From Granulibacter bethesdensis (lineage in GTDB: Bacteria > Pseudomonadota > Alphaproteobacteria > Acetobacterales > Acetobacteraceae), in NCBI RefSeq assembly GCF_001889545.1, contig NZ_CP018194.1:2057501-2121500 (forward strand): a stretch of DNA of 64,000 nt, written 5' to 3'. A model generated the notes under the pieces. That model worked only from the letters and a program-made list of their open reading frames with translations. It did not search any database and was not told the DNA's origin. Below, in pieces: positions 1 to 64,000 of this stretch. Position 1 is the first letter of the stretch, and each line of letters opens with the position of its first letter. The position numbers and the translations under genes were made by a program.

Positions 1-1191
1 CTCGTCTACCAGATCGATTGCCTTATCCGGCAGGAAACGATCCGTAATGTAGCGGTTGGACAAAGTGGCCGCCGCAATCAGGGCAGAGTCCGTGATCCGC
101 ACACCGTGGTGCAGTTCATACTTCTCCTTGATCCCGCGCAGAATCGAGATCGTGTCCTCAACGCTCGGCTCCTCCACATAGACAGGCTGGAAGCGGCGGG
201 CGAGAGCGGCATCTTTTTCCACATGCTTGCGATACTCATCAAGCGTGGTTGCGCCAATGCAGTGCAGTGCGCCACGGGCCAGTTCCGGTTTCAACAGATT
301 GGACGCATCCATCGCCCCATCCGCCTTGCCGGCTCCGACCAGGGTGTGCATCTCGTCGATGAACAGGATCACTTCGCCGTTCGCAGACTCAATCTCCTTC
401 AGGACCGCCTTCAGCCGTTCCTCGAATTCACCACGGAACTTGGCGCCAGCCACCATCGCACCAAGATCGAGCGCCAGCAGCTTCTTATTGCGCAGCGCTT
501 CCGGCACGTCGCCATTGACGATGCGCAGGGCCAGCCCTTCTACGATCGCGGTTTTGCCGACACCGGGCTCGCCAATCAGGACAGGATTGTTCTTGGTGCG
601 CCGGGCCAGCACCTGCACCGTACGACGGATTTCCTCGTCACGACCGATGACCGGATCCAGCTTTCCATCCCGCGCCTGCTGCGTCACGTCGCGCGCATAT
701 TTCTTGAGCGCGTCAAACGTGGCCTCTGCGTTCTGGCTGGAGACGGTACGGCCCTTGCGGAGTTCACCGATAGCGCGTTCAAGCGCCAAAGGAGTGACTT
801 TTGCTTCTTTCAGAATACGTGAGGCGGGGCCATCCGCCAGGGCGAGCCCCTGCAACAGGCGGTCCTGGGCCACGTAGTCGTCACCCGCCTTCTTCGCCGC
901 CTGCTCGGCTGCATCCAGCGCACGAATCAGATCCGGAGTTGCCTGCGGCTGCCCGGCCCCTCCACCCTGCACTTTCGGCACACGGGCGATTTCAGCCTCC
1001 ACGGCGCGGCGCGCTTCATCGGGATTACCCCCGGCAGCCCGCACGAGACCAGCCGCAGCACCTTCCTCATCATCCAGCAATGCTTTCAGAAGGTGCTCGG
1101 TGCCAAGACGCTGGTGAAATTCCCGCGTTGCAATGGTCTGGGCAGCTTGCAGAAAGCCACGCGACCGCTCGGTAAATTTCTCGATGTCCAT
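1..1191 (-). CDS. clpB: ATP-dependent disaggregase ClpB, N-terminal part (cut by window edge)
   Basis: First 397 codons of the Hsp100 chaperone ClpB, which works with DnaK to dissolve protein aggregates in the cytoplasm. The frame runs open to base 1, so the gene continues outside the window. The protein starts [18 protein letters not shown], followed by the paired Clp-N repeats (about 1-150) and the first AAA+ domain with Walker A GEPGVGKT near residue 207, Walker B ILFIDE near 275 and the arginine-finger region after it. The start at 1191 follows a weak GGGA; an in-frame ATG seven codons upstream is directly preceded by a stop and has no better site. A heat-shock-like promoter lies about 80 bases upstream. 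The family call is secure. Confidence 0.97.
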
Positions 1192-1273
1192 AATTTCTAT
1201 GTCCCTATGCATTCAGGCGACTACGAGACCGACCCCTCAAAAGGCAGCCAGGCCTCCTTGTATCGTCTGTGAT

Positions 1274-1299
1274 ATGGCAAAAAAAATCGCCGTCTCAAG
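1274..1299 (-). promoter_or_regulatory. Candidate sigma-32 (heat-shock) promoter of clpB
   Basis: Read on the minus strand, CTTGAG is followed after 14 bases by TGCCAT, close to the RpoH pattern CTTGAA-N(11-15)-CCCCAT. It sits about 80 bases upstream of the clpB start, where a heat-shock promoter would be expected. The -10 element matches only in part, so this is a suggestion from pattern and position. Confidence 0.45.
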
Positions 1300-1324
1300 A
1301 GGGACACCCTCTCCGGCCATATGA

Positions 1325-1550
1325 CAGATAGGAAATTTCTATCTTTAGCAAAACCGCAACATTTGTTTGTGAGATTTTTATGGTGATAGTTTCATTTAAG
1401 ATTTTTGTCTCAAAAAATAAACCAAACAATATAAAATAACGTCTATAAAATAGGTAATTAATTTTAAAGTAGATGTATTCGCCTATTTATTCTGATATAA
1501 ATAACCACTGCGAAACAATCTGTTTTCTCTTGCATTTCTGTGCCAGCAAC
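1325..1550. other. AT-rich intergenic stretch without a gene
   Basis: This spacer between divergent clpB and the small gene at 1608 is strikingly AT-rich compared with the roughly 60% GC of the flanking genes; several runs are almost pure A/T. No long frame, tRNA or IS end is visible. Together with the palindrome at 1551-1574 it probably serves as a promoter/control region. Confidence 0.5.
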
Positions 1551-1574
1551 CATCATATTCACGTGATTATGATG
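1551..1574. promoter_or_regulatory. 24-bp near-perfect palindrome (operator candidate)
   Basis: The arms CATCATA and TATGATG flank a central TCACGTGA; of 12 base pairs only one (positions 1558/1567, T opposite T) fails. It lies 34 bases upstream of the start codon at 1608, inside the AT-rich spacer. Dyad symmetry of this length suggests a binding site for a dimeric regulator; an RNA hairpin is the alternative, but no T-run follows. Confidence 0.5.
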
Positions 1575-1607
1575 TTGCACTTGGCAAGAAATTTATAAGA
1601 GCCATCT

Positions 1608-1859
1608 ATGACCCTCACAAATTCTCCCAGCCAGTTCCAGCATTACGCAAATGATCTGGATCAGATTGTTGCCAAGGCTCACGAGGATGGTAACCCCGAT
1701 ATAGCCTGCATGGTTTCTTCAATGGCCGATGCAATCAGGGCGATGCAGGCGATACAGGATAATACGCCGGAATGGGGCCAGCATGACATGGATATGACGC
1801 ATGTCGTTCCCTTTCCTCTGACCGGGTCCAGCCCGAAACATCACGCCAACGGGCAGTAA
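1608..1859 (+). CDS. Small hypothetical protein (83 aa)
   Basis: I do not recognise this protein. It is a soluble-looking 83-residue product, acidic and methionine-rich (starts MTLTNSPSQFQHYANDLDQI), with a predicted helical N-terminal half and a Pro/His-rich tail. No signal peptide or membrane segment is seen. AAGAG about six bases before the ATG can serve as ribosome-binding site, and the composition returns to normal GC at the start codon, which supports a real gene. The 3' end overlaps the tail of greB by 19 bases in convergent orientation. An AT-rich region and a strong palindrome lie upstream, so it may be a conditionally expressed gene. Confidence 0.55.
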   Translation: MTLTNSPSQFQHYANDLDQIVAKAHEDGNPDIACMVSSMADAIRAMQAIQDNTPEWGQHDMDMTHVVPFPLTGSSPKHHANGQ

Positions 1860-2350
1860 GCTACATCGAGGACGTCCAGAACTTCAGCCTTGACCGGGGT
1901 GATGACTGTTACTTCATCACCTTTGCTTGCTCCCAGCAGTGCTTTTGCAACCGGCGAAAGCAGACTGATGCGCCCTAACGACATATCAGCCTCATCGGCG
2001 CCTACGATTGTTACCTGCACCGTTTCATCTGCTTCATTGATATAAGTGACCGTCGCGCCGAAATAGATGCGGTCCTTATGCGGCTGTGTTGCCGGATCGA
2101 TCACCACCGCATTCTCCAGACGTTTGGTCAGAAATCTGACCCTCCGGTCGATCTCGCGCAGACGTTTTTTACCATACAGATAATCACCGTTTTCCGAGCG
2201 GTCTCCATTACCTGCCGCCCAGGAAACGATCTCGACGATTTTGGGTCGCTCTTCCCGCATCAGCTGTTTCAATTCAGCGACCATCTGCGCATGCCCCACC
2301 GGTGTCATATAGAAAGAACCGTCCGATGAGGGCTTCGGTGGTGTAGTCAC
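1841..2350 (-). CDS. greB: Transcription elongation factor GreB
   Basis: GreA/GreB-type factor (169 aa) that enters the RNA polymerase secondary channel and stimulates cleavage of backtracked transcripts. The N-terminal coiled coil carries GDRSENGDYLYGKKRLREID, and the following RRVRFLTKRLENAVVIDP stretch matches GreB rather than GreA. The C-terminal FKBP-like domain (about 95-165) contains ISLLSPVAKALLG. A 15-residue extension precedes the usual GreB start; it could be shortened to the internal Met near residue 15 (FYMTPVG), but the given start is kept. It precedes no obvious partner; the glycosylase gene lies just upstream on the same strand with a 6-base gap. Confidence 0.93.
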   Translation of the reverse strand: MTTPPKPSSDGSFYMTPVGHAQMVAELKQLMREERPKIVEIVSWAAGNGDRSENGDYLYGKKRLREIDRRVRFLTKRLENAVVIDPATQPHKDRIYFGATVTYINEADETVQVTIVGADEADMSLGRISLLSPVAKALLGASKGDEVTVITPVKAEVLDVLDVAYCPLA

Positions 2351-2356
2351 AGGATA

Positions 2357-2992
2357 TTACTTTCCGGCTTCATGTGTGATGAGGCGAGCGGAGCGGCTTC
2401 CGCTCACGAAAACCGATTCCGCCTGATAAAACCGCCATGGCGTTCCGGTGGCCCGTGTGATGCCAATACGTGGACCTGCCGCAATCAGGCTGGATGCTGC
2501 TCCGGTCTCATGACGGGGCTGAAGATCGAAGGGCAGCCTGCTCAGGGACAGGCCATCCATCCCACCCGTAATCCCGAGCGCCTGGCACAACCGCCCTGGC
2601 CCACGGCACAGATCTCTTACCCGGCTAGTGCCGCGGCGCAGTTGCATAGCCTTCAGACCATACAACGGATGCAACGCCCGGACCAGGACCGCTCCACCGG
2701 GAACAGGCCCGCACACGATGTTGAAGCACCAGTGAATGCCGTAGGAACGATATATATAAGCATGTCCAGGAAGCCCGAACATGGACGCATTGCGACGGGT
2801 GGGGCCAGAGAAACTGTGAGAGGCCGGATCATCCTGATCATACGCCTCCGTTTCCACGATGACGCCGCCGCAACCATCAACCAGCAAGGTCATTCCCAGC
2901 AGATCCCGGCCAATATCCGCCACCGGACGAGTCCAGAACCCGTCCGGTACACCGGTGGAGGTCACTGGTGATGAATCAGGACAGTCCTTCAA
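2357..2992 (-). CDS. 3-methyladenine DNA glycosylase (AAG/Mpg family)
   Basis: Base-excision repair glycosylase of the mammalian AAG type (211 aa), removing alkylated purines from DNA. Signature blocks are visible: [17 protein letters not shown] with the catalytic Glu near residue 47, [24 protein letters not shown] (the intercalating Tyr region), and [13 protein letters not shown]. Length fits the family. The only start giving full length is a TTG at 2992 that overlaps the end of the fumarase gene by 17 bases, suggesting translational coupling; an in-frame GTG nine codons further in is possible. The same-strand order fumarase, mpg, greB looks like an operon. Confidence 0.92.
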
Positions 2993-4628
2993 AGAAATCG
3001 TTGCCCTTGTCGTCGATCACGATAAAAGCCGGGAAATCCTCGACCTCGATCTTCCAGACCGCCTCCATGCCGAGTTCAGGATATTCCAGCACTTCGACCT
3101 TGCGGATACAGTCCTGCGCCAGACGGGCGGCCGGACCACCGACACTGCCGAGATAAAAACCACCATAGGTTTTGCAGGCATCCCGCACGGCTTTCGAGCG
3201 ATTGCCTTTCGCCAGCATGACGAAACTGCCGCCCGCTTTCTGGAATGCATCGACATAGCTGTCCATACGTCCGGCTGTAGTCGGGCCGAAGCTGCCGGTT
3301 GGCATGCCATCCGGGGTTTTGGCCGGACCGGCATAATAGACCGGGTGATTTTTAATATACTCCGGCAGTCCTTCACCGCGTTCCAGTCGCTCGGCCAGTT
3401 TGGCATGGGCGATGTCACGCGCCACGACCACCGTTCCGGTCAGGGACAGACGGGTCTTGACCGGATGCTTCGACAGTTCGGCCCGAATTTCATCCATCGG
3501 ACGGTTCAGATCAATGCGCACGACCTCGCCGCCCAGAATGGAGTCCGTCGCTTCCGGCAGGAAACGGGCCGGATCGGTTTCCAGCTGTTCGAGGAACACA
3601 CCCTCCGGCGTGATTTTCGCCCGCACCTGACGGTCGGCCGAGCATGACACCCCGATTGCGATCGGCAGGCTGGCTCCATGACGCGGCAGCCTGACCACCC
3701 GCACATCATGACAGAAGTACTTACCGCCGAACTGCGCCCCGATCCCGATGGAACGGGTCAGTTCCAGCACCTGCTGTTCCAGTTCCAGATCACGGAAGGC
3801 ATGGCCGGTCATATCCCCCTGCGTCGGCAGGGTGTCGAGCCATTTGGTGGAAGCCAGCTTCACCGTTTTCAGTGTGGTCTCCGCACTGGTACCACCGATC
3901 ACGATTGCCAGATGGTAGGGCGGACAGGCCGATGTGCCGAGCGTCCTGACCTTCGCTTCCAGAAACGGCAGCAGTTTTTCGGGGCTGAGCACCGCGCGCG
4001 TTTCCTGAAAGAGGAACGTCTTGTTCGCGGAGCCCCCCCCCTTGGCGACGAACATCAGCTGGAACTCATCCGCATGATGCCCACCCGGCACGGCGAGAAT
4101 ATCGAACTGAACCGGCAGGTTGTTCCCGGTGTTCTTTTCCTCATACATCGTCAGCGGCGCCATCTGGGAGTAGCGCAGATTGGTCTCGGTATAGGTGCGA
4201 TGCACACCAAGGGAGAGAGCCTCCTCCTCATCGCCCTCGACCCAGACATGCTGGCCTTTCTTGCCGAACACGATGGCAGTGCCGGTATCCTGACACATCG
4301 GGAGAATTCCACCAGCCGCAATATTCGCGTTCTTCAGCAGATCGAGTGCCACGAACCGGTCGTTGGCACTGGCCTCGGGATCGTCGAGAATTCGGCGCAA
4401 TTGGGCCAGATGGGCCGGGCGCAGCAAATGCGCAACATCGTGGAATGCCGTGCGGGCCAATTCAGTCAGGGTTTCAGGCGCAATATGCAGGATACGCTGC
4501 CCTTCATGCTCCGATACACGGACGCCGCCAAAATCCAGTTTACGCCATACGGTCTCGTCATGCGTCAGCGGAAACATCGGGCTGTAGGCAAAACCCGGGA
4601 AAGCAGCGTTCGGGGTGTGGGCATCCAT
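2976..4628 (-). CDS. Fumarate hydratase class I (iron-sulfur type)
   Basis: Reversible hydration of fumarate to L-malate in the TCA cycle. This is the 4Fe-4S class I enzyme in its long one-chain form (550 aa), as in FumA/FumB of enteric bacteria, not the FumC type. The likely cluster cysteines are Cys112 (MCQDTGTA), Cys235 (GTSACPPYH) and Cys329 (GVSCSADR). The C-terminal beta domain carries GPTTAGRMD and [17 protein letters not shown]. It heads a minus-strand cluster with mpg and greB, and sspB lies upstream with a 57-base gap. The oxygen-labile cluster is noteworthy in an aerobe. Confidence 0.97.
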
Positions 4629-4685
4629 GATCGGGGAAAGTCCTGACGCTCAAGAAAAAAGGGAGGGAGGAAAGAAAATACCGCT

Positions 4686-5279
4686 TCAGTCCTTGCGGCG
4701 GCGAAAAGCATCCAGACTCACGACCTGCGGCGTGCTTTGTGTCGATGTGCTGTCCTCATTCTCCTGCTCCACTGCGGAAGTGACAGGGGAAGCAGTGGAA
4801 GAAGTGGCAACAGAGCCGGGGAAGGTTGCAAGCCTACCGCTTTCGGATCCGTCTTCAGCATCGTCTTCAGGTGTATTCTGGCCTGTGTTTTCATCACCTT
4901 GCTCATCGGCGTGGAAACGAAGGCCAATCCCGACATGCGGATCCGCAAAGCCCAGCAGCGCGGCAAAGGGGATGCGCAGCGTACTGGCCACACCGCCAAA
5001 GGACAGGCCGACGCTGAAACTGTCCGGGCCGACCGCCAGATCCCAGAACTGATGCTGAAGCACGATGGTCATTTCGTGCGGATACTGCGCCTTCAGCCGG
5101 GAGGGGATGGAGACGCCAAAATAATCCGTGCGGAAAGTGATATAGAAATGATGGCCCTCCGGCATGCCATCATTGGCGACATGCTCCAGTGCGCGGGCGA
5201 CAACCTGCCTCAGCGCCTGTTCGGTCCATTCATCATAGGGGAGCTGGCTCTCCGGCCGCTGTTCCGTGGTATCGGTCAT
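4686..5279 (-). CDS. sspB: ClpXP adaptor SspB (alphaproteobacterial type)
   Basis: SspB binds the ssrA degradation tag and tethers tagged proteins to ClpXP. The 197-aa protein has the folded tag-binding domain at about 5-115 (LPYDEWTEQALRQVV, HHFYITFRTDYFGVSIP, FGGVASTLRIPFAALLGFADP), a long acidic Ser/Thr/Glu-rich linker, and a short C-terminal VSLDAFRRRKD peptide resembling the ClpX-docking tail. The start at 5279 is chosen because AGGTG precedes it and it matches the family N-terminus; a longer frame to 5381 runs towards ssrA without a better site. The tmRNA gene is immediately upstream on the same strand, linking tag and tag receptor. Confidence 0.93.
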   Translation of the reverse strand: MTDTTEQRPESQLPYDEWTEQALRQVVARALEHVANDGMPEGHHFYITFRTDYFGVSIPSRLKAQYPHEMTIVLQHQFWDLAVGPDSFSVGLSFGGVASTLRIPFAALLGFADPHVGIGLRFHADEQGDENTGQNTPEDDAEDGSESGRLATFPGSVATSSTASPVTSAVEQENEDSTSTQSTPQVVSLDAFRRRKD

Positions 5280-5313
5280 GTCAAAGGTCACCTCAACGCG
5301 TTGCCCTGCAATA

Positions 5314-5329
5314 GCGTGACTCGTCACGC
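5314..5329. promoter_or_regulatory. 16-bp perfect palindrome in the sspB leader
   Basis: GCGTGAC and GTCACGC are exact inverted copies separated by TC, ending 35 bases upstream of the sspB start codon. It may be an operator or a leader hairpin. The centre also contains one GANTC motif (GACTC). Confidence 0.4.
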
Positions 5330-5395
5330 GATGGAAGCAAAGGAACGGTGGAAGAATGCCACAGCCATCCCGGCAGATCATTTAAAGCTGGCAGT

Positions 5396-5650
5396 GGGGG
5401 GCTTCTGTTGCCCGGTGCCCCCCGAACCGCGCTTATCGCTTATGCAGCGACAGCGAGCGCCTCATGATTGTCATTGGCACTTGTGATATGGCCCGATAAC
5501 GGCGGAACCATGCCGGGCAAAAAGCGAGTCTTTACCGCGCGCGTCGAGCCTGTTTCGCCCCCATGAACCCCGCAGGACGGAGTTTGATGGTGGAGGCGCC
5601 GGGTACCGCCCCCGGGTCCACTACGCTTATTCCACTCGCCGTTTATCACC
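5396..5650 (-). ncRNA. ssrA: tmRNA (ssrA), circularly permuted two-piece form
   Basis: Trans-translation RNA that rescues stalled ribosomes and tags the nascent peptide. Reading the minus strand, the acceptor piece comes first and ends in CCACCA at 5593-5588; after a short loop the coding piece begins GGGGGCG at 5562. These two ends form a 7-bp acceptor stem (GGGGGCG with CGCCTCC) whose third pair is G-U, the identity element for alanyl-tRNA synthetase. The tag frame is at 5478-5440: resume codon GCC, encoding ANDNHEALAVAA and a TAA stop, typical of Alphaproteobacteria. A 7-bp GC hairpin (GGGGGGC/GCCCCCC, 5396-5423) closes the 3' end. The outer boundaries are approximate. A leader hairpin GTCAG-TTCG-CTGAC (5654-5667) and a TATACT box (5681-5686) lie upstream. 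Confidence 0.95.
5440..5478 (-). other. tmRNA proteolysis tag frame (ANDNHEALAVAA)
   Basis: Twelve codons plus TAA within ssrA. The last residues LAVAA are the ClpX-recognised end and the AND(N) start is the usual SspB contact. The resume codon is GCC (alanine), matching the alanine charging predicted from the G-U acceptor pair. Confidence 0.93.
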
Positions 5651-5653
5651 ATA

Positions 5654-5667
5654 GTCAGCGAACTGAC
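5654..5667 (-). other. Leader hairpin of pre-tmRNA
   Basis: GTCAG and CTGAC flank a TTCG tetraloop, directly before the acceptor piece of ssrA. It probably belongs to the 5' precursor that is trimmed off, or stabilises it. Confidence 0.4.
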
Positions 5668-5766
5668 GACTTATATATAAAGTATACCTGCCTGCTTTGG
5701 TAGAGGGATGCATCAAATTGGCATCATCCCCTCCCCGGGCGGCAGGGGGCATGTTAGTGGAAAGCC

Positions 5767-6699
5767 ATGACACTCAGCATCGAACAGCAGGCGGATATTG
5801 AAGCCGCCCGTGCCCAGTCAACCGCCACGCGGCGTGCGACCGTCCCTGCGCTGGAGAATATGCTGTATGAAGCCGTACCGGTGCTGGATCACGGCTTTGT
5901 CCGTGTGATCGACTATATGGGGGATGACGCCGCCATCGTGCAGGCGGCTCGCGTCTCCTACGGCAAGGGCACCCGCCATGTGACCGAGGATGCCGGGCTG
6001 ATCCGCTATCTGATGCGCCACCGGCACTCCACCCCGTTCGAGATGTGCGAGATCAAATATCACATCAAACTGCCGATTTTCGTGGCCCGGCAGTGGATTC
6101 GTCATCGCACTGCCAATGTGAACGAATATTCGGCCCGCTACTCGGTGATGGATCGGGAATTCTATATCCCCGCGCCCGAGCATCTGGCAGCACAATCCGT
6201 CAGCAACCGGCAGGGACGGGGTGATGTGCTTCAGGGGGAAGAAGCCGCGACGGTACTGCGTCTGCTGCGCGAGGATGCGGAGACCTGCCACACCCATTAC
6301 CTCGCCATGCTGAACGAGAACGGCGCCGATCCGGACCGGCAGGGGCTGGCGCGGGAGCTGGCGCGCATGAACCTGACCCTGAACACCTACACCCAGTGGT
6401 ACTGGAAAACCGACCTGCACAATCTGCTGCATTTCCTGTCCCTGCGCGCCGATCCGCATGCGCAGTACGAGATCCGCGTCTATGCGGACGCCATGATACG
6501 CAGCGTGGAGGCTTGGGTGCCGCTGGCCATGGCCGCATTCCGCGAATACCGTCTGGGTGCCTTCACCTTCTCTGCCGCCATGCTCGCCGTCCTGCGCAGA
6601 CGGTTGAGCGGCGAGGCCGTCAGTCAGGAAAACAGCGGACTGAGTCGACGGGAATGGCAGGATATGGAAGCCGCTCTCTCCGCTCAGGCAACACTGTAA
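5767..6699 (+). CDS. thyX: FAD-dependent thymidylate synthase ThyX
   Basis: Flavin-dependent methylation of dUMP to dTMP using methylene-tetrahydrofolate. The 310-aa protein carries the ThyX signature as [13 protein letters not shown] (about residues 118-130), preceded by [28 protein letters not shown], and the C-terminal substrate region [12 protein letters not shown]. The N-terminal 45 residues extend beyond the catalytic core as in other proteobacterial ThyX. It is divergent from ssrA with about 100 bases between. A PfkB kinase gene follows 24 bases downstream on the same strand. No thyA is seen in the window. Confidence 0.97.
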
Positions 6700-6723
6700 C
6701 GGTCCCGGGACCGCGGGGTGTGA

Positions 6724-7635
6724 ATGATTGTCTTCGGTTCCATCAATCTTGACCTGCTATTGTCTGTTCCTTCCCTGCCGGAGCCGGGGCAAACCCTGCT
6801 TGCCCTGAACAGCCACCATGCTCCGGGCGGCAAAGGTGCCAATCAAGCCGTAGCTGCGGCGCGGGATGGTGCCAGCGTGCGGATGATCGGGGCCGTTGGT
6901 GACGATGGTTTTGCCGAGGCTGCACTATACGGACTGCAACAGGCGGGAGTTGATCTCGGCGCAGTGCGACAGGTGCAGGACAGAACCGGCCTGGCCTCCA
7001 TCTGCATTGACCATGAAGGACGCAACCACATCGTCGTTGCACCCGGCGCCAATCGCGCCGTGCGGGCGGCGTGGATTGAAGAAAACTGGCTGCTCGCCGG
7101 CACTGTGCTGGTCACGCAGATGGAGGTTCCACCTGACGAAACAGCTTCCTGCCTGCATCGTGCGAAGCAGGCCGGTATGCTGACTGTGCTGAACCTTGCC
7201 CCCGCTGCTCCCTTGCCGCTGGAAACAATGCGAGAGGTGGATATTCTGGTCATCAATGAAGATGAGGCCGCATGGCTGGCCCGTCATCTCCAGACCAATA
7301 ACAGCGTCACTTCCCTTCATGCCTTGCTCGGCAGCACCGTGATCAAGACACTGGGCGCTGACGGCGTCCATATCGCTGATGCGGAAGGAACAACATCCCT
7401 GCCTGCTTTTCCAGTCTCCGCCATCGATACGACCGGTGCGGGAGATTGCTTCGTCGGGGTACTTGCCGCGGCACTGGAACAGGGCGCATCCACCATAGAA
7501 GCCGCCCGACGCGCCATCATCGCCAGCGCGCTCTGCTGTACCCGGCCCGGCGCACAGACAGCCTCACCGACGCAGCATGAAATTGAAGCGGCGTGTGGTA
7601 AGCGACAGGAGCAAATTACCCAATCAGACGGCTGA
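6724..7635 (+). CDS. rbsK: PfkB-family sugar kinase (ribokinase-like)
   Basis: Likely phosphorylates ribose or a related sugar/nucleoside with ATP. The 303-aa protein shows the N-terminal PfkB motif GGKGANQAVAAARDG (about 36-50), the nucleotide region VINEDEAAWLA and KTLGADGV, and the C-terminal anion-hole motif DTTGAGDCFVGVLAAALEQG with catalytic Asp. The order and length match ribokinase; substrate cannot be fixed from sequence because no ribose transporter genes are adjacent. The 3' end overlaps the converging N-formylglutamate amidohydrolase gene by 20 bases. Confidence 0.82.
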   Translation: MIVFGSINLDLLLSVPSLPEPGQTLLALNSHHAPGGKGANQAVAAARDGASVRMIGAVGDDGFAEAALYGLQQAGVDLGAVRQVQDRTGLASICIDHEGRNHIVVAPGANRAVRAAWIEENWLLAGTVLVTQMEVPPDETASCLHRAKQAGMLTVLNLAPAAPLPLETMREVDILVINEDEAAWLARHLQTNNSVTSLHALLGSTVIKTLGADGVHIADAEGTTSLPAFPVSAIDTTGAGDCFVGVLAAALEQGASTIEAARRAIIASALCCTRPGAQTASPTQHEIEAACGKRQEQITQSDG

Positions 7636-8386
7636 TACCGATGCGCAGCAGACGCGCCATACGCTCCGCCCATTCCGCCTGACCTGCCGCATCGGCGATC
7701 AGATCCTGACGGATTTCCATCTCCAGATAGGGCAAGCCGCGACGCTCGGCATGGAAGGGCACCGTATAATCCGTCTCGTCACTCACGCTGTAAGGGGCGT
7801 TATCCCCCACCACCAGCCCGTTCTCCGCACGGAGCAGGTCCAGCATGATATGCGGCAACGCCGTATGGTGATTATACAGAACGCCTGCCTGCATCTCCCT
7901 CACCTCGCCTTTGTAAACCGGTGTGAAGCTGTGCATGGCCACCAGAACCGTGGGACGTCCGACCCGGCGATCCAGCTCGGCGGCAATACGGGCGTGATAC
8001 GGAGCATAAATTTCCGCCCGACGCGCTTCACGCGCTGCCTCATCAAGCCCTGCGTTACCGGGAATCCAGGTGTCTTCGCTGATCTCCGGAATGGCGCTCG
8101 GCACATGCAGCGGGCGGTTGCAGTCGATCACCAGCCGGGAATAACGCTGCATGATGCAGGTTGCATCCAGATGCTGCGACAAAGCCTCACTCACGCCTGC
8201 AATGCCGATATCCCAGGCGATATGCCGGTCCAGCTCCGTCGGAGGCAATCCCAGCAGGCCCAGATGACGGGGAATGGCCCGGCCTGCATGATCCACCACC
8301 AGCAGAATATCCGTTTTGGCCTCCGGTCGCAGCACAATGACCGGTGCCGCATCCTCGGGGGCCTGCAACAGGCTGTTATGCGCCAT
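7616..8386 (-). CDS. N-formylglutamate amidohydrolase family protein
   Basis: Family PF05013 protein (256 aa), whose characterised members hydrolyse N-formylglutamate in histidine breakdown. Visible motifs: LLVVDHAGRAIP, DRHIAWDIG, SRLVIDCNRP, VAMHSFTPVYKG and GLPYLEMEIRQD, which supply the expected metal and substrate residues. ATG at 8386, preceded by GGAAGGAACAGGG, is preferred to the GTG at 8410. The N-terminus has a 20-residue lead before the domain. No other hut genes are present, so the true substrate may be another N-acyl amino acid. The upstream binding-protein gene ends 38 bases away on the same strand. Confidence 0.85.
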   Translation of the reverse strand: MAHNSLLQAPEDAAPVIVLRPEAKTDILLVVDHAGRAIPRHLGLLGLPPTELDRHIAWDIGIAGVSEALSQHLDATCIMQRYSRLVIDCNRPLHVPSAIPEISEDTWIPGNAGLDEAAREARRAEIYAPYHARIAAELDRRVGRPTVLVAMHSFTPVYKGEVREMQAGVLYNHHTALPHIMLDLLRAENGLVVGDNAPYSVSDETDYTVPFHAERRGLPYLEMEIRQDLIADAAGQAEWAERMARLLRIGISRLIG

Positions 8387-8424
8387 CCGCCCTGTTCCTT
8401 CCGTCGCCACGCCCTGCCAGGGTC

Positions 8425-9663
8425 TTATTTCATCAACTGGTTGAAGCGCTCGTTCAGCATCGCACCATTTTTAGCCCAGAATGCGGCATCGATTTTCAGC
8501 CCCTTCTGCCAATGATTGTCCATTGTGGGCATCCAGCGGATGATCTGCGGCGACAACCCGGCCAGTGCCTCACGGGAAAAAGTGCCGAGGCCGGTTTGTC
8601 CGGCCATAGCCTGCTGGACCTCCTTCCCGGCCCATGCCCTCAGAAAATCCTGCACAATCGCCGGATTGGCCCCGGACGGAGCAGCCCACCAGCCGATCCG
8701 GTAGAGATTGCCGCTCCATTGCACACCATAGCGCAGGATCTTTCCCGTTGCCGTCGGAGCACCCGTTTCAGCGGCCCGGTCAGCAAGAAAAATCTGCTCC
8801 GCCGGCGCGCTTTCCATCAGTACCTGCCCGGATGCCATCAGATGCACAGCCTGCGCATCCGTCTCCCACCACACGATATAGGGACGGAGCTGAGCCAGCT
8901 TTCGGAAGGCGCGATCCTGACCGTCCTTGCCGGAAAGCACGTTATAGACATCGCCCGGCGATACCCCATCAGCCATCAGGGCAATTTCCAGATTGCCTTC
9001 CGCCCCACGATGCAAGCCGCGCTTGCCGGGATATTTGGCGATATCCCAGAAATCTGCCCAGCCTTCCACGGATTGGAATTTGGACACATCCCAGACCAGA
9101 ACCATACTGCGCATCCATGCGCCCAGCCCGCATTTGCCCTGCCCCTGCGGCAACCAGTCCATACCTGCTGAGGCCGATTTGTGCGGCACAGGATTACGCT
9201 GCGCATTGCCTGCTGTGGCAGATGGCTTCGCATTGTCAGGGGATATCGGCGAAACTGGTGCGGGTGCGGCCTGGGTATTGCCCTGCCCCGCTTCTCCGGT
9301 CGAAGCATGATGAGGGTCGGAATTGTCCAGTACCTTGGCCAGCGGCAGTACCAGACCATGCTCACAGGCAGCATCCAGGGCTGCTTCCGGCCATTCGAGC
9401 ACGCTGTCAGCCTGCCCATCCAGATGACCGAGTGCATCAACGTCACCATTCCACTGGAAGAAACGAAGCTTCAGATGCGTCCGTGCTTCCAGATCGGCCA
9501 GCATGTTTTTGCGCAGGAAATCCTGATTGACCCCCGGCAGAAAACCTACTCCCAGAACAGAAGGCGACGTATCCTGCTTCTCCTGCGCCCCTGCCCCGGA
9601 AGCGACAAGGGTCATGATCACGGCGACACCAGCCGCGATAATGCCAGCAAACCGACATTTCAT
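8425..9663 (-). CDS. Periplasmic solute-binding protein, PotD-like, orphan
   Basis: Secreted 412-aa binding protein of an ABC importer, resembling the spermidine/putrescine and related organic-compound binding family. Residues 1-26 form a Sec signal (AAGVAVIMTLVASGAGA). The body has the two-lobe pattern with AMRSMVLVWDVSKF, WADFWDIAKYPGKRGL, VWWETDAQAVHLMASGQVLM and YGVQWSGNLYRIGWWAAP. An unusual low-complexity Ala/Pro/Ser/Asn insert lies at about 116-166. No ATPase or permease gene is adjacent, so its partners are elsewhere or it has another role. Substrate unknown. Confidence 0.75.
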   Translation of the reverse strand: MKCRFAGIIAAGVAVIMTLVASGAGAQEKQDTSPSVLGVGFLPGVNQDFLRKNMLADLEARTHLKLRFFQWNGDVDALGHLDGQADSVLEWPEAALDAACEHGLVLPLAKVLDNSDPHHASTGEAGQGNTQAAPAPVSPISPDNAKPSATAGNAQRNPVPHKSASAGMDWLPQGQGKCGLGAWMRSMVLVWDVSKFQSVEGWADFWDIAKYPGKRGLHRGAEGNLEIALMADGVSPGDVYNVLSGKDGQDRAFRKLAQLRPYIVWWETDAQAVHLMASGQVLMESAPAEQIFLADRAAETGAPTATGKILRYGVQWSGNLYRIGWWAAPSGANPAIVQDFLRAWAGKEVQQAMAGQTGLGTFSREALAGLSPQIIRWMPTMDNHWQKGLKIDAAFWAKNGAMLNERFNQLMK

Positions 9664-9978
9664 CCGATAGGGTATCCGTCCAAAAACACGCGCGGCTGGC
9701 CTCTTTCTGTTATCAGGCAGGCAGGGTTATTGCGGGCACGATCACTCATTCCCGGATGCTTCTACACAGGCAGACTGCCGAAAGGGAGAGGAGAAGCATA
9801 GATGCGTTCATTCCGGCACCCAACCACCTGAGCGCTCATGAAGCAACCGCCCATGAGGACGTCGCGTTAAAAGAGACAACAGGCCCCGCAGGAAGGTCCT
9901 CCGCCTATGATCCCCAACGATCTCGTGCGGTATGATTTTTGTGCAGGGTCACGCATGACGCACCCAGGAGATAACCTT
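9664..9978. other. Divergent intergenic region, 315 bases
   Basis: Lies between the minus-strand binding-protein gene and the plus-strand DUF883 gene. A TATGAT box at 9931-9936 could be a -10 element for the plus-strand operon. A good ribosome-binding site near 9791 precedes a nine-codon frame starting at 9802, which I do not claim as a gene. Nothing else is recognisable. Confidence 0.4.
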
Positions 9979-10248
9979 ATGGCGCTATTCCGTCGCTCCC
10001 GTCCCTCTGCCGATGATGCCCGGGAGCAGATTTTGCGCCTGCGTGAGCAGGTGGAGGCGCTGTTGAACGACCGCGTTACTCCGGCCCTGGCCGATGCAGC
10101 CGGTCGGGCCGAAAGCGCCGCACGGAATGCACAACGTTACACGCGTGAGCATTCCAGCGTGATTTGTAACCACGTCAAGGAAAGACCTTTGGTCGCCTTA
10201 CTTGCAGCCGGCGCCACAGGATGGCTGATTGGCCGTATTTTCCGCTGA
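9979..10248 (+). CDS. DUF883 (YqjD/ElaB-like) tail-anchored protein
   Basis: Small 89-aa protein with a basic N-terminus, a long helix rich in Arg/Glu/Ala (about 8-65) and a single C-terminal membrane helix RPLVALLAAGATGWLIGRIF. This is the layout of the YqjD/ElaB family, inner-membrane proteins reported to associate with ribosomes in Escherichia coli. GGAG eight bases before the ATG at 9979 decides the start; a longer in-frame start at 9907 lacks such a site. It is followed after 15 bases by the YqjE-like gene, the same pairing seen in enteric bacteria. Confidence 0.8.
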   Translation: MALFRRSRPSADDAREQILRLREQVEALLNDRVTPALADAAGRAESAARNAQRYTREHSSVICNHVKERPLVALLAAGATGWLIGRIFR

Positions 10249-10263
10249 TACGGGACTCGATTC

Positions 10264-10707
10264 ATGCGCACCCTTCGCCTCGCACGTACCGCCCTTGAGG
10301 CGGAGGGACTGATCCTCAAACGGCAGGCATGGCAGGTTGCCCTGAGGGTGATCTTCCTGGCCATTGCCCTGCTGTTTCTGGGGGCATCACTGGTGATGCT
10401 GCACCTTGTGCTTTATCTCGCCTTGCAACCTCATGTCCCGCCGATCGGTGCTGCGGGCATCCTGCTGGGCGGCGATCTGTTCTTCGTGCTGATTTTCGCT
10501 CTGCTGGCGCTGAAAGGCTCACCTGATCCGATTGCCCATGAAGCAAGGATGGTGCGCGATCAGGCGCGGGCGGAACTCGCTGGTATCTTCACGACTGCGG
10601 CTACGCTCGCCCCACTGGCGAAACGATTTGGGCTGACAGGCATTCTCGGGGCCTTGCTGACCGGTGCCATCGCCAATATCGTTGCCTTGTGGAACAAGAA
10701 AACCTGA
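10264..10707 (+). CDS. YqjE/phage-holin-3 family membrane protein
   Basis: 147-aa membrane protein with two strong hydrophobic segments (about 20-52 and 60-82: VALRVIFLAIALLFLGASLVM and AAGILLGGDLFFVLIFALLAL), an amphipathic stretch with EARMVRDQARAELAG, and a third moderately hydrophobic C-terminal helix. This is the pattern of the putative actinobacterial holin-X/YqjE family. It follows the DUF883 gene and the two probably act together in the inner membrane; function is not established. The next gene overlaps its 3' end by 19 bases. Confidence 0.7.
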   Translation: MRTLRLARTALEAEGLILKRQAWQVALRVIFLAIALLFLGASLVMLHLVLYLALQPHVPPIGAAGILLGGDLFFVLIFALLALKGSPDPIAHEARMVRDQARAELAGIFTTAATLAPLAKRFGLTGILGALLTGAIANIVALWNKKT

Positions 10708-11738
10708 TTTCCCCCGTCCAGACCGTTACAATCCGGCAAACCGGCCTGACCGGCTGGATCACGCTCGACCGTCCCTCGGCGCTCAATGCGCTGAATGGGG
10801 AGATGATACGCGCCATTCAGCAGACTCTGGACCGCTGGCGCGATGACCCAGCCGTCACCGCCATCATATTGCAGGGCATGGGGCGTGCTTTCTGTGCCGG
10901 AGCCGACGTGCGCCGTCTGCGGGAGGCCGTGCTGGCCGACGATATGGACTTCGTGGAAACATTTTTCCGCGATGAGTATACGCTTGATTATACCATTGCG
11001 ACCTATCCGAAGCCGATTCTCGCCCTGATCGACGGACTATGTGTCGGTGGCGGCATGGGGCTGGCGATGCATTCCCATATTCTGGTTGCGACCCGCGCTG
11101 CCTCCTTCGGCATGCCGGAAACAGCAATCGGCCTGTTTCCCGATGTCGGCGCCAGCCAGGTACTGCCTCAACTGCGAGGCCGGACCGGACTTTACATGGC
11201 ACTGACCGGACGCCCCATCCCCGCCGGGATGGCCCATGCTGCCGGACTTCTTACTCATCTCTGGCCCGGAGAAATGTCCGAGCTGGTTGCCGGTCTGGAA
11301 AGGCACGGTCTGGCCGCGCTGGTGGAAACCGATCTTCCCGTCCCTTCCTCCGCCTTTGACCATGTTTTCTCACTGATCGACACTTGCTTCTCCGGCGCAT
11401 CGCTCACCGATATTCTCGGCGCACTTGCCAGCGAGACAAGCCAGTGGGGGCAGGAAACACTTGCCGCCCTGCGCGAGAAATCACCCGCTGCGCTGTGCTG
11501 GACCTTCGAGATGATGCGGACCGGTCAGCACCTGACCCTTCAACAAGCCCTGAACCGCGATCTGGCCATGGCCATGACCGTCACCAGACTGCCTGATTTT
11601 GCGGAGGGTATTCGTGCCCTGCTGGTAGACAAGGACCGCACGCCCCGCTGGCAGGATGCGCGGGTCGAGGATGTCGATCCCGCCATGATCGCCAGCGTGT
11701 TGCAGTCCGCTGCATCCTATCCGGGCACATTTTGCTGA
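10689..11738 (+). CDS. 3-hydroxyisobutyryl-CoA hydrolase (crotonase fold)
   Basis: 349-aa member of the enoyl-CoA hydratase/isomerase superfamily; length and blocks fit 3-hydroxyisobutyryl-CoA hydrolase of valine catabolism. Visible: LDRPSALNALNGEM, AFCAGADVRRL (oxyanion hole), GLCVGGGMGLAMHSHILVAT (second oxyanion Gly), ATRAASFGMPETAIGLFPDVGAS with the catalytic Glu/Asp pair, and the long C-terminal extension typical of the hydrolase. The start is a GTG that overlaps the preceding gene, with no clear ribosome-binding site, so coupling is likely. The 3' end overlaps the converging CDF gene by 22 bases. Confidence 0.85.
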   Translation: MEQENLISPVQTVTIRQTGLTGWITLDRPSALNALNGEMIRAIQQTLDRWRDDPAVTAIILQGMGRAFCAGADVRRLREAVLADDMDFVETFFRDEYTLDYTIATYPKPILALIDGLCVGGGMGLAMHSHILVATRAASFGMPETAIGLFPDVGASQVLPQLRGRTGLYMALTGRPIPAGMAHAAGLLTHLWPGEMSELVAGLERHGLAALVETDLPVPSSAFDHVFSLIDTCFSGASLTDILGALASETSQWGQETLAALREKSPAALCWTFEMMRTGQHLTLQQALNRDLAMAMTVTRLPDFAEGIRALLVDKDRTPRWQDARVEDVDPAMIASVLQSAASYPGTFC

Positions 11739-12691
11739 TCAAAGGCGCGGTGGCTCTCGAAGCCCTGCGCCTCAACGAAGACCCGCCTGACTTCGGGATA
11801 GCTGCTTCTGATACGCTGCTCGATCCGGGAAACGGCGGCTTCAACGGCCCCGGCGCTGCGCTGGTTCTCGAAATCCATGCTGATCGCCACCAGAACCTCG
11901 GACGGGCCAAAATGCATGGTCAGGATTTCATTGGCACAGACCACACCTGGTTCTGACGCCACAATCCGGCGAATGTGCTCCCGCACTGCTTGCGGCGCAG
12001 ACTCGCCGATCAGCAGAGAGCGACTTTCACGAGCCAGAAACATCGCCGTAACCGCCAATATGCCGCCAATCACCAGCGAGGCCATGGCATCGAAAGCCGG
12101 CCGATGCAGCCATTGCGCCAGCCCCAGCCCGACTCCCGCCGTCAACAGGCCGAGCAATGCGGCGGTATCCTCAAACAGGACAGTGAACACGGTCGGATCT
12201 TTGCTGGCCTGTGCTGCCTCCAGCACACCAAGCCTGCCCTTCTGACGGAGGAAAGCACGCATCGCCAGCAGCCAGACAATGCCCTCGAACACAAAGCTCC
12301 CACCCAGCACGAGGTAATTCGGCCAGACATTGGTGACAGAAACGGGGTGACGCAGCTTTTCGATCCCCTCGAAGATCGAAACACCTGCGCCAAGACCGAA
12401 AATCAGCACCGCGACCATGAAGCTCCAGAAATAAAGCTCCAGCCCATGACCAAACGGGTGCTCGGGCGTGGCGGGACGGGCCGCACATCTCATGCCCCAC
12501 AGCATCAGCAGTTGATTGCCAGTATCAACCAGCGAATGCACCGCCTCACTCAGCATTGCGGAAGAACCGGTGGAAGCCGCCGCTGCGAATTTCATGACGG
12601 CGATCGCGAAATTGCCGCCCAGTGCGGCAAAAACGACGAGACGGGAAGAAGAAGCGGATGCCATCCCGCCACTATGATGATCATCTGCCAT
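11717..12691 (-). CDS. Cation diffusion facilitator (CDF) metal exporter
   Basis: 324-aa inner-membrane antiporter for divalent metals such as zinc. It has about six membrane segments, with the conserved SEAVHSLVDTGNQLLMLWG block in the second (HSLVD supplies metal ligands; note Asp followed by Thr-Gly-Asn) and a matching MASLVIGGIL in the fifth. The cytoplasmic C-terminal domain ends GPSEVLVAISMDF and a tail. HPFGHGLELYFWSFMVA marks the third segment. A His-rich N-terminus (MADDHHSGG) may bind metal. Metal specificity cannot be read with confidence. Confidence 0.88.
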   Translation of the reverse strand: MADDHHSGGMASASSSRLVVFAALGGNFAIAVMKFAAAASTGSSAMLSEAVHSLVDTGNQLLMLWGMRCAARPATPEHPFGHGLELYFWSFMVAVLIFGLGAGVSIFEGIEKLRHPVSVTNVWPNYLVLGGSFVFEGIVWLLAMRAFLRQKGRLGVLEAAQASKDPTVFTVLFEDTAALLGLLTAGVGLGLAQWLHRPAFDAMASLVIGGILAVTAMFLARESRSLLIGESAPQAVREHIRRIVASEPGVVCANEILTMHFGPSEVLVAISMDFENQRSAGAVEAAVSRIEQRIRSSYPEVRRVFVEAQGFESHRAFDQQNVPG

Positions 12692-12712
12692 CCTGCAAAC
12701 GGGCAGATATAG

Positions 12713-12740
12713 AAAAAGGCAGCCCGGAAGCTGCCTTTTT
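12713..12740 (-). terminator. Rho-independent terminator (probably bidirectional)
   Basis: GGCAGC and GCTGCC (12718-12735) form a hairpin flanked by five A and five T residues. On the minus strand it lies just after the SLT-SPOR lipoprotein gene; on the plus strand it also has a T-run. Confidence 0.8.
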
Positions 12741-12763
12741 AAATCAGATCTCGAAAATCAGGA

Positions 12764-13957
12764 TCAGGACTGGGCGTCCGGAGACAACACGATGCAGCCG
12801 CCTTTACCATGATTGATCTTGCTGCATGCAGCCTGAGCGGATTCCCGTGACATGCCAGTCAGGCGCGCCCGATACAGGGTTGCCCCGCGCTGCCTGACGG
12901 TGCCGACAGCCGTATGCCCATGCGTCACAGAGGCTTTGGCATTGGCCGCCGCTGCCTTGGCGAGATGCGGGCTGTTATAGGCTCCCACCTGAATAGCCCA
13001 TCCACCGCCCCCGACCCCGCGAGTCTGAATGGGAGACGCTTCCGCCTTGTTGATCAGGCTGAAGCCGCCCCGACGCGAAGCGGAAGTCGCTGATGCCAGC
13101 TGAACACGCGCGGCAACCGGGGCACCATGTCGACCATAGGAAGAAGAGCCATGGGTTGAAGTGGATGCCATACGAACCGTCCGCTCCCGCCCATGCGTGG
13201 CGGCAGAGCGGGATCGCCCATGCCTGGAAGAGGAGGATTGATCCAGCGCCGCATAGGCACGAGGGCTGGAGAAATGGCTTCCCCCTGTGGTCAGCTGGTC
13301 ATAGCTGAGCGTGGTAGAAGCCAGCTGCTCGGCCGGAGAACGACTGATCGGATAGAGACCGTCAATATTCGGAGCAATTGAAGCCACATAACGGCGGGTT
13401 TCCTGCGGCAGGGAGCGACCGCTATTGACCAGGTCATCCACCCGGCCCGGCCCGGCATTGTAAGCCGCCAGAAAGGCCGGAGAACCATAGAGGTCATAAA
13501 GCTCCCTCAGATAGGCCGTTCCGGCGAGGATATTATTGTGGGGATCATACGCATCTTCACCGAGGCTATAGCGGACCTTCAGCTCATCATAAGTGCCCGG
13601 CATCACCTGCATCAGCCCCATCGCACCAACTGGCGAGGTCACCAGATCGCCGTTATGGAACAGACGGCCACCGGATTCGACCCGCATAACCTCCCTGACC
13701 CACCGCTCGGGAACGTCGAAACGCTGCGAAGCCTCGGAAATATAGGGGCCCCAGGGATCTTCTGCGGGGCCGGGGGCAGAATAATTACGGGATGCACGCG
13801 CCTGGTATTGCGCTGCCTCCTGACTTTCGTTCACTCTGCCACTATGATTGCCACAGGCTGTCATCAACGCCAGCAGGGCGACGCAGGCGAGTTTTCCGAA
13901 AGCAGGCCGGAACGCCTTGCGGCGGAGCGATGCTGAGGGGGGGTGGATATGATCCAT
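12764..13957 (-). CDS. Lytic transglycosylase lipoprotein with SPOR domain
   Basis: 397-aa peptidoglycan lyase. A lipoprotein signal (ACVALLALMTACGNH) puts the lipidated Cys near residue 35. The SLT domain (about 70-215) has the catalytic Glu in VMRVESGG, then SPVGAMGLMQVMPGTYDELK and AYNAGPGRVDDLV. A Ser/Arg/His-rich linker follows, and the C-terminal 75 residues (GWAIQVGAYNSPHLAKAAAA to the end) form a SPOR domain, which binds denuded glycan at division sites; overall this resembles RlpA/SLT-SPOR septal enzymes. ATG at 13957 with GGAG upstream is preferred to a GTG ten codons earlier. Confidence 0.9.
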   Translation of the reverse strand: MDHIHPPSASLRRKAFRPAFGKLACVALLALMTACGNHSGRVNESQEAAQYQARASRNYSAPGPAEDPWGPYISEASQRFDVPERWVREVMRVESGGRLFHNGDLVTSPVGAMGLMQVMPGTYDELKVRYSLGEDAYDPHNNILAGTAYLRELYDLYGSPAFLAAYNAGPGRVDDLVNSGRSLPQETRRYVASIAPNIDGLYPISRSPAEQLASTTLSYDQLTTGGSHFSSPRAYAALDQSSSSRHGRSRSAATHGRERTVRMASTSTHGSSSYGRHGAPVAARVQLASATSASRRGGFSLINKAEASPIQTRGVGGGGWAIQVGAYNSPHLAKAAAANAKASVTHGHTAVGTVRQRGATLYRARLTGMSRESAQAACSKINHGKGGCIVLSPDAQS

Positions 13958-14313
13958 CCGGCTGTTTCTCCGTCGTGACACAGCCACATGACACGCATGT
14001 GGCCGGAGGGCACGGCGACGCCCCTGACTGCAAGGCTGCCGTCGTTGATGTTCCCTTTCAGGAACGGCGTGTAAGTGCTTTATAGGCAGGCGATTTTGAA
14101 CACAAGCCGATAATCAGGAAAATTGCATTTTCTTGACTTTCGAATGCTTTTTCATGCTCACTCGTGCATCCATGCAACGGCTTGCGCTTGTATCAACCGC
14201 CCATTCCGGGCTACTCGCCGCACGGATGCAGATGCGGTCCTGACAATGACGGCCCTGTGCCATCCTGGACATGCCGTGAATAGCGCTGACACCGCTGAGA
14301 TAAGGTAGACATC
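13958..14313. other. Divergent intergenic region, 356 bases
   Basis: Separates the SLT-SPOR gene from the ABC exporter operon. I see no gene, repeat or clear promoter pair, though AAGGT before the TTG at 14314 is a reasonable ribosome-binding site for the next gene. Confidence 0.4.
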
Positions 14314-15216
14314 TTGCCGGATCATCTTTCTTCCCCGGACCCCATGGTCCGGACCACGCAACCGCCTCATCAGGGACAGAGAAGCGTGCGTGAAACAGAA
14401 TTTTTTGTCGAAAGCGGCAGCAGTTTCAGGGTGCGCAACCGCCTTGCCATGCAGGATATCGCCGACGGCCTGAAGCTGATGCGGCTTGGCTGCACGCTCG
14501 GGCTGCTGGATATCAAGGGACGCTATCGCGGCTCCATGCTGGGTCCGTTCTGGATGACCCTCTCCACCGCTGTGATGGTACTGGCGCTCGGGCTGCTGTA
14601 TTCCCAGTTGCTCGGGCAGACCGTCGCCCAATTCCTGCCTTACCTGTCACTGTCACTGGTACTCTGGGGATTTCTCCAGAACCTCATTCAGGATGGTTGC
14701 GCTGTTTTTACCTCCTCGGAAGGCATGATCCGCGCCGTCCGCATGCCCTTTTTCGTCCATGCCACACGGTCCATCATCCGCAATCTGGTGATTGTGGCAC
14801 ATAACATGCTGGTCTTTATCGCCGTCTTTGCCTTTTTCAGAATTTGGCCGGGCGAGGCTGTGTTCGGTGCCATTCCGGCCCTGCTGCTCTGGTTGATCGA
14901 TGGATACGCATTGACCATCACGATGGGGATTCTCTGCGCCCGTTTCCGTGACGTGCCGCCCATCGTCTCCAACCTCGTGCAGATCGGGTTCTATATCACC
15001 CCGATCATCTGGAAGCCGGAACAGCTTCTGTACGGTCGGGACTATCTGCCCCTGAACCCGTTTTACGCCTTGCTGGCCGTCCTGCGTGACCCCATTCTGG
15101 GGCTGACGCCCAGCTGGCAGGTATGGACCTCCGCCCTTGTCTACAGCACCCTGTTGTGCATCGGCAGCTGGTTCCTGTTCGCGCGCGTGCGCGGGCGTAT
15201 CGCATTCTGGATCTGA
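14314..15216 (+). CDS. Polysaccharide ABC exporter permease (Wzm/KpsM type)
   Basis: 300-aa ABC-2 permease exporting a surface polysaccharide across the inner membrane. A 60-residue cytoplasmic lead is followed by the family block LLDIKGRYRGSMLGPFWMTL and six hydrophobic segments, ending with FYITPIIWKPEQL and LNPFYALLAVLRDPILG, both typical of Wzm. The TTG at 14314 has AAGGT seven bases upstream; an ATG ten codons later lacks one. The ATPase gene starts six bases after its stop. No glycosyltransferases are adjacent, so the exported glycan is unknown. Confidence 0.9.
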   Translation: MPDHLSSPDPMVRTTQPPHQGQRSVRETEFFVESGSSFRVRNRLAMQDIADGLKLMRLGCTLGLLDIKGRYRGSMLGPFWMTLSTAVMVLALGLLYSQLLGQTVAQFLPYLSLSLVLWGFLQNLIQDGCAVFTSSEGMIRAVRMPFFVHATRSIIRNLVIVAHNMLVFIAVFAFFRIWPGEAVFGAIPALLLWLIDGYALTITMGILCARFRDVPPIVSNLVQIGFYITPIIWKPEQLLYGRDYLPLNPFYALLAVLRDPILGLTPSWQVWTSALVYSTLLCIGSWFLFARVRGRIAFWI

Positions 15217-15221
15217 CCAAC

Positions 15222-16007
15222 ATGGCCTTTTTGGAAGCCCGCAATGTCGGAGTGGATTTTCCGCTCTATCATGGCAACGCCCGCAGCCTGAAACGGGCCG
15301 TGTTCAACGCGGCCTCGGCCGGACGGTTCGGGCAGGATGCCCGCAAGCGCACAGTCGTGCAGGCACTTCAGGATGTCAGCTTCTCGCTCCGTCCCGGTGA
15401 CAGGCTGGGGCTGGTCGGCAGCAATGGCGCCGGCAAGACCACATTGCTGCGCGTGCTGGCCGGTATCTATGAGCCGACGACCGGCAGCGTGCGGGCCAGC
15501 GGCACCATCAACGCCCTGCTCGATACCACAATGGGCACCAATTCCGACCTCAGCGGCCACGACAATATCCGGTTGCGCGGCATGTATTCCGGCCTTTCCC
15601 GCGAGGAAATCACCGCGCTGGAAAAAGACGTCGAGACCTTTGCCGATCTGAAAGAGTTCATGCACCTGCCAATGCGGGTCTATTCCTCCGGCATGACAAT
15701 CCGGCTGGCTTTTGGACTGGCCACCTCGATCAGACCACAGATCCTGCTGATGGATGAGTGGTTCTCGGCCGGGGATTTCAGCTTCATGAGCCGCGCCAAA
15801 GCCCGTATGGAGGGGTTGGTCAGAGACTCCGAAATCCTGGTCTTGTCGAGCCATTCCCATGACACGGTCGCAGAATGGTGTAACCGAGTGATCTGGATGG
15901 ATCAGGGACGTATCGTGGCGGATGGTGCTCCGAAGGATGTGCTGGAAGCCTATCTCGGCCGTCCGCTGAAAGAGGCCGAGCGCGCCGACGCCTTTGTTCC
16001 ATCGTAA
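15222..16007 (+). CDS. Polysaccharide ABC exporter ATPase (Wzt/KpsT type)
   Basis: 261-aa ATPase energising the permease encoded just upstream. Walker A VGSNGAGKTTLLRVL (about 64-78), signature RVYSSGMTIRLAFGLAT, Walker B ILLMDEWFSAGD and the switch His in LSSHSHDTVAEWC are all present. The Wzt-specific SLKRAVFNAA region sits at the N-terminus. It lacks the long C-terminal carbohydrate-binding domain of some Wzt proteins, so chain-end recognition is not expected. The start at 15222 is chosen over a longer frame reaching into the permease gene. Confidence 0.92.
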   Translation: MAFLEARNVGVDFPLYHGNARSLKRAVFNAASAGRFGQDARKRTVVQALQDVSFSLRPGDRLGLVGSNGAGKTTLLRVLAGIYEPTTGSVRASGTINALLDTTMGTNSDLSGHDNIRLRGMYSGLSREEITALEKDVETFADLKEFMHLPMRVYSSGMTIRLAFGLATSIRPQILLMDEWFSAGDFSFMSRAKARMEGLVRDSEILVLSSHSHDTVAEWCNRVIWMDQGRIVADGAPKDVLEAYLGRPLKEAERADAFVPS

Positions 16008-16014
16008 GGGCATC

Positions 16015-16665
16015 ATGATGCCATCACCACAGGCTCAGAGAATGCCAGGGATCATGCGACGCTGCCGTTCCGCACGACTTCTTCTGACGCTGCTGGCAAT
16101 GGCCCCGACGCTCGCGCCTCTGGGTGCCTGCGCCGCCAATACCGGCCTGACCAATCTGAAGGCCATCACGCTGCGCGATGGCTCCAACACCGTGGTGCAT
16201 TTCGTCCCGGACGGACGTGTCGGGCTGATTGTCGCCGCCCATAGCGGCAGTGCCCCTACCCGCAATGATGTTTTCGTCGTTCTCCTGCCTTCGCCCATGC
16301 CGGGAGAAGGCTGGAACATCGTTTCCATCAATGCCGGACCGACCCTGCGCGGTACCGGGCAGGCTGCGGTTCAGGACACGATTACCGCCGCCCAGGACGG
16401 TATTCCCGGCCTGCGCGCTGTTCGCTTTGCCCGTGGCAAAATGAACGGGATTCCCCAGACTTTCCTGCTCTCCGCCATGAAGGACGGGGACGGACGCAGC
16501 CCCGTCACACTGGAAATCTACCGGCTGAGCGAAGGTAACCGCACAGGCGGCGAACAATTCATACAGGTGCGGCAGTTCCGCTCCAGCCGCCGTTACTGCT
16601 CCGCCGTGGATGCATTGTCACGGGAATTCGGCCTGCCTTCCGACTCACCCGACAGCGCCTGCTGA
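16015..16665 (+). CDS. Secreted hypothetical protein (216 aa)
   Basis: Function not recognised. A signal segment (RSARLLLTLLAMAPTLAPLGACAA) ends around residue 42; the Cys there could be lipidated but the motif is imperfect. The mature part is beta-rich (AITLRDGSNTVVHFVPDGRVGLIVAAHSG) and has two Cys near the C-terminus. AAGGG precedes the tandem ATG pair at 16015/16018. It follows the exporter ATPase by seven bases, so it may belong to the same transcript, and a role in surface polysaccharide assembly is possible but only by location. Confidence 0.7.
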   Translation: MMPSPQAQRMPGIMRRCRSARLLLTLLAMAPTLAPLGACAANTGLTNLKAITLRDGSNTVVHFVPDGRVGLIVAAHSGSAPTRNDVFVVLLPSPMPGEGWNIVSINAGPTLRGTGQAAVQDTITAAQDGIPGLRAVRFARGKMNGIPQTFLLSAMKDGDGRSPVTLEIYRLSEGNRTGGEQFIQVRQFRSSRRYCSAVDALSREFGLPSDSPDSAC

Positions 16666-16783
16666 ACCAGCACAGCGGCCTGCTCCATCAGCCGATAACG
16701 ACGCACAAGCTCTACCACCCCGAATAGAGTCAACCCGCCGCCGCCACGACCAGCAGGATCACCGGCACCGCACGTTGCGTCAT
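16593..16783 (-). pseudogene. Small single-pass membrane protein gene broken by a frameshift
   Basis: On the minus strand an ATG at 16783 opens MTQRAVPVILLVVAAAG and stops at 16730. Shifting back one base within the GGC-rich stretch just before that stop continues as LTLFGVVELVRRYRLMEQ and on to a stop at 16593. Joined, the two parts give one convincing 63-residue protein: short start, one membrane helix, then a basic/helical cytoplasmic tail. Either half alone is implausible. This may be a real mutation, a programmed shift or a sequencing error. The tail overlaps the end of the plus-strand gene. Confidence 0.45.
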
Positions 16784-16871
16784 GGCATTGTCGCCATCCA
16801 TTCGTCACTCTTTCTGCTACAGAGATCATGCTGATTAAGGCATGCCCATCTCATACCGACCGGACGAAATC

Positions 16872-17624
16872 ATGACGAGATATCCTACGCTGTGCCGCCA
16901 CCTTCTGACAGTGACATTGCTGATAACCCCGGCCGTTTTTACGGCCTCCCTGCCTGCGGCTTATGCGGCAGAGGACGAAGCCGCCAGCACGGGATGGTAT
17001 TTCCCGGCACAAGCCCTGCCGCTGGCAAAAGTACTGGCTCCGCCGCCTGCCCCCGGCTCCGCCGCGCAGGAGAAGGATCTGAAGACCGTACGCAAGGCTG
17101 AAGCTGCCCGCACACCGGAGTTGATCGCGGCCGTCAAGGCAGACGCTCATATCAGCGTCTATCGCTTCGCCGATGTCATGGGGCCGGGCTTCACGCCAGA
17201 GAACCTGCCGCTGGCCGACAAGATGTTCAGGCATATGTCCGACGATATCCGCATTGCCATCATGGATGCCAAGAAAGAGTTCAACCGCCCCCGCCCCTTC
17301 GTGGTGGATCCGAAAATCACCACCATCGTGCCGCAGCCACCCAACGCCTCCTATCCCAGCGGACACACGGCCTTCGCCTATGCCAATGCCATCGTGCTCG
17401 CCGCCATGGTGCCGGAGAAAGCCGCCGAGATTTTTGCCCGCGCTCATCTTTACGGGCTGCACCGCATCATGGGCGGAGTGCATTTTCCGACCGATGTCGA
17501 GGCAGGCAAAGTCTCCGGCAGCGTGATCGGCAGTAATTTCCTGCAATCTCCCCGGTTTCAGGCTGATTTCACTGCTGCCCGCAAGGAAGTGCGTCATGCG
17601 CTGGGCCTGCCTGAAACACCCTGA
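16872..17624 (+). CDS. Class A non-specific acid phosphatase (PhoN/PAP2 family)
   Basis: Secreted 250-aa phosphomonoesterase of the vanadium-haloperoxidase fold. Residues 1-32 form a Sec signal ending AAYAAE. The three-part phosphatase motif is present: KKEFNRPRPF, ASYPSGHTAFAYANA, and HRIMGGVHFPTDVEAG with the catalytic histidines (PSGH and GGVHFPTD). The class A signature begins GSYPSGHT; here Gly is replaced by Ala. The ATG at 16872 is chosen because it places the signal peptide at the N-terminus. A strong terminator follows. Confidence 0.92.
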   Translation: MTRYPTLCRHLLTVTLLITPAVFTASLPAAYAAEDEAASTGWYFPAQALPLAKVLAPPPAPGSAAQEKDLKTVRKAEAARTPELIAAVKADAHISVYRFADVMGPGFTPENLPLADKMFRHMSDDIRIAIMDAKKEFNRPRPFVVDPKITTIVPQPPNASYPSGHTAFAYANAIVLAAMVPEKAAEIFARAHLYGLHRIMGGVHFPTDVEAGKVSGSVIGSNFLQSPRFQADFTAARKEVRHALGLPETP

Positions 17625-17650
17625 TCCCATCCAGGACCCGACATGACAGA

Positions 17651-17684
17651 AGGGAGGACCGGCATGACCGATCCTCCCTTTTTT
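17651..17684 (+). terminator. Rho-independent terminator of the acid phosphatase gene
   Basis: AGGGAGGA (17651-17658) and TCCTCCCT (17672-17679) form an 8-bp stem followed by a run of T. Confidence 0.85.
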
Positions 17685-17710
17685 ATCGACCGGCCTGGCG
17701 ATAGCCGGGA

Positions 17711-19357
17711 TCAGACAGACAGCAGCCGCCCGACAATCACCGCCAGCACACCGCCCAGCAAAGCCAGATAAGGCAGCAGACCGGCACGGCTTTCCACGCC
17801 TTCCTCTTTCTCCATATGCAGATCCTTGATCGCCGCCTCGGGAAAGACGCCCTTATCCTGCACATAATGACGGAACAGGAAGACCGGGATAATCATCGCC
17901 GCAACGATGATACCGGTCAGCAAGGTTCCACTGCCCCATACATTGGCCCCCATCCCCATCAGGAAAGCGTTGACGAAACCCAGCACCGCCCCCGTGCCCA
18001 GCAGCCAGCCGGGGCATTTAAACGGACGGGCCAGAAGCGGACGATCAATCCGGTGCAGCCAGCCTGCATTGAGATTCATGAAGCTGAAAATGATATAGCC
18101 GACATTGGAAGCCGCCAGCACGAATACGTTATCGCTCAGCAGCAGCAACAGCATGTTGAAGCAGAGATCCGTCCACATCGCATGGGTCGGCGCACCATGA
18201 TGGTTCACGTGCGACAGATAGCGCGGCAGCCAGCCATCGACCGATCCCTGATACAGCGTGCGCGACGATCCGGCCATGGCCGTCATGATCGATAGCAGCA
18301 AAGTCAGCACAAGCATGACAACGATGATATTCAGCACCACTCCCTGCGCCCCGATCATCGCCGCCATGGCACGGCCAACCCCCATGCCACTGTAAATATC
18401 TGGTGCCAGCATGCCATCCAGCCCAAGAGCGCCCTGGAAAGCCAACGGAACCAGGGTGAACACCACCAGACAGAGCAGACCGGAAAAGAAAATCGCCTTG
18501 AACGTATCCGTGCTGGGATTACGGAATTCCCGCGTGTAGCAAACAGCGGTTTCAAACCCGTACGTGGACCAGGCCGCAATAAACAAGCCTCCCGCCATCA
18601 GCGAGAGACCGGCCATGTCCCAATGTCCGGCCACAACCTTGCCCGCCGCATCATGCGCCAGAGGCACAAAAGGCGTGAAATGGCTGGCCGGCATATCCCC
18701 GGTCAGCAGCGGTACCAGCCCGATGATCAACAACGGCAACAGGGACACCACCGCAAAAATCATCTGGATACGGGCAGAGGCCAGAATACCGCGATGCTGG
18801 ATAGCAAACACACACAGCATCAGCACAGCAGCAAGCCCAAAAGTGGCGTTGATCCGGATCGTCAGACCATCCTTGATCATCCCCAGATCAAACAGGGTCC
18901 ATTGCCAGCTGTTCACCACACTATCCGCCGGAAACAGTACGGACAGAATATAGCCAGCGCCCAGTGACGTGCCGATGGCCAGCACCGGCGACCATGCGAA
19001 CCAGTTACACCAGACCGAAAGCGGCGCGATCAGCTTGCTGTAGCGCACCCAGGCCACAGCACCATAAACGGATGCCCCACCTGATTTTTCCGGGAAAAGC
19101 CCGGCAATTTCCGCATAGGTGAAAGACTGCAGAAATCCGAACAGGATTGAAATAATCCAGATTGCCCAGGAAGGATTACCAACCGTCGCGGCAATCGAGC
19201 CGATCGTGAACAGAACCAGCGCAGGCACACCGCTGGAAACCCAGAACGCATCTACCCATGTCAGTGAACGGACCAGCTCATTACTGGTCTTTGTCACCGT
19301 CTCGCCTACTGCCTTACCGCCCGCAGGCAATGCGATATCCAAAGCACCTTCACTCAT
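17711..19357 (-). CDS. APC-family amino acid/amine permease
   Basis: 548-aa inner-membrane transporter with about 12-14 hydrophobic segments and the APC-superfamily start SSGVPALVLFTIGSIAATVG, AEIAGLFPEKSGGASVYGAVAWV and ETAVCYTREFRNP. The unwound first helix and the acidic residue in AEIAGLFP are typical. Substrate cannot be read. It ends the segment before the methylamine cluster and is transcribed in the same direction as the adjacent LuxR regulator, 177 bases downstream of it; amine uptake for the tmm/tdm pathway is a reasonable but unproven idea, because no TmoXVW-type ABC transporter is present nearby. Confidence 0.85.
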   Translation of the reverse strand: MSEGALDIALPAGGKAVGETVTKTSNELVRSLTWVDAFWVSSGVPALVLFTIGSIAATVGNPSWAIWIISILFGFLQSFTYAEIAGLFPEKSGGASVYGAVAWVRYSKLIAPLSVWCNWFAWSPVLAIGTSLGAGYILSVLFPADSVVNSWQWTLFDLGMIKDGLTIRINATFGLAAVLMLCVFAIQHRGILASARIQMIFAVVSLLPLLIIGLVPLLTGDMPASHFTPFVPLAHDAAGKVVAGHWDMAGLSLMAGGLFIAAWSTYGFETAVCYTREFRNPSTDTFKAIFFSGLLCLVVFTLVPLAFQGALGLDGMLAPDIYSGMGVGRAMAAMIGAQGVVLNIIVVMLVLTLLLSIMTAMAGSSRTLYQGSVDGWLPRYLSHVNHHGAPTHAMWTDLCFNMLLLLLSDNVFVLAASNVGYIIFSFMNLNAGWLHRIDRPLLARPFKCPGWLLGTGAVLGFVNAFLMGMGANVWGSGTLLTGIIVAAMIIPVFLFRHYVQDKGVFPEAAIKDLHMEKEEGVESRAGLLPYLALLGGVLAVIVGRLLSV

Positions 19358-19534
19358 GACGCCCCTCCATACTCATAAGGTCATGACGTGGCTTTTCCCG
19401 GCGGTGATGCCTGACACCCTTCAGGATGCGATCACCTTAATTTTCTTGGTAGGAAATATTATTTCTAAAATCGTAACCTGATCAAAACCGATGTGCAAGC
19501 GGACAAATCAGGCTCAAGGCAGGGGAAAGACAAA

Positions 19535-20704
19535 TTAATCCGCTTTTTTTGCTTTTTGACGGCTGCGGGAAGCCGCTGTCACGGTGCGCACCACTTCCTC
19601 TGGCTCATCCAGTAAAGGACTGAACAACGCGACCAGCGCACGTTCCGATGTCACATTCGCTTTTCGATAAAGCCGAAGTTTATAGTTTTTGACAGTCCCT
19701 TTTCCGATACCGAGACTCTGCGCAATCTCCCCGGTTGAGCGGCGCTGTAAAATCAAGGTCAACAGGGAGCGCTCCCTGCCCGTCAGCATGGCGATATCCG
19801 GCAATGGAAAAGAAGCATGTTCCACAGGTGCCGTATCCTGCACCGGTTTGCTCAGCAATACGATTCCACGCCCACCCGGTGCCAGGGAAAAATCCTTGTC
19901 GAAACAAGCCACTTGAACATGGTACTTCTCATCGAAAGGAAAAAGTCCGGGCCTGTCAGGCAAAGCGGCGCAGTCATTGAGATCCGGCGATAAACGAGCC
20001 GCCTGCCGCCAGGCCGCGTTGGCAAAAACCGGCACACCGACACGATCGAGAATCAGCAAAGGGTCAGTATGCAGATGGCTGGAGCCACGATGGGCCGTCT
20101 CCACGGCCTTTTCTTCTCCAAACATGCGCGCCAGGTGAATCCGGTGCAAAGCCTCCAGAACCGGGAAAAGAGCCTCGGCCGCCTGCCTGTCCTGATCACT
20201 GAAGCGTCCCTCTGCCAAAACCAGAAACAGCACAATGCAGGCCCGACCGGCAGAAGGCAGAAACACGCCCATCTCATCACTGACACGCACCCGTGGGGCA
20301 TAAACGTCCCCATAGACCGTGCTGTCAGGCCCCAGGACCTGCCGCAGAACATACACGCCAGGCTGATGATGACGCGCCCAGTGCTGAGCAAAAGGATCAG
20401 CGTGATGATACTGCGTCAGGTAAAATTCACGGATATGGACCGGTACGTTCACCGTATGCACCACATCCTGCCGTGAATGCGCCGTATAGCGGATGATCCA
20501 GGCATTATCGTGTCCGATCACAGCACGCAGCAGATCGAGCAAAACCTCATAAAATCGGCGGCTGCCGACCTTTCTGATCGTTACGGCCAGTTCCCTGCAG
20601 AATGCCTCCTGGCCGAGCATAACCCGTGCCGGGAACACAAATGCCTGCTTGCCAGCGTCATGATTGCCCAAAATTGATCCCCACTCCGGCGATACAAAGC
20701 GCAT
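19535..20704 (-). CDS. LuxR-type transcriptional regulator divergent from tdm
   Basis: About 389 aa. The C-terminus is a LuxR helix-turn-helix (LTGRERSLLTLILQRRSTGEIAQSLGIGKGTVKNYKLRLY, roughly 315-370) and the rest is a probable PAS/GAF-like sensor region (PVFANAAWRQAARL is PAS-like); there is no receiver domain. The start is uncertain: ATG 20704 has only a weak site, and ATG 20620 is an alternative. It is divergent from tdm across about 118 bases holding a perfect palindrome, so it is the best candidate regulator of the methylamine operon, and may sense TMA, TMAO or a product. The tail is Lys/Arg-rich. Confidence 0.8.
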   Translation of the reverse strand: MRFVSPEWGSILGNHDAGKQAFVFPARVMLGQEAFCRELAVTIRKVGSRRFYEVLLDLLRAVIGHDNAWIIRYTAHSRQDVVHTVNVPVHIREFYLTQYHHADPFAQHWARHHQPGVYVLRQVLGPDSTVYGDVYAPRVRVSDEMGVFLPSAGRACIVLFLVLAEGRFSDQDRQAAEALFPVLEALHRIHLARMFGEEKAVETAHRGSSHLHTDPLLILDRVGVPVFANAAWRQAARLSPDLNDCAALPDRPGLFPFDEKYHVQVACFDKDFSLAPGGRGIVLLSKPVQDTAPVEHASFPLPDIAMLTGRERSLLTLILQRRSTGEIAQSLGIGKGTVKNYKLRLYRKANVTSERALVALFSPLLDEPEEVVRTVTAASRSRQKAKKAD

Positions 20705-20737
20705 TTGCCTGAAAAATAGACATCTATCCGTCTTTGT

Positions 20738-20753
20738 AGTGCCACTTGGCACT
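20738..20753. promoter_or_regulatory. 16-bp perfect palindrome between LuxR regulator and tdm
   Basis: AGTGCCACTTGGCACT: 7-base arms AGTGCCA and TGGCACT separated by CT. It lies 70 bases upstream of the likely tdm start and 34 bases upstream of the regulator start, the expected place for an operator serving both promoters. Confidence 0.6.
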
Positions 20754-20822
20754 ATTGTGAATGGACGTGCCAGGCAATTACCTTTCCTACAAGACAACAT
20801 TACTGAACAGAGGAAATGTTCC

Positions 20823-23105
20823 TTGGACATCTTTCCTACTGATACACCAACTCCTAGCAGAAGCAGTGCCATTCTGCGTGGCGGGCAATGGACAGTGCTG
20901 ACAATACCGGCTGGCGGTTCGCTCATGCTGGTCAATATCGAAGGCGGCCAGACAGTCGATCTGTATTGCCTTTCAGCAGCGGCCCTCATTCTGCCGGACG
21001 ATGCCAGCGTTTCTCCTTCTCCGGAAAAACTGGCGGGTCTGGTGAGTGCGAAGGAACGCGTCGGCACAGCACTGGCCCCCTATACAGATGCCGAACTGGC
21101 CATCATGGGATGGAGGCTGTTTGACGACGGCACGACAGATAAGACCAGCCTGATTGTCACCGCACGCCATGACGCAATCTGTGTCCTGGTATCAGATAAA
21201 ACTGTGATGACACCAGACAGCCACAATACAACAACAGATATTGCCATCCATATTACACAGGCTGAAACAGCGCGACCACTTCCCGCACCACTGGCGCCGG
21301 TCAAGGCCGAAATTCATATTCCACCCGCCAGCGCACGCGCCTACACCGTCAAGGCTGGTGACTACATACAGATTATCGACGTACAGGGTAAACAATGCTC
21401 TGACTTCCTGGCTTTTGATGCACAGGCGCTCAAAAATGGCGATCTGAACGGGCTGGATGCCGCGGTGACACGCACCTTCACCGGAGTTGCCAATCCAAGC
21501 CCCGGCATCCATGCGCGATACTTCGATCGGACCATGAAGCCGCTGGTGGAGATCGTACAGGATACAGTCGGGCGGCATGATGCATTCCTGCTGGCCTGTA
21601 ACGCGCGATATTATGAAACACAGGGCTATCCCGGACATACCAACTGCACTGATAATTTCAATGCAGCCCTTCAGGATCATGGAATCAAACCTCAGATAAC
21701 CTGGCCTGCCATCAATTTCTTTTTCAATACACAGGTGAATGCTGACGGGACCATCTCTCTGGAAGAACCATGGTCAAGGCCGGGTGATTACGTACTGCTG
21801 CGCGCCATGACCGATCTGGTCTGTGCCAGCTCCGCGTGCCCTGACGATATAGACCCGGCCAATGGCTGGACGCCTACTGATATCCATGTGCGCCTATACG
21901 ATGCCTCCGCACAGTTTTCCAAAGGAAGCGGCCATCGCATCACGCGCTATACGGAGGCACGATTGACAAGAGAATCAGGTTTCCATAGCCGCACATCGCC
22001 TCTTGCAAAGGAGATGATCGACTATCAAGGTTTCTGGCTTCCACGGGAATACAGCGGCAGCGGAGCCATTGAAGAGTACTGGGCCTGCCGGGAAAAAGCC
22101 GCCCTGTTCGATCTGACGGCCCTCAGAAAATTCGAAATCACAGGGCCCGATGCAGAGAGACTTCTGAACTATGCCGTTACACGCGACATCAGCAAGCTTT
22201 CCATAGGGCAAATCGTCTATACAGCGCTTTGTCATCCGCATGGCGGCATGATCGACGATGCCACCGTATTCCGCATGAGCCAGCACACATTCCGTCTGAT
22301 CTGTGGCCGGGAATGGTGCGGCACCTGGCTGCGTATGCTGGCCAGTGAAAAAGAGTTCAAAGTCTGGGTCAGAAGCTCAACAGACCAGCTTCACAATATC
22401 TCCCTGCAGGGACCGCTGAGCAGAACGATCCTCAGCCCAGTTTTTAGTCCCTATCTGACTCAGCCTGATGCAAAAGAACTGAAATGGTTTCACTTTTCGA
22501 CTGGCATGCTGGGAAAAGATGAGGCTTGTCCCGTCATGATTTCCAGAACTGGTTACACCGGAGAATTGGGATACGAGATTTTCTGTCATCCGAAACATGC
22601 TGCCTCTGTCTGGGACGTCGTAATAGAAGCCGGCAAAAATCATGGTCTGAGGCCAGCGGGGCTGGATGCCCTGAATATACTGCGTATCGAAGCGGGGCTG
22701 GCCTTTGCCGGATACGAATTCTGCGATCAGACCGATCCGTTCGAGGCAGGAATAGGCTTTGTCGTCAGTCAGAAGAAACAGAGCGATTATATCGGTAAAG
22801 CTGCCCTTATGGAACGTGGCACCGCGTATCGAAACAGGCTGGTAGGGCTTGTAATCGACGGCAATGACACCGTTTTTCATGGCGATGGCGTTTACAACGG
22901 AATGGCACAGGTTGGCGTCATCACCAGTCCGGTGTTTTCCCCGATCCTTGGTTCCCAGATTGCATTGGCACGAATTGATCCGTCACTTGCCGCATCTGGA
23001 ACCCGCATTGAGATCGGGAAAGATAACGGCATGCAGCTGCGTATTCCGGCCCATGTCGTAGCATTTCCTCACTACGATCCTCAAAAAACAAAAGTGCGCT
23101 CCTGA
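20823..23105 (+). CDS. tdm: Trimethylamine-N-oxide demethylase Tdm (DUF1989 + GcvT fusion)
   Basis: Converts TMAO to dimethylamine and formaldehyde; the tetrahydrofolate-binding half captures the formaldehyde. In the 760-aa reading, residues about 15-390 are DUF1989-type, holding probable zinc cysteines in HTNCTDNF and [10 protein letters not shown], and 390-760 is a GcvT-like domain ([66 protein letters not shown]). This matches the architecture of the Methylocella enzyme. I choose TTG at 20823, eight bases after AGAGGA, over the longer frame from 20664, which would run through the palindrome. The DUF1989 region itself looks duplicated. First gene of an operon of lower GC than its surroundings. 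Confidence 0.88.
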
Positions 23106-23137
23106 CTGTTTTTATGATCCAAAAACGGAGGTTAACC

Positions 23138-24499
23138 ATGAGAAAAAAAATTGCCATTATCGGGGGTGGCCCAAGTGGCCTTGCTTTTCTCCGCGCCATG
23201 GAAAGCGCCCGTAAAGCAGGGGCTGAGGTGCCAGAGTATGTCTGTTACGAGAAACAGGCAGATTGTGGTGGGCTCTGGAACTATACATGGCGCACCGGTC
23301 TGGATGAATTCGGTGAACCGGTACATGGCAGCATGTATCGTTTTCTGTGGTCAAACGGACCGAAAGAATGTCTTGAATTCGCAGATTATTCGTTTGAAGA
23401 GCATTTTGGTCGCGCCATTCCATCCTATCCACCGCGTGCTGTCCTGCATGATTATATCAAAGGACGGATTGAAAAATCAGGCGTCAAGCAATTCATCAAG
23501 TTCCATCATGCGGTCAAATGGATTGATTACGACCAGGAAAGCCACACCTTTTCTGTAACAGTCAAGGATTTGAAAGCAGATACGCTCAAGACCGATACGT
23601 TTGACCACGTCGTCATTGCGACCGGACATTTTTCTGTTCCAAACGTACCCTATTTCGAAGGCTTCGAGAGCTTCCCAGGTCGCATTATGCATGCACATGA
23701 CTTCCGGGATGCCAATGAATTTGTTGGCAAAGACATTCTGATGGTCGGAAGCTCCTATTCAGCAGAAGACATTGGAACACAGTGTGCGAAATATGGCTGC
23801 CGCTCGGTGACGTTCAGCTATCGCACCCGCCCGATGGGATTTCAGTGGCCGGAAGGATTTGAAGAAAAGCCTCTTCTGACTAATGTAAAAGGCAACATCG
23901 CTTATTTCAAAGATGGAACCTCCAAAAAGGTAGATGCTATCATCCTATGCACAGGATACCAGCATTCATTTCCTTTCCTGCCTGATTCCATGCGTCTGAA
24001 AACAAATAATCGTCTCTATCCGCTTCATTTGTATAAAGGCATTTTCTGGCAGGATAATACAGATCTCATTTATATTGGTATGCAGGATCAGTATTACACC
24101 TTTAATATGTTTGATGCACAAGCGTGGCTGGCGCGGGATGCTATTCTTGGACGCTATATCCTTCCTGATGAAGCTGCACAGGATGCCGACATAAAATACT
24201 GGAGAGCAATGGAAGAAAAAATTGAAAACCCTTACCAGGCGATCGATTTCCAGACTGAATATGTCCGAGATCTGCTATCATTGACGGATTACCCTCATCT
24301 TGATGTCGACCGGATTGCAGCTCTGTTCAAGGAATGGGAGCATCATAAGGAGGAAGGGATCATGACGTATCGTGATCGCAGCTATCCCTCCACCCTGACT
24401 GGCACCATGGCGCCAAGCCATCACACAAAATGGATGGATGCCAAAGATGACAGCATGGAAGCGTTTCTCAATCAGCCCCGTCTGGAGGCCGCAGAATGA
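23138..24499 (+). CDS. tmm: Trimethylamine monooxygenase Tmm (flavin-containing)
   Basis: Oxidises trimethylamine to trimethylamine N-oxide with NADPH and O2. The 453-aa protein is very close to bacterial Tmm: FAD motif [55 protein letters not shown], the FMO region [18 protein letters not shown] motif [12 protein letters not shown], and [12 protein letters not shown]. Perfect GGAGG before ATG 23138 fixes the start. It lies 32 bases after tdm and overlaps the next gene as ATGA, so the three are co-translated. Base composition is clearly lower in GC than in genes outside the cluster. Confidence 0.95.
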
Positions 24500-25605
24500 C
24501 CATTTCATACCCGGAACGCCACTCCGCCCTTACCAGCCGTCATGTGGCACTCGGATCAAAGATGGATGCATCCTGGAATGGGATGCCTATCCCTCAGACT
24601 TATGCATCCGATCCTTATGATGAGACCGTTCTTGTCAGAACAAAAGCAGGGCTTTTTGATGTCACGGCATTGCAGATCATCAATGTCTCCGGCCCTGATG
24701 CACTGACTGTTCTGAACAATCTGGTGACATCAGATCTTGCAAAAATTTTGCCGGGTAACTCCCTGATTACCAGTATTGTCAATGATGACGGTGGCATCAT
24801 TGATGACGTCATTATCTATGTTGATAGCAAGACTGAGTTTCGTGTTTCTCACGGCGGCGGCACACTTGAGCCGGTGCTCATGAAGGACATTGCCGGTCAT
24901 GATGTGGTTGCTCAGCGCGATGACGATGTCCACATCCTCTCGCTGCAAGGCCCCCTTTCGGGAAATATTCTCCAACCCCATACAGAATTGCCTCTATCTT
25001 CGCTGTCCTATTTCTCTCATGCCCCAACAACCCTGTTCGGAAAACCGGTCAGGATTGCACGTGGCGGGTATTCCGGAGAAACTGGATACGAAGTGTTCTG
25101 CACTTCAGAAGAAGCAGGTCCAATCTGGGACATGATTCTGGAGGCTGGAAAATCCTATGGCGCGACTCCGGTCAGTTGGTCCTGCCTTGATATCGTCCGC
25201 CTTGAGGGAGGGTTGCTGTTTTTCCCTTATGACATGCCTGCGGAGAATACGACTCCATGGGAGGTCAATATGGGATGGTCCGTTGACCTTCAAAAACCGG
25301 CTTTTCGTGGCAAGAAAGCACTGGAAACATTACGCGGCCAGGAACGCAGCACGATTATCGGTCTGGAAGTGCTCAGCAAGGAAGCAGCCGAGCCCGGCAC
25401 TCCCATTTTCCATGATGGTGTTCAAGTCGGACAGGTCACCAGCAGTATCTTCAGCCAGTATCTGATGAAATCGCTGGCCATTGCCACGATTAAACCCTCC
25501 CTGTCTGCCCTCGGCACCTTGGTATCTGTAGGAGAATCAGCACAAGCAAATATCGTTCGCATGCCATTCTATGATCCCATGCGACTGAGAACCCATCCAC
25601 GATAA
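24496..25605 (+). CDS. GcvT-like tetrahydrofolate-dependent aminomethyltransferase
   Basis: 369-aa stand-alone relative of the glycine-cleavage T protein, homologous to the C-terminal half of Tdm. Blocks: [72 protein letters not shown] and [16 protein letters not shown]. No lipoamide H-protein partner is near, so a glycine-cleavage role is unlikely. Placed between tmm and the dimethylamine oxygenase genes, it probably accepts the formaldehyde released from dimethylamine onto tetrahydrofolate. Start overlaps the tmm stop. Confidence 0.85.
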
Positions 25606-25623
25606 AAAGGGAGAGCGGCAGAC

Positions 25624-26193
25624 ATGCTTCTCAGTAAGCCAGTCTATAAGGATCTGAAAATTGATCCGACAGGAAGCAGACATTTGTTTGTTTTTGACAG
25701 GTCTGCCGCTCAATGGAGAAACAGACCTGATATCTGCCCTTATTCCTGCTTTTACGTGATGCCTGACAGCCGCATCATTCCGGAACAGGCACCGGATGCA
25801 GAGACAAGCAGTCTCTGCCTTCCATTCCGCTCTGAGACCCAGCTTCTGATCTATCTTGAATCTCATCTGAGAACAGAAACCATGGGCCTGAGACTCTACG
25901 CAGCTGGTCAGGAGAGTTTCATATGGGATTGTTACCGCGTAGCTCAGCAGGCCGGTATGACGCGCCCGGAAATTCATCTGACCGTGTCTGGAGAAGTCAG
26001 CAGGCGGGTTTACTGCGTTCACTGCCAGACCATCAATCATGGCGCAAAAAGCACGCTTATCCAATGTGATGGCTGCAACGCGACTCTTTTTGTACGTGAT
26101 CATTTCTCGCGTGAGCATGGCGCCTATATGGGTTTTCAGGTTGATGCTGAAAATCCCGGCGAAATTCCCTCGGCCGAGGCACTTTCCCTATGA
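25624..26193 (+). CDS. Dimethylamine monooxygenase subunit, DmmA-like
   Basis: 189-aa protein with a mixed alpha/beta N-terminal part that ends in a metal-binding ribbon: CVHC and CDGC separated by 13 residues (about 138-158), followed by LFVRDHFSREHGAYMGF. This is the layout of the small DmmA-type subunit found with heme-dependent N-demethylases. It probably relays electrons or structures the complex. GGGAG precedes the start. The stop overlaps the reductase start as ATGA, so the subunits are made together. Confidence 0.8.
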   Translation: MLLSKPVYKDLKIDPTGSRHLFVFDRSAAQWRNRPDICPYSCFYVMPDSRIIPEQAPDAETSSLCLPFRSETQLLIYLESHLRTETMGLRLYAAGQESFIWDCYRVAQQAGMTRPEIHLTVSGEVSRRVYCVHCQTINHGAKSTLIQCDGCNATLFVRDHFSREHGAYMGFQVDAENPGEIPSAEALSL

Positions 26194-27164
26194 CAGACAA
26201 CAAAAATACCCCTCGTCAAATAGACGTCAGGCTGTCTGACATAGAGCCACTTTCTCCCACTTTAAAACGCCTGACTTTTGTTCCGATAGGTACGGCTGCT
26301 TTTCCTGTCATCCCGACGGGCAGTCATGTCATTGTATCGATACCGGGCAGCAGACGGACTCATAAAAACGCTTACTCCCTGATCGGACCGGCAGACAAGA
26401 CAGATGCCTATCAGATTGTTGTTCGAAAAGTGGATAAAAGCCGTGGTGGTTCAAGCTGGATTCATGAACAGGCCAAAGTAGGCGACAGGCTCCAGATCAG
26501 TTGGCCATCCAGCCTGTTTCCCCTTTCCAACATAGCGTGTCATCACCTTCTGATCAGCGGCGGAATCGGGATTACCCCGATCCTGTCGCATCTGCATGCC
26601 CTGACTGCCCGTGGTGCATCGTTCAGCCTGCATCATGCCTGCAAAGCTGAAGACAGGGATGCCTTCCTGACCCTGCTGGCCCCTTTCCATGGTCACGACA
26701 TCACCCTTTACGTGGCCGACGATCCATCATCCTCCCGACTGGATCTTCAGGCTGTGATGGGCAGACAGCTTTTGGGCACCGTTCTTTACACATGCGGTCC
26801 GCAAAAACTGACGAATGCCATCATGGAGACAGGCCGTGCACTCGGCTGGCCTGCGTCAAGCCTTCAGACTGAGAGTTTCGGTGGAGCTCGGGCTGGTACA
26901 GCCTTTACCCTGCATGCACTCCGATCGGACAAAATCATTCTTGTCGATGAAGAGAGCAGCATTCTGGAGGCTCTGGAAGGGGCTGGTATCGAGCCAACCT
27001 ATCTCTGCCGTGGGGGAGCCTGTGGTCAGTGCCTGACCAGTGTCATTGATGGCATTCCAGAACATCGCGACGATTTTCTGGATGAGCAGGAACGTGCCAC
27101 AAACAAAAAAATCATGATCTGTGTTTCAAGGGCATGCAGTCCCTCTCTGACCCTTGATATTTGA
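26190..27164 (+). CDS. Dimethylamine monooxygenase reductase subunit, DmmB-like
   Basis: 324-aa phthalate-dioxygenase-reductase-type electron-transfer protein. Domain order: flavin-binding barrel (about 10-105, with KNAYSLIGPADKTDAYQIVV), NAD(P)H-binding fold (LLISGGIGITPILSHL and LYTCGPQKL), then a plant-type 2Fe-2S domain with CRGGACGQC and the fourth Cys in IMICVSRA. It would pass electrons from NAD(P)H to the heme oxygenase encoded next. Same-operon overlaps on both sides support a complex with its neighbours. Confidence 0.88.
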   Translation: MTDNKNTPRQIDVRLSDIEPLSPTLKRLTFVPIGTAAFPVIPTGSHVIVSIPGSRRTHKNAYSLIGPADKTDAYQIVVRKVDKSRGGSSWIHEQAKVGDRLQISWPSSLFPLSNIACHHLLISGGIGITPILSHLHALTARGASFSLHHACKAEDRDAFLTLLAPFHGHDITLYVADDPSSSRLDLQAVMGRQLLGTVLYTCGPQKLTNAIMETGRALGWPASSLQTESFGGARAGTAFTLHALRSDKIILVDEESSILEALEGAGIEPTYLCRGGACGQCLTSVIDGIPEHRDDFLDEQERATNKKIMICVSRACSPSLTLDI

Positions 27165-27193
27165 TCCACCTGCGAAAGAAGGGATTTCCTGTC

Positions 27194-28252
27194 ATGACCG
27201 TTCAGTTCAAGCCAGACGAAACATTCCGGGGTGATTACAACTTCAAAAACAGCGATGAGGCGATACTAAGCTTCCCATTTCCGTTTCCTGAAGATGAATA
27301 CATGTATTCGATGAATGCCGAACCACATGTCAAAGCCGGACCATCCCCATCCTATCACCATGCATTCGATATTGATGAGCATTACATCGCTGAATGCAGG
27401 GAACGCGCAATCATTCTTGAGCAAGACCCGAAACGCTGTCAGGTCATGCCGCATCTTCAGATTGCCGAATGGGATACGCTTGAACTCCTGATGGATTCTC
27501 TGTCTACCGACTACCCTCAATGGTTCAGCTTAACAAAAGACAGTGATAAATGGTGCTGGATCAATCGTCTGTTGGCGATTGAGCAGAACTTCATCTTTGG
27601 CGATACGTCTACGCTTCCTTTGCCGCCCTTCGAGTATATTACAAGACAGGTTCAAGGAGATTTTACCCTTCAGGATCAGCGGGAGAACAATCTGTTCATT
27701 GAAGGGGGAATGGTAACCTCACAGGCGGACTGGTCTCTCAATTTTGACAAGGGCATGAGCTTCCATGAATGGCATGCGCCTGTGCCATTAGCCCATGATA
27801 TGGGGGTCTTTGATCGAGCTCTCAAATTTCTGCTCAAGCTGCAATATGGGCAGCCTGTGCGCCGTCTGAACTGGACTTTGACTGTCAATCCACGTCTCGA
27901 TGTCTCACCGGAGAATTATGCGATCTGGGGTCCGGATCGCATGACGGTTACGCCTGACAATGTAAGACAGAAAGTGCATCTTCGTGTTGAGCTGCAAAGT
28001 CTGTTCCGCCTGCCACGCAGCAATGCTATTCTGTTTTCCATTCGAGGCTATCTGGCAAGTATAGAAGAAATTCAGCGCGTTCCCAAATGGCGGCGTCGAC
28101 TGCATCGTGTGATACGGGATTTAAACCCTTCGATCCGAACCTATAAGGGCTTCTCCCGCTACTACGATACAGTGGTTGCAGCTCTGGCGTCAGGAGATGA
28201 TGGATTACCGACATCGTCAGGCATTCAGCCTGATATTGACAGGCTTTCGTAA
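27194..28252 (+). CDS. Heme-dependent oxidative N-demethylase (DUF3445), dimethylamine oxygenase catalytic subunit
   Basis: 352-aa DUF3445/HODM family protein, the catalytic subunit of dimethylamine monooxygenase, which converts dimethylamine to methylamine plus formaldehyde. Family blocks include RAIILEQDPKRCQVMP, NLFIEGGMVTSQADWSLNFDKG, IHE-type SFHEWHAPVP and LNWTLTVNPRLDVSPENYAIWG, and RVELQSLFRLPRSNAILFSIRGYL. ATG 27194 with AAGGGA is preferred over TTG 27161. It ends the operon, followed by a strong terminator. No genes for methylamine use (gmaS, mgs, mgd) follow. Confidence 0.85.
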   Translation: MTVQFKPDETFRGDYNFKNSDEAILSFPFPFPEDEYMYSMNAEPHVKAGPSPSYHHAFDIDEHYIAECRERAIILEQDPKRCQVMPHLQIAEWDTLELLMDSLSTDYPQWFSLTKDSDKWCWINRLLAIEQNFIFGDTSTLPLPPFEYITRQVQGDFTLQDQRENNLFIEGGMVTSQADWSLNFDKGMSFHEWHAPVPLAHDMGVFDRALKFLLKLQYGQPVRRLNWTLTVNPRLDVSPENYAIWGPDRMTVTPDNVRQKVHLRVELQSLFRLPRSNAILFSIRGYLASIEEIQRVPKWRRRLHRVIRDLNPSIRTYKGFSRYYDTVVAALASGDDGLPTSSGIQPDIDRLS

Positions 28253-28259
28253 CAGAAAA

Positions 28260-28288
28260 GGCCCTGCTCTAAAGAGCAGGGCCTTTTT
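28260..28288. terminator. Strong bidirectional rho-independent terminator
   Basis: GGCCCTGCTC and GAGCAGGGCC make a perfect 10-bp stem with a TAAA loop, flanked by A and T runs. It closes the methylamine operon from the left and the fmdB end of the urt-fmd operon from the right. Confidence 0.92.
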
Positions 28289-28299
28289 AAATAGAAACC

Positions 28300-28635
28300 T
28301 TAGTGACTGATCATCCAGGGCCGTTGGGCAGGAAAACTTTTGGCGGCTGGCGGTGAGTCCGCCGTCAGTTTCGATTTTCCCTTCTTTGTGCTACAGCACG
28401 AGCATCCGGATGGATGACTCCCACGTGATCGGCGTGGAGCGTGGGCACTGCGTTCATTGGTAGCAAAGGCAGTTCGTCGGGCAGAATCCATAGCTGCAAA
28501 AGAGGGTGCGCTCAACAAAACACGCGGTGCAGAGGTGCCGCAATCCGGGCAGCACGCTGGCTGCTCGAACTCCGACATTGGACGCATCACGGTAAAGACG
28601 CCGCATGACTCACAATGATAGTCATAGACTGGCAT
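28300..28635 (-). CDS. fmdB: FmdB-family zinc-ribbon protein
   Basis: 111-aa protein whose first 45 residues are the FmdB zinc ribbon: YDYHCESCGVFTVMRPM then CPDCGTSAPRVLLSAP, giving two CxxC pairs. The remaining part is Ser/Arg/Lys-rich and disordered and contains a CSCC. In Methylophilus, FmdB was proposed to regulate formamidase expression; biochemical function of the family is not settled. It is the last gene of the urt-fmdA operon, 11 bases after fmdA. Confidence 0.88.
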   Translation of the reverse strand: MPVYDYHCESCGVFTVMRPMSEFEQPACCPDCGTSAPRVLLSAPSFAAMDSARRTAFATNERSAHAPRRSRGSHPSGCSCCSTKKGKSKLTADSPPAAKSFPAQRPWMISH

Positions 28636-28646
28636 GAGAGACTTCC

Positions 28647-29879
28647 TTACAGATCCTGCGCAATCGGCATATCCACCAGACCAGGTGTTACACCACCACT
28701 TGGACCATCAGCACCCGGATTGATATCAAAATCAAAAATTTCGGTGGGTACCCAGAGCGTTGCACAGGAATTGGGAATATCGACCACTCCGCTGATATGC
28801 CCCTGCACCGGCGCGGTGCCCAGAATTGAATATCCCTGTGCACCGGAATATCCAAATTTCTTCAGATATTCTATGGCATTAAGGCATGCCTGACGATAAG
28901 CAACATTGACATCGAGGTAATGCTGCTCACCTTGTTCATCGACCGAAATACCCTCAAATATCAGATAGTCGTTGTAAACAGGCTTGATAGGGCTTGGTTT
29001 GAAGATCGGATTTTTGATTCCGTATTTTGCCATCCCGTCCTTGATCAGATTCACACGCATATGAATCCATCCGGGCATCTCGATAGCGCCGCAGAAGGTA
29101 ATTTCACCATCGCCCTGGCTGAAGTGAAGATCACCCACGGACAAACCTGCCCCCGGAACGTAGACCGGGAAGAAAACCCGAGCTCCTCGGGACAGATCCT
29201 TGATGTCGCAATTACCACCATGTTCACGCGGAGGAACAGTGCGGGCACCATTGGCCGCAGCGGCATCGCGCGCCTCACCTTTTAAGCGTCCCATATGGGC
29301 TGTCGGCTCAAAAGGCGGATTGGCCAGAGGTGGCACACGGGTCGGGTTGGTCGCGATCAGCGCTTTCTCGCGCGCATTCCATTTTTCCAGCAGATCGGGA
29401 GATGGCAGACAGCCGATCAGACCAGGATGAATCAGGCCTGCATAATTCACGCCTGGAACATGGCGGGAAGAGGCAAACATACCATGAAAATCCCAGATTG
29501 ATTTCTGAGCTAATGGAAAATGATCAGTCAGAAAGCCGCCGCCATTTTTTTTGGAGAAAAACCCGTTAAAGCCCCACGCATTATGCGGGAATGCACCGAT
29601 ATCCAGAAAATCGACCACCAGAAGGTCACCCGGCTGCGCCCCCTCGACACCGATCGGGCCACTGAGATAATGCACAGTTGTCAGATCGACATCCCGGACA
29701 TCCTCGGCTGAGTCATCGTTTTTAATGAATCCACCCGTCCAGTCATAGCATTCGACGATAAAATCATCTCCTGGCTTGACTGTGGCGACCATTGGAATGT
29801 CATGATGCCACCGATTATGCACCATATCATTGCTGATAGCCGGTTGTGACAGGTCGATTTTAATGATCGTGTCAGTCAT
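28647..29879 (-). CDS. fmdA: Formamidase FmdA (acetamidase/formamidase family)
   Basis: 410-aa cytoplasmic enzyme hydrolysing formamide to formate and ammonia. It follows FmdA of Methylophilus closely: IKIDLSQPAISNDMVHNRWH, GDFIVECYDWTGG, LSGPIGVEGAQPGDLLVVDFLDIG, GFFSKKNGGGFLTDHFP, HGGNCDIKDLSRGA and GDLHFSQGDGEITFCGAIE, which contain the expected metal/active-site residues. It follows the five transporter genes on the same strand with a 44-base gap to urtE, so imported amides are met by their hydrolase. Confidence 0.95.
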   Translation of the reverse strand: MTDTIIKIDLSQPAISNDMVHNRWHHDIPMVATVKPGDDFIVECYDWTGGFIKNDDSAEDVRDVDLTTVHYLSGPIGVEGAQPGDLLVVDFLDIGAFPHNAWGFNGFFSKKNGGGFLTDHFPLAQKSIWDFHGMFASSRHVPGVNYAGLIHPGLIGCLPSPDLLEKWNAREKALIATNPTRVPPLANPPFEPTAHMGRLKGEARDAAAANGARTVPPREHGGNCDIKDLSRGARVFFPVYVPGAGLSVGDLHFSQGDGEITFCGAIEMPGWIHMRVNLIKDGMAKYGIKNPIFKPSPIKPVYNDYLIFEGISVDEQGEQHYLDVNVAYRQACLNAIEYLKKFGYSGAQGYSILGTAPVQGHISGVVDIPNSCATLWVPTEIFDFDINPGADGPSGGVTPGLVDMPIAQDL

Positions 29880-29923
29880 GGCATCATCCCGTTAAGCGAT
29901 GGTTGAGTTTTTCAGAAATATTT

Positions 29924-30613
29924 CTATACAGCCAGGAAGCGGCCGACTTTTTCCTGATCCAGATTATCCTTTGTATCCTGATGAACAATCTTGCCGCCTT
30001 CGATTACCATGATCCGATCGGCCACATCCAGTGCAAAGGACAGAACCTGTTCAGAGACAAAAATTGAAAGCCCTTTCTGGTCACGTATTCTACGCAGTGT
30101 TCTGGCCATTTCCAGAATAATGGAAGGCTGGATACCTTCGGTCGGTTCATCCAGAAGCAGAACCTTCGGCTCAGTTGCCAGAGCACGGGCAATGGCAAGC
30201 TGTTGCTGCTGGCCTCCAGAAAGGTTGCCGCCGCGACGACGGCCCATTTCTTTCAGAACAGGGAAAAGTTCATATAAATCCGACGGTATTTTGGATTTTC
30301 CCCTGACAAAAAGACCTGTTTCAATGTTTTCTGTCACAGTCATCGTCGAAAAAATCATACGCCCCTGGGGAACATAAGCAATCCCGGTTTTGACACGCCG
30401 ATGGCTTTTCATCGTCGTAATATCAGCACCATCCAGCATGATCTGACCACCGCTGCCGGGAACCATCCCGATCAGCGATTTCATCAGTGTCGATTTTCCC
30501 ATCCCATTGCGACCGACAATGGCCACAATTTCTCCGGCACCAATATCAAGATCAATCCCGTGCAGAACTTCGCTCTGGCCATATGACACGCGCAATTCAT
30601 GTGTGGTCAGCAT
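29924..30613 (-). CDS. urtE: Urea/short-chain amide ABC transporter ATPase UrtE
   Basis: 229-aa LivF-type ATPase of the urea/amide importer. Walker A VGRNGMGKSTLMKSL (about 31-45), signature LSGGQQQQLAIARAL, Walker B VLLLDEPTEGIQP and a truncated switch region with SEQVLSF, where Gln takes the place of the usual His, as normal in UrtE/LivF. ATG 30613 with GAGGAG is preferred to the ATG at 30628 that overlaps urtD. Part of the urtABCDE-fmdAB operon. Confidence 0.92.
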   Translation of the reverse strand: MLTTHELRVSYGQSEVLHGIDLDIGAGEIVAIVGRNGMGKSTLMKSLIGMVPGSGGQIMLDGADITTMKSHRRVKTGIAYVPQGRMIFSTMTVTENIETGLFVRGKSKIPSDLYELFPVLKEMGRRRGGNLSGGQQQQLAIARALATEPKVLLLDEPTEGIQPSIILEMARTLRRIRDQKGLSIFVSEQVLSFALDVADRIMVIEGGKIVHQDTKDNLDQEKVGRFLAV

Positions 30614-30624
30614 AGCGTGTCTCC

Positions 30625-31371
30625 TCAATGTCCCAGATAGACTTCAATGACTTTTGGGTCATTCTTCACATGCGCCATGGTTCCGTCTGACAGAACCTGT
30701 CCCTGATGAAGAACCGTTACTTTATGGGCAATGTCCTCCACAAAACCCATATCATGCTCGATAACCAGCACAGAGCGACCTTCAATGATCCTGTGCAGAA
30801 GCTCAGCGGTTTTCTGTCGCTCGGCCACGCTCATGCCTGCAACCGGCTCATCAAGCATGAGAAGCTCAGGATCCTGAATCAGCAGCATTCCTATTTCCAG
30901 CCATTGCTTCTGACCATGGCTTAGATATTCGGCCCGTTCATGCAGACGATCCTGAAGGAAAATCATCTCGCTGATTTCTTCAATTCTGGAATGCACTTCA
31001 GCATCACAGCGGAAGCTTAATGCCCCGAACACAGATCGGCCACGCGGATAGGAAATCTCAAGATTCTCAAAAACCGTGAGATCCTCATAAATCGATGGAT
31101 TCTGGAATTTGCGTCCTACTCCGGCACGAACAATCTGATGCTCCTTCATGGTGGTCAGTTCATGATTACGGAATCTTATCGACCCTGAGGATGCTTTTGT
31201 TCGTCCACAGATGAGGTCAAGAACTGTAGTTTTTCCTGCTCCATTGGGACCAATAATCACACGGATTTCATTGCGATCAACGTAGAAGGACAGATCATTA
31301 ACGGCCTTGAAACCATCAAATGAAACGGTCAATCCCTCAACCGCCAGAAGAAAATCTGTTTCTGATGACAT
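30625..31371 (-). CDS. urtD: Urea/short-chain amide ABC transporter ATPase UrtD
   Basis: 248-aa LivG-type ATPase pairing with UrtE. Walker A IGPNGAGKTTVLDLI, the UrtD/LivG block GRKFQNPSIYEDLTVFENLEIS, signature YLSHGQKQWLEIGMLL (LSHGQ instead of LSGGQ, as usual for UrtD), Walker B LLMLDEPVAGMS and switch His VIEHDMGFV. The next gene follows with a start close to its stop. The operon order A-B-C-D-E is the standard one. Confidence 0.93.
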   Translation of the reverse strand: MSSETDFLLAVEGLTVSFDGFKAVNDLSFYVDRNEIRVIIGPNGAGKTTVLDLICGRTKASSGSIRFRNHELTTMKEHQIVRAGVGRKFQNPSIYEDLTVFENLEISYPRGRSVFGALSFRCDAEVHSRIEEISEMIFLQDRLHERAEYLSHGQKQWLEIGMLLIQDPELLMLDEPVAGMSVAERQKTAELLHRIIEGRSVLVIEHDMGFVEDIAHKVTVLHQGQVLSDGTMAHVKNDPKVIEVYLGH

Positions 31372-31385
31372 GACAGCTTTCTCCC

Positions 31386-32531
31386 TTACTTCACAACCGC
31401 AGGCGTATCGGTCGAAGAAAGTGCTTCTTTTGCCGCGCTATTCTGTCTGTTACCCATGCCGAGCAGGCGGCTGACATACGGATCGAGATAGCTGCGATAC
31501 AATCCGGCCAGACCGTTGGGGAACACCATTGTCACAATGATGAACAATGCACCCATTGCAAACAGCCAGGCATTGGGGAACGCTTCTGACAGGCTGGACC
31601 GGGCCCAATTCACCAGCAAGGTTCCATACAGCGCACCCAGCAGAGATGTACGCCCACCCACAGCCGCGAAAATCACCATTTCGATAGAAGGAACGATCCC
31701 GACAAAGCTCGGTGACATGAAGCCGACCTGCAGGGTGAACATTGCGCCACCCACCCCGGCCAGAGCCGCTGCAACACAGAAGGCAAAAATCTTGAAACTC
31801 GCAACGTCATACCCCGAGAAGCGTACCCGATCCTCCCGATCCCGCATTGCCAACAAAATACGGCCAAGCTTTGATCGCCGGATAAACTGAAGCAGAATCA
31901 GACTGCCCAGAAGCAGGCCGCAGCAGACGAAATACAGCACGTTTCTGGCATGATCCGTGCGAATATCCCAACCATGAAAGCTGCGCAGATCGGTGATTCC
32001 ATTGACACCACCGGTATAACCCTGCTGGCCAATGATCAGAATGGTCAGTATGGCGGCAATGGCTTGCGTGATGATGGCGAAATATGTGCCGCCTACTCGC
32101 CGCCGGAACATGGCGACTGCGATCACCAGCGCCAGCACCATTGGCACCGCAGGGACTGCAAAAATGGTAAAGGCAAGGCTGTGAAACGGCTTCCAGAACC
32201 ATGGCAGGGACGTAATCTGGTTCCAGTCCATGAAATCAGGAATACCTGGTGTAGACTGGATTTTGGTTGCTTCCGGCGTCGATGATTCCAGCTTCAGATA
32301 CATGGCCATGCAGTAGCCACCGAGACCAAAAAATACGCCCTGACCAAGACTGAGAATACCTGCATCACCCCAGCAGAGCACCAGACCGAGCGCCACGAAA
32401 CCATAGGTCAGATACTTGCCGAACAGGTTCAGTCGAAAGGTATCTAGGCAAAGCGGAAAGACAACAAGGATCAGCAGGGCAAACAGGCCGATACACAGAA
32501 TATCTTTGCGATTGAGGAAACTGCTGTTCAT
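31386..32531 (-). CDS. urtC: Urea/short-chain amide ABC transporter permease UrtC
   Basis: 381-aa LivM-type membrane subunit with about ten hydrophobic segments. UrtC hallmarks: WGDAGILSLGQGVFFGLGGYCMAMYLKLE near the N-terminus, GGTYFAIITQAIAAILTILIIGQQGYTGGVNGITDL in the middle, and VGGRTSLLGALYGTLLVNWARSSLSEAFP near the C-terminus. It lies 14 bases from both neighbours urtB and urtD on the same strand. Confidence 0.93.
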   Translation of the reverse strand: MNSSFLNRKDILCIGLFALLILVVFPLCLDTFRLNLFGKYLTYGFVALGLVLCWGDAGILSLGQGVFFGLGGYCMAMYLKLESSTPEATKIQSTPGIPDFMDWNQITSLPWFWKPFHSLAFTIFAVPAVPMVLALVIAVAMFRRRVGGTYFAIITQAIAAILTILIIGQQGYTGGVNGITDLRSFHGWDIRTDHARNVLYFVCCGLLLGSLILLQFIRRSKLGRILLAMRDREDRVRFSGYDVASFKIFAFCVAAALAGVGGAMFTLQVGFMSPSFVGIVPSIEMVIFAAVGGRTSLLGALYGTLLVNWARSSLSEAFPNAWLFAMGALFIIVTMVFPNGLAGLYRSYLDPYVSRLLGMGNRQNSAAKEALSSTDTPAVVK

Positions 32532-32545
32532 GTGAAATATGCTCC

Positions 32546-33472
32546 TCAGCGCCGAACCTTGAGAACAAACAGACCCTGCGGACGGATCATCAGAATGATG
32601 ATGACCGACAGCAGCACGATCACCTGCGCCATTGAGCCACTGAGGAAGAATTCCAGCGTGGACCGCGCCTGGGAGATCGTGAATGCGGAGGCAATCGTAC
32701 CGAGCAGGCTCGATGCACCGCCAAAAACCACGACAAGGAATGTATCGACGATATAAAGCTGACCGGCTGTCGGGCTGGTGGACCCGATCATGGTGAACGC
32801 GGCCCCGGCCACACCCGCGATGCCACAGCCGAGGCCGAAGGTCAGACGATCGACTTTTTCCGTGTCGATCCCGACCGCCGCCGCCATCGGACGGTTCTGC
32901 ACCACGGCCCGCACCTGCTTACCCCAGCCAGAGCGGAACATCAGCAGATAGACCCCGACCGTGATCAATGTGGTCAGCCCCATCACCAGCAAACCGTTAA
33001 TGGGGATCTCGATGCTTTCAGACAGATGGGTTGCCCCCATCATCCATTCCGGCAGATTGACGCCGACTTCACGCGCACCGAAAACCGAACGATAGATCTG
33101 CTGCATGATCAGGCTGAGGCCCCATGTCGCCAACAGACTGTCAAGCGGTCTTTTGTAGAGATGGCGTATCATCAGCCATTCCACAAGCATCCCGGCAAGG
33201 CCGGAGGCACAGAAAGCCAGGACGACAGCAATAGGAAAGTAGATTGCAAACGCCCCTGGGATAAACTGAGAAAAAAGCTCCGACGTCAGATAGGTTACAT
33301 AAGCACCAAGGATCATGAACTCCCCGTGCGCCATATTGATGACGCCCATCTGGCCAAAAATAATGGCCATGCCGAGCGCCATCAGCACAAAGACAGAGAA
33401 CAGGATAAGCCCGGAAAATCCCTGCATGACAAAGATAGAACCGAGTTCACTTATCGAGTAGCCACCCATCAA
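32546..33472 (-). CDS. urtB: Urea/short-chain amide ABC transporter permease UrtB
   Basis: 308-aa LivH-type membrane subunit with eight or nine hydrophobic segments; it shows ALGMAIIFGQMGVINMAHGEFMILGAY, MLVEWLMIRHLYKRPLDSLLATWGLSL and GLGCGIAGVAGAAFTMIGSTSPTAGQLYIVDTFLVVVFGG, all typical of UrtB. It has the short form without the N-terminal extracytoplasmic extension seen in many proteobacterial UrtB proteins. It lies 38 bases after urtA. Confidence 0.92.
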   Translation of the reverse strand: MMGGYSISELGSIFVMQGFSGLILFSVFVLMALGMAIIFGQMGVINMAHGEFMILGAYVTYLTSELFSQFIPGAFAIYFPIAVVLAFCASGLAGMLVEWLMIRHLYKRPLDSLLATWGLSLIMQQIYRSVFGAREVGVNLPEWMMGATHLSESIEIPINGLLVMGLTTLITVGVYLLMFRSGWGKQVRAVVQNRPMAAAVGIDTEKVDRLTFGLGCGIAGVAGAAFTMIGSTSPTAGQLYIVDTFLVVVFGGASSLLGTIASAFTISQARSTLEFFLSGSMAQVIVLLSVIIILMIRPQGLFVLKVRR

Positions 33473-33510
33473 CCTGTCCTCCGTTTCACTGCCTCATCCA
33501 GCCAGGTTTC

Positions 33511-34794
33511 TCACTGATATCCTTTGGGGAACGGATCGGGCTTGATCAGCTCCGGTGTTTCCCACACCACCTTGAACTGTCCGTCCAGTTGGGCCTGCCC
33601 GACCCGTGTACGGCTCCAAAGATGATGATTGGGATCAATCTTGACGTAACCTTCGGGCGCGGTTTTCAACTCAAGACCGGGCGAGGCCGCAACGACCTTG
33701 TCCACATCGAAACTGCCTGCTTTTTCGCAGGCCATTTTCCACAGGAATGGCCCAAGATAGGCGGCCTGCGTCACGTCACCGATCACGCTTTTCGGTCCAT
33801 AGGCTTCCTTGAAAGCGGCAACGAATTTCTCGTTGTTGGGGTTCTTCAGGGACTGGAAATACTTCATGCAGGAATAGGCCCCGGCGATATTTTCGCCGCC
33901 AATGCCGAGCACTTCGTCTTCCGTTACCGAAATGGTCAGCACAGTCTGCTTGTTCAGATCAATGCCAGCCGCTTTCAGCTGCTTGTAGAATGCGACATTG
34001 GACCCGCCGACCACGGCAGCATAGATGACATCCGGCTTTTTCAGGCGGAATTTGTTGATCACAGAATTGAACTGGGTGTGACCAAGCGGAAAATAATCCT
34101 CGCCCACCACCTTACAGCCGGACAGGTGATTTTCGATGTGTTTGCGCGCAATTTTCATCGATGTACGCGGCCAGATGTAATCGGAGCCAATAAGGTAGAA
34201 GGTTTTTGCTCCCTTCACCTTGTTAACCCAGTCCAGCCCGGCCAGAATCTGCTGTGTTGCTTCCTGCCCGGTGTAAAAAACATTCTTGGACTGCTCCAGG
34301 CCTTCATAGAAGGTGGGGTAATACAGCAACCCGTTATACTGTTCGAACACTGGCAGCACCGCCTTGCGGGAGGCAGATGTCCAGCAGCCGAAAACTGCGG
34401 CGCACTTGTCGTTCACCAGCAGCTTACGGGCTTTTTCAGCAAAAGTCGGCCAGTCACTGGCACCGTCCTCCTGAATATACTTGATCTGCCGGCCCAGCAC
34501 GCCACCCGCCGCGTTGATCTGGGAAATGGCGAGTTTCTCCGCCTCGATGGAGCCGGTTTCGCTGAGCGCCATGGTGCCGGTGGAGGAATGCAGAATGCCC
34601 ACTGTCACCGCATCATCGGTCACAGCCAGACCGGTCTTGTCGATCGCGGCGGTGGCGGGCTTGCCATCCGCCCATGACGTGCCGGGCAGCATGGCAGCGG
34701 CCGGCAACGCGGCCATGCCCTGCAACAGGCGGCGACGCAAGCCGGAACGGGGAGCGCCCATATCGGAGGGGTCAAAGGGAGAATGATCGGCCAT
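33511..34794 (-). CDS. urtA: Urea/short-chain amide-binding periplasmic protein (UrtA/FmdD type), probable Tat substrate
   Basis: 427-aa binding protein feeding UrtBCDE. Core motifs SSTGTMALSETGSIEAEKLAISQINAAGG, IQEDGASDWPTFAEKARKLL, FGCWTSASRKAVLPVFEQYNGLLYYP and KFRLKKPDVIYAAVVGGSNVAFYKQ identify the urea/amide clade; the adjacent formamidase and amidase genes favour amides as substrates (the Methylophilus FmdD role). The signal GLRRRLLQGMAALPAAAMLPGTSWA looks twin-arginine-like. ATG 34794 with AGGA is preferred to longer starts. First gene of its operon, divergent from the kinase gene. Confidence 0.92.
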   Translation of the reverse strand: MADHSPFDPSDMGAPRSGLRRRLLQGMAALPAAAMLPGTSWADGKPATAAIDKTGLAVTDDAVTVGILHSSTGTMALSETGSIEAEKLAISQINAAGGVLGRQIKYIQEDGASDWPTFAEKARKLLVNDKCAAVFGCWTSASRKAVLPVFEQYNGLLYYPTFYEGLEQSKNVFYTGQEATQQILAGLDWVNKVKGAKTFYLIGSDYIWPRTSMKIARKHIENHLSGCKVVGEDYFPLGHTQFNSVINKFRLKKPDVIYAAVVGGSNVAFYKQLKAAGIDLNKQTVLTISVTEDEVLGIGGENIAGAYSCMKYFQSLKNPNNEKFVAAFKEAYGPKSVIGDVTQAAYLGPFLWKMACEKAGSFDVDKVVAASPGLELKTAPEGYVKIDPNHHLWSRTRVGQAQLDGQFKVVWETPELIKPDPFPKGYQ

Positions 34795-34877
34795 ATGTTT
34801 TGTCCTGACGGTCATGTCGGAGGAAAAAAAACGTTTCCGCTTCGAGATATACTGATCCGTTCGGACGCCAATCATGG

Positions 34878-34895
34878 ATACGTCATATGACGTAT
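34878..34895. promoter_or_regulatory. 18-bp perfect palindrome between urtA and the sensor kinase gene
   Basis: ATACGTCATATGACGTAT is its own reverse complement over 18 bases. It lies 83 bases upstream of urtA and 115 upstream of the kinase start I prefer. This is a strong operator candidate for the LuxR-type response regulator at 38514. A similar half site (ATAACGTAT, 39479-39487) lies upstream of amiE. Confidence 0.6.
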
Positions 34896-35010
34896 GGCAG
34901 TGCAAAGGGGATCAAAGGGACACTTCCCCGCCATAAAGGGGCCATACGGTGGCGAAAATGGGAAAAGGTCAGGCGAAAAAACCGGGCCGGTATGGCATGC
35001 TGCCTCCGAC

Positions 35011-38000
35011 ATGACACAAAGACCGCTCCCTGAATCGCCGGAAGGCAGCCCCTGGATTTCCCGCCAGCGGATTGTCCGCATCCGCCGGGATTATAATCGC
35101 TGGGTCGCCGATGAAACGCTGGAAGATTATGCGCTGCGCTTTACAGCAAGGCGCGCCCGGCGCTGGAGCGGCCTGCGCATTGCCAATACCGCGCTCAGTG
35201 CTATCTCCTTCCTCGCCCTGGAGGCCATTGGCGGCACGATCACGGTCGGATACGGCTTCACCAATGCCGTCAGCGCCATTTTCGCGGTCGGCCTGCTGAT
35301 TTTCCTGGCCGGACTGCCAATCAGCCTGCAGGCAGCCCGGGCCGGGGTCGATATCGATCTGCTCACCCGTGGCGCAGGGTTCGGCTATATCGGCTCCACC
35401 ATCACCTCGCTGATCTATGCCAGTTTTACCTTCCTGTTCTTTGCACTGGAAAGCGTCATTCTGGCCTCGATGCTGAAAATCTGCTTCGGCATTCCGCTGT
35501 ATGCGGCCTATCTGATCTGCTCCGTCATCGTGATCCCGGTGGTGGCACGCGGTATTTCCGCCATCAACCGGGTCCAGCTCTGGACACAGCCTTTATGGCT
35601 GTTACTGCATTGTCCCCCTTTCATCGCCATTGCGCTCAACGGCCGCGACATTCTGGGTCTCTGGAGTGGTTTTGAGGGAATTTCACCGCTCTCCCACATG
35701 GCCAACGGCACAGGATTTGACTGGCTGAGCTTTGGTGCCGCGGCCTCAATTATCATGTCCCTGATTACGCAGATCGGAGAACAAGTCGATTATCTGCGCT
35801 TTATCCCGGCAGAGACACGCGAACAGCACAGGCTGCGCTGGACGCTGACGGTGCTGGCAGGCGGGGCCGGATGGATTTTCCCCGGCATGCTGAAAATGCT
35901 GGCGGGGTCATTTCTGGCGGTGTTCGCCATCCATGCCGGCATTCCCGCCATGGAAGCCATTCAGCCAGCCTGGATGTACCGGATCGCTTTCGGCTCGCTG
36001 GGCCTGCATCCGGCAGCCGCACTGTTTCTGGCGGCGCTGTTCGTGTTCATCTCCCAGTTCAAGATCAACGTGACCAATGCCTATGCAGGCTCCATCGCAT
36101 GGTCGAATTTCTTTTCCCGCCTGACCCATGCTCATCCGGGACGGGTGGTATGGCTGATCTTCAACATTGCCATTGCGCTGGCATTGATGGAGCTGGGTGT
36201 ATTTCAGGCCATCGAAGCCACGCTGCATAATTACTCCAGCATCGCCGCCGCCTGGATGGGGGCTCTGGTTTCCGATCTGACGATCAACCGGGCATTGGGA
36301 CTGGCTCCTCGACAGATCGAGTTCAAACGCGCCCATCTGCCGGACGTTAATCCGGTCGGAGTTGGCGCCATGCTGACTGCCATTACAGTTTCTCTCTGCG
36401 CTCAGGCCGGGTGGTTCGGCGTGGCGGCTGGGGTGTTCTCACCCTTTCTCGGCTTTGCAACCGCGTTTGTGACAGCGCCTGTGATCGCATGGGCAACAGG
36501 AGGTAAAACCTATCTGGCGCGCAAGGCCCGACGGAGCTGGGCGCATCTCCAAAGCCTGCATTGCGTGGTCTGCGAAAATGACTTTGAACCGGAGGATTCG
36601 GCCTATTGCCCCGCTTATGGCGGCGCGATCTGTTCGTTGTGCTGCTCCCTCGACGCACGCTGCGATGATCTCTGCAAGAAACCGGAGACAAGGCTGTCAG
36701 TGCAGTGGCACCGCATCCAACAATGGCTTACCCCCACCCGCCTGCAACCTGTGCTGGACAGTCTGGGAGGACGCTACTGCATTGTCTTTGCGATGCTGGG
36801 AGGCAGCACCGGCCTGATGCTGCTGGGGATTTATCACCAGACTGTTTCCGGCGCGACCCGGACGGACCCCCTGTTACGCAGTGCTTTCTGGCAGGCATGG
36901 TGCGTCATGCTGTTGATTTCCGGCATTGCCGCGTGGCTGCTGGTTCTGGCGCTTCAAAGCCGGCGCGTCGCACGGGAGGAAAGCCGCCGTCAGACCGCAC
37001 TGCTGATGAACGAGATCCGCGCCCATCGCCGCACCGACGCCAAGCTGCAGAAAGCAAAGGAAGCTGCGGAATCCGCCAACCTCGCCAAAAGCCGTTTCGT
37101 CGTCGGGGCCAGTCATGAACTGCGTTCCCCCCTGAATGCGATTCTCGGCTATGCGCAGTTGATGGATGGGGATGAAACCCTGCCCCCCAAATGGAAGCGC
37201 GCCATCGGCATCATGCGCCGCAGCGGAGAACATCTGGCCGGTCTGATCGAGGGATTACTGGATATCTCGAAAATCGAGGCCGGACGGATCGATGTGGCCC
37301 GCGATGCCGTCAGGCTCGGTGATTTTCTGGACCAGATTGTCAGCATGTTCCGCATTCAGGCGGAAGCGAAAGGCATCGACTTCATCTTCGACCGCCCGGA
37401 AACACTGCCCGCCCAGGTCTATACCGATGAACGCAGATTGCGGCAGATTCTGATCAATCTGCTGTCCAATGCAATCAAGTTCACGCGCTATGGACGGGTC
37501 ACATTCCGTGTGCGGTGGCGCAGCCAGATTGCCGATCTCGACATTACCGATACCGGAATCGGCATTGACGGGCAGGAACTGGAACGGATTTTCGAGCCGT
37601 TCCACCGCACATCCGGAGCCCTGCATGCCAGCATGCCCGGAATCGGGCTGGGGCTGACGATTACCAAACTGCTGGTGCAGATTCTGGGCGGCGACATCAC
37701 CGTGCAGTCAAAGCTGGGCGAAGGCAGTACGTTCCGCATCCGCCTGATGCTTTCCGAAGTGCGGCAGAGTACGGAACCGGCGCTGGAGGCGCCTCAATCC
37801 ACATCCACCGCGCTTGCCTCAACGCTACGTGCGGGCCTGACGGCGATCATCACCGATGATGACCCGGTTCATCGTGATATGATGAGCGATATTCTGGCAC
37901 CGCTGGGAATCACCGCGATGCATGCTGTCAACGGTCAGGCCTGTCTTGATCTGGCCGAAGAGCAAAGGCGCGCCGGCAATGTGATTGCCCTGTTCCTGCT

Positions 38001-38517
38001 TGACATCCAGATGCCTGGCCTGAATGGATGGGAAGTCGCCCGTTATTTGCGTGAAGCGGGTTTCAGTGAAGCAACCATTCTGATCATCTCCGCCAATTCT
38101 GGCGCCATCAGCGGCGGCAGCATGGCTGGTGATCATCATGACGGTCTGCTGAGCAAGCCGGTCGATATCAGCCTGCTGTATGCGTTTCTGCATCAACGCC
38201 TGAAACTGCAAACAAAAACGCCGCTCATAACCCAGCCATTACCGGTGATTCCTCCTCCTGCCCAGCCGCAGGATCAGGGTCTGACCACACTGGATACCAA
38301 ACAGCGTGAGGAATTGCGCCAGCTTCTCACCATCGGATACATGCGCGGCCTGCGCGACAAAATGGAGGATATCGCCACGACCCACCCGGATACCCGCACC
38401 GACATCGACCGGCTGCGTCATCTGGCGGATCAGTTCGATCTCAGCGGCCTGTCAGCCCTGCTGGATCATGCCCCGGCAGGATCGTCCCCTCTTCTTTCAG
38501 ACAGCAACGCTCCATGA
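35011..38517 (+). CDS. NCS1 permease-histidine kinase-receiver fusion (putative transporter-sensor)
   Basis: About 1168 aa. Residues 1-500 resemble an NCS1 (cytosine/allantoin) permease with about 12 membrane segments, e.g. GGTITVGYGFTNAVSAIFAVG and FGYIGSTITSLIYASFTFLF. Residues 517-556 hold eight cysteines (CVVC, YCP, CSLCC, RC, LCK), probably a metal-binding link. Two more hydrophobic segments precede a kinase core: HisKA with His702 in GASHELRSPLNAILG, N box NLLSNAIKF, DTGIGI and GIGLGLTITK. A receiver domain follows with Asp998 in FLLDIQMPG, then a helical tail. The start is uncertain: an upstream ATG at 34894 lies in the palindrome. It probably senses an amide or related nitrogen compound. 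The stop overlaps the regulator start. Confidence 0.88.
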   Translation: MTQRPLPESPEGSPWISRQRIVRIRRDYNRWVADETLEDYALRFTARRARRWSGLRIANTALSAISFLALEAIGGTITVGYGFTNAVSAIFAVGLLIFLAGLPISLQAARAGVDIDLLTRGAGFGYIGSTITSLIYASFTFLFFALESVILASMLKICFGIPLYAAYLICSVIVIPVVARGISAINRVQLWTQPLWLLLHCPPFIAIALNGRDILGLWSGFEGISPLSHMANGTGFDWLSFGAAASIIMSLITQIGEQVDYLRFIPAETREQHRLRWTLTVLAGGAGWIFPGMLKMLAGSFLAVFAIHAGIPAMEAIQPAWMYRIAFGSLGLHPAAALFLAALFVFISQFKINVTNAYAGSIAWSNFFSRLTHAHPGRVVWLIFNIAIALALMELGVFQAIEATLHNYSSIAAAWMGALVSDLTINRALGLAPRQIEFKRAHLPDVNPVGVGAMLTAITVSLCAQAGWFGVAAGVFSPFLGFATAFVTAPVIAWATGGKTYLARKARRSWAHLQSLHCVVCENDFEPEDSAYCPAYGGAICSLCCSLDARCDDLCKKPETRLSVQWHRIQQWLTPTRLQPVLDSLGGRYCIVFAMLGGSTGLMLLGIYHQTVSGATRTDPLLRSAFWQAWCVMLLISGIAAWLLVLALQSRRVAREESRRQTALLMNEIRAHRRTDAKLQKAKEAAESANLAKSRFVVGASHELRSPLNAILGYAQLMDGDETLPPKWKRAIGIMRRSGEHLAGLIEGLLDISKIEAGRIDVARDAVRLGDFLDQIVSMFRIQAEAKGIDFIFDRPETLPAQVYTDERRLRQILINLLSNAIKFTRYGRVTFRVRWRSQIADLDITDTGIGIDGQELERIFEPFHRTSGALHASMPGIGLGLTITKLLVQILGGDITVQSKLGEGSTFRIRLMLSEVRQSTEPALEAPQSTSTALASTLRAGLTAIITDDDPVHRDMMSDILAPLGITAMHAVNGQACLDLAEEQRRAGNVIALFLLDIQMPGLNGWEVARYLREAGFSEATILIISANSGAISGGSMAGDHHDGLLSKPVDISLLYAFLHQRLKLQTKTPLITQPLPVIPPPAQPQDQGLTTLDTKQREELRQLLTIGYMRGLRDKMEDIATTHPDTRTDIDRLRHLADQFDLSGLSALLDHAPAGSSPLLSDSNAP

Positions 38518-39434
38518 CACCACGCGACATCGTCCTGCTGGTCGATGATACACCAGGCAGTCTCTCAGTCCTGCATGATGCGCTGGATATGGCCGGCTAT
38601 ACCGTTCTGGTTGCACAATCCGGTCAGGCTGCCCTGACGCTGATGGAACAGGTCACACCCGATATCATTCTGCTGGATGCCGTCATGCCGGGCCTGGATG
38701 GGTTTGAAACCTGCCGCCGCCTGAAACAGCATCCAACCCATGCCATCATCCCCGTGATTTTCATGACCGGGCTGACCGATACCAAACATGTGGTGCAGGC
38801 TCTGCAATGCGGCGGGGTAGATTATGTAACCAAACCTGTCTCACCGGAACAGGTGCTGGCCCGCATTACCGTACATCTCGGCAATGCCCGTCTGATGCAG
38901 AGTGCCCATGTCGCACTTGATCGTGCCGGGCGCTATCTGTTTGCCGTCGATGCCAGCGGACATATTGCATGGAGCACCCCACAGGCGGCTCTTCTGCTGG
39001 GTGCTTCGGATGGCAGGCCGGTCCTGCCTGCGTTTCTGCTGCCCTGGATCACCGAATGCGCCAGCGGCGAAGCGATGACCGGCAGCCGCCGGGTTGTTGC
39101 GGAAAACCGGCTTTCTCCTGAAGGCACCGGATCGCGGGAGGTAGAGATCGTATTCTTCGGCACTTCCCGCGATGACGAGATCCTGATGCGTCTGATCATC
39201 AACGATCCAGCCGAGGAGCAGACCATCCTGCGTCAGCGTCTGCCCGTAACCGCACGGGAGGCTGAAGTTCTGCTATGGATCGGTCGGGGCAAGCAGAACC
39301 GCGACATTGCCGACATTCTGGGCCTGAGTCCGCGCACCGTGAACAAGCATCTGGAACAGATCTACACCAAGATCGGGGTCGAAAACCGGGCCGCAGCCGC
39401 AGCCGTTGTCATGAAATTGCTGGCCTCCCGCTGA
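38514..39434 (+). CDS. LuxR-type response regulator coupled to the permease-kinase
   Basis: 306 aa. Receiver domain 1-120 with acidic pair VDD (about 10-12), phospho-acceptor Asp55 in IILLDAVMPGLDG and Lys in DYVTKPVSP; a PAS-like middle part (LFAVDASGHIAWSTPQAALLLG); and a C-terminal LuxR helix-turn-helix (LPVTAREAEVLLWIGRGKQNRDIADILGLSPRTVNKHLEQIYTKIG). The ATGA overlap with the kinase gene supports a cognate pair. Its targets are probably urtABCDE-fmdAB and amiE, which flank it. Confidence 0.9.
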   Translation: MTPRDIVLLVDDTPGSLSVLHDALDMAGYTVLVAQSGQAALTLMEQVTPDIILLDAVMPGLDGFETCRRLKQHPTHAIIPVIFMTGLTDTKHVVQALQCGGVDYVTKPVSPEQVLARITVHLGNARLMQSAHVALDRAGRYLFAVDASGHIAWSTPQAALLLGASDGRPVLPAFLLPWITECASGEAMTGSRRVVAENRLSPEGTGSREVEIVFFGTSRDDEILMRLIINDPAEEQTILRQRLPVTAREAEVLLWIGRGKQNRDIADILGLSPRTVNKHLEQIYTKIGVENRAAAAAVVMKLLASR

Positions 39435-39547
39435 CGATTTTTTATTTTTCCAAAACCGGCCGAGATCAATAAGCAGAATAACGTATCCCCTCCCGTTAAA
39501 CAGCGGGGCAGCATGCATTATCACATTCTGTCGCGGGGAACAGGCTC

Positions 39548-40579
39548 ATGATGCATGGTGATATTTCCAGCTCTGCCGATACGGTTGGCGTCGCTGTCGT
39601 CAATTACAAAATGCCGCGCCTGCATACGATCGAGGACGTGCACCGCAATGCCCATACCATTGCCGAGATGATCATCGGCATGAAAGCCGGCCTGCCGGGG
39701 ATGGATCTGGTGATTTTCCCGGAATACAGTACCCACGGCATCATGTATGATGAGGCCGAAATGATGGAAACTGCTGTTTCCATCCCCGGACCGGAGACCG
39801 ATATTCTGGCCGATGCCTGCCGCCGGGCCAAGGTGTGGGGCGTGTTCTCCCTGACCGGCGAGCGGCATGAACAGCATCCGGAAAAACGGCCCTACAACAC
39901 CCTGATCCTGATCGACGATACCGGAAAAATCGTTCAGAAATACCGCAAGATCATTCCATGGACACCGATCGAAGGCTGGTATCCTGGCGATCAGACCTAC
40001 GTGTCTGAGGGTCCGAAAGGGATGAAGATCAGCCTCATCATCTGCGATGACGGCAATTATCCTGAAATCTGGCGTGACTGCGCCATGCGTGGGGCAGAGC
40101 TGATCGTACGCTGTCAGGGCTATATGTATCCCGCGAAAGAACAGCAGATATTGATGGCTAAAGCGATGGCATGGGCCAATAACGTCTATGTGGCCGTGGC
40201 CAATGCGGCTGGATTTGACGGGGTCTATTCCTATTTCGGCCATTCCGCGATCATCGGTTTCGACGGACGCACCCTGGGTGAATGCGGGACGGAGGAAAAC
40301 GGCATCCAGTATGCCCAGCTCTCCAAAGCTCTGATCCGCGACGCCCGCAGGAACGGGCAGTCGCAGAACCATCTCTACAAGCTGCTGCACCGCGGCTATA
40401 CCGGCACCATTGCTTCCCGAGAAAATAGCAGCGGCAAGGCGGAATGCCCCTATTCCTTCTACCGTGACTGGATCACCGATCCTGAAGGCACCCGCGCCAA
40501 AGTCGAGGCCCTGACCCGCAGTGAACCCGGTGTTGCTGATTGCCCGGTTGCCGGTGTGCCGACACCGACAGGTTCATAA
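39548..40579 (+). CDS. amiE: Aliphatic amidase AmiE (nitrilase superfamily)
   Basis: 343-aa acylamide amidohydrolase producing ammonia and a short carboxylic acid, e.g. from acetamide or propionamide. The sequence follows Pseudomonas AmiE nearly residue for residue at the N-terminus ([21 protein letters not shown]), and the catalytic triad keeps the same numbering: Glu59 (FPEYS), Lys134 (KYRKIIPW), Cys166 ([10 protein letters not shown]). It lies downstream of the sensor pair; FmdA, in the other operon, is an unrelated fold acting on overlapping substrates. ATG 39548 or 39551 could be used. No terminator-like hairpin with T-run follows. Confidence 0.96.
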
Positions 40580-40583
40580 TTTT

Positions 40584-41075
40584 TTACCGCACAGCAGGCG
40601 GTCTGATCACGGTCAGCATGACAAGCATGACTTCCGCGACAATGGCGATGCCAATCGGAAGCCAGACCATCCAGCCACTGAGCCATGCTCCGGCTGCATA
40701 AAGCGGTATGATCACCAGTGTCAGGACCAGACCGCCTGCATGCCGGAGCCGAAGGGCAAGGCCTGACAAAATCAGGCAGGCCCCCGGAATGGATTTTATG
40801 GCCACATCCCATGGATGGAGCCGGATAAACCCGTTGCCTAGCGGCCCTTGCTGACCAATCCCCGTTGGCAGCATCACCTCCAGCAGCCAATGCGTGATGT
40901 CCGCGGCATCACGCAGGCTGTCCAGCACCAGCGTCGCCAGCAGGATCAGAACCAATGGCAGCAATGCCAGCGCCGCCGCGCATAATGCGGCAACGATGCC
41001 TGCCCATCCCAATCCCGCCCCCAATCCTGCTCTCACCCTCGCGCAAAAAACGTGCCTCATTCCCGTGCTATCCAT
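40584..41075 (-). CDS. Hypothetical membrane protein (163 aa)
   Basis: Not recognised. It has four or five hydrophobic segments (for example WAGIVAALCAAALALLPLVLILLATL, SIPGACLILSGLALRL, VLTLVIIPLYAAGAWL and WMVWLPIGIAIVAEVMLVMLTVI) and one soluble loop with ITHWLLEVMLPTGIGQQG. ATG 41075 or 41060 could start it. It converges with amiE and is divergent from a LysR regulator gene across 81 bases, so it may be under that regulator. Composition matches the chromosome. Confidence 0.6.
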   Translation of the reverse strand: MDSTGMRHVFCARVRAGLGAGLGWAGIVAALCAAALALLPLVLILLATLVLDSLRDAADITHWLLEVMLPTGIGQQGPLGNGFIRLHPWDVAIKSIPGACLILSGLALRLRHAGGLVLTLVIIPLYAAGAWLSGWMVWLPIGIAIVAEVMLVMLTVIRPPAVR

Positions 41076-41156
41076 CCAACCGCCCGGCAGAGGGCATGCT
41101 TGTCAAAACAGATGCCGGACCCGAATAATACCGGTGACTGATGACGGGACATATCA

Positions 41157-42056
41157 ATGCTCGATGTGCTGCGGGCAATGCGGGTTTTTCTCCGGGTTGC
41201 CGAACTGGGCTCGTTTTCCGCGGCAGCGCGGGCGATCAACATGTCCCAGCCGATGATCTCCCGGCAAATCGGCATGCTGGAGGATCATTTCGGCACGCAA
41301 CTGGTGCAGCGCTCCACCCGGCACCTGCATCTGACCGAGGAAGGCGAGGCCCTGCGGGAGCATGCACGCCGCATCATCGACCAGTTGGAAGCCGCTGAGG
41401 AAGCGATCGGCCGAGGTGCCAGACCACCTTCCGGACGAGTGCGTATCAGCACCCCGACTGCATTTGGTCTGTATCTGTCCGGTCAGATGGCCGCCTTTCA
41501 TCAGCTGTACCCCGATATCGATGTTGCCCTGAGGCTGAGCGACGAAACCGTCAATCTGATCGAGGATGGACTCGATCTGGCGCTGTATGTCGGCGGCGTG
41601 CCTGAAACTTCCATGATCGTCCGGAAGATTGGCAGTGCGCGGCGCCTGCTGGTTGTCGCCCCTTGCTATATGGCTGGACGGGCTGAACCTGCCTCTCCTG
41701 CGCAGTTGAAGGATTTCGACTGCCTGACCTATGCCGGGCCGGGCAGCGATAGCGCTTGGGCCTTCATCACGGGCGGCGTCTCCTCACCCCTGCCGGTCCA
41801 TAGCTGGTTTTCCAGCAGCAGCAGCGAGGCCACTCGTCGTGCCGCTCTGGCGGGGGCCGGTATTGCAGCCCTGCCCCATTACATGGTGGAGCAGGATCTT
41901 CAGGAGGGGCGACTGATCGAATTATTACCACAGGACCGGATGGAACCATTGGCCGTGTTTGTCGCCTACGCATCGACACGCCATCTGGCTCCGCGCTGTC
42001 GGGTGCTGATCGATTTCATTGCCCGCACCTTCAAAAACGCTCCGGGAACGATCTGA
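41157..42056 (+). CDS. LysR-family transcriptional regulator
   Basis: 299 aa. N-terminal winged helix (FLRVAELGSFSAAARAINMSQPMISRQIGMLEDHFGTQLVQRSTRHLHLTEEG spread over residues 8-62, a clear LysR helix-turn-helix) and a C-terminal periplasmic-binding-like effector domain beginning GRVRISTPTAFG, with LALYVGGVPETSMIVRKIG. The closest sub-type is the group regulating nearby small operons (e.g. LrhA/DmlR-like). A divergent membrane-protein gene lies across a short gap and is the likely target. Effector unknown. Confidence 0.9.
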   Translation: MLDVLRAMRVFLRVAELGSFSAAARAINMSQPMISRQIGMLEDHFGTQLVQRSTRHLHLTEEGEALREHARRIIDQLEAAEEAIGRGARPPSGRVRISTPTAFGLYLSGQMAAFHQLYPDIDVALRLSDETVNLIEDGLDLALYVGGVPETSMIVRKIGSARRLLVVAPCYMAGRAEPASPAQLKDFDCLTYAGPGSDSAWAFITGGVSSPLPVHSWFSSSSSEATRRAALAGAGIAALPHYMVEQDLQEGRLIELLPQDRMEPLAVFVAYASTRHLAPRCRVLIDFIARTFKNAPGTI

Positions 42057-42132
42057 TTTTATCCGTCATGTCTGTTTCTGACGATGAAACAGGCTCCGAC
42101 CAGCTTCAGTCTGCAAAGGACATTAGGCGCCC

Positions 42133-43578
42133 ATGTCTCGGAAAAACATGTCTCGGAAAACCATTCTGATTGCCGCTCCATTGATCATCGTCGCTGTCGG
42201 GGCCGGAGGCTACTGGTGGATACATCAGAAGGCGGAAACCCGACTTCTGGCAGAATTGCAGGCCTTTCAGAACAGACTCAGGCCTGACGGAAGCATGACC
42301 TATTCCAGTGCCGAACCGGCATTGTTGCAGCGGGGCGTCATCCTGCATGACGTGACACTGCACTATCAAACGCACCTCATCACGGCCCGCACGGTCTCGG
42401 CCCATGACGTGTCCGACAATACCATCGGACAGCTTGAGCTGGAGGATGTAACCGAAACAGAGCCTGAAGACCGGGCGACAGCAACCGCCAGACACGTGAC
42501 AGTCAAAGCGCTGATCATCCCCGATAAAGGGGAAGAAGAAGCGATAATGCCTGAAAAACTGCGCTTTGACCGATTGGATATGGCCGAATGGGAAGTGGTT
42601 TTCCTGCCCCGCCAGCCCCCCCACTCGGCCAAGGCCGATGATGGGGATGCAGATGGAAAAGAGCGTCCCGTCAAGGCCCGCTTCGAAAGCTTTACCATCG
42701 ACCACTGGGGGATGGGTCAGACCTCCGACCTTCGCTTCACGGGGCTGGAGGCCCTGATCCCGCAAGCAGGCCCGAAGGCACATCTGACAGTCCGGCAAAG
42801 CGCATTGACCGGGGCTGATCTGACCACCCTGATCGAGGGTGCCCGGCATGGTCACCCTCGATCCTCCCTTGGTCAGAATGTGGTCTTTGAAACCAGCGGC
42901 ATCAAACTGGAACAATCCTCTACTGCTTTTTCCTGCGGGCATGTCCGCTCCCAGGAAGCTCACTCCGGTGCCGGAGATGTGGATACGGATATGACCGTGG
43001 AGGATCTGACCATTCCGTCCGTTCAGGAGACCATTGCCCCGCTGACGCATACGGACATCCTGCAACAGCTTGGATATACAAGCCTGTCCGGTTCTTTTGC
43101 CATGCAAAGCCACTACACCGCAGGGAACCAGACATGGCAGCTCCGCTCGCTGCGGGCGGATATTCAGAAGGCAGGAACACTGACGATATCCGGGACGCTG
43201 GTCGGTTTACCGCCTGCAGCGCTCGATACCGGAGAACCGCTGGCTTTTCTGCCGGCCAGACTGTCTGCACTCAGTCTCACATGGAATGAGGCAGGACTGA
43301 CGAAAAATATCGTCACTCTGATCAGCCAGCAGCGCCAGGTAACACCGGAACAGGTACAGCAGGCAACGCTCCAGCAGATGGACATGCTGTCTCATGGTAT
43401 GCCGGCGAAAATCGTGCCGGTTCTGGACGCAGTGAAAGCATTTCTGCGCAATCCACATTTTCTGAGCCTTTCGGCGACGATGGATCCCCCGGCCCCACTC
43501 CTGTCCCTGCTCAACCCGAATGACAGCCTGCTGAACAGCATGACCATCAGCGCCACAGCCGATCCTGTCACACGATAA
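42133..43578 (+). CDS. Membrane-anchored periplasmic hypothetical protein (481 aa)
   Basis: Not recognised. A single N-terminal hydrophobic segment (ILIAAPLIIVAVGAGGYWWI, about 11-30) anchors a long extracytoplasmic part rich in beta strands and Thr/Asp, with repeated short units such as LTISGTLVGLPPAAL and DVTLHYQTHLITARTVSAHDVS. This reminds me of AsmA/DUF945-type proteins, but I cannot show a family motif. Tandem in-frame ATG codons at 42133 and 42148 give a start ambiguity of five codons. The next gene begins about 450 bases later. Confidence 0.65.
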   Translation: MSRKNMSRKTILIAAPLIIVAVGAGGYWWIHQKAETRLLAELQAFQNRLRPDGSMTYSSAEPALLQRGVILHDVTLHYQTHLITARTVSAHDVSDNTIGQLELEDVTETEPEDRATATARHVTVKALIIPDKGEEEAIMPEKLRFDRLDMAEWEVVFLPRQPPHSAKADDGDADGKERPVKARFESFTIDHWGMGQTSDLRFTGLEALIPQAGPKAHLTVRQSALTGADLTTLIEGARHGHPRSSLGQNVVFETSGIKLEQSSTAFSCGHVRSQEAHSGAGDVDTDMTVEDLTIPSVQETIAPLTHTDILQQLGYTSLSGSFAMQSHYTAGNQTWQLRSLRADIQKAGTLTISGTLVGLPPAALDTGEPLAFLPARLSALSLTWNEAGLTKNIVTLISQQRQVTPEQVQQATLQQMDMLSHGMPAKIVPVLDAVKAFLRNPHFLSLSATMDPPAPLLSLLNPNDSLLNSMTISATADPVTR

Positions 43579-44025
43579 TATCGCCTTATACATACTCTGA
43601 AATATCTTACAGGATTGTCATAAACTGGTCGGAAACAGAGTAAAATCTGACATAATTCGGCCTTTATTGCTGAACTGATTAACAGAACAGGCGTTAAGAT
43701 TTCGCAATCCACCGGCATTTATGGGATTGTATTCGCCATCATGGCAGACAGACGGCTATCTGTCCTGATTGTCACTTGAGAGAGACAGGTTCCGTTCATA
43801 CACTTGATCCATCGACTTCAGATGTCTTCCCCAACTGATAAACTGCGGGGCCGTGCAAGCGGCTCCGTTTTTTTGTCTGCCACAATAATGTAAAAAAACA
43901 CGCAGGAATGATGCCCTGCCGTGCGTGAAGGCCTGCAAAATCGTGCAGGATCGTGTATGATGGCTCCGGCAATATGACCTGCTTCGCCTGATCAGGGCGT
44001 TGAGACCGGAGCACCAGAAGAAACA
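43579..44025 (+). other. Intergenic region, 447 bases, before carD
   Basis: No protein gene is evident. It holds a perfect hairpin (GACAGA-CGGCTA-TCTGTC, 43747-43764), a strong terminator (43846-43874), a further inverted repeat CCTGCA/TGCAGG (43932-43949) and a TATGAT box (43956-43961) that could drive carD. See the sRNA finding. Confidence 0.45.
43846..43874 (+). terminator. Rho-independent terminator 268 bases after the preceding gene
   Basis: CGGGGCCG and CGGCTCCG pair over eight bases with one G-U, followed by seven T. It is too distant from the stop at 43578 to be a usual gene end, so it may terminate a small RNA. Confidence 0.75.
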
Positions 44026-44676
44026 ATGGCAGTCGTCGTTATCACCAAGGCTATGACCGATGAGGCGTTCGCCGCCACCGCCGCACAGAGCAGCCCTGCT
44101 GCCAAGCAGTTTAAAACCGGCGATGCGGTGGTCTATCCGGGCCATGGTGTAGGCCGTGTCGATCATGTCGGTATGCAGGATGTTGCAGGCCACAAGATCG
44201 AGATGATCCAGATCTCCTTCGCTGAAAACCAGATGACCATTCGCCTGCCCGCCGCCAAGGTGGCGACGACTGGCCTGCGCAAGCTGTCCAGCAAGGCCGA
44301 TGCGGAAAAAGCGATTGCCGCCCTGTCCGGCCGCCCCCGAATCAGCAAGGTAATGTGGTCCAAACGGGCACAGGAATATCAGGCACGGATCAACTCCGGC
44401 GATCTGATGGCACTGGCAGAGCTGCTGCGTGATCTACGCCGCAATGCAGGCAGTCAGGATGGCAGCTTCAGCGAGCGGCAGATTTTTGAAACCGCCCTTG
44501 ATCGCTTTGCCTCCGAGATTGCCACCGTGCGCGGTGAGGACAAGGCCGTTACCTCCCAGCAACTGATTGCACTGCTGATCAAAGCACAACCTGCGTCGGC
44601 TGCCGCCGCTGCCGAAAAAGCCGCTGCCAAGGAAAAAGCCGAAGCCAAGGATAAGGACGCCGACGCGGAAGACTGA
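44026..44676 (+). CDS. CarD/CdnL-family RNA polymerase-binding regulator
   Basis: 216 aa. The CarD domain begins KQFKTGDAVVYPGHGVGRVDHVG (about 25-48) and runs through MIQISFAENQMTIRLPAAKV; the helical DNA-binding part includes MWSKRAQEYQARINSGDLMALAELLRDL. CarD/CdnL proteins bind the RNA polymerase beta subunit and stabilise open complexes, often at rRNA promoters. The last 45 residues are an Ala/Lys/Glu-rich low-complexity tail. The 24-residue lead before the domain is also low in conservation. It is preceded by a long spacer with a plausible promoter. Confidence 0.93.
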   Translation: MAVVVITKAMTDEAFAATAAQSSPAAKQFKTGDAVVYPGHGVGRVDHVGMQDVAGHKIEMIQISFAENQMTIRLPAAKVATTGLRKLSSKADAEKAIAALSGRPRISKVMWSKRAQEYQARINSGDLMALAELLRDLRRNAGSQDGSFSERQIFETALDRFASEIATVRGEDKAVTSQQLIALLIKAQPASAAAAAEKAAAKEKAEAKDKDADAED

Positions 44677-44710
44677 TCTCCTCCGCATCCATCAGGTGCA
44701 TCAGACGGTT

Positions 44711-46390
44711 TCAGCCATAGACCGTCATCGCTTCTCCCCCTGGCTCCCGGCTAAGGGGGGTGGCGCTGCCGGTAATGCTGAGAGCCACAGCCTCGGCGAT
44801 GCGGATACCGTCTACTCCGGCGGAGAGAATTCCTCCCGCATATCCCGCCCCTTCCCCGGCCGGAAACAGGCCCGCTGTATTCAGACTTTGCCCTGTGCCA
44901 TCGCGCCGGACCCGCAGGGGTGAGGACGTGCGGGTTTCCACCGCCGTCATCACCGCATCCTCCATCGCGAAGCCCTTGATACGTTTGTCAAAAGCGGGCA
45001 GCGCCTCCCTGATCGCTGCAACGGCGAAATCCGGCAGACAGGTGGACAGATCCGTCGGCGTCACACCAGGACGGTAGGAAGGCGGCACGCTGCCCAGCGA
45101 GACGGAAGCACGTCCGGCCAGAAAATCCCCGACCTTCTGCGCAGGAGCTCTATAGCCACCGCCTCCGGCCTCGAACGCACGGCGCTCCCAATGACGCTGG
45201 AACGCGATACCCGCCAGCGGGTCCGTTGCTGCATCCCCCGGAAAATCGGCTGGCGTGATCCCAACCACGATCCCGGCATTGGCGTTGCGCTCGGCGCGCA
45301 GATACTGGCTCATGCCATTGGTGACGACATGGCCAGGCTCAGAAGTGGCCGCCACCACCGTACCCCCCGGACACATGCAGAAGCTGTATACATCCCGACC
45401 GTTGGAGGCATGATGGACCAGCTTGTAATCCGCCGCCCCCAGCAAGGGATGGCGAGCAAAATCCCCGAAACGATTACGATCGATCAGAGCCTGCGGATGC
45501 TCGATCCGCACGCCGATGGAAAGCGGCTTGGCCTCCATATAGACGCCCCGCGCATGCAGCATCCCGAATGTATCACGGGCGCTGTGACCGACCGCGAGAA
45601 TGACGTGATCAGTGGCAATTCGCTCGCCAGCATTCAGCACCACACCCCGGATCTGCTGACGACCATCAGCCAGCACCTCGATATCCAGATCGGTGACCTG
45701 GGTTTCAAAGCGGTATTCTCCCCCCAGCGCTTCGATACTGGCCCGGATACGTTCCACCATCGTCACCAGACGGAACGTGCCGATATGGGGTTTGCTGATG
45801 GTCAGGATTTCCTCCGGGGCTCCGGCTGCGACAAATTCCGTCAGCACCTTGCGGCCATAAAAATGCGGATCCCGGATCTGGCTGTAGAGCTTGCCATCCG
45901 AGAAAGTCCCCGCCCCGCCTTCACCGAACTGCACGTTAGAACCGGGATCAAGCTCCCCGCGCCGCCACAGTGCCCATGTATCCCTGGTGCGAGGCCGCAC
46001 CGGTTTGCCGCGTTCCAGAATAATCGGGCGAAAGCCGGTCTGCGCCAGCACCAGCGCAGCCATCAGCCCGCATGGTCCAGCCCCGATCACCACAGGTCTG
46101 GAGGGCAGGCTCTGCGGAGCCTGCGCCACAAAGCGATAGCCGGTATCGGGGGCCGGCATCACGCGGTGATCCGGCGCACACCGTGCCAATACTGCCTGCT
46201 CGTCCTTCACCGCCACATCTATCGTGTAGATCAACGCGATGGAGGAACGCCTGCGCGCATCATAGCCGCGACGGAAGACCGTGCTGCTCAACAATGCATC
46301 CGGTGTAATACCCAGTCTGGCGATCACCGCTTCATCCAGCGCATCCGGGCCATGATCAAGGGGGAGTCTCAGTTCAGTCAGGCGTAACAT
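44711..46390 (-). CDS. FAD-dependent dehydrogenase/oxidoreductase (COG2509-like)
   Basis: 559-aa flavoprotein. A short N-terminal domain (1-80: RLTELRLPLDHGPDALDEAV, FRRGYDARRRSSIALIYTID) is followed by FAD motif VVIGAGPCGLMAALVLAQTG and the family block VQFGEGGAGTFSDGKLYSQI, then HVILAVGHSARDTFGML and FPAGEGAGYAGGILSAGVDGIRIAEA. This family is widespread but of unknown substrate. The start at 46390 is preferred to the longer frame because it matches the usual N-terminus MLRLTELRLPL. Converges with carD. Confidence 0.85.
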   Translation of the reverse strand: MLRLTELRLPLDHGPDALDEAVIARLGITPDALLSSTVFRRGYDARRRSSIALIYTIDVAVKDEQAVLARCAPDHRVMPAPDTGYRFVAQAPQSLPSRPVVIGAGPCGLMAALVLAQTGFRPIILERGKPVRPRTRDTWALWRRGELDPGSNVQFGEGGAGTFSDGKLYSQIRDPHFYGRKVLTEFVAAGAPEEILTISKPHIGTFRLVTMVERIRASIEALGGEYRFETQVTDLDIEVLADGRQQIRGVVLNAGERIATDHVILAVGHSARDTFGMLHARGVYMEAKPLSIGVRIEHPQALIDRNRFGDFARHPLLGAADYKLVHHASNGRDVYSFCMCPGGTVVAATSEPGHVVTNGMSQYLRAERNANAGIVVGITPADFPGDAATDPLAGIAFQRHWERRAFEAGGGGYRAPAQKVGDFLAGRASVSLGSVPPSYRPGVTPTDLSTCLPDFAVAAIREALPAFDKRIKGFAMEDAVMTAVETRTSSPLRVRRDGTGQSLNTAGLFPAGEGAGYAGGILSAGVDGIRIAEAVALSITGSATPLSREPGGEAMTVYG

Positions 46391-46580
46391 CGGCAGGAAA
46401 AATCCGCTTTCTCGCCCGGAGGCGATATGCCGGTCCGGTGCTGTGCCTGTGCTAGAGGAAAATGCCCGATCATGAAAACCGGCAATCCTCAGGGCGGATG
46501 GAAAAACACGCCAACCACCCGCTACCCCCGGCGTTATAGTCTCACACCAGCATGCCCGCACGGATCAGGAGACCATCCGC

Positions 46581-47444
46581 ATGACCGAAAGCAGCCAGAG
46601 CCAGAATTCAGCCAGCGCCCTGACCCCCGCCAGTCTCAGCCTGACCCCGGCCGACGCCGCGACGCTGGAAGAAGCCGTCCGAGCCCTGCATGACAGTCGC
46701 GGCCTGCTGGTGCGTGGGGCCGATCTGGTGGCCGGGCTGATCGGTCAGGCCGCCACCTTTGGTATCAACCGTCTTTCGCTGACCCGGCGCTATGCCGAGA
46801 AAATCCATGGGCTGGCCGAGGCTGCCCTGCGGCGTGCTTTTGATGTGGCGATTCTGGGGATCGACCATGGCAGCCACCTGTCCAGCGCCGGCGGTGCGCG
46901 TTTCATTGCCGCGACCAGTGGTGCGCTGGGCGGGCTGGCCGGAATGGCCGGTTTCCTGCCCGATGCCACCGCGACGACCCTCCTGATCATGCGCAACATT
47001 GCCACCATCGCCCGGGAAGAAGGGGAAGATCTCAGCCAGCCGGAAGCACGGGAGGCATGCCTTCAGGTCTTTGCCTTCGGGGGGCCTGCACTGGGAAGGC
47101 TTGGAGCGCTGTCAGAAGAAGCCGATACCGGATACTGGTCCGCGCGCCTGTTCCTGCAGGGCCGCCCCCTGGTGATGCTGTTTTCAGAGGTCGCCAGCCG
47201 TTATGGCGTGCGGATCGGGGAAAAATTCGCCATGCAGGCCATACCGCTGATCGGGGCCGCTGGCGGAGCGTTGGTGAATACCGTGTTTCTGGATCATTAT
47301 CGCAGGCTGGCAAAAGTGCATTTCACCATCCGCCGTCTGGAGCGCCAATACGGTACGGTGGCGGTGCAGAGTCTCGCCCGTACGATTTCCGACCGTATCC
47401 GCTATGGCAATGCCCTGCCGGAGGATGCCTCGGCGGCTGCGTAA
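46581..47444 (+). CDS. EcsC-family protein
   Basis: 287 aa with the EcsC domain: ALHDSRGLLVRGADLVAGLIG, LGGLAGMAGFLPDATATTLLIMRNIATIAREEGED, REACLQVFAFGG and GAALVNTVFLDHYRRLAKVHFTIRRLERQYG. Homologues occur with ABC-type peptidase or transport genes and have been tied to membrane-associated functions, but the biochemical role is not known. GGAG about nine bases before the ATG supports the start. It is followed after 53 bases by a mechanosensitive channel gene. Confidence 0.85.
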   Translation: MTESSQSQNSASALTPASLSLTPADAATLEEAVRALHDSRGLLVRGADLVAGLIGQAATFGINRLSLTRRYAEKIHGLAEAALRRAFDVAILGIDHGSHLSSAGGARFIAATSGALGGLAGMAGFLPDATATTLLIMRNIATIAREEGEDLSQPEAREACLQVFAFGGPALGRLGALSEEADTGYWSARLFLQGRPLVMLFSEVASRYGVRIGEKFAMQAIPLIGAAGGALVNTVFLDHYRRLAKVHFTIRRLERQYGTVAVQSLARTISDRIRYGNALPEDASAAA

Positions 47445-47497
47445 TTGCTCCTTCCCCTGATTGACAAGGGGCCTGCTTCCATGGTCCCCAATAGCCC

Positions 47498-49957
47498 ATG
47501 AGTCAGAAACGCCACGGCCTGATATGGCTGCTCCCTGTCCTGCTCATGATGCTGGCGATATGGCCAGCCTGCCTGCGGGCAGAAGACGCAGCCTCTCCGC
47601 ACCATGCTGCGTCCTCGCTGACGCCGGAACAGACCAAAGCCGCGCTGGAAGTAATCGGGGATGCCCGTAAACGGGACGAGTTGATCCGGATTCTTCAGAC
47701 ACTGCCAACGGACAGGGCCGACAAGGCTTCATCCTCCGACCAGCCACAACCAGCCAAGGCAACCGACGATAAAGCCGCCCCTGCCAACACAGCGGCGACA
47801 ACCACCACGCCGCCAGATCAGACGACAAAAAACGCGGCGGCATCACCGAATGCAGCCCCTGCAAAATCCGATACAGCCGGGCTTGCTCCCAACAGTCTGG
47901 GTGCGGAGCTGATCAAATCCTCCGGCTCGGCACTCGATGATGCTTCTGTCAGGCTGAAACATTCCATACGCTCCATCGCCGAAGCGCCGCTTTTTTATTA
48001 CTGGCTTCAGGGACAGATGAGCCAGCCGGAGCGAAAGCTGTTGCTGGTGCGCTGTCTGGTCGCCCTGCTTGCCTGCATGGTGGCGGGTGGTCTGGCAGCA
48101 TGGGGGACTGTTGTGCTCACGGCGCCGTTCCTGAGCCGTCTGTTTGCCCGCAACACCGCTTTATACTCTGTTGAAACAGAGAATAATCTCCTCCCATCCG
48201 AAACACCGGATGAAGAACAGGCCGATACAAAGGAGAGAGAGAAAGAAACCTCTCCCGAACAATCGCCCCAGTATATTCATGCAGAAAGGGTGCTGTCGCG
48301 TTTTCCCTCCATTCTGCTGGCAGCCATCATCACCGCCCTGCCAGTCGGCGCATTTCTGCTGACGGCAGCCGCCCTGCTATGGCTGACCACTTCCCCTGAC
48401 ATACGGGGGCCGGCCATTGCCTGCATCAAGGCAACCGTTTTCGGTGCCATGGTGCTGGTACTGGGGCGCACCATGCTGCGCCCAAAGGCAAAAGCCCTCC
48501 GGCTGATCAGGATATCGGACTCCCTCGCGCAATATGGCTATCGCTGGTTGCGACGCCTGATCATCGTCGAGACGATCGGGGCCGCCATTGCCGGAATCGG
48601 TGCCAGTCTGGGTCTGTATAATCTTGCGGTCGAGGCTATTCTCAAAATTACGGCACTGGCCATCTATCTCTGTCTGGTCATCATCATCCTGCAAAAACGG
48701 GCATCCGTGGCAAAGCGCATCTCCCAGGGTGCGGAAGGCCGGGGATCATGGGCAGCGCTGCGCCGTACTCTGGCCCCCATGTGGCACTGGCCAGCCCTGC
48801 TTGGCCTCGCGGCTTTCTGGCTGGTCTGGGCTTTGGAAATGGAAAATGGCCTGCACAGGCTGGCACATGGCGCCATTGTGACGGTTGCCATCCTGACAGC
48901 GGCAAGGATTATCTCGCTGCTGCTGCTCGGCCTGCTGTCACGCATTGTCCGACCTTCCTCCGAGAGACGCGAACGGCATCCGGAAATCGCGTTGCGGGCG
49001 GATCTCTATTATCCCTATCTGAAACGGCTTCTCTCCGCCGTACTGACTGTGGCCACACTGGTGATCCTGCTGCAAAGCTGGGGCATTCCTACCCTGACAT
49101 GGTTTAATCAGGGCGCCATTGGCAGCCGTCTTCTCTCCGCACTGATTACCATCGGCGTGACGGTCACGCTGGCGGTCATCATCTGGGAAAGCGTCAATAT
49201 CGCCAGCGAGAAGCATCTCGCCCGCCTGACCGCCAGCGCCCAGTATGTGCGCAGCGCCAGAATGCGCACTCTGCTGCCGATGTTCCGCACAGCCCTGCTG
49301 ATCGTCATTCTGGCGATCATCATCATGACCGTGCTGAGCGAAATCGGCGTCAATATCGCTCCGCTGCTGGCCGGCGCAGGCATTGTCGGCGTAGCCATCG
49401 GCTTTGGCTCCCAGAAGCTGGTGCAGGATCTGATCACCGGCATTTTCCTGCTGCTGGAAAACGCCATGCAGGTTGGGGACAGCGTGACCCTGAGCGGTCT
49501 GTCCGGAACGGTGGAGCATTTGTCCATCCGCACCATTCGGTTGAGAGCGGGGGATGGCTCCGTGCATATCATCCCGTTCAGCTCCGTCTCCACCGTGACC
49601 AATGCCAATCGCGGTATCGGCAACGCCGCAATCAGCGTGACGCTTGCGCTGGGTGAGGATACAGCGCAGGTCAGCCAGATCATCAGGGATATCGGTGCCG
49701 AACTGCGCGCCGAAGAAGAATTCTCAGACAGGATCACCGGCGATCTGAGCGTGTTTGGCGTCGATAAAGTGGATATCTCCGGCGTGACTATCACCGGTCA
49801 GATTCCCTGCACCGATACCGGTCGCACCCCGGTGCTGCGAGAATTCAACCGGCGGATGTATCAGCGTTTTCAGGAAGCCGGTATCCGCTTCGCCATCCCG
49901 CAACAGGCTGTCACCGTGCTGTCTGACGATATGCCTGCCGCCACACCAGCAGGCTGA
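47498..49957 (+). CDS. MscS-family mechanosensitive channel, large periplasmic/membrane extension
   Basis: 819-aa osmotic-release channel of the large YbiO/YnaI kind. A Sec signal (about 1-28), an Ala/Thr/Pro-rich extracytoplasmic stretch (30-140), about eleven membrane segments (two before and the rest between about 190 and 640), and the MscS pore segment with GAGIVGVAIGFGSQKLVQDLITGIFLLLENAMQVGDSVTLSGLSGTVEHLSIRTIRLRAGDG (spread over about 625-690) followed by the beta domain IIPFSSVSTVTN and a C-terminal domain. The hydrophobic GA-rich pore helix and beta domain leave little doubt on family. Confidence 0.92.
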   Translation: MSQKRHGLIWLLPVLLMMLAIWPACLRAEDAASPHHAASSLTPEQTKAALEVIGDARKRDELIRILQTLPTDRADKASSSDQPQPAKATDDKAAPANTAATTTTPPDQTTKNAAASPNAAPAKSDTAGLAPNSLGAELIKSSGSALDDASVRLKHSIRSIAEAPLFYYWLQGQMSQPERKLLLVRCLVALLACMVAGGLAAWGTVVLTAPFLSRLFARNTALYSVETENNLLPSETPDEEQADTKEREKETSPEQSPQYIHAERVLSRFPSILLAAIITALPVGAFLLTAAALLWLTTSPDIRGPAIACIKATVFGAMVLVLGRTMLRPKAKALRLIRISDSLAQYGYRWLRRLIIVETIGAAIAGIGASLGLYNLAVEAILKITALAIYLCLVIIILQKRASVAKRISQGAEGRGSWAALRRTLAPMWHWPALLGLAAFWLVWALEMENGLHRLAHGAIVTVAILTAARIISLLLLGLLSRIVRPSSERRERHPEIALRADLYYPYLKRLLSAVLTVATLVILLQSWGIPTLTWFNQGAIGSRLLSALITIGVTVTLAVIIWESVNIASEKHLARLTASAQYVRSARMRTLLPMFRTALLIVILAIIIMTVLSEIGVNIAPLLAGAGIVGVAIGFGSQKLVQDLITGIFLLLENAMQVGDSVTLSGLSGTVEHLSIRTIRLRAGDGSVHIIPFSSVSTVTNANRGIGNAAISVTLALGEDTAQVSQIIRDIGAELRAEEEFSDRITGDLSVFGVDKVDISGVTITGQIPCTDTGRTPVLREFNRRMYQRFQEAGIRFAIPQQAVTVLSDDMPAATPAG

Positions 49958-49971
49958 AAACCATCAAAAAA

Positions 49972-50002
49972 GGCGGCGCCATCACAACAGCGCCGCCTTT
50001 TT
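49972..50002. terminator. Bidirectional terminator between the MscS-like gene and cysD
   Basis: GGCGGCGC (49972-49979) and GCGCCGCC (49990-49997) form a stem with A and T runs on either side, at the convergence point of two genes. Confidence 0.9.
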
Positions 50003-50025
50003 CATGCTCCCGCACTATTGCGGGA

Positions 50026-50967
50026 TCAGAAATAACCCTCACGCTTCTTATGTTCCATCGAAGCACTTTCATCGCGATCAATGATACGACCGCCGCGCTC
50101 GGAAACCGCGGCATTGGACAGTTCTTCGATCACGCCATCAATATCCGTGACCGTGCTTTCCAGCGCCCCGGTCAGCGGCCAGCAACCCAGCGTGCGGAAA
50201 CGCACCATACGCGGGCGAATTTCCTCACCCGGCTTCAGATCGATCCGGTCATCATCGATCATGATCAGCGTGCCATCCCGCTCCAGCACCGGACGCTCCG
50301 CTGCGTAATAGAGCGGCACGATCGGGATGTTCTCGGCCCGGATGTATTCCCACACATCCATTTCCGTCCAGTTGGACAGAGGGAAAACACGCGCCGTCTC
50401 TCCCGGACCGAGGCGTGTATTATACAGATCCCATAATTCCGGACGCTGTGCTTTCGGATCCCATGTCTGGCTGGCGCTGCGGATCGAGACAACACGCTCC
50501 TTGGCGCGGCTTTTTTCCTCGTCACGGCGGGCACCGCCGAACGCGAAATCATAGCCGCCTGCTTTCAGAGCCTGCTTCAACGCTTCGGTCTTCATGACCT
50601 GTGTATAGATGGAAGCGCCATGGTCGAACGGATTGATCCCCGCCGCACGGCCTTCCTCATTGGTATGCACGACCAGCTTGATACCGTATTCCTTGGCGAT
50701 GCGGTCGCGGAACGCGATCATCTCCCGGAATTTCCATTTGGTATCGATGTGCAGCAGCGGGAACGGCATCGGCATCGGGTAGAACGCCTTGCGCGCCAGA
50801 TGCAGCAGCACGGAACTGTCTTTGCCGATCGAATACAGCATCACGGGATGACGGGCTTCCGCAACCACCTCACGGATGATGTGGATACTTTCATCTTCCA
50901 GCCGCTTCAGCGGGGAGGACGGATCGAGCGTGGTGACTTTCGTGGCGGTCATGGTCAGTCCGGTCAT
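50026..50967 (-). CDS. cysD: Sulfate adenylyltransferase subunit 2 (CysD)
   Basis: 313-aa ATP-PPase subunit forming adenylyl sulfate in sulfate assimilation. The PP-loop is [19 protein letters not shown] (about 46-64); [98 protein letters not shown] and the C-terminal [16 protein letters not shown] are all diagnostic. CysD normally needs the GTPase CysN, usually the next gene; here the gene is followed directly by a terminator and a converging channel gene, so cysN must be elsewhere. Its upstream neighbour ispE is unrelated. Confidence 0.96.
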
Positions 50968-51005
50968 GGCAAAAGTGAGTAACAGCGTATCGTCCAGGCA
51001 GGGCC

Positions 51006-51944
51006 TTACAGGGCCGTTTTCTCCGGCAGGGAAGATGTCTTATACAGGCCTCCGCCCCAGCACCAGCCACCCGACCCGCTCTGCGCCTGCAATACCTGCG
51101 CGGCATCACGCGCTGCATCGGGATGGTCGAACAGGGTGAAGCATGTTGCCCCCGAGCCTGACATGCGCGTCAGACGGGCACCTGGCAACCCTTCCAGAAC
51201 ACGGATCAGTGTCCCGATGGCGGGACAGAGCCGCATGGCGGGAGGCTGAAGATCATTGCGGGATACCGCCAGATCACGCAGCAACGCCGCCATGTCCGGC
51301 CAGCCGGATGTGGTCAGCGTGGCCTCCGGCGTGAAACCGGCCTCACGGTTGCGGAACACCTCCGGCGTTGATACCGGCACACCGGGATTGGCCAGCAACA
51401 GGCCGATCTCCGGCAGTGCAGGCAGCGCCTCCAGCCGTTCACCGATGCCACGCATCCGGTAGGTACCGGGTTGGAGGCAGACCGGCACATCCGCCCCCAG
51501 CGAGATCGCAATTCGGTGCAGATCCTCCGCCGCAGGAGACACCCCCCATGCACGGCTCAACAGACGCAGCGCTGCCGCCGCATCGGAGGAGCCTCCGCCG
51601 ATCCCGGATGCAACCGGCAGGCGCTTGTCGAGCATGATGGTCCCGCGCGGTTTGACTCCGGCGAGCGCTGCCAGCGCACGGCCCGCCCGCAACACCAGAT
51701 TATCAGGCTCGGCCCGCAGCGTCTCCGCCCCCGGCCCTTCCAGCTGCAAACCCAGCCCGACCGCCTGATCGCCATCCCGATAGCGCAACACATCACAGGC
51801 GCCGGCAAACACCGCGAGACTGTCGAGCAGATGATAACCGTCCGACCGCCTGCCCGTCACATGGAGGTACAGGTTGATCTTTGCCGGAGCAAAAGCGACA
51901 TCCTGATCAACACTGCCGAAGGCAACATCATCACTCACGACCAT
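51006..51944 (-). CDS. ispE: 4-diphosphocytidyl-2-C-methyl-D-erythritol kinase IspE
   Basis: 312-aa GHMP kinase of the MEP isoprenoid pathway. The fold starts [26 protein letters not shown]; the phosphate loop [21 protein letters not shown] is at about 110-130; [26 protein letters not shown] and [13 protein letters not shown] complete the motif set. It starts three bases after the end of the TPR lipoprotein gene and lies 38 bases before cysD on the same strand. Essential gene in most bacteria using MEP. Confidence 0.95.
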
Positions 51945-51947
51945 GCC

Positions 51948-53705
51948 TCAGGGAGCAATTTTCGTCGTGGAACCATCCGCATCCTGATTGGCCTGTTCCA
52001 GCCGGGATTCAAGGCGTGGCCGCTCAGTCGGATCGGGATTGAGGCTCAGAGCACGCTGCCATTGATAGCGTGCCTCCAGCTTGCGCCCTATCGCCCAGTA
52101 GGCATCGCCAAGATGACCGTTGATGGTCGGATCATTCGGCACCAGCTCCGCCGCGCGTTCCAGATAACGCACAGCCGCGCGCCGGTCTCCCTGACGCAGC
52201 AGCACCCAGCCAAGACTGTCGATGATCGCGCCGTCATTGGGTTTGATCTCAACTGCTCGCTGGATCAGTTGTCGGGCGCGCTCCAGATGCATGCCCTGTT
52301 CAGTCCAGGAGTACCCCAGATAGTTCAGCACGGCCGCCTGATCGGGAGACAGGCTGAGCGCCTTCTGAAAATCCGCCTCGGCGCGCGGCCATTGATGCAA
52401 CCGCTCCAGCGTTACGCCACGATTGTAGAACACGACCCAGTCATGCGGCTGTGGATTGGGCAGCAGGGCAATGGCCTTGTCATAGGCCGTGAGGGCAGCC
52501 TCGAACTGTTGTTTGTTGCGCAGGATGTCGCCACGCAGGACCAGCGGGAACGCAAAACTGGGGAACTGCTTCGACAAACGATCGAGAATGGCCAGTGCCT
52601 GATCGGTATGACCGGTTTCATCCAGCAGCACTACGCGGCGCACTTGAGCCAGAGGGGCCAGCGGATCACTGTCCTTGATACCGCTGAGCTGTTCCAGCGC
52701 CCCCTCCTTGTGCTTGTCGGCATCGAGAATATCAGCGGACAGCAATTTGGCTTCGGTGAAATCCGGTCGCAGGTCCAGCGCCATACGCAGCAGCAGACGA
52801 GAGGCATCTGCCCCTCCCGGCTGCTGACGCAGCGTTGCGGCCAAGGCCAGATAAGCCTCGGCAATGCCATCCGCAGGTGTGGGAACAACCGGCTTCGCAC
52901 TGGCTTCGATCAGCGCAGGAACCGCCATTCCCAGCACCTCTCCACCACTTCCCAGACTGTTCAACAGACGAATGGCGGCTTCAGGGTGCCCTTCTCTGGT
53001 TTGCCAGCTGGCCATGATGCGGACCAGACGCAGATTCTCCGCACCCAGACTATGGGCTGCAATGTCGTAGAACGAGGCCGCTTCCTGCTTCCGGCCGGCC
53101 TGATCAGCAATCAGGGCTGCATGCAGTGCATAAATACCCTGAAGCTGGCCGCCCTGAATATGCGGCAGCAGCGTTTTCAACGCACCGTTGATTCGGTCCG
53201 CGCCCGCCTGCGTCCAGGCGGAAAACAGGGGCTGAAGAAGCTGGGTCAGGCCATTCTGACCGATGCCAGCATAGCGCTGGGATGCTGCATCCCAATCCCC
53301 ATCCCGCACGGCATCATTGGCCAGTACCAGTTGGGCCGCCGGATTTTCGGGGAGTTGCCGGGCCAGATTAATGGCCTCCGGCCGGCCGGCCATGAGACAG
53401 GCGATAAAGGCCTGCCTGACCAGATCACGGTTACCCGGATCAGCCTTCATCGCCTGCAACAGCGAATCGGCTGCCTGATTGAAAGCCCCCTGCAATGCTG
53501 CATGTCGCCCGGCGAGAAAATCACCGTAAGCCCGTGCACTGGCATCCTCGGCAGCATTCTGATGCGACCCGGCAGAAGATGAAATATGGAGCAGATGGCC
53601 GATCCCCGAAAACGACCCGCTTCCTACGCCAGAGGCCGCACATCCCGCTAACAAACTGGCTGCCAGCAATACGCCGCGCCTCCATGTTGTCCGCATGGGT
53701 GTCAT
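51948..53705 (-). CDS. TPR-repeat lipoprotein
   Basis: About 585 aa. The N-terminal RGVLLAASLLAGCAA is a lipoprotein signal (lipidated Cys about 20). The rest contains about ten tetratricopeptide repeats, clearest near the C-terminus (PRAEADFQKALSLSPDQAAVLNYLGYSWTEQGMHLERARQLIQRAVEIKPNDGAIIDSLGWVLLRQGDRRAAVRYLERAAELVPNDPTINGHLGDAYWAIGRKLEA when read in pieces). It is probably an outer-membrane or periplasmic scaffold. The start is uncertain: ATG 53705 is chosen because it puts the lipoprotein signal at the N-terminus; TTG 53813 and ATG 53795 give longer leads. Confidence 0.85.
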   Translation of the reverse strand: MTPMRTTWRRGVLLAASLLAGCAASGVGSGSFSGIGHLLHISSSAGSHQNAAEDASARAYGDFLAGRHAALQGAFNQAADSLLQAMKADPGNRDLVRQAFIACLMAGRPEAINLARQLPENPAAQLVLANDAVRDGDWDAASQRYAGIGQNGLTQLLQPLFSAWTQAGADRINGALKTLLPHIQGGQLQGIYALHAALIADQAGRKQEAASFYDIAAHSLGAENLRLVRIMASWQTREGHPEAAIRLLNSLGSGGEVLGMAVPALIEASAKPVVPTPADGIAEAYLALAATLRQQPGGADASRLLLRMALDLRPDFTEAKLLSADILDADKHKEGALEQLSGIKDSDPLAPLAQVRRVVLLDETGHTDQALAILDRLSKQFPSFAFPLVLRGDILRNKQQFEAALTAYDKAIALLPNPQPHDWVVFYNRGVTLERLHQWPRAEADFQKALSLSPDQAAVLNYLGYSWTEQGMHLERARQLIQRAVEIKPNDGAIIDSLGWVLLRQGDRRAAVRYLERAAELVPNDPTINGHLGDAYWAIGRKLEARYQWQRALSLNPDPTERPRLESRLEQANQDADGSTTKIAP

Positions 53706-53880
53706 GGCGGGTACAGTTCCGACCCGGCTCAAAAATCTGGGAAATCGCATATCCGGCAGCAGAGGATTCTGTGACATGTATGGCATCTTATCCATCACCA
53801 GCCCCGCCGCCAATCAGCAGGAAGAACAGTTTCTTTTCTTCGCACTTGCATCTGTCCGGTTTCGGTCGGAATAACCATTC

Positions 53881-54729
53881 ATGGATGCGCTCGCGGCTTT
53901 GCACCTGCAACTGGAATGGGGGGCGGACGAGGCACTCGGTGACTCACCGGTGGACCGGTTCGCCATCGCCATGGCCTCTGCTCAGGCGCCTTCCCGCATC
54001 GCCCCTGCGGACCTGCATCCGGTGTCAGCCGCAGCTCCACAGCCTGAACCGCACAATATTCCTGTCCATGCTGTTCAAAGGCCCGCGGCCTTTGCAGGTA
54101 AGGCATCGCTGTTGCCGCAACAGGGTGCCGCCCGTCTGGCAGCGGATATTGCGGCCGAGGCATCCACTCTGGATGCTTTACGCGCCGCTATGGAGCAATT
54201 CGATGCTTGTCCCCTGAAGGCCACAGCCACGCAGCTGGTTTTTTCAGACGGCACCTATGAAGCCGGGTTGATGCTGATTGGTGAAGCGCCAGGCGCAGAA
54301 GAAGACCGGGCCGGAAAACCGTTTGTCGGCCCATCCGGGAAATTTCTGGATCGCATGCTGGCCAGCGCAGGCATCACGCGGGAACGGGATTTCGTCATTG
54401 CCAATCTGATTCCCTGGCGCCCCCCCGGAAACCGGAATCCGACCGAAACCGAAATTCTCCAATGCCTGCCCTTCCTGCTGCGCCATATCGTGCTGGCGCG
54501 CCCCCGGATGCTGGTGTGTCTGGGAGGTGTATCAGCCAAGGCGCTGACCGGCAGCACTGTCGGAATAAGACGGCTGCGGGGAAAATGGACGGATATTGCC
54601 ATCCCCGGACTGGATTCGCCGTTGCCGATGCTGCCAATGCTCCATCCAGCCTATCTGCTGCGGAATCCGGGGGCCAAGCGGGAAGCCTGGGCGGATATAC
54701 TGTCCCTGCGAAAAGCGCTGGATGGCTGA
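53881..54729 (+). CDS. Uracil-DNA glycosylase family 4-like, two Fe-S cysteines missing
   Basis: 282-aa DNA repair protein. The C-terminal 200 residues form the UDG domain with motif 1 MLIGEAPGAEEDRAGKPFVGPSGKFLDRML, PWRPPGNRNPTETEI and motif 2 MLHPAYLLRNP; family 4/5 proteins carry four cysteines for a 4Fe-4S cluster. Here the first pair reads FDACPL (one Cys, where CxxC is expected) and PWRPP has Trp in place of KCRPP. The remaining Cys are in ILQCLPF and MLVCLGG. This form seems common in Alphaproteobacteria, and cluster binding is doubtful. The first 80 residues are a Pro/Ala-rich extension. Confidence 0.85.
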   Translation: MDALAALHLQLEWGADEALGDSPVDRFAIAMASAQAPSRIAPADLHPVSAAAPQPEPHNIPVHAVQRPAAFAGKASLLPQQGAARLAADIAAEASTLDALRAAMEQFDACPLKATATQLVFSDGTYEAGLMLIGEAPGAEEDRAGKPFVGPSGKFLDRMLASAGITRERDFVIANLIPWRPPGNRNPTETEILQCLPFLLRHIVLARPRMLVCLGGVSAKALTGSTVGIRRLRGKWTDIAIPGLDSPLPMLPMLHPAYLLRNPGAKREAWADILSLRKALDG

Positions 54730-54751
54730 TATGCTATCAGAGCATATTTTT
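54729..54751 (+). terminator. Weak terminator after the uracil-DNA glycosylase gene
   Basis: ATATGCT and AGCATAT form an AT-rich 7-bp stem followed by T5, starting at the glycosylase stop codon. Confidence 0.5.
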
Positions 54752-54875
54752 GCTGAAACCATTGAAAAACGTTACATTCCCCCCTTCACGAAGCGATTTG
54801 GCAATGATATTTGTCGCGCTGTGAAGCCCTGAGAGCTTGCCTGCACCGCTTTTGGCGTGTAGCGCACCCCTCATC

Positions 54876-56714
54876 ATGCGTGGGATCAGACAATCGATCT
54901 CCCGACTGGCAGGTGCGCGTGCCCTGCTGGCGGGAGCGGCTTTTCTGGCCAGTGCGGCCAGTGGGCATGCTCAGTCCATGGATGAAGTGGCGATGGCGAT
55001 GCCGCGGATCCATCCTCCTCAATTCGGCGTGCCCGGGCTGCCGCAACCGCTGTCGCCCAGCGATGCGGCCCTGGTACGGCATATTTTTGATGCACAGGCT
55101 CATGGCGATCTGACGGAAGCCAGACAGGCGACCGACAGGCTTGATACGAGCTTTCCACTCGGCAAGGCCATGCTCGGCCATATACTGGCTGACCGCTATC
55201 TGGGTGCGTTCCATAAAAGCACACCTGCCGAGCTGAAAGACTGGCTGGCCCATTATCCGAACCATCCTTCCGCCCCGGCAATCCATGCTCTGCTGCTGAC
55301 CAAGGCAGACAAAAAGGATACGCTGCCCCCAGCACCCCAGGTGGTCACCTTCGACCCGGCGCCCGGCAATGACCCTGTTCCCGAGGATGAAACCCCTCAG
55401 GATATCAGCTTCAAACGCCTGCCGGGACTGGATCACAGCGTTCATGAACGTGCAGCCTCCGGCCATGCCGATGCAGCGCTGCGGATGATTGCCGCCAACA
55501 CGTCAATCTCCGCAACTTACGGGGCGCAGCTTCGTGCCGAAGTCGCGCAGATCCTGTTCACACTCAATCAGGACAACGAGGCGCTGCGGATCGCGCTGGA
55601 AGCCGAGCAACAGGGGCATGGCAAGGTCGGGTTGGGCAGTTACGTGTCCGGGCTGCTGCTATGGCGCAAGGCCGAATATCAACAGGCCATGGCGCATTTC
55701 GAGGCGGCATGGAGCGCGGAGATGACTTCAACCGCCATTCGCACCGCCGGAGCGTTCTGGGCTGCACGTTCCCATCTGCGCAGCCACGATCCGGCAAATT
55801 ATACTGTCTGGATGCATAGGGCTGCGGAGCAGCCTCGCACGTTCTATGGCTTGCTGGCTCGCCGTGTTCTGGGGGTAGGGATCGAGGGTTCACTCTCCCT
55901 GACCAGAGAAACCCTCGGCACAGCCGATCTGGAAGCGATCTCAGCCACCGAGGCCGGGAAAACCGCCTTCGCCCTGCTTCAGGTGGAGCAGCCGGATCGG
56001 GCAGAGCAGGAATTCCGGCGTCTGGCAGGGCAATCCCTGAACAATACCGCCATGATCCATGCGCTGATGCTGGTGGCTGACAAGGCGGGGCTGCATGATC
56101 TCAGTGCCCAGCTTGCAGCCCTCAATCAGGCGGCAGATGGGCAGCCGCATGATTATGCACGCTTCCCGGTACCTGCCCTGAAACCACAGGGCGGTTTCAG
56201 CATCTCTCCGGCCCTGGTCTACGGGCTGACCAGAGTCGAATCCAACTTCAACGCCTCCGCGGTATCCGCCGTCGGGGCGCGCGGGTTGATGCAGTTAATG
56301 CCGCAAACCGCGAATTACGTCGCAGAGACCCATACCGGTGCAGCACGGCTCCATGACCCGGCAGTCAATCTGAAACTGGGACAGCGTTACGTGGCCTATC
56401 TGGCAGATAGCGATGTCACAGGGGGAGACCTGTTGCGCATCCTCGCCAGTTATAATAGCGGGCCCACCAGCTTTTCCCGCTGGGGTGCCCAGATTCAGCA
56501 TCACGGTGATCCGCTTCTGTTCATCGAAGCAATTCCGCTGGAGGAAACCCGCAGCTTCATCCAGCGCACCCTGACATATAGCTGGATCTACGCTGCACGG
56601 CTTGGCATTGACGCGCCCGGTCTGGACGAACTGGCGGCCGGGATTTTCCCGCATTTCACGGCCGCAACCCCGGACAGCCAAAGTCTGAACCGGATGAAGG
56701 CCAGACTTCACTGA
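54876..56714 (+). CDS. Soluble lytic murein transglycosylase (Slt70-like)
   Basis: 612-aa periplasmic enzyme cleaving peptidoglycan to 1,6-anhydro muropeptides. A signal peptide (RLAGARALLAGAAFLASAASGHAQ, about 10-33) is followed by a long superhelical region with repeat-like helices (about 50-440) and the C-terminal SLT domain with the catalytic Glu in LVYGLTRVESNFNASAVSAVGARGLMQLMPQTANYVAE. IEAIPLEETRSFIQRTLTYSWIY closes the fold. The start at 54876 gives the signal peptide; the longer frame from 54837 is less likely. Downstream lies the decayed oleate hydratase region. Confidence 0.9.
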   Translation: MRGIRQSISRLAGARALLAGAAFLASAASGHAQSMDEVAMAMPRIHPPQFGVPGLPQPLSPSDAALVRHIFDAQAHGDLTEARQATDRLDTSFPLGKAMLGHILADRYLGAFHKSTPAELKDWLAHYPNHPSAPAIHALLLTKADKKDTLPPAPQVVTFDPAPGNDPVPEDETPQDISFKRLPGLDHSVHERAASGHADAALRMIAANTSISATYGAQLRAEVAQILFTLNQDNEALRIALEAEQQGHGKVGLGSYVSGLLLWRKAEYQQAMAHFEAAWSAEMTSTAIRTAGAFWAARSHLRSHDPANYTVWMHRAAEQPRTFYGLLARRVLGVGIEGSLSLTRETLGTADLEAISATEAGKTAFALLQVEQPDRAEQEFRRLAGQSLNNTAMIHALMLVADKAGLHDLSAQLAALNQAADGQPHDYARFPVPALKPQGGFSISPALVYGLTRVESNFNASAVSAVGARGLMQLMPQTANYVAETHTGAARLHDPAVNLKLGQRYVAYLADSDVTGGDLLRILASYNSGPTSFSRWGAQIQHHGDPLLFIEAIPLEETRSFIQRTLTYSWIYAARLGIDAPGLDELAAGIFPHFTAATPDSQSLNRMKARLH

Positions 56715-56844
56715 ATGAAGAAACACGGGTGCTTCTCAGGCTTTTCCGCGCCACAGCCATCTTTGGGCGACGGAAGCGGAAAAGCCTGAAAACAACCGGC
56801 GGCTTCGATGTAGGACAAGCTGTAGACAAATCCTTTTATTTTTT

Positions 56845-57610
56845 ACCGCAGGTCAGGCAAACGATGCAGCAGGCGTTCGCCGGAAAAGAATTCATCATTA
56901 TTCACCGTACGTGCCGCCTTCAGCATCGTGCGGATATCATACTGAACCGGGCTGATCGGAAAAATGTAGCTGCCGGTTTCAGGTGAAGCTCAGCATCCAG
57001 TTAGAATCCGTGAAGGTGATAACACCAACCGTCACGGTCTTTCCGGAACAAGGATCGTTGATTGATAATTCTTTCAGTCTATCAGACTATGGTGATGATT
57101 TGCAGATAATCGTAGCCGATTACCAGGTCGATTTTCCAACATCGCTGTAAAATTTCTTCGGCTTCCCAAAAACCGGAGACAGGCGCGCAAGATTTTTCCA
57201 CAGCGTCCAGTCGCGCTCCAGTACCGGCGCATGATCCATGTCACCGTACGTTGCGCTTTCCGTCATTGATCCCATCTATGCAAACACAACATCTTTGGCA
57301 CTGACAGGAAGAATGCTGTCTTTGCCATCGATTGTAGCCCTGATCACACCAAGGAAGCGGTGCATGTAAAATTTCATTTTCAGCAGGCTGTGCCAGTTTT
57401 CAAAAGCAAATATGGGAAACCAGAAAAACCAGGCACTGGTTTGCAGAAATGCCTCTCTGAAATACTGCACGATGGCGATGTCCCCCCTCGCATCCCACCA
57501 TCACGAACCAGGTAACAAGCCGCCGCACGCCCGGCGATACCATTGCCGATGATCCATGCCTTGCGCCCTTCCACCTGCTGCGCAGGGAAGGACCGCTTGC
57601 GCGTCGCGCG
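56845..57610 (-). pseudogene. Decayed oleate hydratase gene (fragments with deletions and frameshifts)
   Basis: Several in-order fragments on the minus strand match oleate hydratase (the myosin-cross-reactive-antigen family), an FAD enzyme adding water to oleic acid. From the 5' end: AWIIGNGIAGRAAACYLVRD (FAD motif, about 57560-57500); SAWFFWFPIFAFENWHSLLK (57440-57380) joined to YMHRFLG; GSMTESATYGDMDHAPVLER (57270-57210) and [40 protein letters not shown] with SNWMLSFT (57065-56995); and PVQYDIRTMLKAARTVNNDE (56945-56885). The fragments lie in different frames, have internal stops, and large parts of the roughly 600-residue family are missing. No plus-strand gene replaces it. Limits are approximate. 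Confidence 0.78.
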
Positions 57611-57767
57611 GGATCACACCGGCAGGCAGGGCCGCCAGGCGTATCCGTCATCAAATGATTTTGCGCCTTATCAACCCGGCCTGTGCAGATATTGAATGCT
57701 GTGTTTCACAGCGACGGCAGACTGCTCTAAGAAAGCATCCTTCAGATGTATCAGGGGAGCTTGCGGC

Positions 57768-58298
57768 ATGTCGCGCATTGATGAGACCAGAGCCTTCATC
57801 CCGGTCAACATCGCCATCCTGACGGTCTCCGATACCCGTACGCTGGCCAACGATACGTCCGGAGATGCGCTTGCCACGATGATTGGAGAGGCAGGCCACA
57901 CTGTAGTGACGCGGGAAATCATCAAGGATGATGCGGATGCGCTGGAGGCCACTTTCCGCGGCTGGATCGCCACCCCCGAAATCGACGTGATCATTTCCTC
58001 CGGCGGCACTGGCGTCACCGGGCGCGATGTCACGCCGGAAGCGCTCGACCGCGTGCTGGAAAAGAAAATCGAGGGGTTCGGGGAGCTGTTCCGTATGCTG
58101 AGTTACCAGAAAATCGGCACCTCGACGATCCAGTCACGCGCTCTGGCCGGGGTTGCCAACGGAACCTATATCTTTGCGCTGCCCGGCAGCACCTGCGCGG
58201 TAAAAGATGCCTGGCAGGACATTCTGCGTTGGCAACTGGATATCCGTCACCGCCCCTGCAATTTCGTGGAACTGATGCCACGCCTGAAAGAACGCTGA
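57768..58298 (+). CDS. moaB: Molybdenum cofactor biosynthesis protein B (MoaB/MogA type)
   Basis: 176-aa molybdopterin adenylyltransferase-like protein. Starts MSRIDETRAFIPVNIAILTVSDTRT; the nucleotide/pterin motif IDVIISSGGTGVTGRDVTPEAL (about 70-90), GFGELFRMLSYQKIGTSTIQSRALAGVANGTYIFALPGST and the C-terminal RHRPCNFVELMP match MoaB. AGGGGA upstream of ATG 57768 decides the start over a longer frame from 57696. It lies alone; other Mo-cofactor genes are not in the window. Confidence 0.93.
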   Translation: MSRIDETRAFIPVNIAILTVSDTRTLANDTSGDALATMIGEAGHTVVTREIIKDDADALEATFRGWIATPEIDVIISSGGTGVTGRDVTPEALDRVLEKKIEGFGELFRMLSYQKIGTSTIQSRALAGVANGTYIFALPGSTCAVKDAWQDILRWQLDIRHRPCNFVELMPRLKER

Positions 58299-58302
58299 GC
58301 CA

Positions 58303-58989
58303 TCACTCTGTCAGTTTTTGTGCCGTGATACGGTCAATGATCTGCCGTCTTGCGGCACGTCCCCCTGCCAGCATCTCCTCCACCGCGGCACGTATGGCAG
58401 GAGGCGCCTGCTCCGGATGCCCCGACTGGAATGGCGGTGCCGGCGCATATTCCATCTGAAGCTGAATGGACTGGGCCAGCGCCTCCCCGCTCATGGCCGC
58501 GATGACACTGAGTGCAAGATCAAGCCCGGCTGTCACGCCACCGCCGGTCAGCAGCTTTCCATCCCGCACAACGCGCGCCTGCACCGGCTCCGCCCCGAAA
58601 TCGCTCAGAAAGTCATGCGCCGCCCAGTAGGTGGTGGCTTGCTTCCCGCGCAGCAGACCCGCCGCCCCCAACACCAGCGCCCCCGTGCAAACGGAGCAGA
58701 CAAAGCGCGCCGTCTCCGCCTGTTTCACAAGCCAGGTCAGCACCTCCTGATCTTCCAGCAGGGCATTGATCCCCCTGCCGCCGGGAACACAGATCACATC
58801 CAGTTGGGGAGATTCGGAAAGCTTCGTATCGGCCTCTATACGCATACCGCCTTCCGCCATGACCGGACCTGTTTCTTTCCACAGCAGATGCACCTGCGCA
58901 TCGGGCACATGGCAGAAGGCCTCCCACGGGGCCGTCAGGTCGAGCTGCGTGATCGCCGGAAACAGCAGTAACCCGATATGGATGGTCAT
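58303..58989 (-). CDS. DJ-1/PfpI-family protein, isonitrile hydratase-like (InhA type)
   Basis: 228 aa. The family nucleophile is Cys in FVCSVCTGALVLGAAGLLRGKQATTYWAAHDFL (about 97-129), and LDVICVPGGRGINALLEDQE carries the conserved Glu/Gly loop; GGGVTAGLDLALSVIAAMSG is the downstream signature of InhA/GlxA-like proteins. Length and these blocks match cyclohexyl-isocyanide hydratase, which hydrates isonitriles to N-substituted formamides. GGGAGG lies five bases before ATG 58989, and the ATG overlaps the clcA stop. Whether isonitrile is the real substrate is unproven. Confidence 0.8.
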   Translation of the reverse strand: MTIHIGLLLFPAITQLDLTAPWEAFCHVPDAQVHLLWKETGPVMAEGGMRIEADTKLSESPQLDVICVPGGRGINALLEDQEVLTWLVKQAETARFVCSVCTGALVLGAAGLLRGKQATTYWAAHDFLSDFGAEPVQARVVRDGKLLTGGGVTAGLDLALSVIAAMSGEALAQSIQLQMEYAPAPPFQSGHPEQAPPAIRAAVEEMLAGGRAARRQIIDRITAQKLTE

Positions 58990-60425
58990 TTGCCTCCCCC
59001 CTGTGCGGTCTCCCTGACCGGAGACGGCAAGGGGATCGTCATGGCGAAACGCCGCGCCAGTGCGCCATACAAGGCGCGGCGGCACACAAAACGTGACACT
59101 GCGAATGCCATCATGGAGGTCGCCATCAGCGGTATCAGCATCGACTGATTATCCGCCATCTCCATCACGATAACCGCCGCCGTAATCGGGGCCTGCACCA
59201 CTCCGGAAAAATACGCCACCATGCCCAGCAACACCACCGATCCGGCAGCCAGCCCCGGTACCAGCCGCGCCACCCATTCCCCAAGCCCGGCCCCAATGGC
59301 GAGGGAGGGTGCGAAAATCCCGCCCGGAATGCCGCTGAGGTAGGATGCGGCCGAGGCCACCAGTTTCAACAGCGCAAATTTCAGCCCTTCAGTATCGCCC
59401 GGAATGCCGGTCACCATATCACGCGCCTGCTCATATCCCGTGCCGTATGTCTCACCATGAGATAGCAGGCCGGTGATAGCCACGATCAGGCCGCACAATG
59501 CCGCAAACAGCACCGGATACTGTTTCACCAACCTCCCGAGCGCACCAGGAAAGCCCTTGGCGGCACGGATGAGCAAGGCGCTGAAAGAACCTCCCAGCAA
59601 TCCCCCCAGTGCCGCACAGAGCACCATGGCCATCACTTCCGATGGTCCGAACTTCATCGTCGCATCGATATGGCCGAAATAACTGTAATTCCCGACCAGA
59701 GCGATCGTCACAACGCCGGAAATCACCACCGCCGCCAGCGTATTACCGGAGGTTCTGGCCTCATAGGAATGGCTCAACTCTTCGATCGCAAACACGATCC
59801 CGGCGAGTGGCGTGTTGAAGGCAGCAGCGATCCCGGCCGCTCCCCCTGCCAGCACAACGCTGCGTCGTAATTCCGGCGTCGGCAGATGCAGCAAGCGACC
59901 CAGCGCATTCATCACGGAAGCCCCCACCTGCACGGTTGGTCCCTCCCTGCCGATGGATGCACCGCAGGCAAGGCCCAACAGGGTCAGCAGTACTTTACCG
60001 ACGGCGATGCGCAGGGACAAAATCCTGTCGACCTGGCGCACGTCTGCCAGATCGAGCGAAGCAATCACCTGCGGGATCCCGCTTCCCTCTGAACCGGGAA
60101 AGACGTATCGCGCCATCAGAAACGAGACAACCAGCCCGCCGGGCGCCAGAATCAGAATGATCCAGGCGCCATGGGCGATCACCGCGCTGAACACATCCTG
60201 CGCCCGGTCTGCCAGTTTTGCGAAAGCGATAGCGGTCAGAGAAACCGCGACGGCACCACCCCAGAACACCATCCGCCGAAACCAGAGCCGTGTGGACATC
60301 ATCGGCGAGCGCCTCAGCCGTCGCGCCCGGGCCGAGCGTGTCATACGGCGCACTGAATCAGACAGGGATGACGTGCTGTCCTGCTCCATCCCCTGCGAGT
60401 GGGGCGCATCCGGTTGTTCATACAT
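58986..60425 (-). CDS. clcA: ClC-type chloride/proton antiporter ClcA
   Basis: 479-aa membrane exchanger with about 14-16 hydrophobic helices. The selectivity motifs are in order: GSEGSGIPQV (GSGIP, about 116-125), GREGPTVQVGAS with the gating Glu (about 161), and GIFAPSLAIGAGLGEW. The second Glu expected of an exchanger (E203 in Escherichia coli) sits in VFAIEELSHS. The Ser-rich N-terminus (first 40 residues) is cytoplasmic. Stop overlaps the inhA-like start as ATGA, so both are in one message. Confidence 0.93.
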   Translation of the reverse strand: MYEQPDAPHSQGMEQDSTSSLSDSVRRMTRSARARRLRRSPMMSTRLWFRRMVFWGGAVAVSLTAIAFAKLADRAQDVFSAVIAHGAWIILILAPGGLVVSFLMARYVFPGSEGSGIPQVIASLDLADVRQVDRILSLRIAVGKVLLTLLGLACGASIGREGPTVQVGASVMNALGRLLHLPTPELRRSVVLAGGAAGIAAAFNTPLAGIVFAIEELSHSYEARTSGNTLAAVVISGVVTIALVGNYSYFGHIDATMKFGPSEVMAMVLCAALGGLLGGSFSALLIRAAKGFPGALGRLVKQYPVLFAALCGLIVAITGLLSHGETYGTGYEQARDMVTGIPGDTEGLKFALLKLVASAASYLSGIPGGIFAPSLAIGAGLGEWVARLVPGLAAGSVVLLGMVAYFSGVVQAPITAAVIVMEMADNQSMLIPLMATSMMAFAVSRFVCRRALYGALARRFAMTIPLPSPVRETAQGGGK

Positions 60426-60485
60426 TGTTCTGGACTCCTTGCTCGGATCACCCTAATCTGCAAAAGAACATAAAGGGAACAAGCG

Positions 60486-61736
60486 ATGGGCCGCCAATCG
60501 TCCTCCCCCCATTCAGACCATGCCTGTGACACCGCCATGACATGCCCCTCTCATGCCCCGATGGAACTGCCGGAGGCAATGCCATCTCTGGCCAGAAAAG
60601 GGCGTGGAGCCGTGTCAGAACCTGGTATCCGCTATGACCGTTACCAACCCGTTCCATGTGATGATGGCTGGGGCAGTCTGGAAGATGCTCCCGGCGCCCT
60701 GCCGACGACCCTGATCCGCGACAGCAGCCGCACGGCCATCAGTTGGAATGACAGCCCTGATATCGGTTTTGATCGTGCCATCAACCCGTATCGCGGCTGT
60801 GAACATGGCTGCATTTATTGCTTCGCGCGCCCGACCCATGCCTATCTCGGCTACTCGCCGGGGCTGGATTTCGAAACCAAGCTTCTGTTCAAGCCGGAGA
60901 TCGCATCCCTGCTGAGCAAGGCGCTCAGTCGCCCTTCCTACGTGCCACGCCCCATCGCGCTGGGCAGCAATACCGATCCTTATCAGCCGGTGGAACGCCG
61001 CCTGCGCCTGACCCGCTCGATTCTTGACGTGCTGGAGCGGTTCGAACACCCCGTCACCATCGTCACCAAATCAGCAGGGGTGCTGCGAGATCGTGATATT
61101 CTGGCACGGCTGGCGGAGCGAAAACTGGTCAGGGTGTATCTCTCCGTGACAACGCTGGACCCCGCTCTGTCCCGCCTGATGGAACCGCGGGCGGCCAGCC
61201 CGTCCAGACGTATTCAGACCATCGAAGCCTTGCAACAGGCGGGCATTCCGACCGGTGTGCTGGCAGCCCCCATGATTCCCGGCCTGAACGATGCCGAACT
61301 GGAAGCCATTCTGGAGCAGGCCGCCAAAGCCGGGGCCAGACAGGCAGGCTATATTCTGCTGCGCCTGCCGCAGGAGGTCGCCCCCCTGTTCCGGGACTGG
61401 CTGGAGCATCATTTCCCTGCCAAAGCCCGTAAAGTCCTGAACCTGATCCGGGGCATGCGCGGCGGAAAGCTGAACGACGCGGAATTTCACAGCCGCTTCC
61501 GTGGAGATGGTCCCTATGCCGCCATGCTGCGCAGCCGGTTTCAGCGGGCGGTCAAGGCTTACAGGCTTAATACGGCCATGGAGCCGCTTGACGTGACCCG
61601 GTTCTCATATGCCGCACAAAGCCCATCGGGAAGGAATGAAGCAGTCTCCAATCCAGCCAGTCCATCACCGTCCCCGGTTACCAGACAAAGCAGGCAACAA
61701 GCCGACGGACAGGAGCGGCAACTTTCTTTATTCTAA
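60486..61736 (+). CDS. Radical SAM protein, PA0069 family (SplB-like)
   Basis: 416-aa radical-SAM enzyme of unknown substrate. The Fe-S motif is CEHGCIYC in YRGCEHGCIYCFARPTHAYLG (about 100-120; CxxxCxxC). Further family blocks are SRPSYVPRPIALGSNTDPYQPVER, VTIVTKSAGVLRD, VYLSVTTLDPALSRLMEPRAASP, GIPTGVLAAPMIPGLND and MRGGKLNDAEFHSRFRGDGPYA. The C-terminal 60 residues form a poorly conserved tail rich in Ser, Pro and Gln. The start is not fixed: several in-frame ATG codons lie in the first 40 residues. Confidence 0.9.
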   Translation: MGRQSSSPHSDHACDTAMTCPSHAPMELPEAMPSLARKGRGAVSEPGIRYDRYQPVPCDDGWGSLEDAPGALPTTLIRDSSRTAISWNDSPDIGFDRAINPYRGCEHGCIYCFARPTHAYLGYSPGLDFETKLLFKPEIASLLSKALSRPSYVPRPIALGSNTDPYQPVERRLRLTRSILDVLERFEHPVTIVTKSAGVLRDRDILARLAERKLVRVYLSVTTLDPALSRLMEPRAASPSRRIQTIEALQQAGIPTGVLAAPMIPGLNDAELEAILEQAAKAGARQAGYILLRLPQEVAPLFRDWLEHHFPAKARKVLNLIRGMRGGKLNDAEFHSRFRGDGPYAAMLRSRFQRAVKAYRLNTAMEPLDVTRFSYAAQSPSGRNEAVSNPASPSPSPVTRQSRQQADGQERQLSLF

Positions 61737-61866
61737 AATCAGCAAGTAAGGTGTTGGACAATATCTGGCAGCCCGGTGATTCGGCTACCTTGGAAAGCCA
61801 TACCCTTTTCAGAAAAAGCAGTCGCATCCCCCTCATGTCAGCAGTCATGAAACGCGGAGTGTGTAG

Positions 61867-62382
61867 TTGACCGGATATGTAGCCTTGCTTCGCGCTGTGA
61901 ATGTCGGCGGCACCGGCAAACTGCCGATGACGGCGCTGACGCTGATGTGCGAGATGATTGGATTCGAAAAAGTCAAAACCTATATCGCCAGCGGCAATGT
62001 CGTCTTTCAAAGCGAGAATACCGAGCAGCAGGTGCGATCCGCCCTTGAAGAGCAGCTCTATATGTACGCTGGCAAGAGCGTGGGCGTGATCGTGCGGACC
62101 GCAGACGAGATCGCAGACACACTGGCCCGCAACCCTTTTACGGACTCACCCGGCAACCGTGTCATGGTGCTGTTCGTCGATGGGGTGCTCCCAACCGATC
62201 CACTCGATCACGTCACCGGGCTCAGGAATGAGCAGGTACGATTGGGAAAACGCGAGCTTTTCGTCCTCTACCCGGACGGGATGGCGAACACTCGCCTTCG
62301 CATACCGCTCGAAAAATCGGGAACAGCACGGAATATGAACACGGTTGCGAAGCTTGCGGAGATGGCGGCAGCAATCATGTGA
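61867..62382 (+). CDS. DUF1697 family protein
   Basis: 171 aa with the DUF1697 pattern: [46 protein letters not shown] (residues 4-49), [15 protein letters not shown] and KLRLP-like [23 protein letters not shown]. Function of the family is unknown. The start is a TTG at 61867, since no ATG lies at the conserved N-terminus. It is separated from rnhB by a 190-base spacer containing GANTC sites. Confidence 0.88.
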
Positions 62383-62442
62383 TCCGGCCGCATCCCCTCA
62401 CCCAACTTTTTCAACAGCACCGCATGTTTTTATGGCGTCCGG

Positions 62443-62487
62443 GATTCCACGACGCGGAATCCGTCTGGTAAGGCAAAGATGCGACTC
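62443..62487. promoter_or_regulatory. Cluster of three GANTC sites, two in an inverted repeat, upstream of rnhB-ccrM
   Basis: GATTC (62443-62447) and GAATC (62457-62461) sit within arms GGATTCC and GGAATCC of a 21-base inverted repeat (62442-62462), and GACTC follows at 62483-62487. GANTC is the target of CcrM, whose gene lies about 800 bases downstream behind rnhB. In Caulobacter the ccrM promoter carries such sites and is shut by methylation. Confidence 0.6.
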
Positions 62488-62572
62488 GGCGGTTCAACAG
62501 AGTTTCAAGGCTCCGCCAGAGGCTTTGCATCTCCTGCCGCTCCCGCGTGCAGGGGGGGCTGACAGGGGGCGG

Positions 62573-64000
<1,428 letters not shown>

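Follow-up and report, generated by a model that had tools for sequence, protein, structure and literature searches.

The window, the whole stretch of 64,000 nucleotides from Granulibacter bethesdensis that was analysed, carries on its forward strand a gene (35011..38517) for a protein of 1168 aa in which an NCS1-like permease, a cysteine module, a hairpin of two membrane segments, a histidine kinase and a receiver are fused; this protein was given the name PermHK in this analysis. The longest open reading frame listed at the locus is 34894-38517. From the sequences, the start at 35011 is preferred over 34894, because most homologues start up to about 17 residues downstream of 35011 and because the longer frame would overlap with a palindrome at 34879-34894. 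The PermHK gene overlaps by 4 bases a second forward-strand gene (38514..39434), encoding a LuxR/NarL-type response regulator with the Response_reg and GerE domains of Pfam. Domain matches and alignment bear out both the fusion and the overlap, which had been described in the initial annotation.

The kinase part comprises HisKA (37084..37284, PF00512), HATPase_c (37423..37752, PF02518) and a receiver domain (37846..38184, PF00072), all on the forward strand and all exceeding the Pfam cut-offs. His702 (the histidine of SHELR, counted from the 35011 start) and Asp998 of the receiver, the two residues picked out earlier, are invariant in 59 aligned fused proteins. With HisKA, HATPase and a receiver that carry these phospho-sites, PermHK is, by sequence, a hybrid histidine kinase. 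After the receiver, within the PermHK alignment, no column of residues 1060-1168 has histidine above 30 %, and thus no conserved histidine of an Hpt domain for a phosphorelay is seen there.

Distribution and gene neighbourhood

On the reverse strand lie fmdA for a formamidase (28647..29879; NF045496, PF03069) and the genes urtE (29924..30628; TIGR03410), urtD (30625..31371; TIGR03411), urtC (31386..32531; TIGR03408), urtB (32546..33472; TIGR03409) and urtA (33511..34794; TIGR03407; start placed by eye at MADHS, the longest frame reaching 34905). On the other side, amiE for an aliphatic amidase (39548..40579, forward strand; NF009802) follows the regulator. The pair is therefore placed, as annotated, between a urea/amide importer operon and an amidase gene.

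PermHK homologues turned up in 52 of the 398 genomes sampled across the phylum, and 56 loci were fetched from this evenly drawn sample. The fusion is present in all 56, lacking the receiver in two (L226 and L227) and ending at a contig edge in a third (L225), and 50 out of 51 confirmed loci align from the permease to past residue 1029, the exception (L067) being a contig-end piece. The same fusion recurs across loci and is therefore not an assembly artefact. The regulator lies within 1 kb of PermHK in 54/56 loci, urtA is present in 45 (upstream on the opposite strand in 42), fmdA in 37 and amiE in 18. Genes of urt or fmdA lie within approximately 12 kb of PermHK in 50 of the 56 loci; the homologues are thus found near urea and amide genes, a point on which the original proposal had been made to depend.

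Urt importer genes are in view in 48/56 loci. This would suit a kinase that monitors how active the Urt importer is, or the general nitrogen state, and uses the permease body as a docking surface, a coupling known for DctA/DcuS and BceAB-S (PMC11109136, in the portion available). However, two loci (L242 and L243) combine the fusion and its regulator with a stand-alone permease while giving no match to urtA-D, and another (L259) has the same three genes with no urt gene listed in a gene table that is incomplete. Sensing by docking is therefore considered improbable.

Four loci of one family form a paralogue group (L197, L198, L200 and L204) with neither urt nor fmdA in view and without the palindrome described below, therefore some PermHK members would appear to control something else. 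Members of the PermHK family occur on plasmids as well as on chromosomes; in one plasmid (L258), pieces of a creatininase family lie further downstream.

Permease body and linker

Residues 1-500 (35011..36510, forward strand) form the permease body. Searches of Pfam and of the PDB with its single sequence gave no match, PF02133 is absent from the Pfam matches of PermHK and of 42 members (25 of 26 families listed), and the window's own genome has no PF02133 match. Comparison of profiles with hhalign aligned the body to NCS1 at 97.3 % (E 2.3e-11 as a single comparison) over 425 columns, against 0.7 % for SSF, 0.1 % for APC and 0.1 % for NCS2; hhalign sees no link of NCS1 itself to SSF, APC or NCS2 either, so kinship at the level of the fold is beyond its judgement. 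Taken singly, 10 of the 56 sampled homologues match the NCS1 HMM and none matches those of SSF, APC or NCS2. The NCS1 profile built here matches Mhp1 (2jln) and a cytosine permease (7qoa) in the PDB, and a PDB search with the PermHK profile returned the kinase parts and two weak zinc-type chains. It was first suspected that the protein follows the SSSF/STAC plan of CbrA, a reading rejected by the profile comparison within this limit. On these alignments the permease body is a divergent NCS1-family member with full-length homology, and the earlier assignment to NCS1 was right, although the member is invisible to Pfam.

Homology to the NCS1 transporters Mhp1 and CodB covers nearly the whole permease body; PermHK differs from them in an identity of 16 %, in escaping PF02133, in the lysine at S312 and the glutamate at Q121, and in the fused kinase. 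The residues E147, E257, Q258, D260, N353 and N356 are invariant in the aligned members and K351 is near invariant. The Mhp1 positions compared are substrate and sodium residues, S312 being a sodium ligand. In an alignment at 16 % identity, which may be off by one residue, Mhp1 Q121 corresponds to E147, W117 to F143 and S312 to K351, and the conserved N318 to N356; the last of these suggests that the domain does not lack all NCS1 substrate residues, the outcome named beforehand as counting against the proposal.

Between permease and kinase, alignment and residue counts place a module (residues 518-555; 36562..36675, forward strand) with C518, C521, C533, C541, C544, C545, C551 and C555. The eight cysteines already noticed in the window are all kept in 98 fused proteins, some of them near-copies, except for one gap at C551. 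The linker of PermHK has no Pfam match, and Prok-RING_1 matches the module weakly in one of 42 members (E 1.6); the module probably binds zinc. It is followed, before the kinase, by two hydrophobic segments in the alignment-mean hydropathy (residues 588-606 and 626-644; 36772..36942, forward strand) that form a hairpin overlooked in the initial annotation.

Such conservation of the cysteines would also be expected if the true input came through the module (zinc, redox or nitric oxide), with the permease body serving as a membrane anchor. Yet the permease core matches the cysteines in conservation, and the module also ends permeases that have no kinase, 8 out of 12 of which retain only C518, C521, C541 and C544. 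This reduced form on kinase-less permeases is therefore in keeping with a zinc knuckle that is structural and goes with the permease, and input through the cysteines is given little probability.

Putative operator palindrome

A 16 bp palindrome of the form TACG-N8-CGTA, TACGTCATATGACGTA (34879..34894, assigned to neither strand), has its centre approximately 93 bp upstream of the start codon of urtA and approximately 125 bp upstream of PermHK; no sigma-70-like promoter was seen near it. In two sets of loci, TACGN8CGTA occurs within 450 bp upstream in 30/55 and 43/50, against means of 0.1 and 0.03 in shuffles, and it ranks first of 3840 palindromic patterns upstream in both sets. With a matrix, sites were found at urtA, fmdA or PermHK in 41/56 and 46/51 loci and in none of 274 control regions, leaving 15/56 and 5/51 loci with no matrix site. 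Of the 11 loci in which urtA and PermHK lie apart, eight have the site solely at urtA, one solely at PermHK and two at neither. Twelve loci have the palindrome again ahead of fmdA, and in the window's genome an exact second copy precedes a gene for an OprB porin. The Pfam family of this porin is named carbohydrate-selective.

None of the 48 relatives lacking a permease match has the pattern. Among carriers, 38 hand-picked genomes were searched with a TACGTCA-type pattern, a choice of genomes that passed over most of those with TACGC-type sites; 32 of 35 matches fall inside the locus, and eight of the genomes have no match. The three matches off the locus (G101 C1337, G303 at 4639971 and G071 C15) adjoin no gene recognised by the reference proteins and were taken as chance.

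The bases of the palindrome co-vary with residue 277 of the regulator, a position in the helix-turn-helix that is N277 in the window. N277 goes with TACGT half-sites in 91 of 98 cases and D, T or K277 with TACGC half-sites in 30 of 36, counts that ignore relatedness. The exceptions are five of 18 D/T/K277 loci in which TACGC does not stand on both sides; conversely, both sides have TACGC in L192 and L211, which carry N277. The operator data connect the PermHK/regulator pair with urtA, with fmdA in some species and, within the genus of the window, with a second site ahead of the porin gene.

It is proposed, with a probability of about 0.7, that PermHK is a transporter-derived receptor kinase for urea or short amides that controls uptake and hydrolysis genes through its regulator. 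The NCS1-like body would bind urea or a short-chain amide such as formamide or acetamide, and the resulting conformational change would reach the kinase by way of the cytoplasmic zinc-type cysteine module and the hairpin of two helices; the kinase would then phosphorylate the LuxR-type regulator. A dimer of this regulator would bind the TACG-N8-CGTA palindrome and control, presumably by activation, the promoter of urtABCDE. Further targets would be fmdA in some species, the OprB porin gene within the genus of the window and, again in some species, a stand-alone permease paralogue. At the level of sequence the proposal draws on the architecture, conservation, neighbourhood, the operator and its placement, and the co-variation with residue 277.

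Stand-alone permeases and known systems

Of 12 loci with a stand-alone paralogue of the permease body, 11 have urease, formamidase or amidase genes close to it. The presence of such paralogues beside urease and amidase genes argues against the idea that the body senses another NCS1-type nitrogen compound (hydantoin, allantoin or a nucleobase) or guanidine, the urea and amide genes being merely downstream. The names of the structurally known NCS1 relatives, hydantoin permease and cytosine permease, favour such a ligand, and the acidic core residues E71, E147 and E257 would suit a cation; however, no hydantoinase, allantoinase or nucleobase enzyme was seen beside family members among the annotated genes, most flanking genes being unannotated. 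Another ligand is therefore held to be unlikely.

Sensors have E71, mostly with L70, whereas the stand-alone permeases have D70 with Q or F71 in TM1; likewise, F67 and A359 in sensors are replaced by Y67 and S359. These differences fall in TM1 and TM8. The six invariant core residues and K351 (one R excepted) are common to both groups, which would be expected if the fused protein were a true transceptor, importing its substrate while signalling, and CbrA is reported, in the available text, to have both transport and kinase activities (PMC7096432; PMC13022988). Against this stand the TM1 and TM8 residues, and the urt importer genes in 48 loci together with the three loci that have both a fusion and a stand-alone copy suggest a division of labour. 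Import by PermHK is thus doubtful, although it deserves consideration, and the transporters are likely, to judge from these residues, to be the stand-alone paralogues. Of the original suggestion that the protein may transport and sense the same compound, sensing is well supported by the neighbourhood and operator data, but transport by the fusion is not.

More tentatively, with somewhat less than even odds, sensors and stand-alone permeases may form an unrecognised NCS1-fold receptor/permease family for urea and short amides, with a widespread sensor-kinase branch and a related, mostly urease-linked permease branch ending in the same zinc-type module, in which a shift of the TM1 acid between 70 and 71 would mark carrier and receptor.

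In the available parts of the reports on the SLC5/STAC kinases CbrA, CrbS and RpuS (PMC13022988, PMC9100948, PMC5715377, PMC7096432), a transporter body is, as in PermHK, fused to a histidine kinase that works with a regulator of nutrient genes. Their transporter belongs to SLC5, not to NCS1, and their linker is the STAC four-helix bundle in place of the eight-cysteine module and hairpin. The Amt-histidine kinase of Candidatus Kuenenia likewise has a nitrogen-nutrient transporter domain as sensor, as far as the accessible text describes it (PMC5764959); compared by description only, it differs in its Amt domain and in ammonium. The fmdCABDEF genes of Methylophilus methylotrophus are described in the excerpt available as encoding a formamidase together with an importer and a porin that serve short amides and urea, with formamide and urea as inducers (PMC10781810). 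For Ectopseudomonas guguanensis, a paper notes 'LuxR family' two-component genes beside urtABCDE, and one of its figure legends names 'HK' and 'rcsC' (PMC13296017); the part available gives annotation only, describing no permease body, operator or function, and the likeness to the PermHK loci is in this co-location. GrtK of Burkholderia glumae, an ammonia-sensing kinase, was set aside as a relative, its membrane part being PilS-like in the text available.

Among the matches listed from the open-access literature, none describes an NCS1 permease fused to a kinase, or a TACG-N8-CGTA operator, and the widespread PermHK-type family is apparently undescribed as such within that scope. If the proposal is true, many proteobacteria gain a named sensor of urea and short amides, a testable operator and regulon are at hand, and the small group of known transporter-kinase fusions is extended to NCS1. 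With receptor and carrier as paralogues that differ in clean marker residues, there would be a direct route to how a transporter becomes a receptor. The stand-alone paralogue is also a candidate urea permease for those bacteria of the window's family that have one in a urease cluster.

The fusion gene and its permease body

The gene for the permease-kinase-receiver fusion (PermHK) lies at 35011-38517, its start being the one given in the initial annotation. An ORF search opens a longer frame of the same gene at 34894; beginning there, the gene would run into the palindrome (34879-34894), and most homologues have their N-termini no further in than about residue 17 of the protein read from 35011. 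His702 and Asp998 were found where the annotation had put them and are invariant in an alignment of 59 fused proteins. The regulator gene (38514-39434), encoding a receiver and GerE, follows directly, and the neighbourhood is likewise as described, with urtABCDE and the formamidase gene fmdA on one side and the aliphatic amidase gene amiE downstream. An ORF adjoining fmdA (27161-28252, + strand) is like the alpha subunit of haem-dependent oxidative N-demethylase (PF11927, E 1.8e-69) and is possibly part of an amine/amide nitrogen supply. An amino-acid permease (PF13520, E 2.3e-70) is also present at 17939-19264 on the - strand, a position calculated from its genome coordinates.

No Pfam transporter model matches the permease body, either alone or in 42 homologues. 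A profile of these 42 homologues was compared with family profiles built from related genomes (12 NCS1, 14 SSF, 15 APC, and 14 NCS2 proteins). The NCS1 profile aligned over 425 columns with a probability of 97.3 % and 16 % identity (E 2.3e-11, from a single comparison and not equivalent to a database-search E-value). The other single comparisons gave 0.7 % for SSF, on which membership of the SLC5/STAC family was rejected, and 0.1 % for APC and NCS2. When 56 sampled homologues were scored one by one, 10 matched the NCS1 HMM (E no higher than 1e-3) and none matched the SSF, APC, or NCS2 HMMs. Mhp1, found with the NCS1 profile at E 1.7e-51, was used to place residues: N356, E147, and K351 fall on Mhp1 N318, Q121, and S312, which are substrate or sodium residues of that transporter. 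Across all 114 aligned members, both sensors (kinase-fused permeases) and stand-alones (kinase-less paralogues of the permease body), E147, E257, Q258, D260, N353, and N356 are invariant; K351 is kept in all but one, which has R.

Distribution and neighbourhood of the fusion

In an even draw across the phylum, the Cys module was present in 55 of 398 genomes. Three were dropped as weak (E above 1e-3), leaving at least 52 of 398 with the window's own counted, a lower bound since the first pass caps how many candidates are scored in each genome. There were 57 strong places, and the 56 other than the window were fetched. All 56 carry the fusion, although L226 and L227 are without a receiver and L225 is cut at a contig end. 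A second set of 51 loci from named genomes, overlapping the first in some genomes, covers alpha-, beta-, and gammaproteobacteria, with classes assigned from the organism names.

The regulator is less than 1 kb from the fusion in 54 of the 56 phylum loci. In 45 urtA is in view, and in 42 of these it lies upstream and is read from the other strand; any urt gene is seen in 48, fmdA in 37, amiE in 18, and either urt or fmdA in 50. The six others comprise two at contig ends (L213 and L225) and a fusion paralogue group (L197, L198, L200, and L204; family f65) with an altered regulator HTH (Lys at residue 277) and no operator site, the regulon of which probably differs.

The permease and Cys part was matched in 533 plasmid records, 342 of them from Klebsiella. 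One plasmid (NZ_CP065168.1, 59734-87066) has formamidase-urtEDCBA divergent from the fusion, then a regulator ORF, with a palindrome in the spacer. Annotation of the fusion in public plasmid records varies, and includes 'ATP-binding protein' and 'hybrid sensor histidine kinase/response regulator'. No functional account of the fusion was found among the matches listed in the open-access literature; one paper (PMC13296017) notes, as annotation, that LuxR-family two-component genes sit beside a urtABCDE operon.

A candidate operator and its regulator

The divergent spacer of the window contains TACGTCATATGACGTA. In the 450 bp before PermHK, the palindrome TACG-N8-CGTA occurs at 30 of 55 loci of the phylum set and at 43 of 50 of the named set (one locus per set was too short to count), where 30 dinucleotide shuffles gave means of 0.1 and 0.03. 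With no prior choice, it came top among 3840 spaced four-base palindromes in each set, and several of those ranked just below it are other registers of the same site. A weight matrix from 30 distinct sites, trained on the same loci on which it was scored, detected sites in 41 of 56 phylum and 46 of 51 named loci when urtA, fmdA, and PermHK were scored, and in none of 274 control regions upstream of urtC, urtD, or urtE. Fifteen loci were listed as having urtA and PermHK split, of which L023, L026, L049, and L068 were removed because of over-long ORFs (real gaps 136-307 bp). In the 11 truly split loci, the site is at urtA only in eight, at PermHK only in one, and at neither in two. Twelve loci have a second site near the fmdA start (8 of 37 phylum and 4 of 22 named loci with fmdA).

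A permease match occurs in 12 of 60 relatives; in G015 it is to the stand-alone form only. The operator pattern, at up to one mismatch, is found in six of these 12 versus none of the 48 others. Of its nine places, six fall in the locus and three are the second site of the window's genus; the reversed pattern, used as a control, occurs 11 times across the 60 genomes. Of 38 carriers hand-picked from the phylum sample (27) and family genomes (11), with most genomes that have TACGC-type sites left out, 30 have a pattern match, 32 of the 35 places being inside the locus, and the reversed pattern has nine places. In all three genomes of the genus, the pattern occurs just twice, each time as an exact match. 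In the window genome, the second copy is within a 26-base palindrome read by eye (L237, 9861-9886), and an OprB-family porin ORF (8295-9740, - strand) starts 126 bp after it; the adjacent gene was read in this one of the three genomes. The fmdCABDEF genes of Methylophilus methylotrophus likewise include formamidase, importer, and porin genes for short amides and urea (PMC10781810), a parallel that is no more than suggestive.

Regulator residue 277 is at a position that contacts bases in NarL. Half-sites are TACGT in 91 of 98 at Asn277 loci (n=49) and TACGC in 30 of 36 at Asp/Thr/Lys277 loci (n=18), counting the 67 of 91 regulator rows with a site in the searched region (Fisher's exact p 3.5e-6 on distinct sites, relatedness ignored). 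The exceptions are L192 and L211 (Asn) and five of the 18 Asp/Thr/Lys loci. This correlation argues that the regulator of PermHK would read the palindrome.

Proposed signal path and stand-alone paralogues

After the permease come eight cysteines (518-555), expected to be cytoplasmic, and two hydrophobic segments, 588-606 and 626-644, read as a hairpin. The Cys module also ends the stand-alones, with all eight cysteines in four and only C518, C521, C541, and C544 in eight. Because the cysteines partition into two sets of four, two metal sites may be present, one treble-clef-like. As no conserved histidine follows the receiver in the aligned fused proteins, the fusion would be expected to phosphorylate the regulator directly. 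Four members are without a receiver (L226, L227, L253, and L254). The first three form a clade, and L226 and L227 are near a formamidase-like gene (about 70 % identity).

Sequence shows the architecture, the spread, and the operator; ligand, signal path, and direction of control are proposals. Urea or a short amide would enter via porins and bind the NCS1-like body, and the resulting change would reach the kinase by way of the Cys module and the hairpin. Once phosphorylated, the regulator would act at the palindrome to raise expression of the importer, hydrolase, and porin genes. Activation is favoured over repression, given that uptake and breakdown genes are the targets and that about 93 bp separate the site from urtA. 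CbrA, previously offered as a precedent, is alike in its mode of working, with a transporter body driving a kinase (PMC13022988), but has a transporter of another family.

A permease-only profile identified 11 stand-alone genes among 249 family genomes (frames of 534-621 aa; shorter, weaker, or contig-edge pieces not counted), and a twelfth is on a Methylovirgula plasmid. A urease cluster holds or lies less than 4 kb from seven of the 12. Two are with fmdA and PermHK, urease ORFs being more distant; the plasmid copy is with fmdA, PermHK, and amiE; one adjoins amiE in two ORF pieces; and one has no recognised neighbour. The split amiE homologue (L244, 8684-9844, - strand) consists of two adjacent ORFs, both about 78 % similar to AmiE of the window. 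No urtA-D match is in view in L242 or L243, and no urt gene is listed on the Methylovirgula plasmid, as if the stand-alone permease replaced the importer in these three. In both L242 and L243, a copy of the palindrome falls where the regulator gene ends, just before the stand-alone permease.

In the tree, the stand-alones are one clade (support 99/97); receiver-bearing sensors are grouped at lower support (88/94), and branch order is not settled. E71 is present in 97 of 98 sensors, with one gap, and D70 with Q or F71 in all 12 stand-alones; the four receiver-less kinases carry the sensor-type state. Judged from sequence, this shift may represent a carrier/receptor switch. A distant stand-alone relative (L252, 9284-10939, + strand; E 3e-49) lacks the Cys module, and downstream of it are ORFs distantly like AmiE (24 %) and UrtA (30 %) and a further ORF that looks like an ANTAR regulator.
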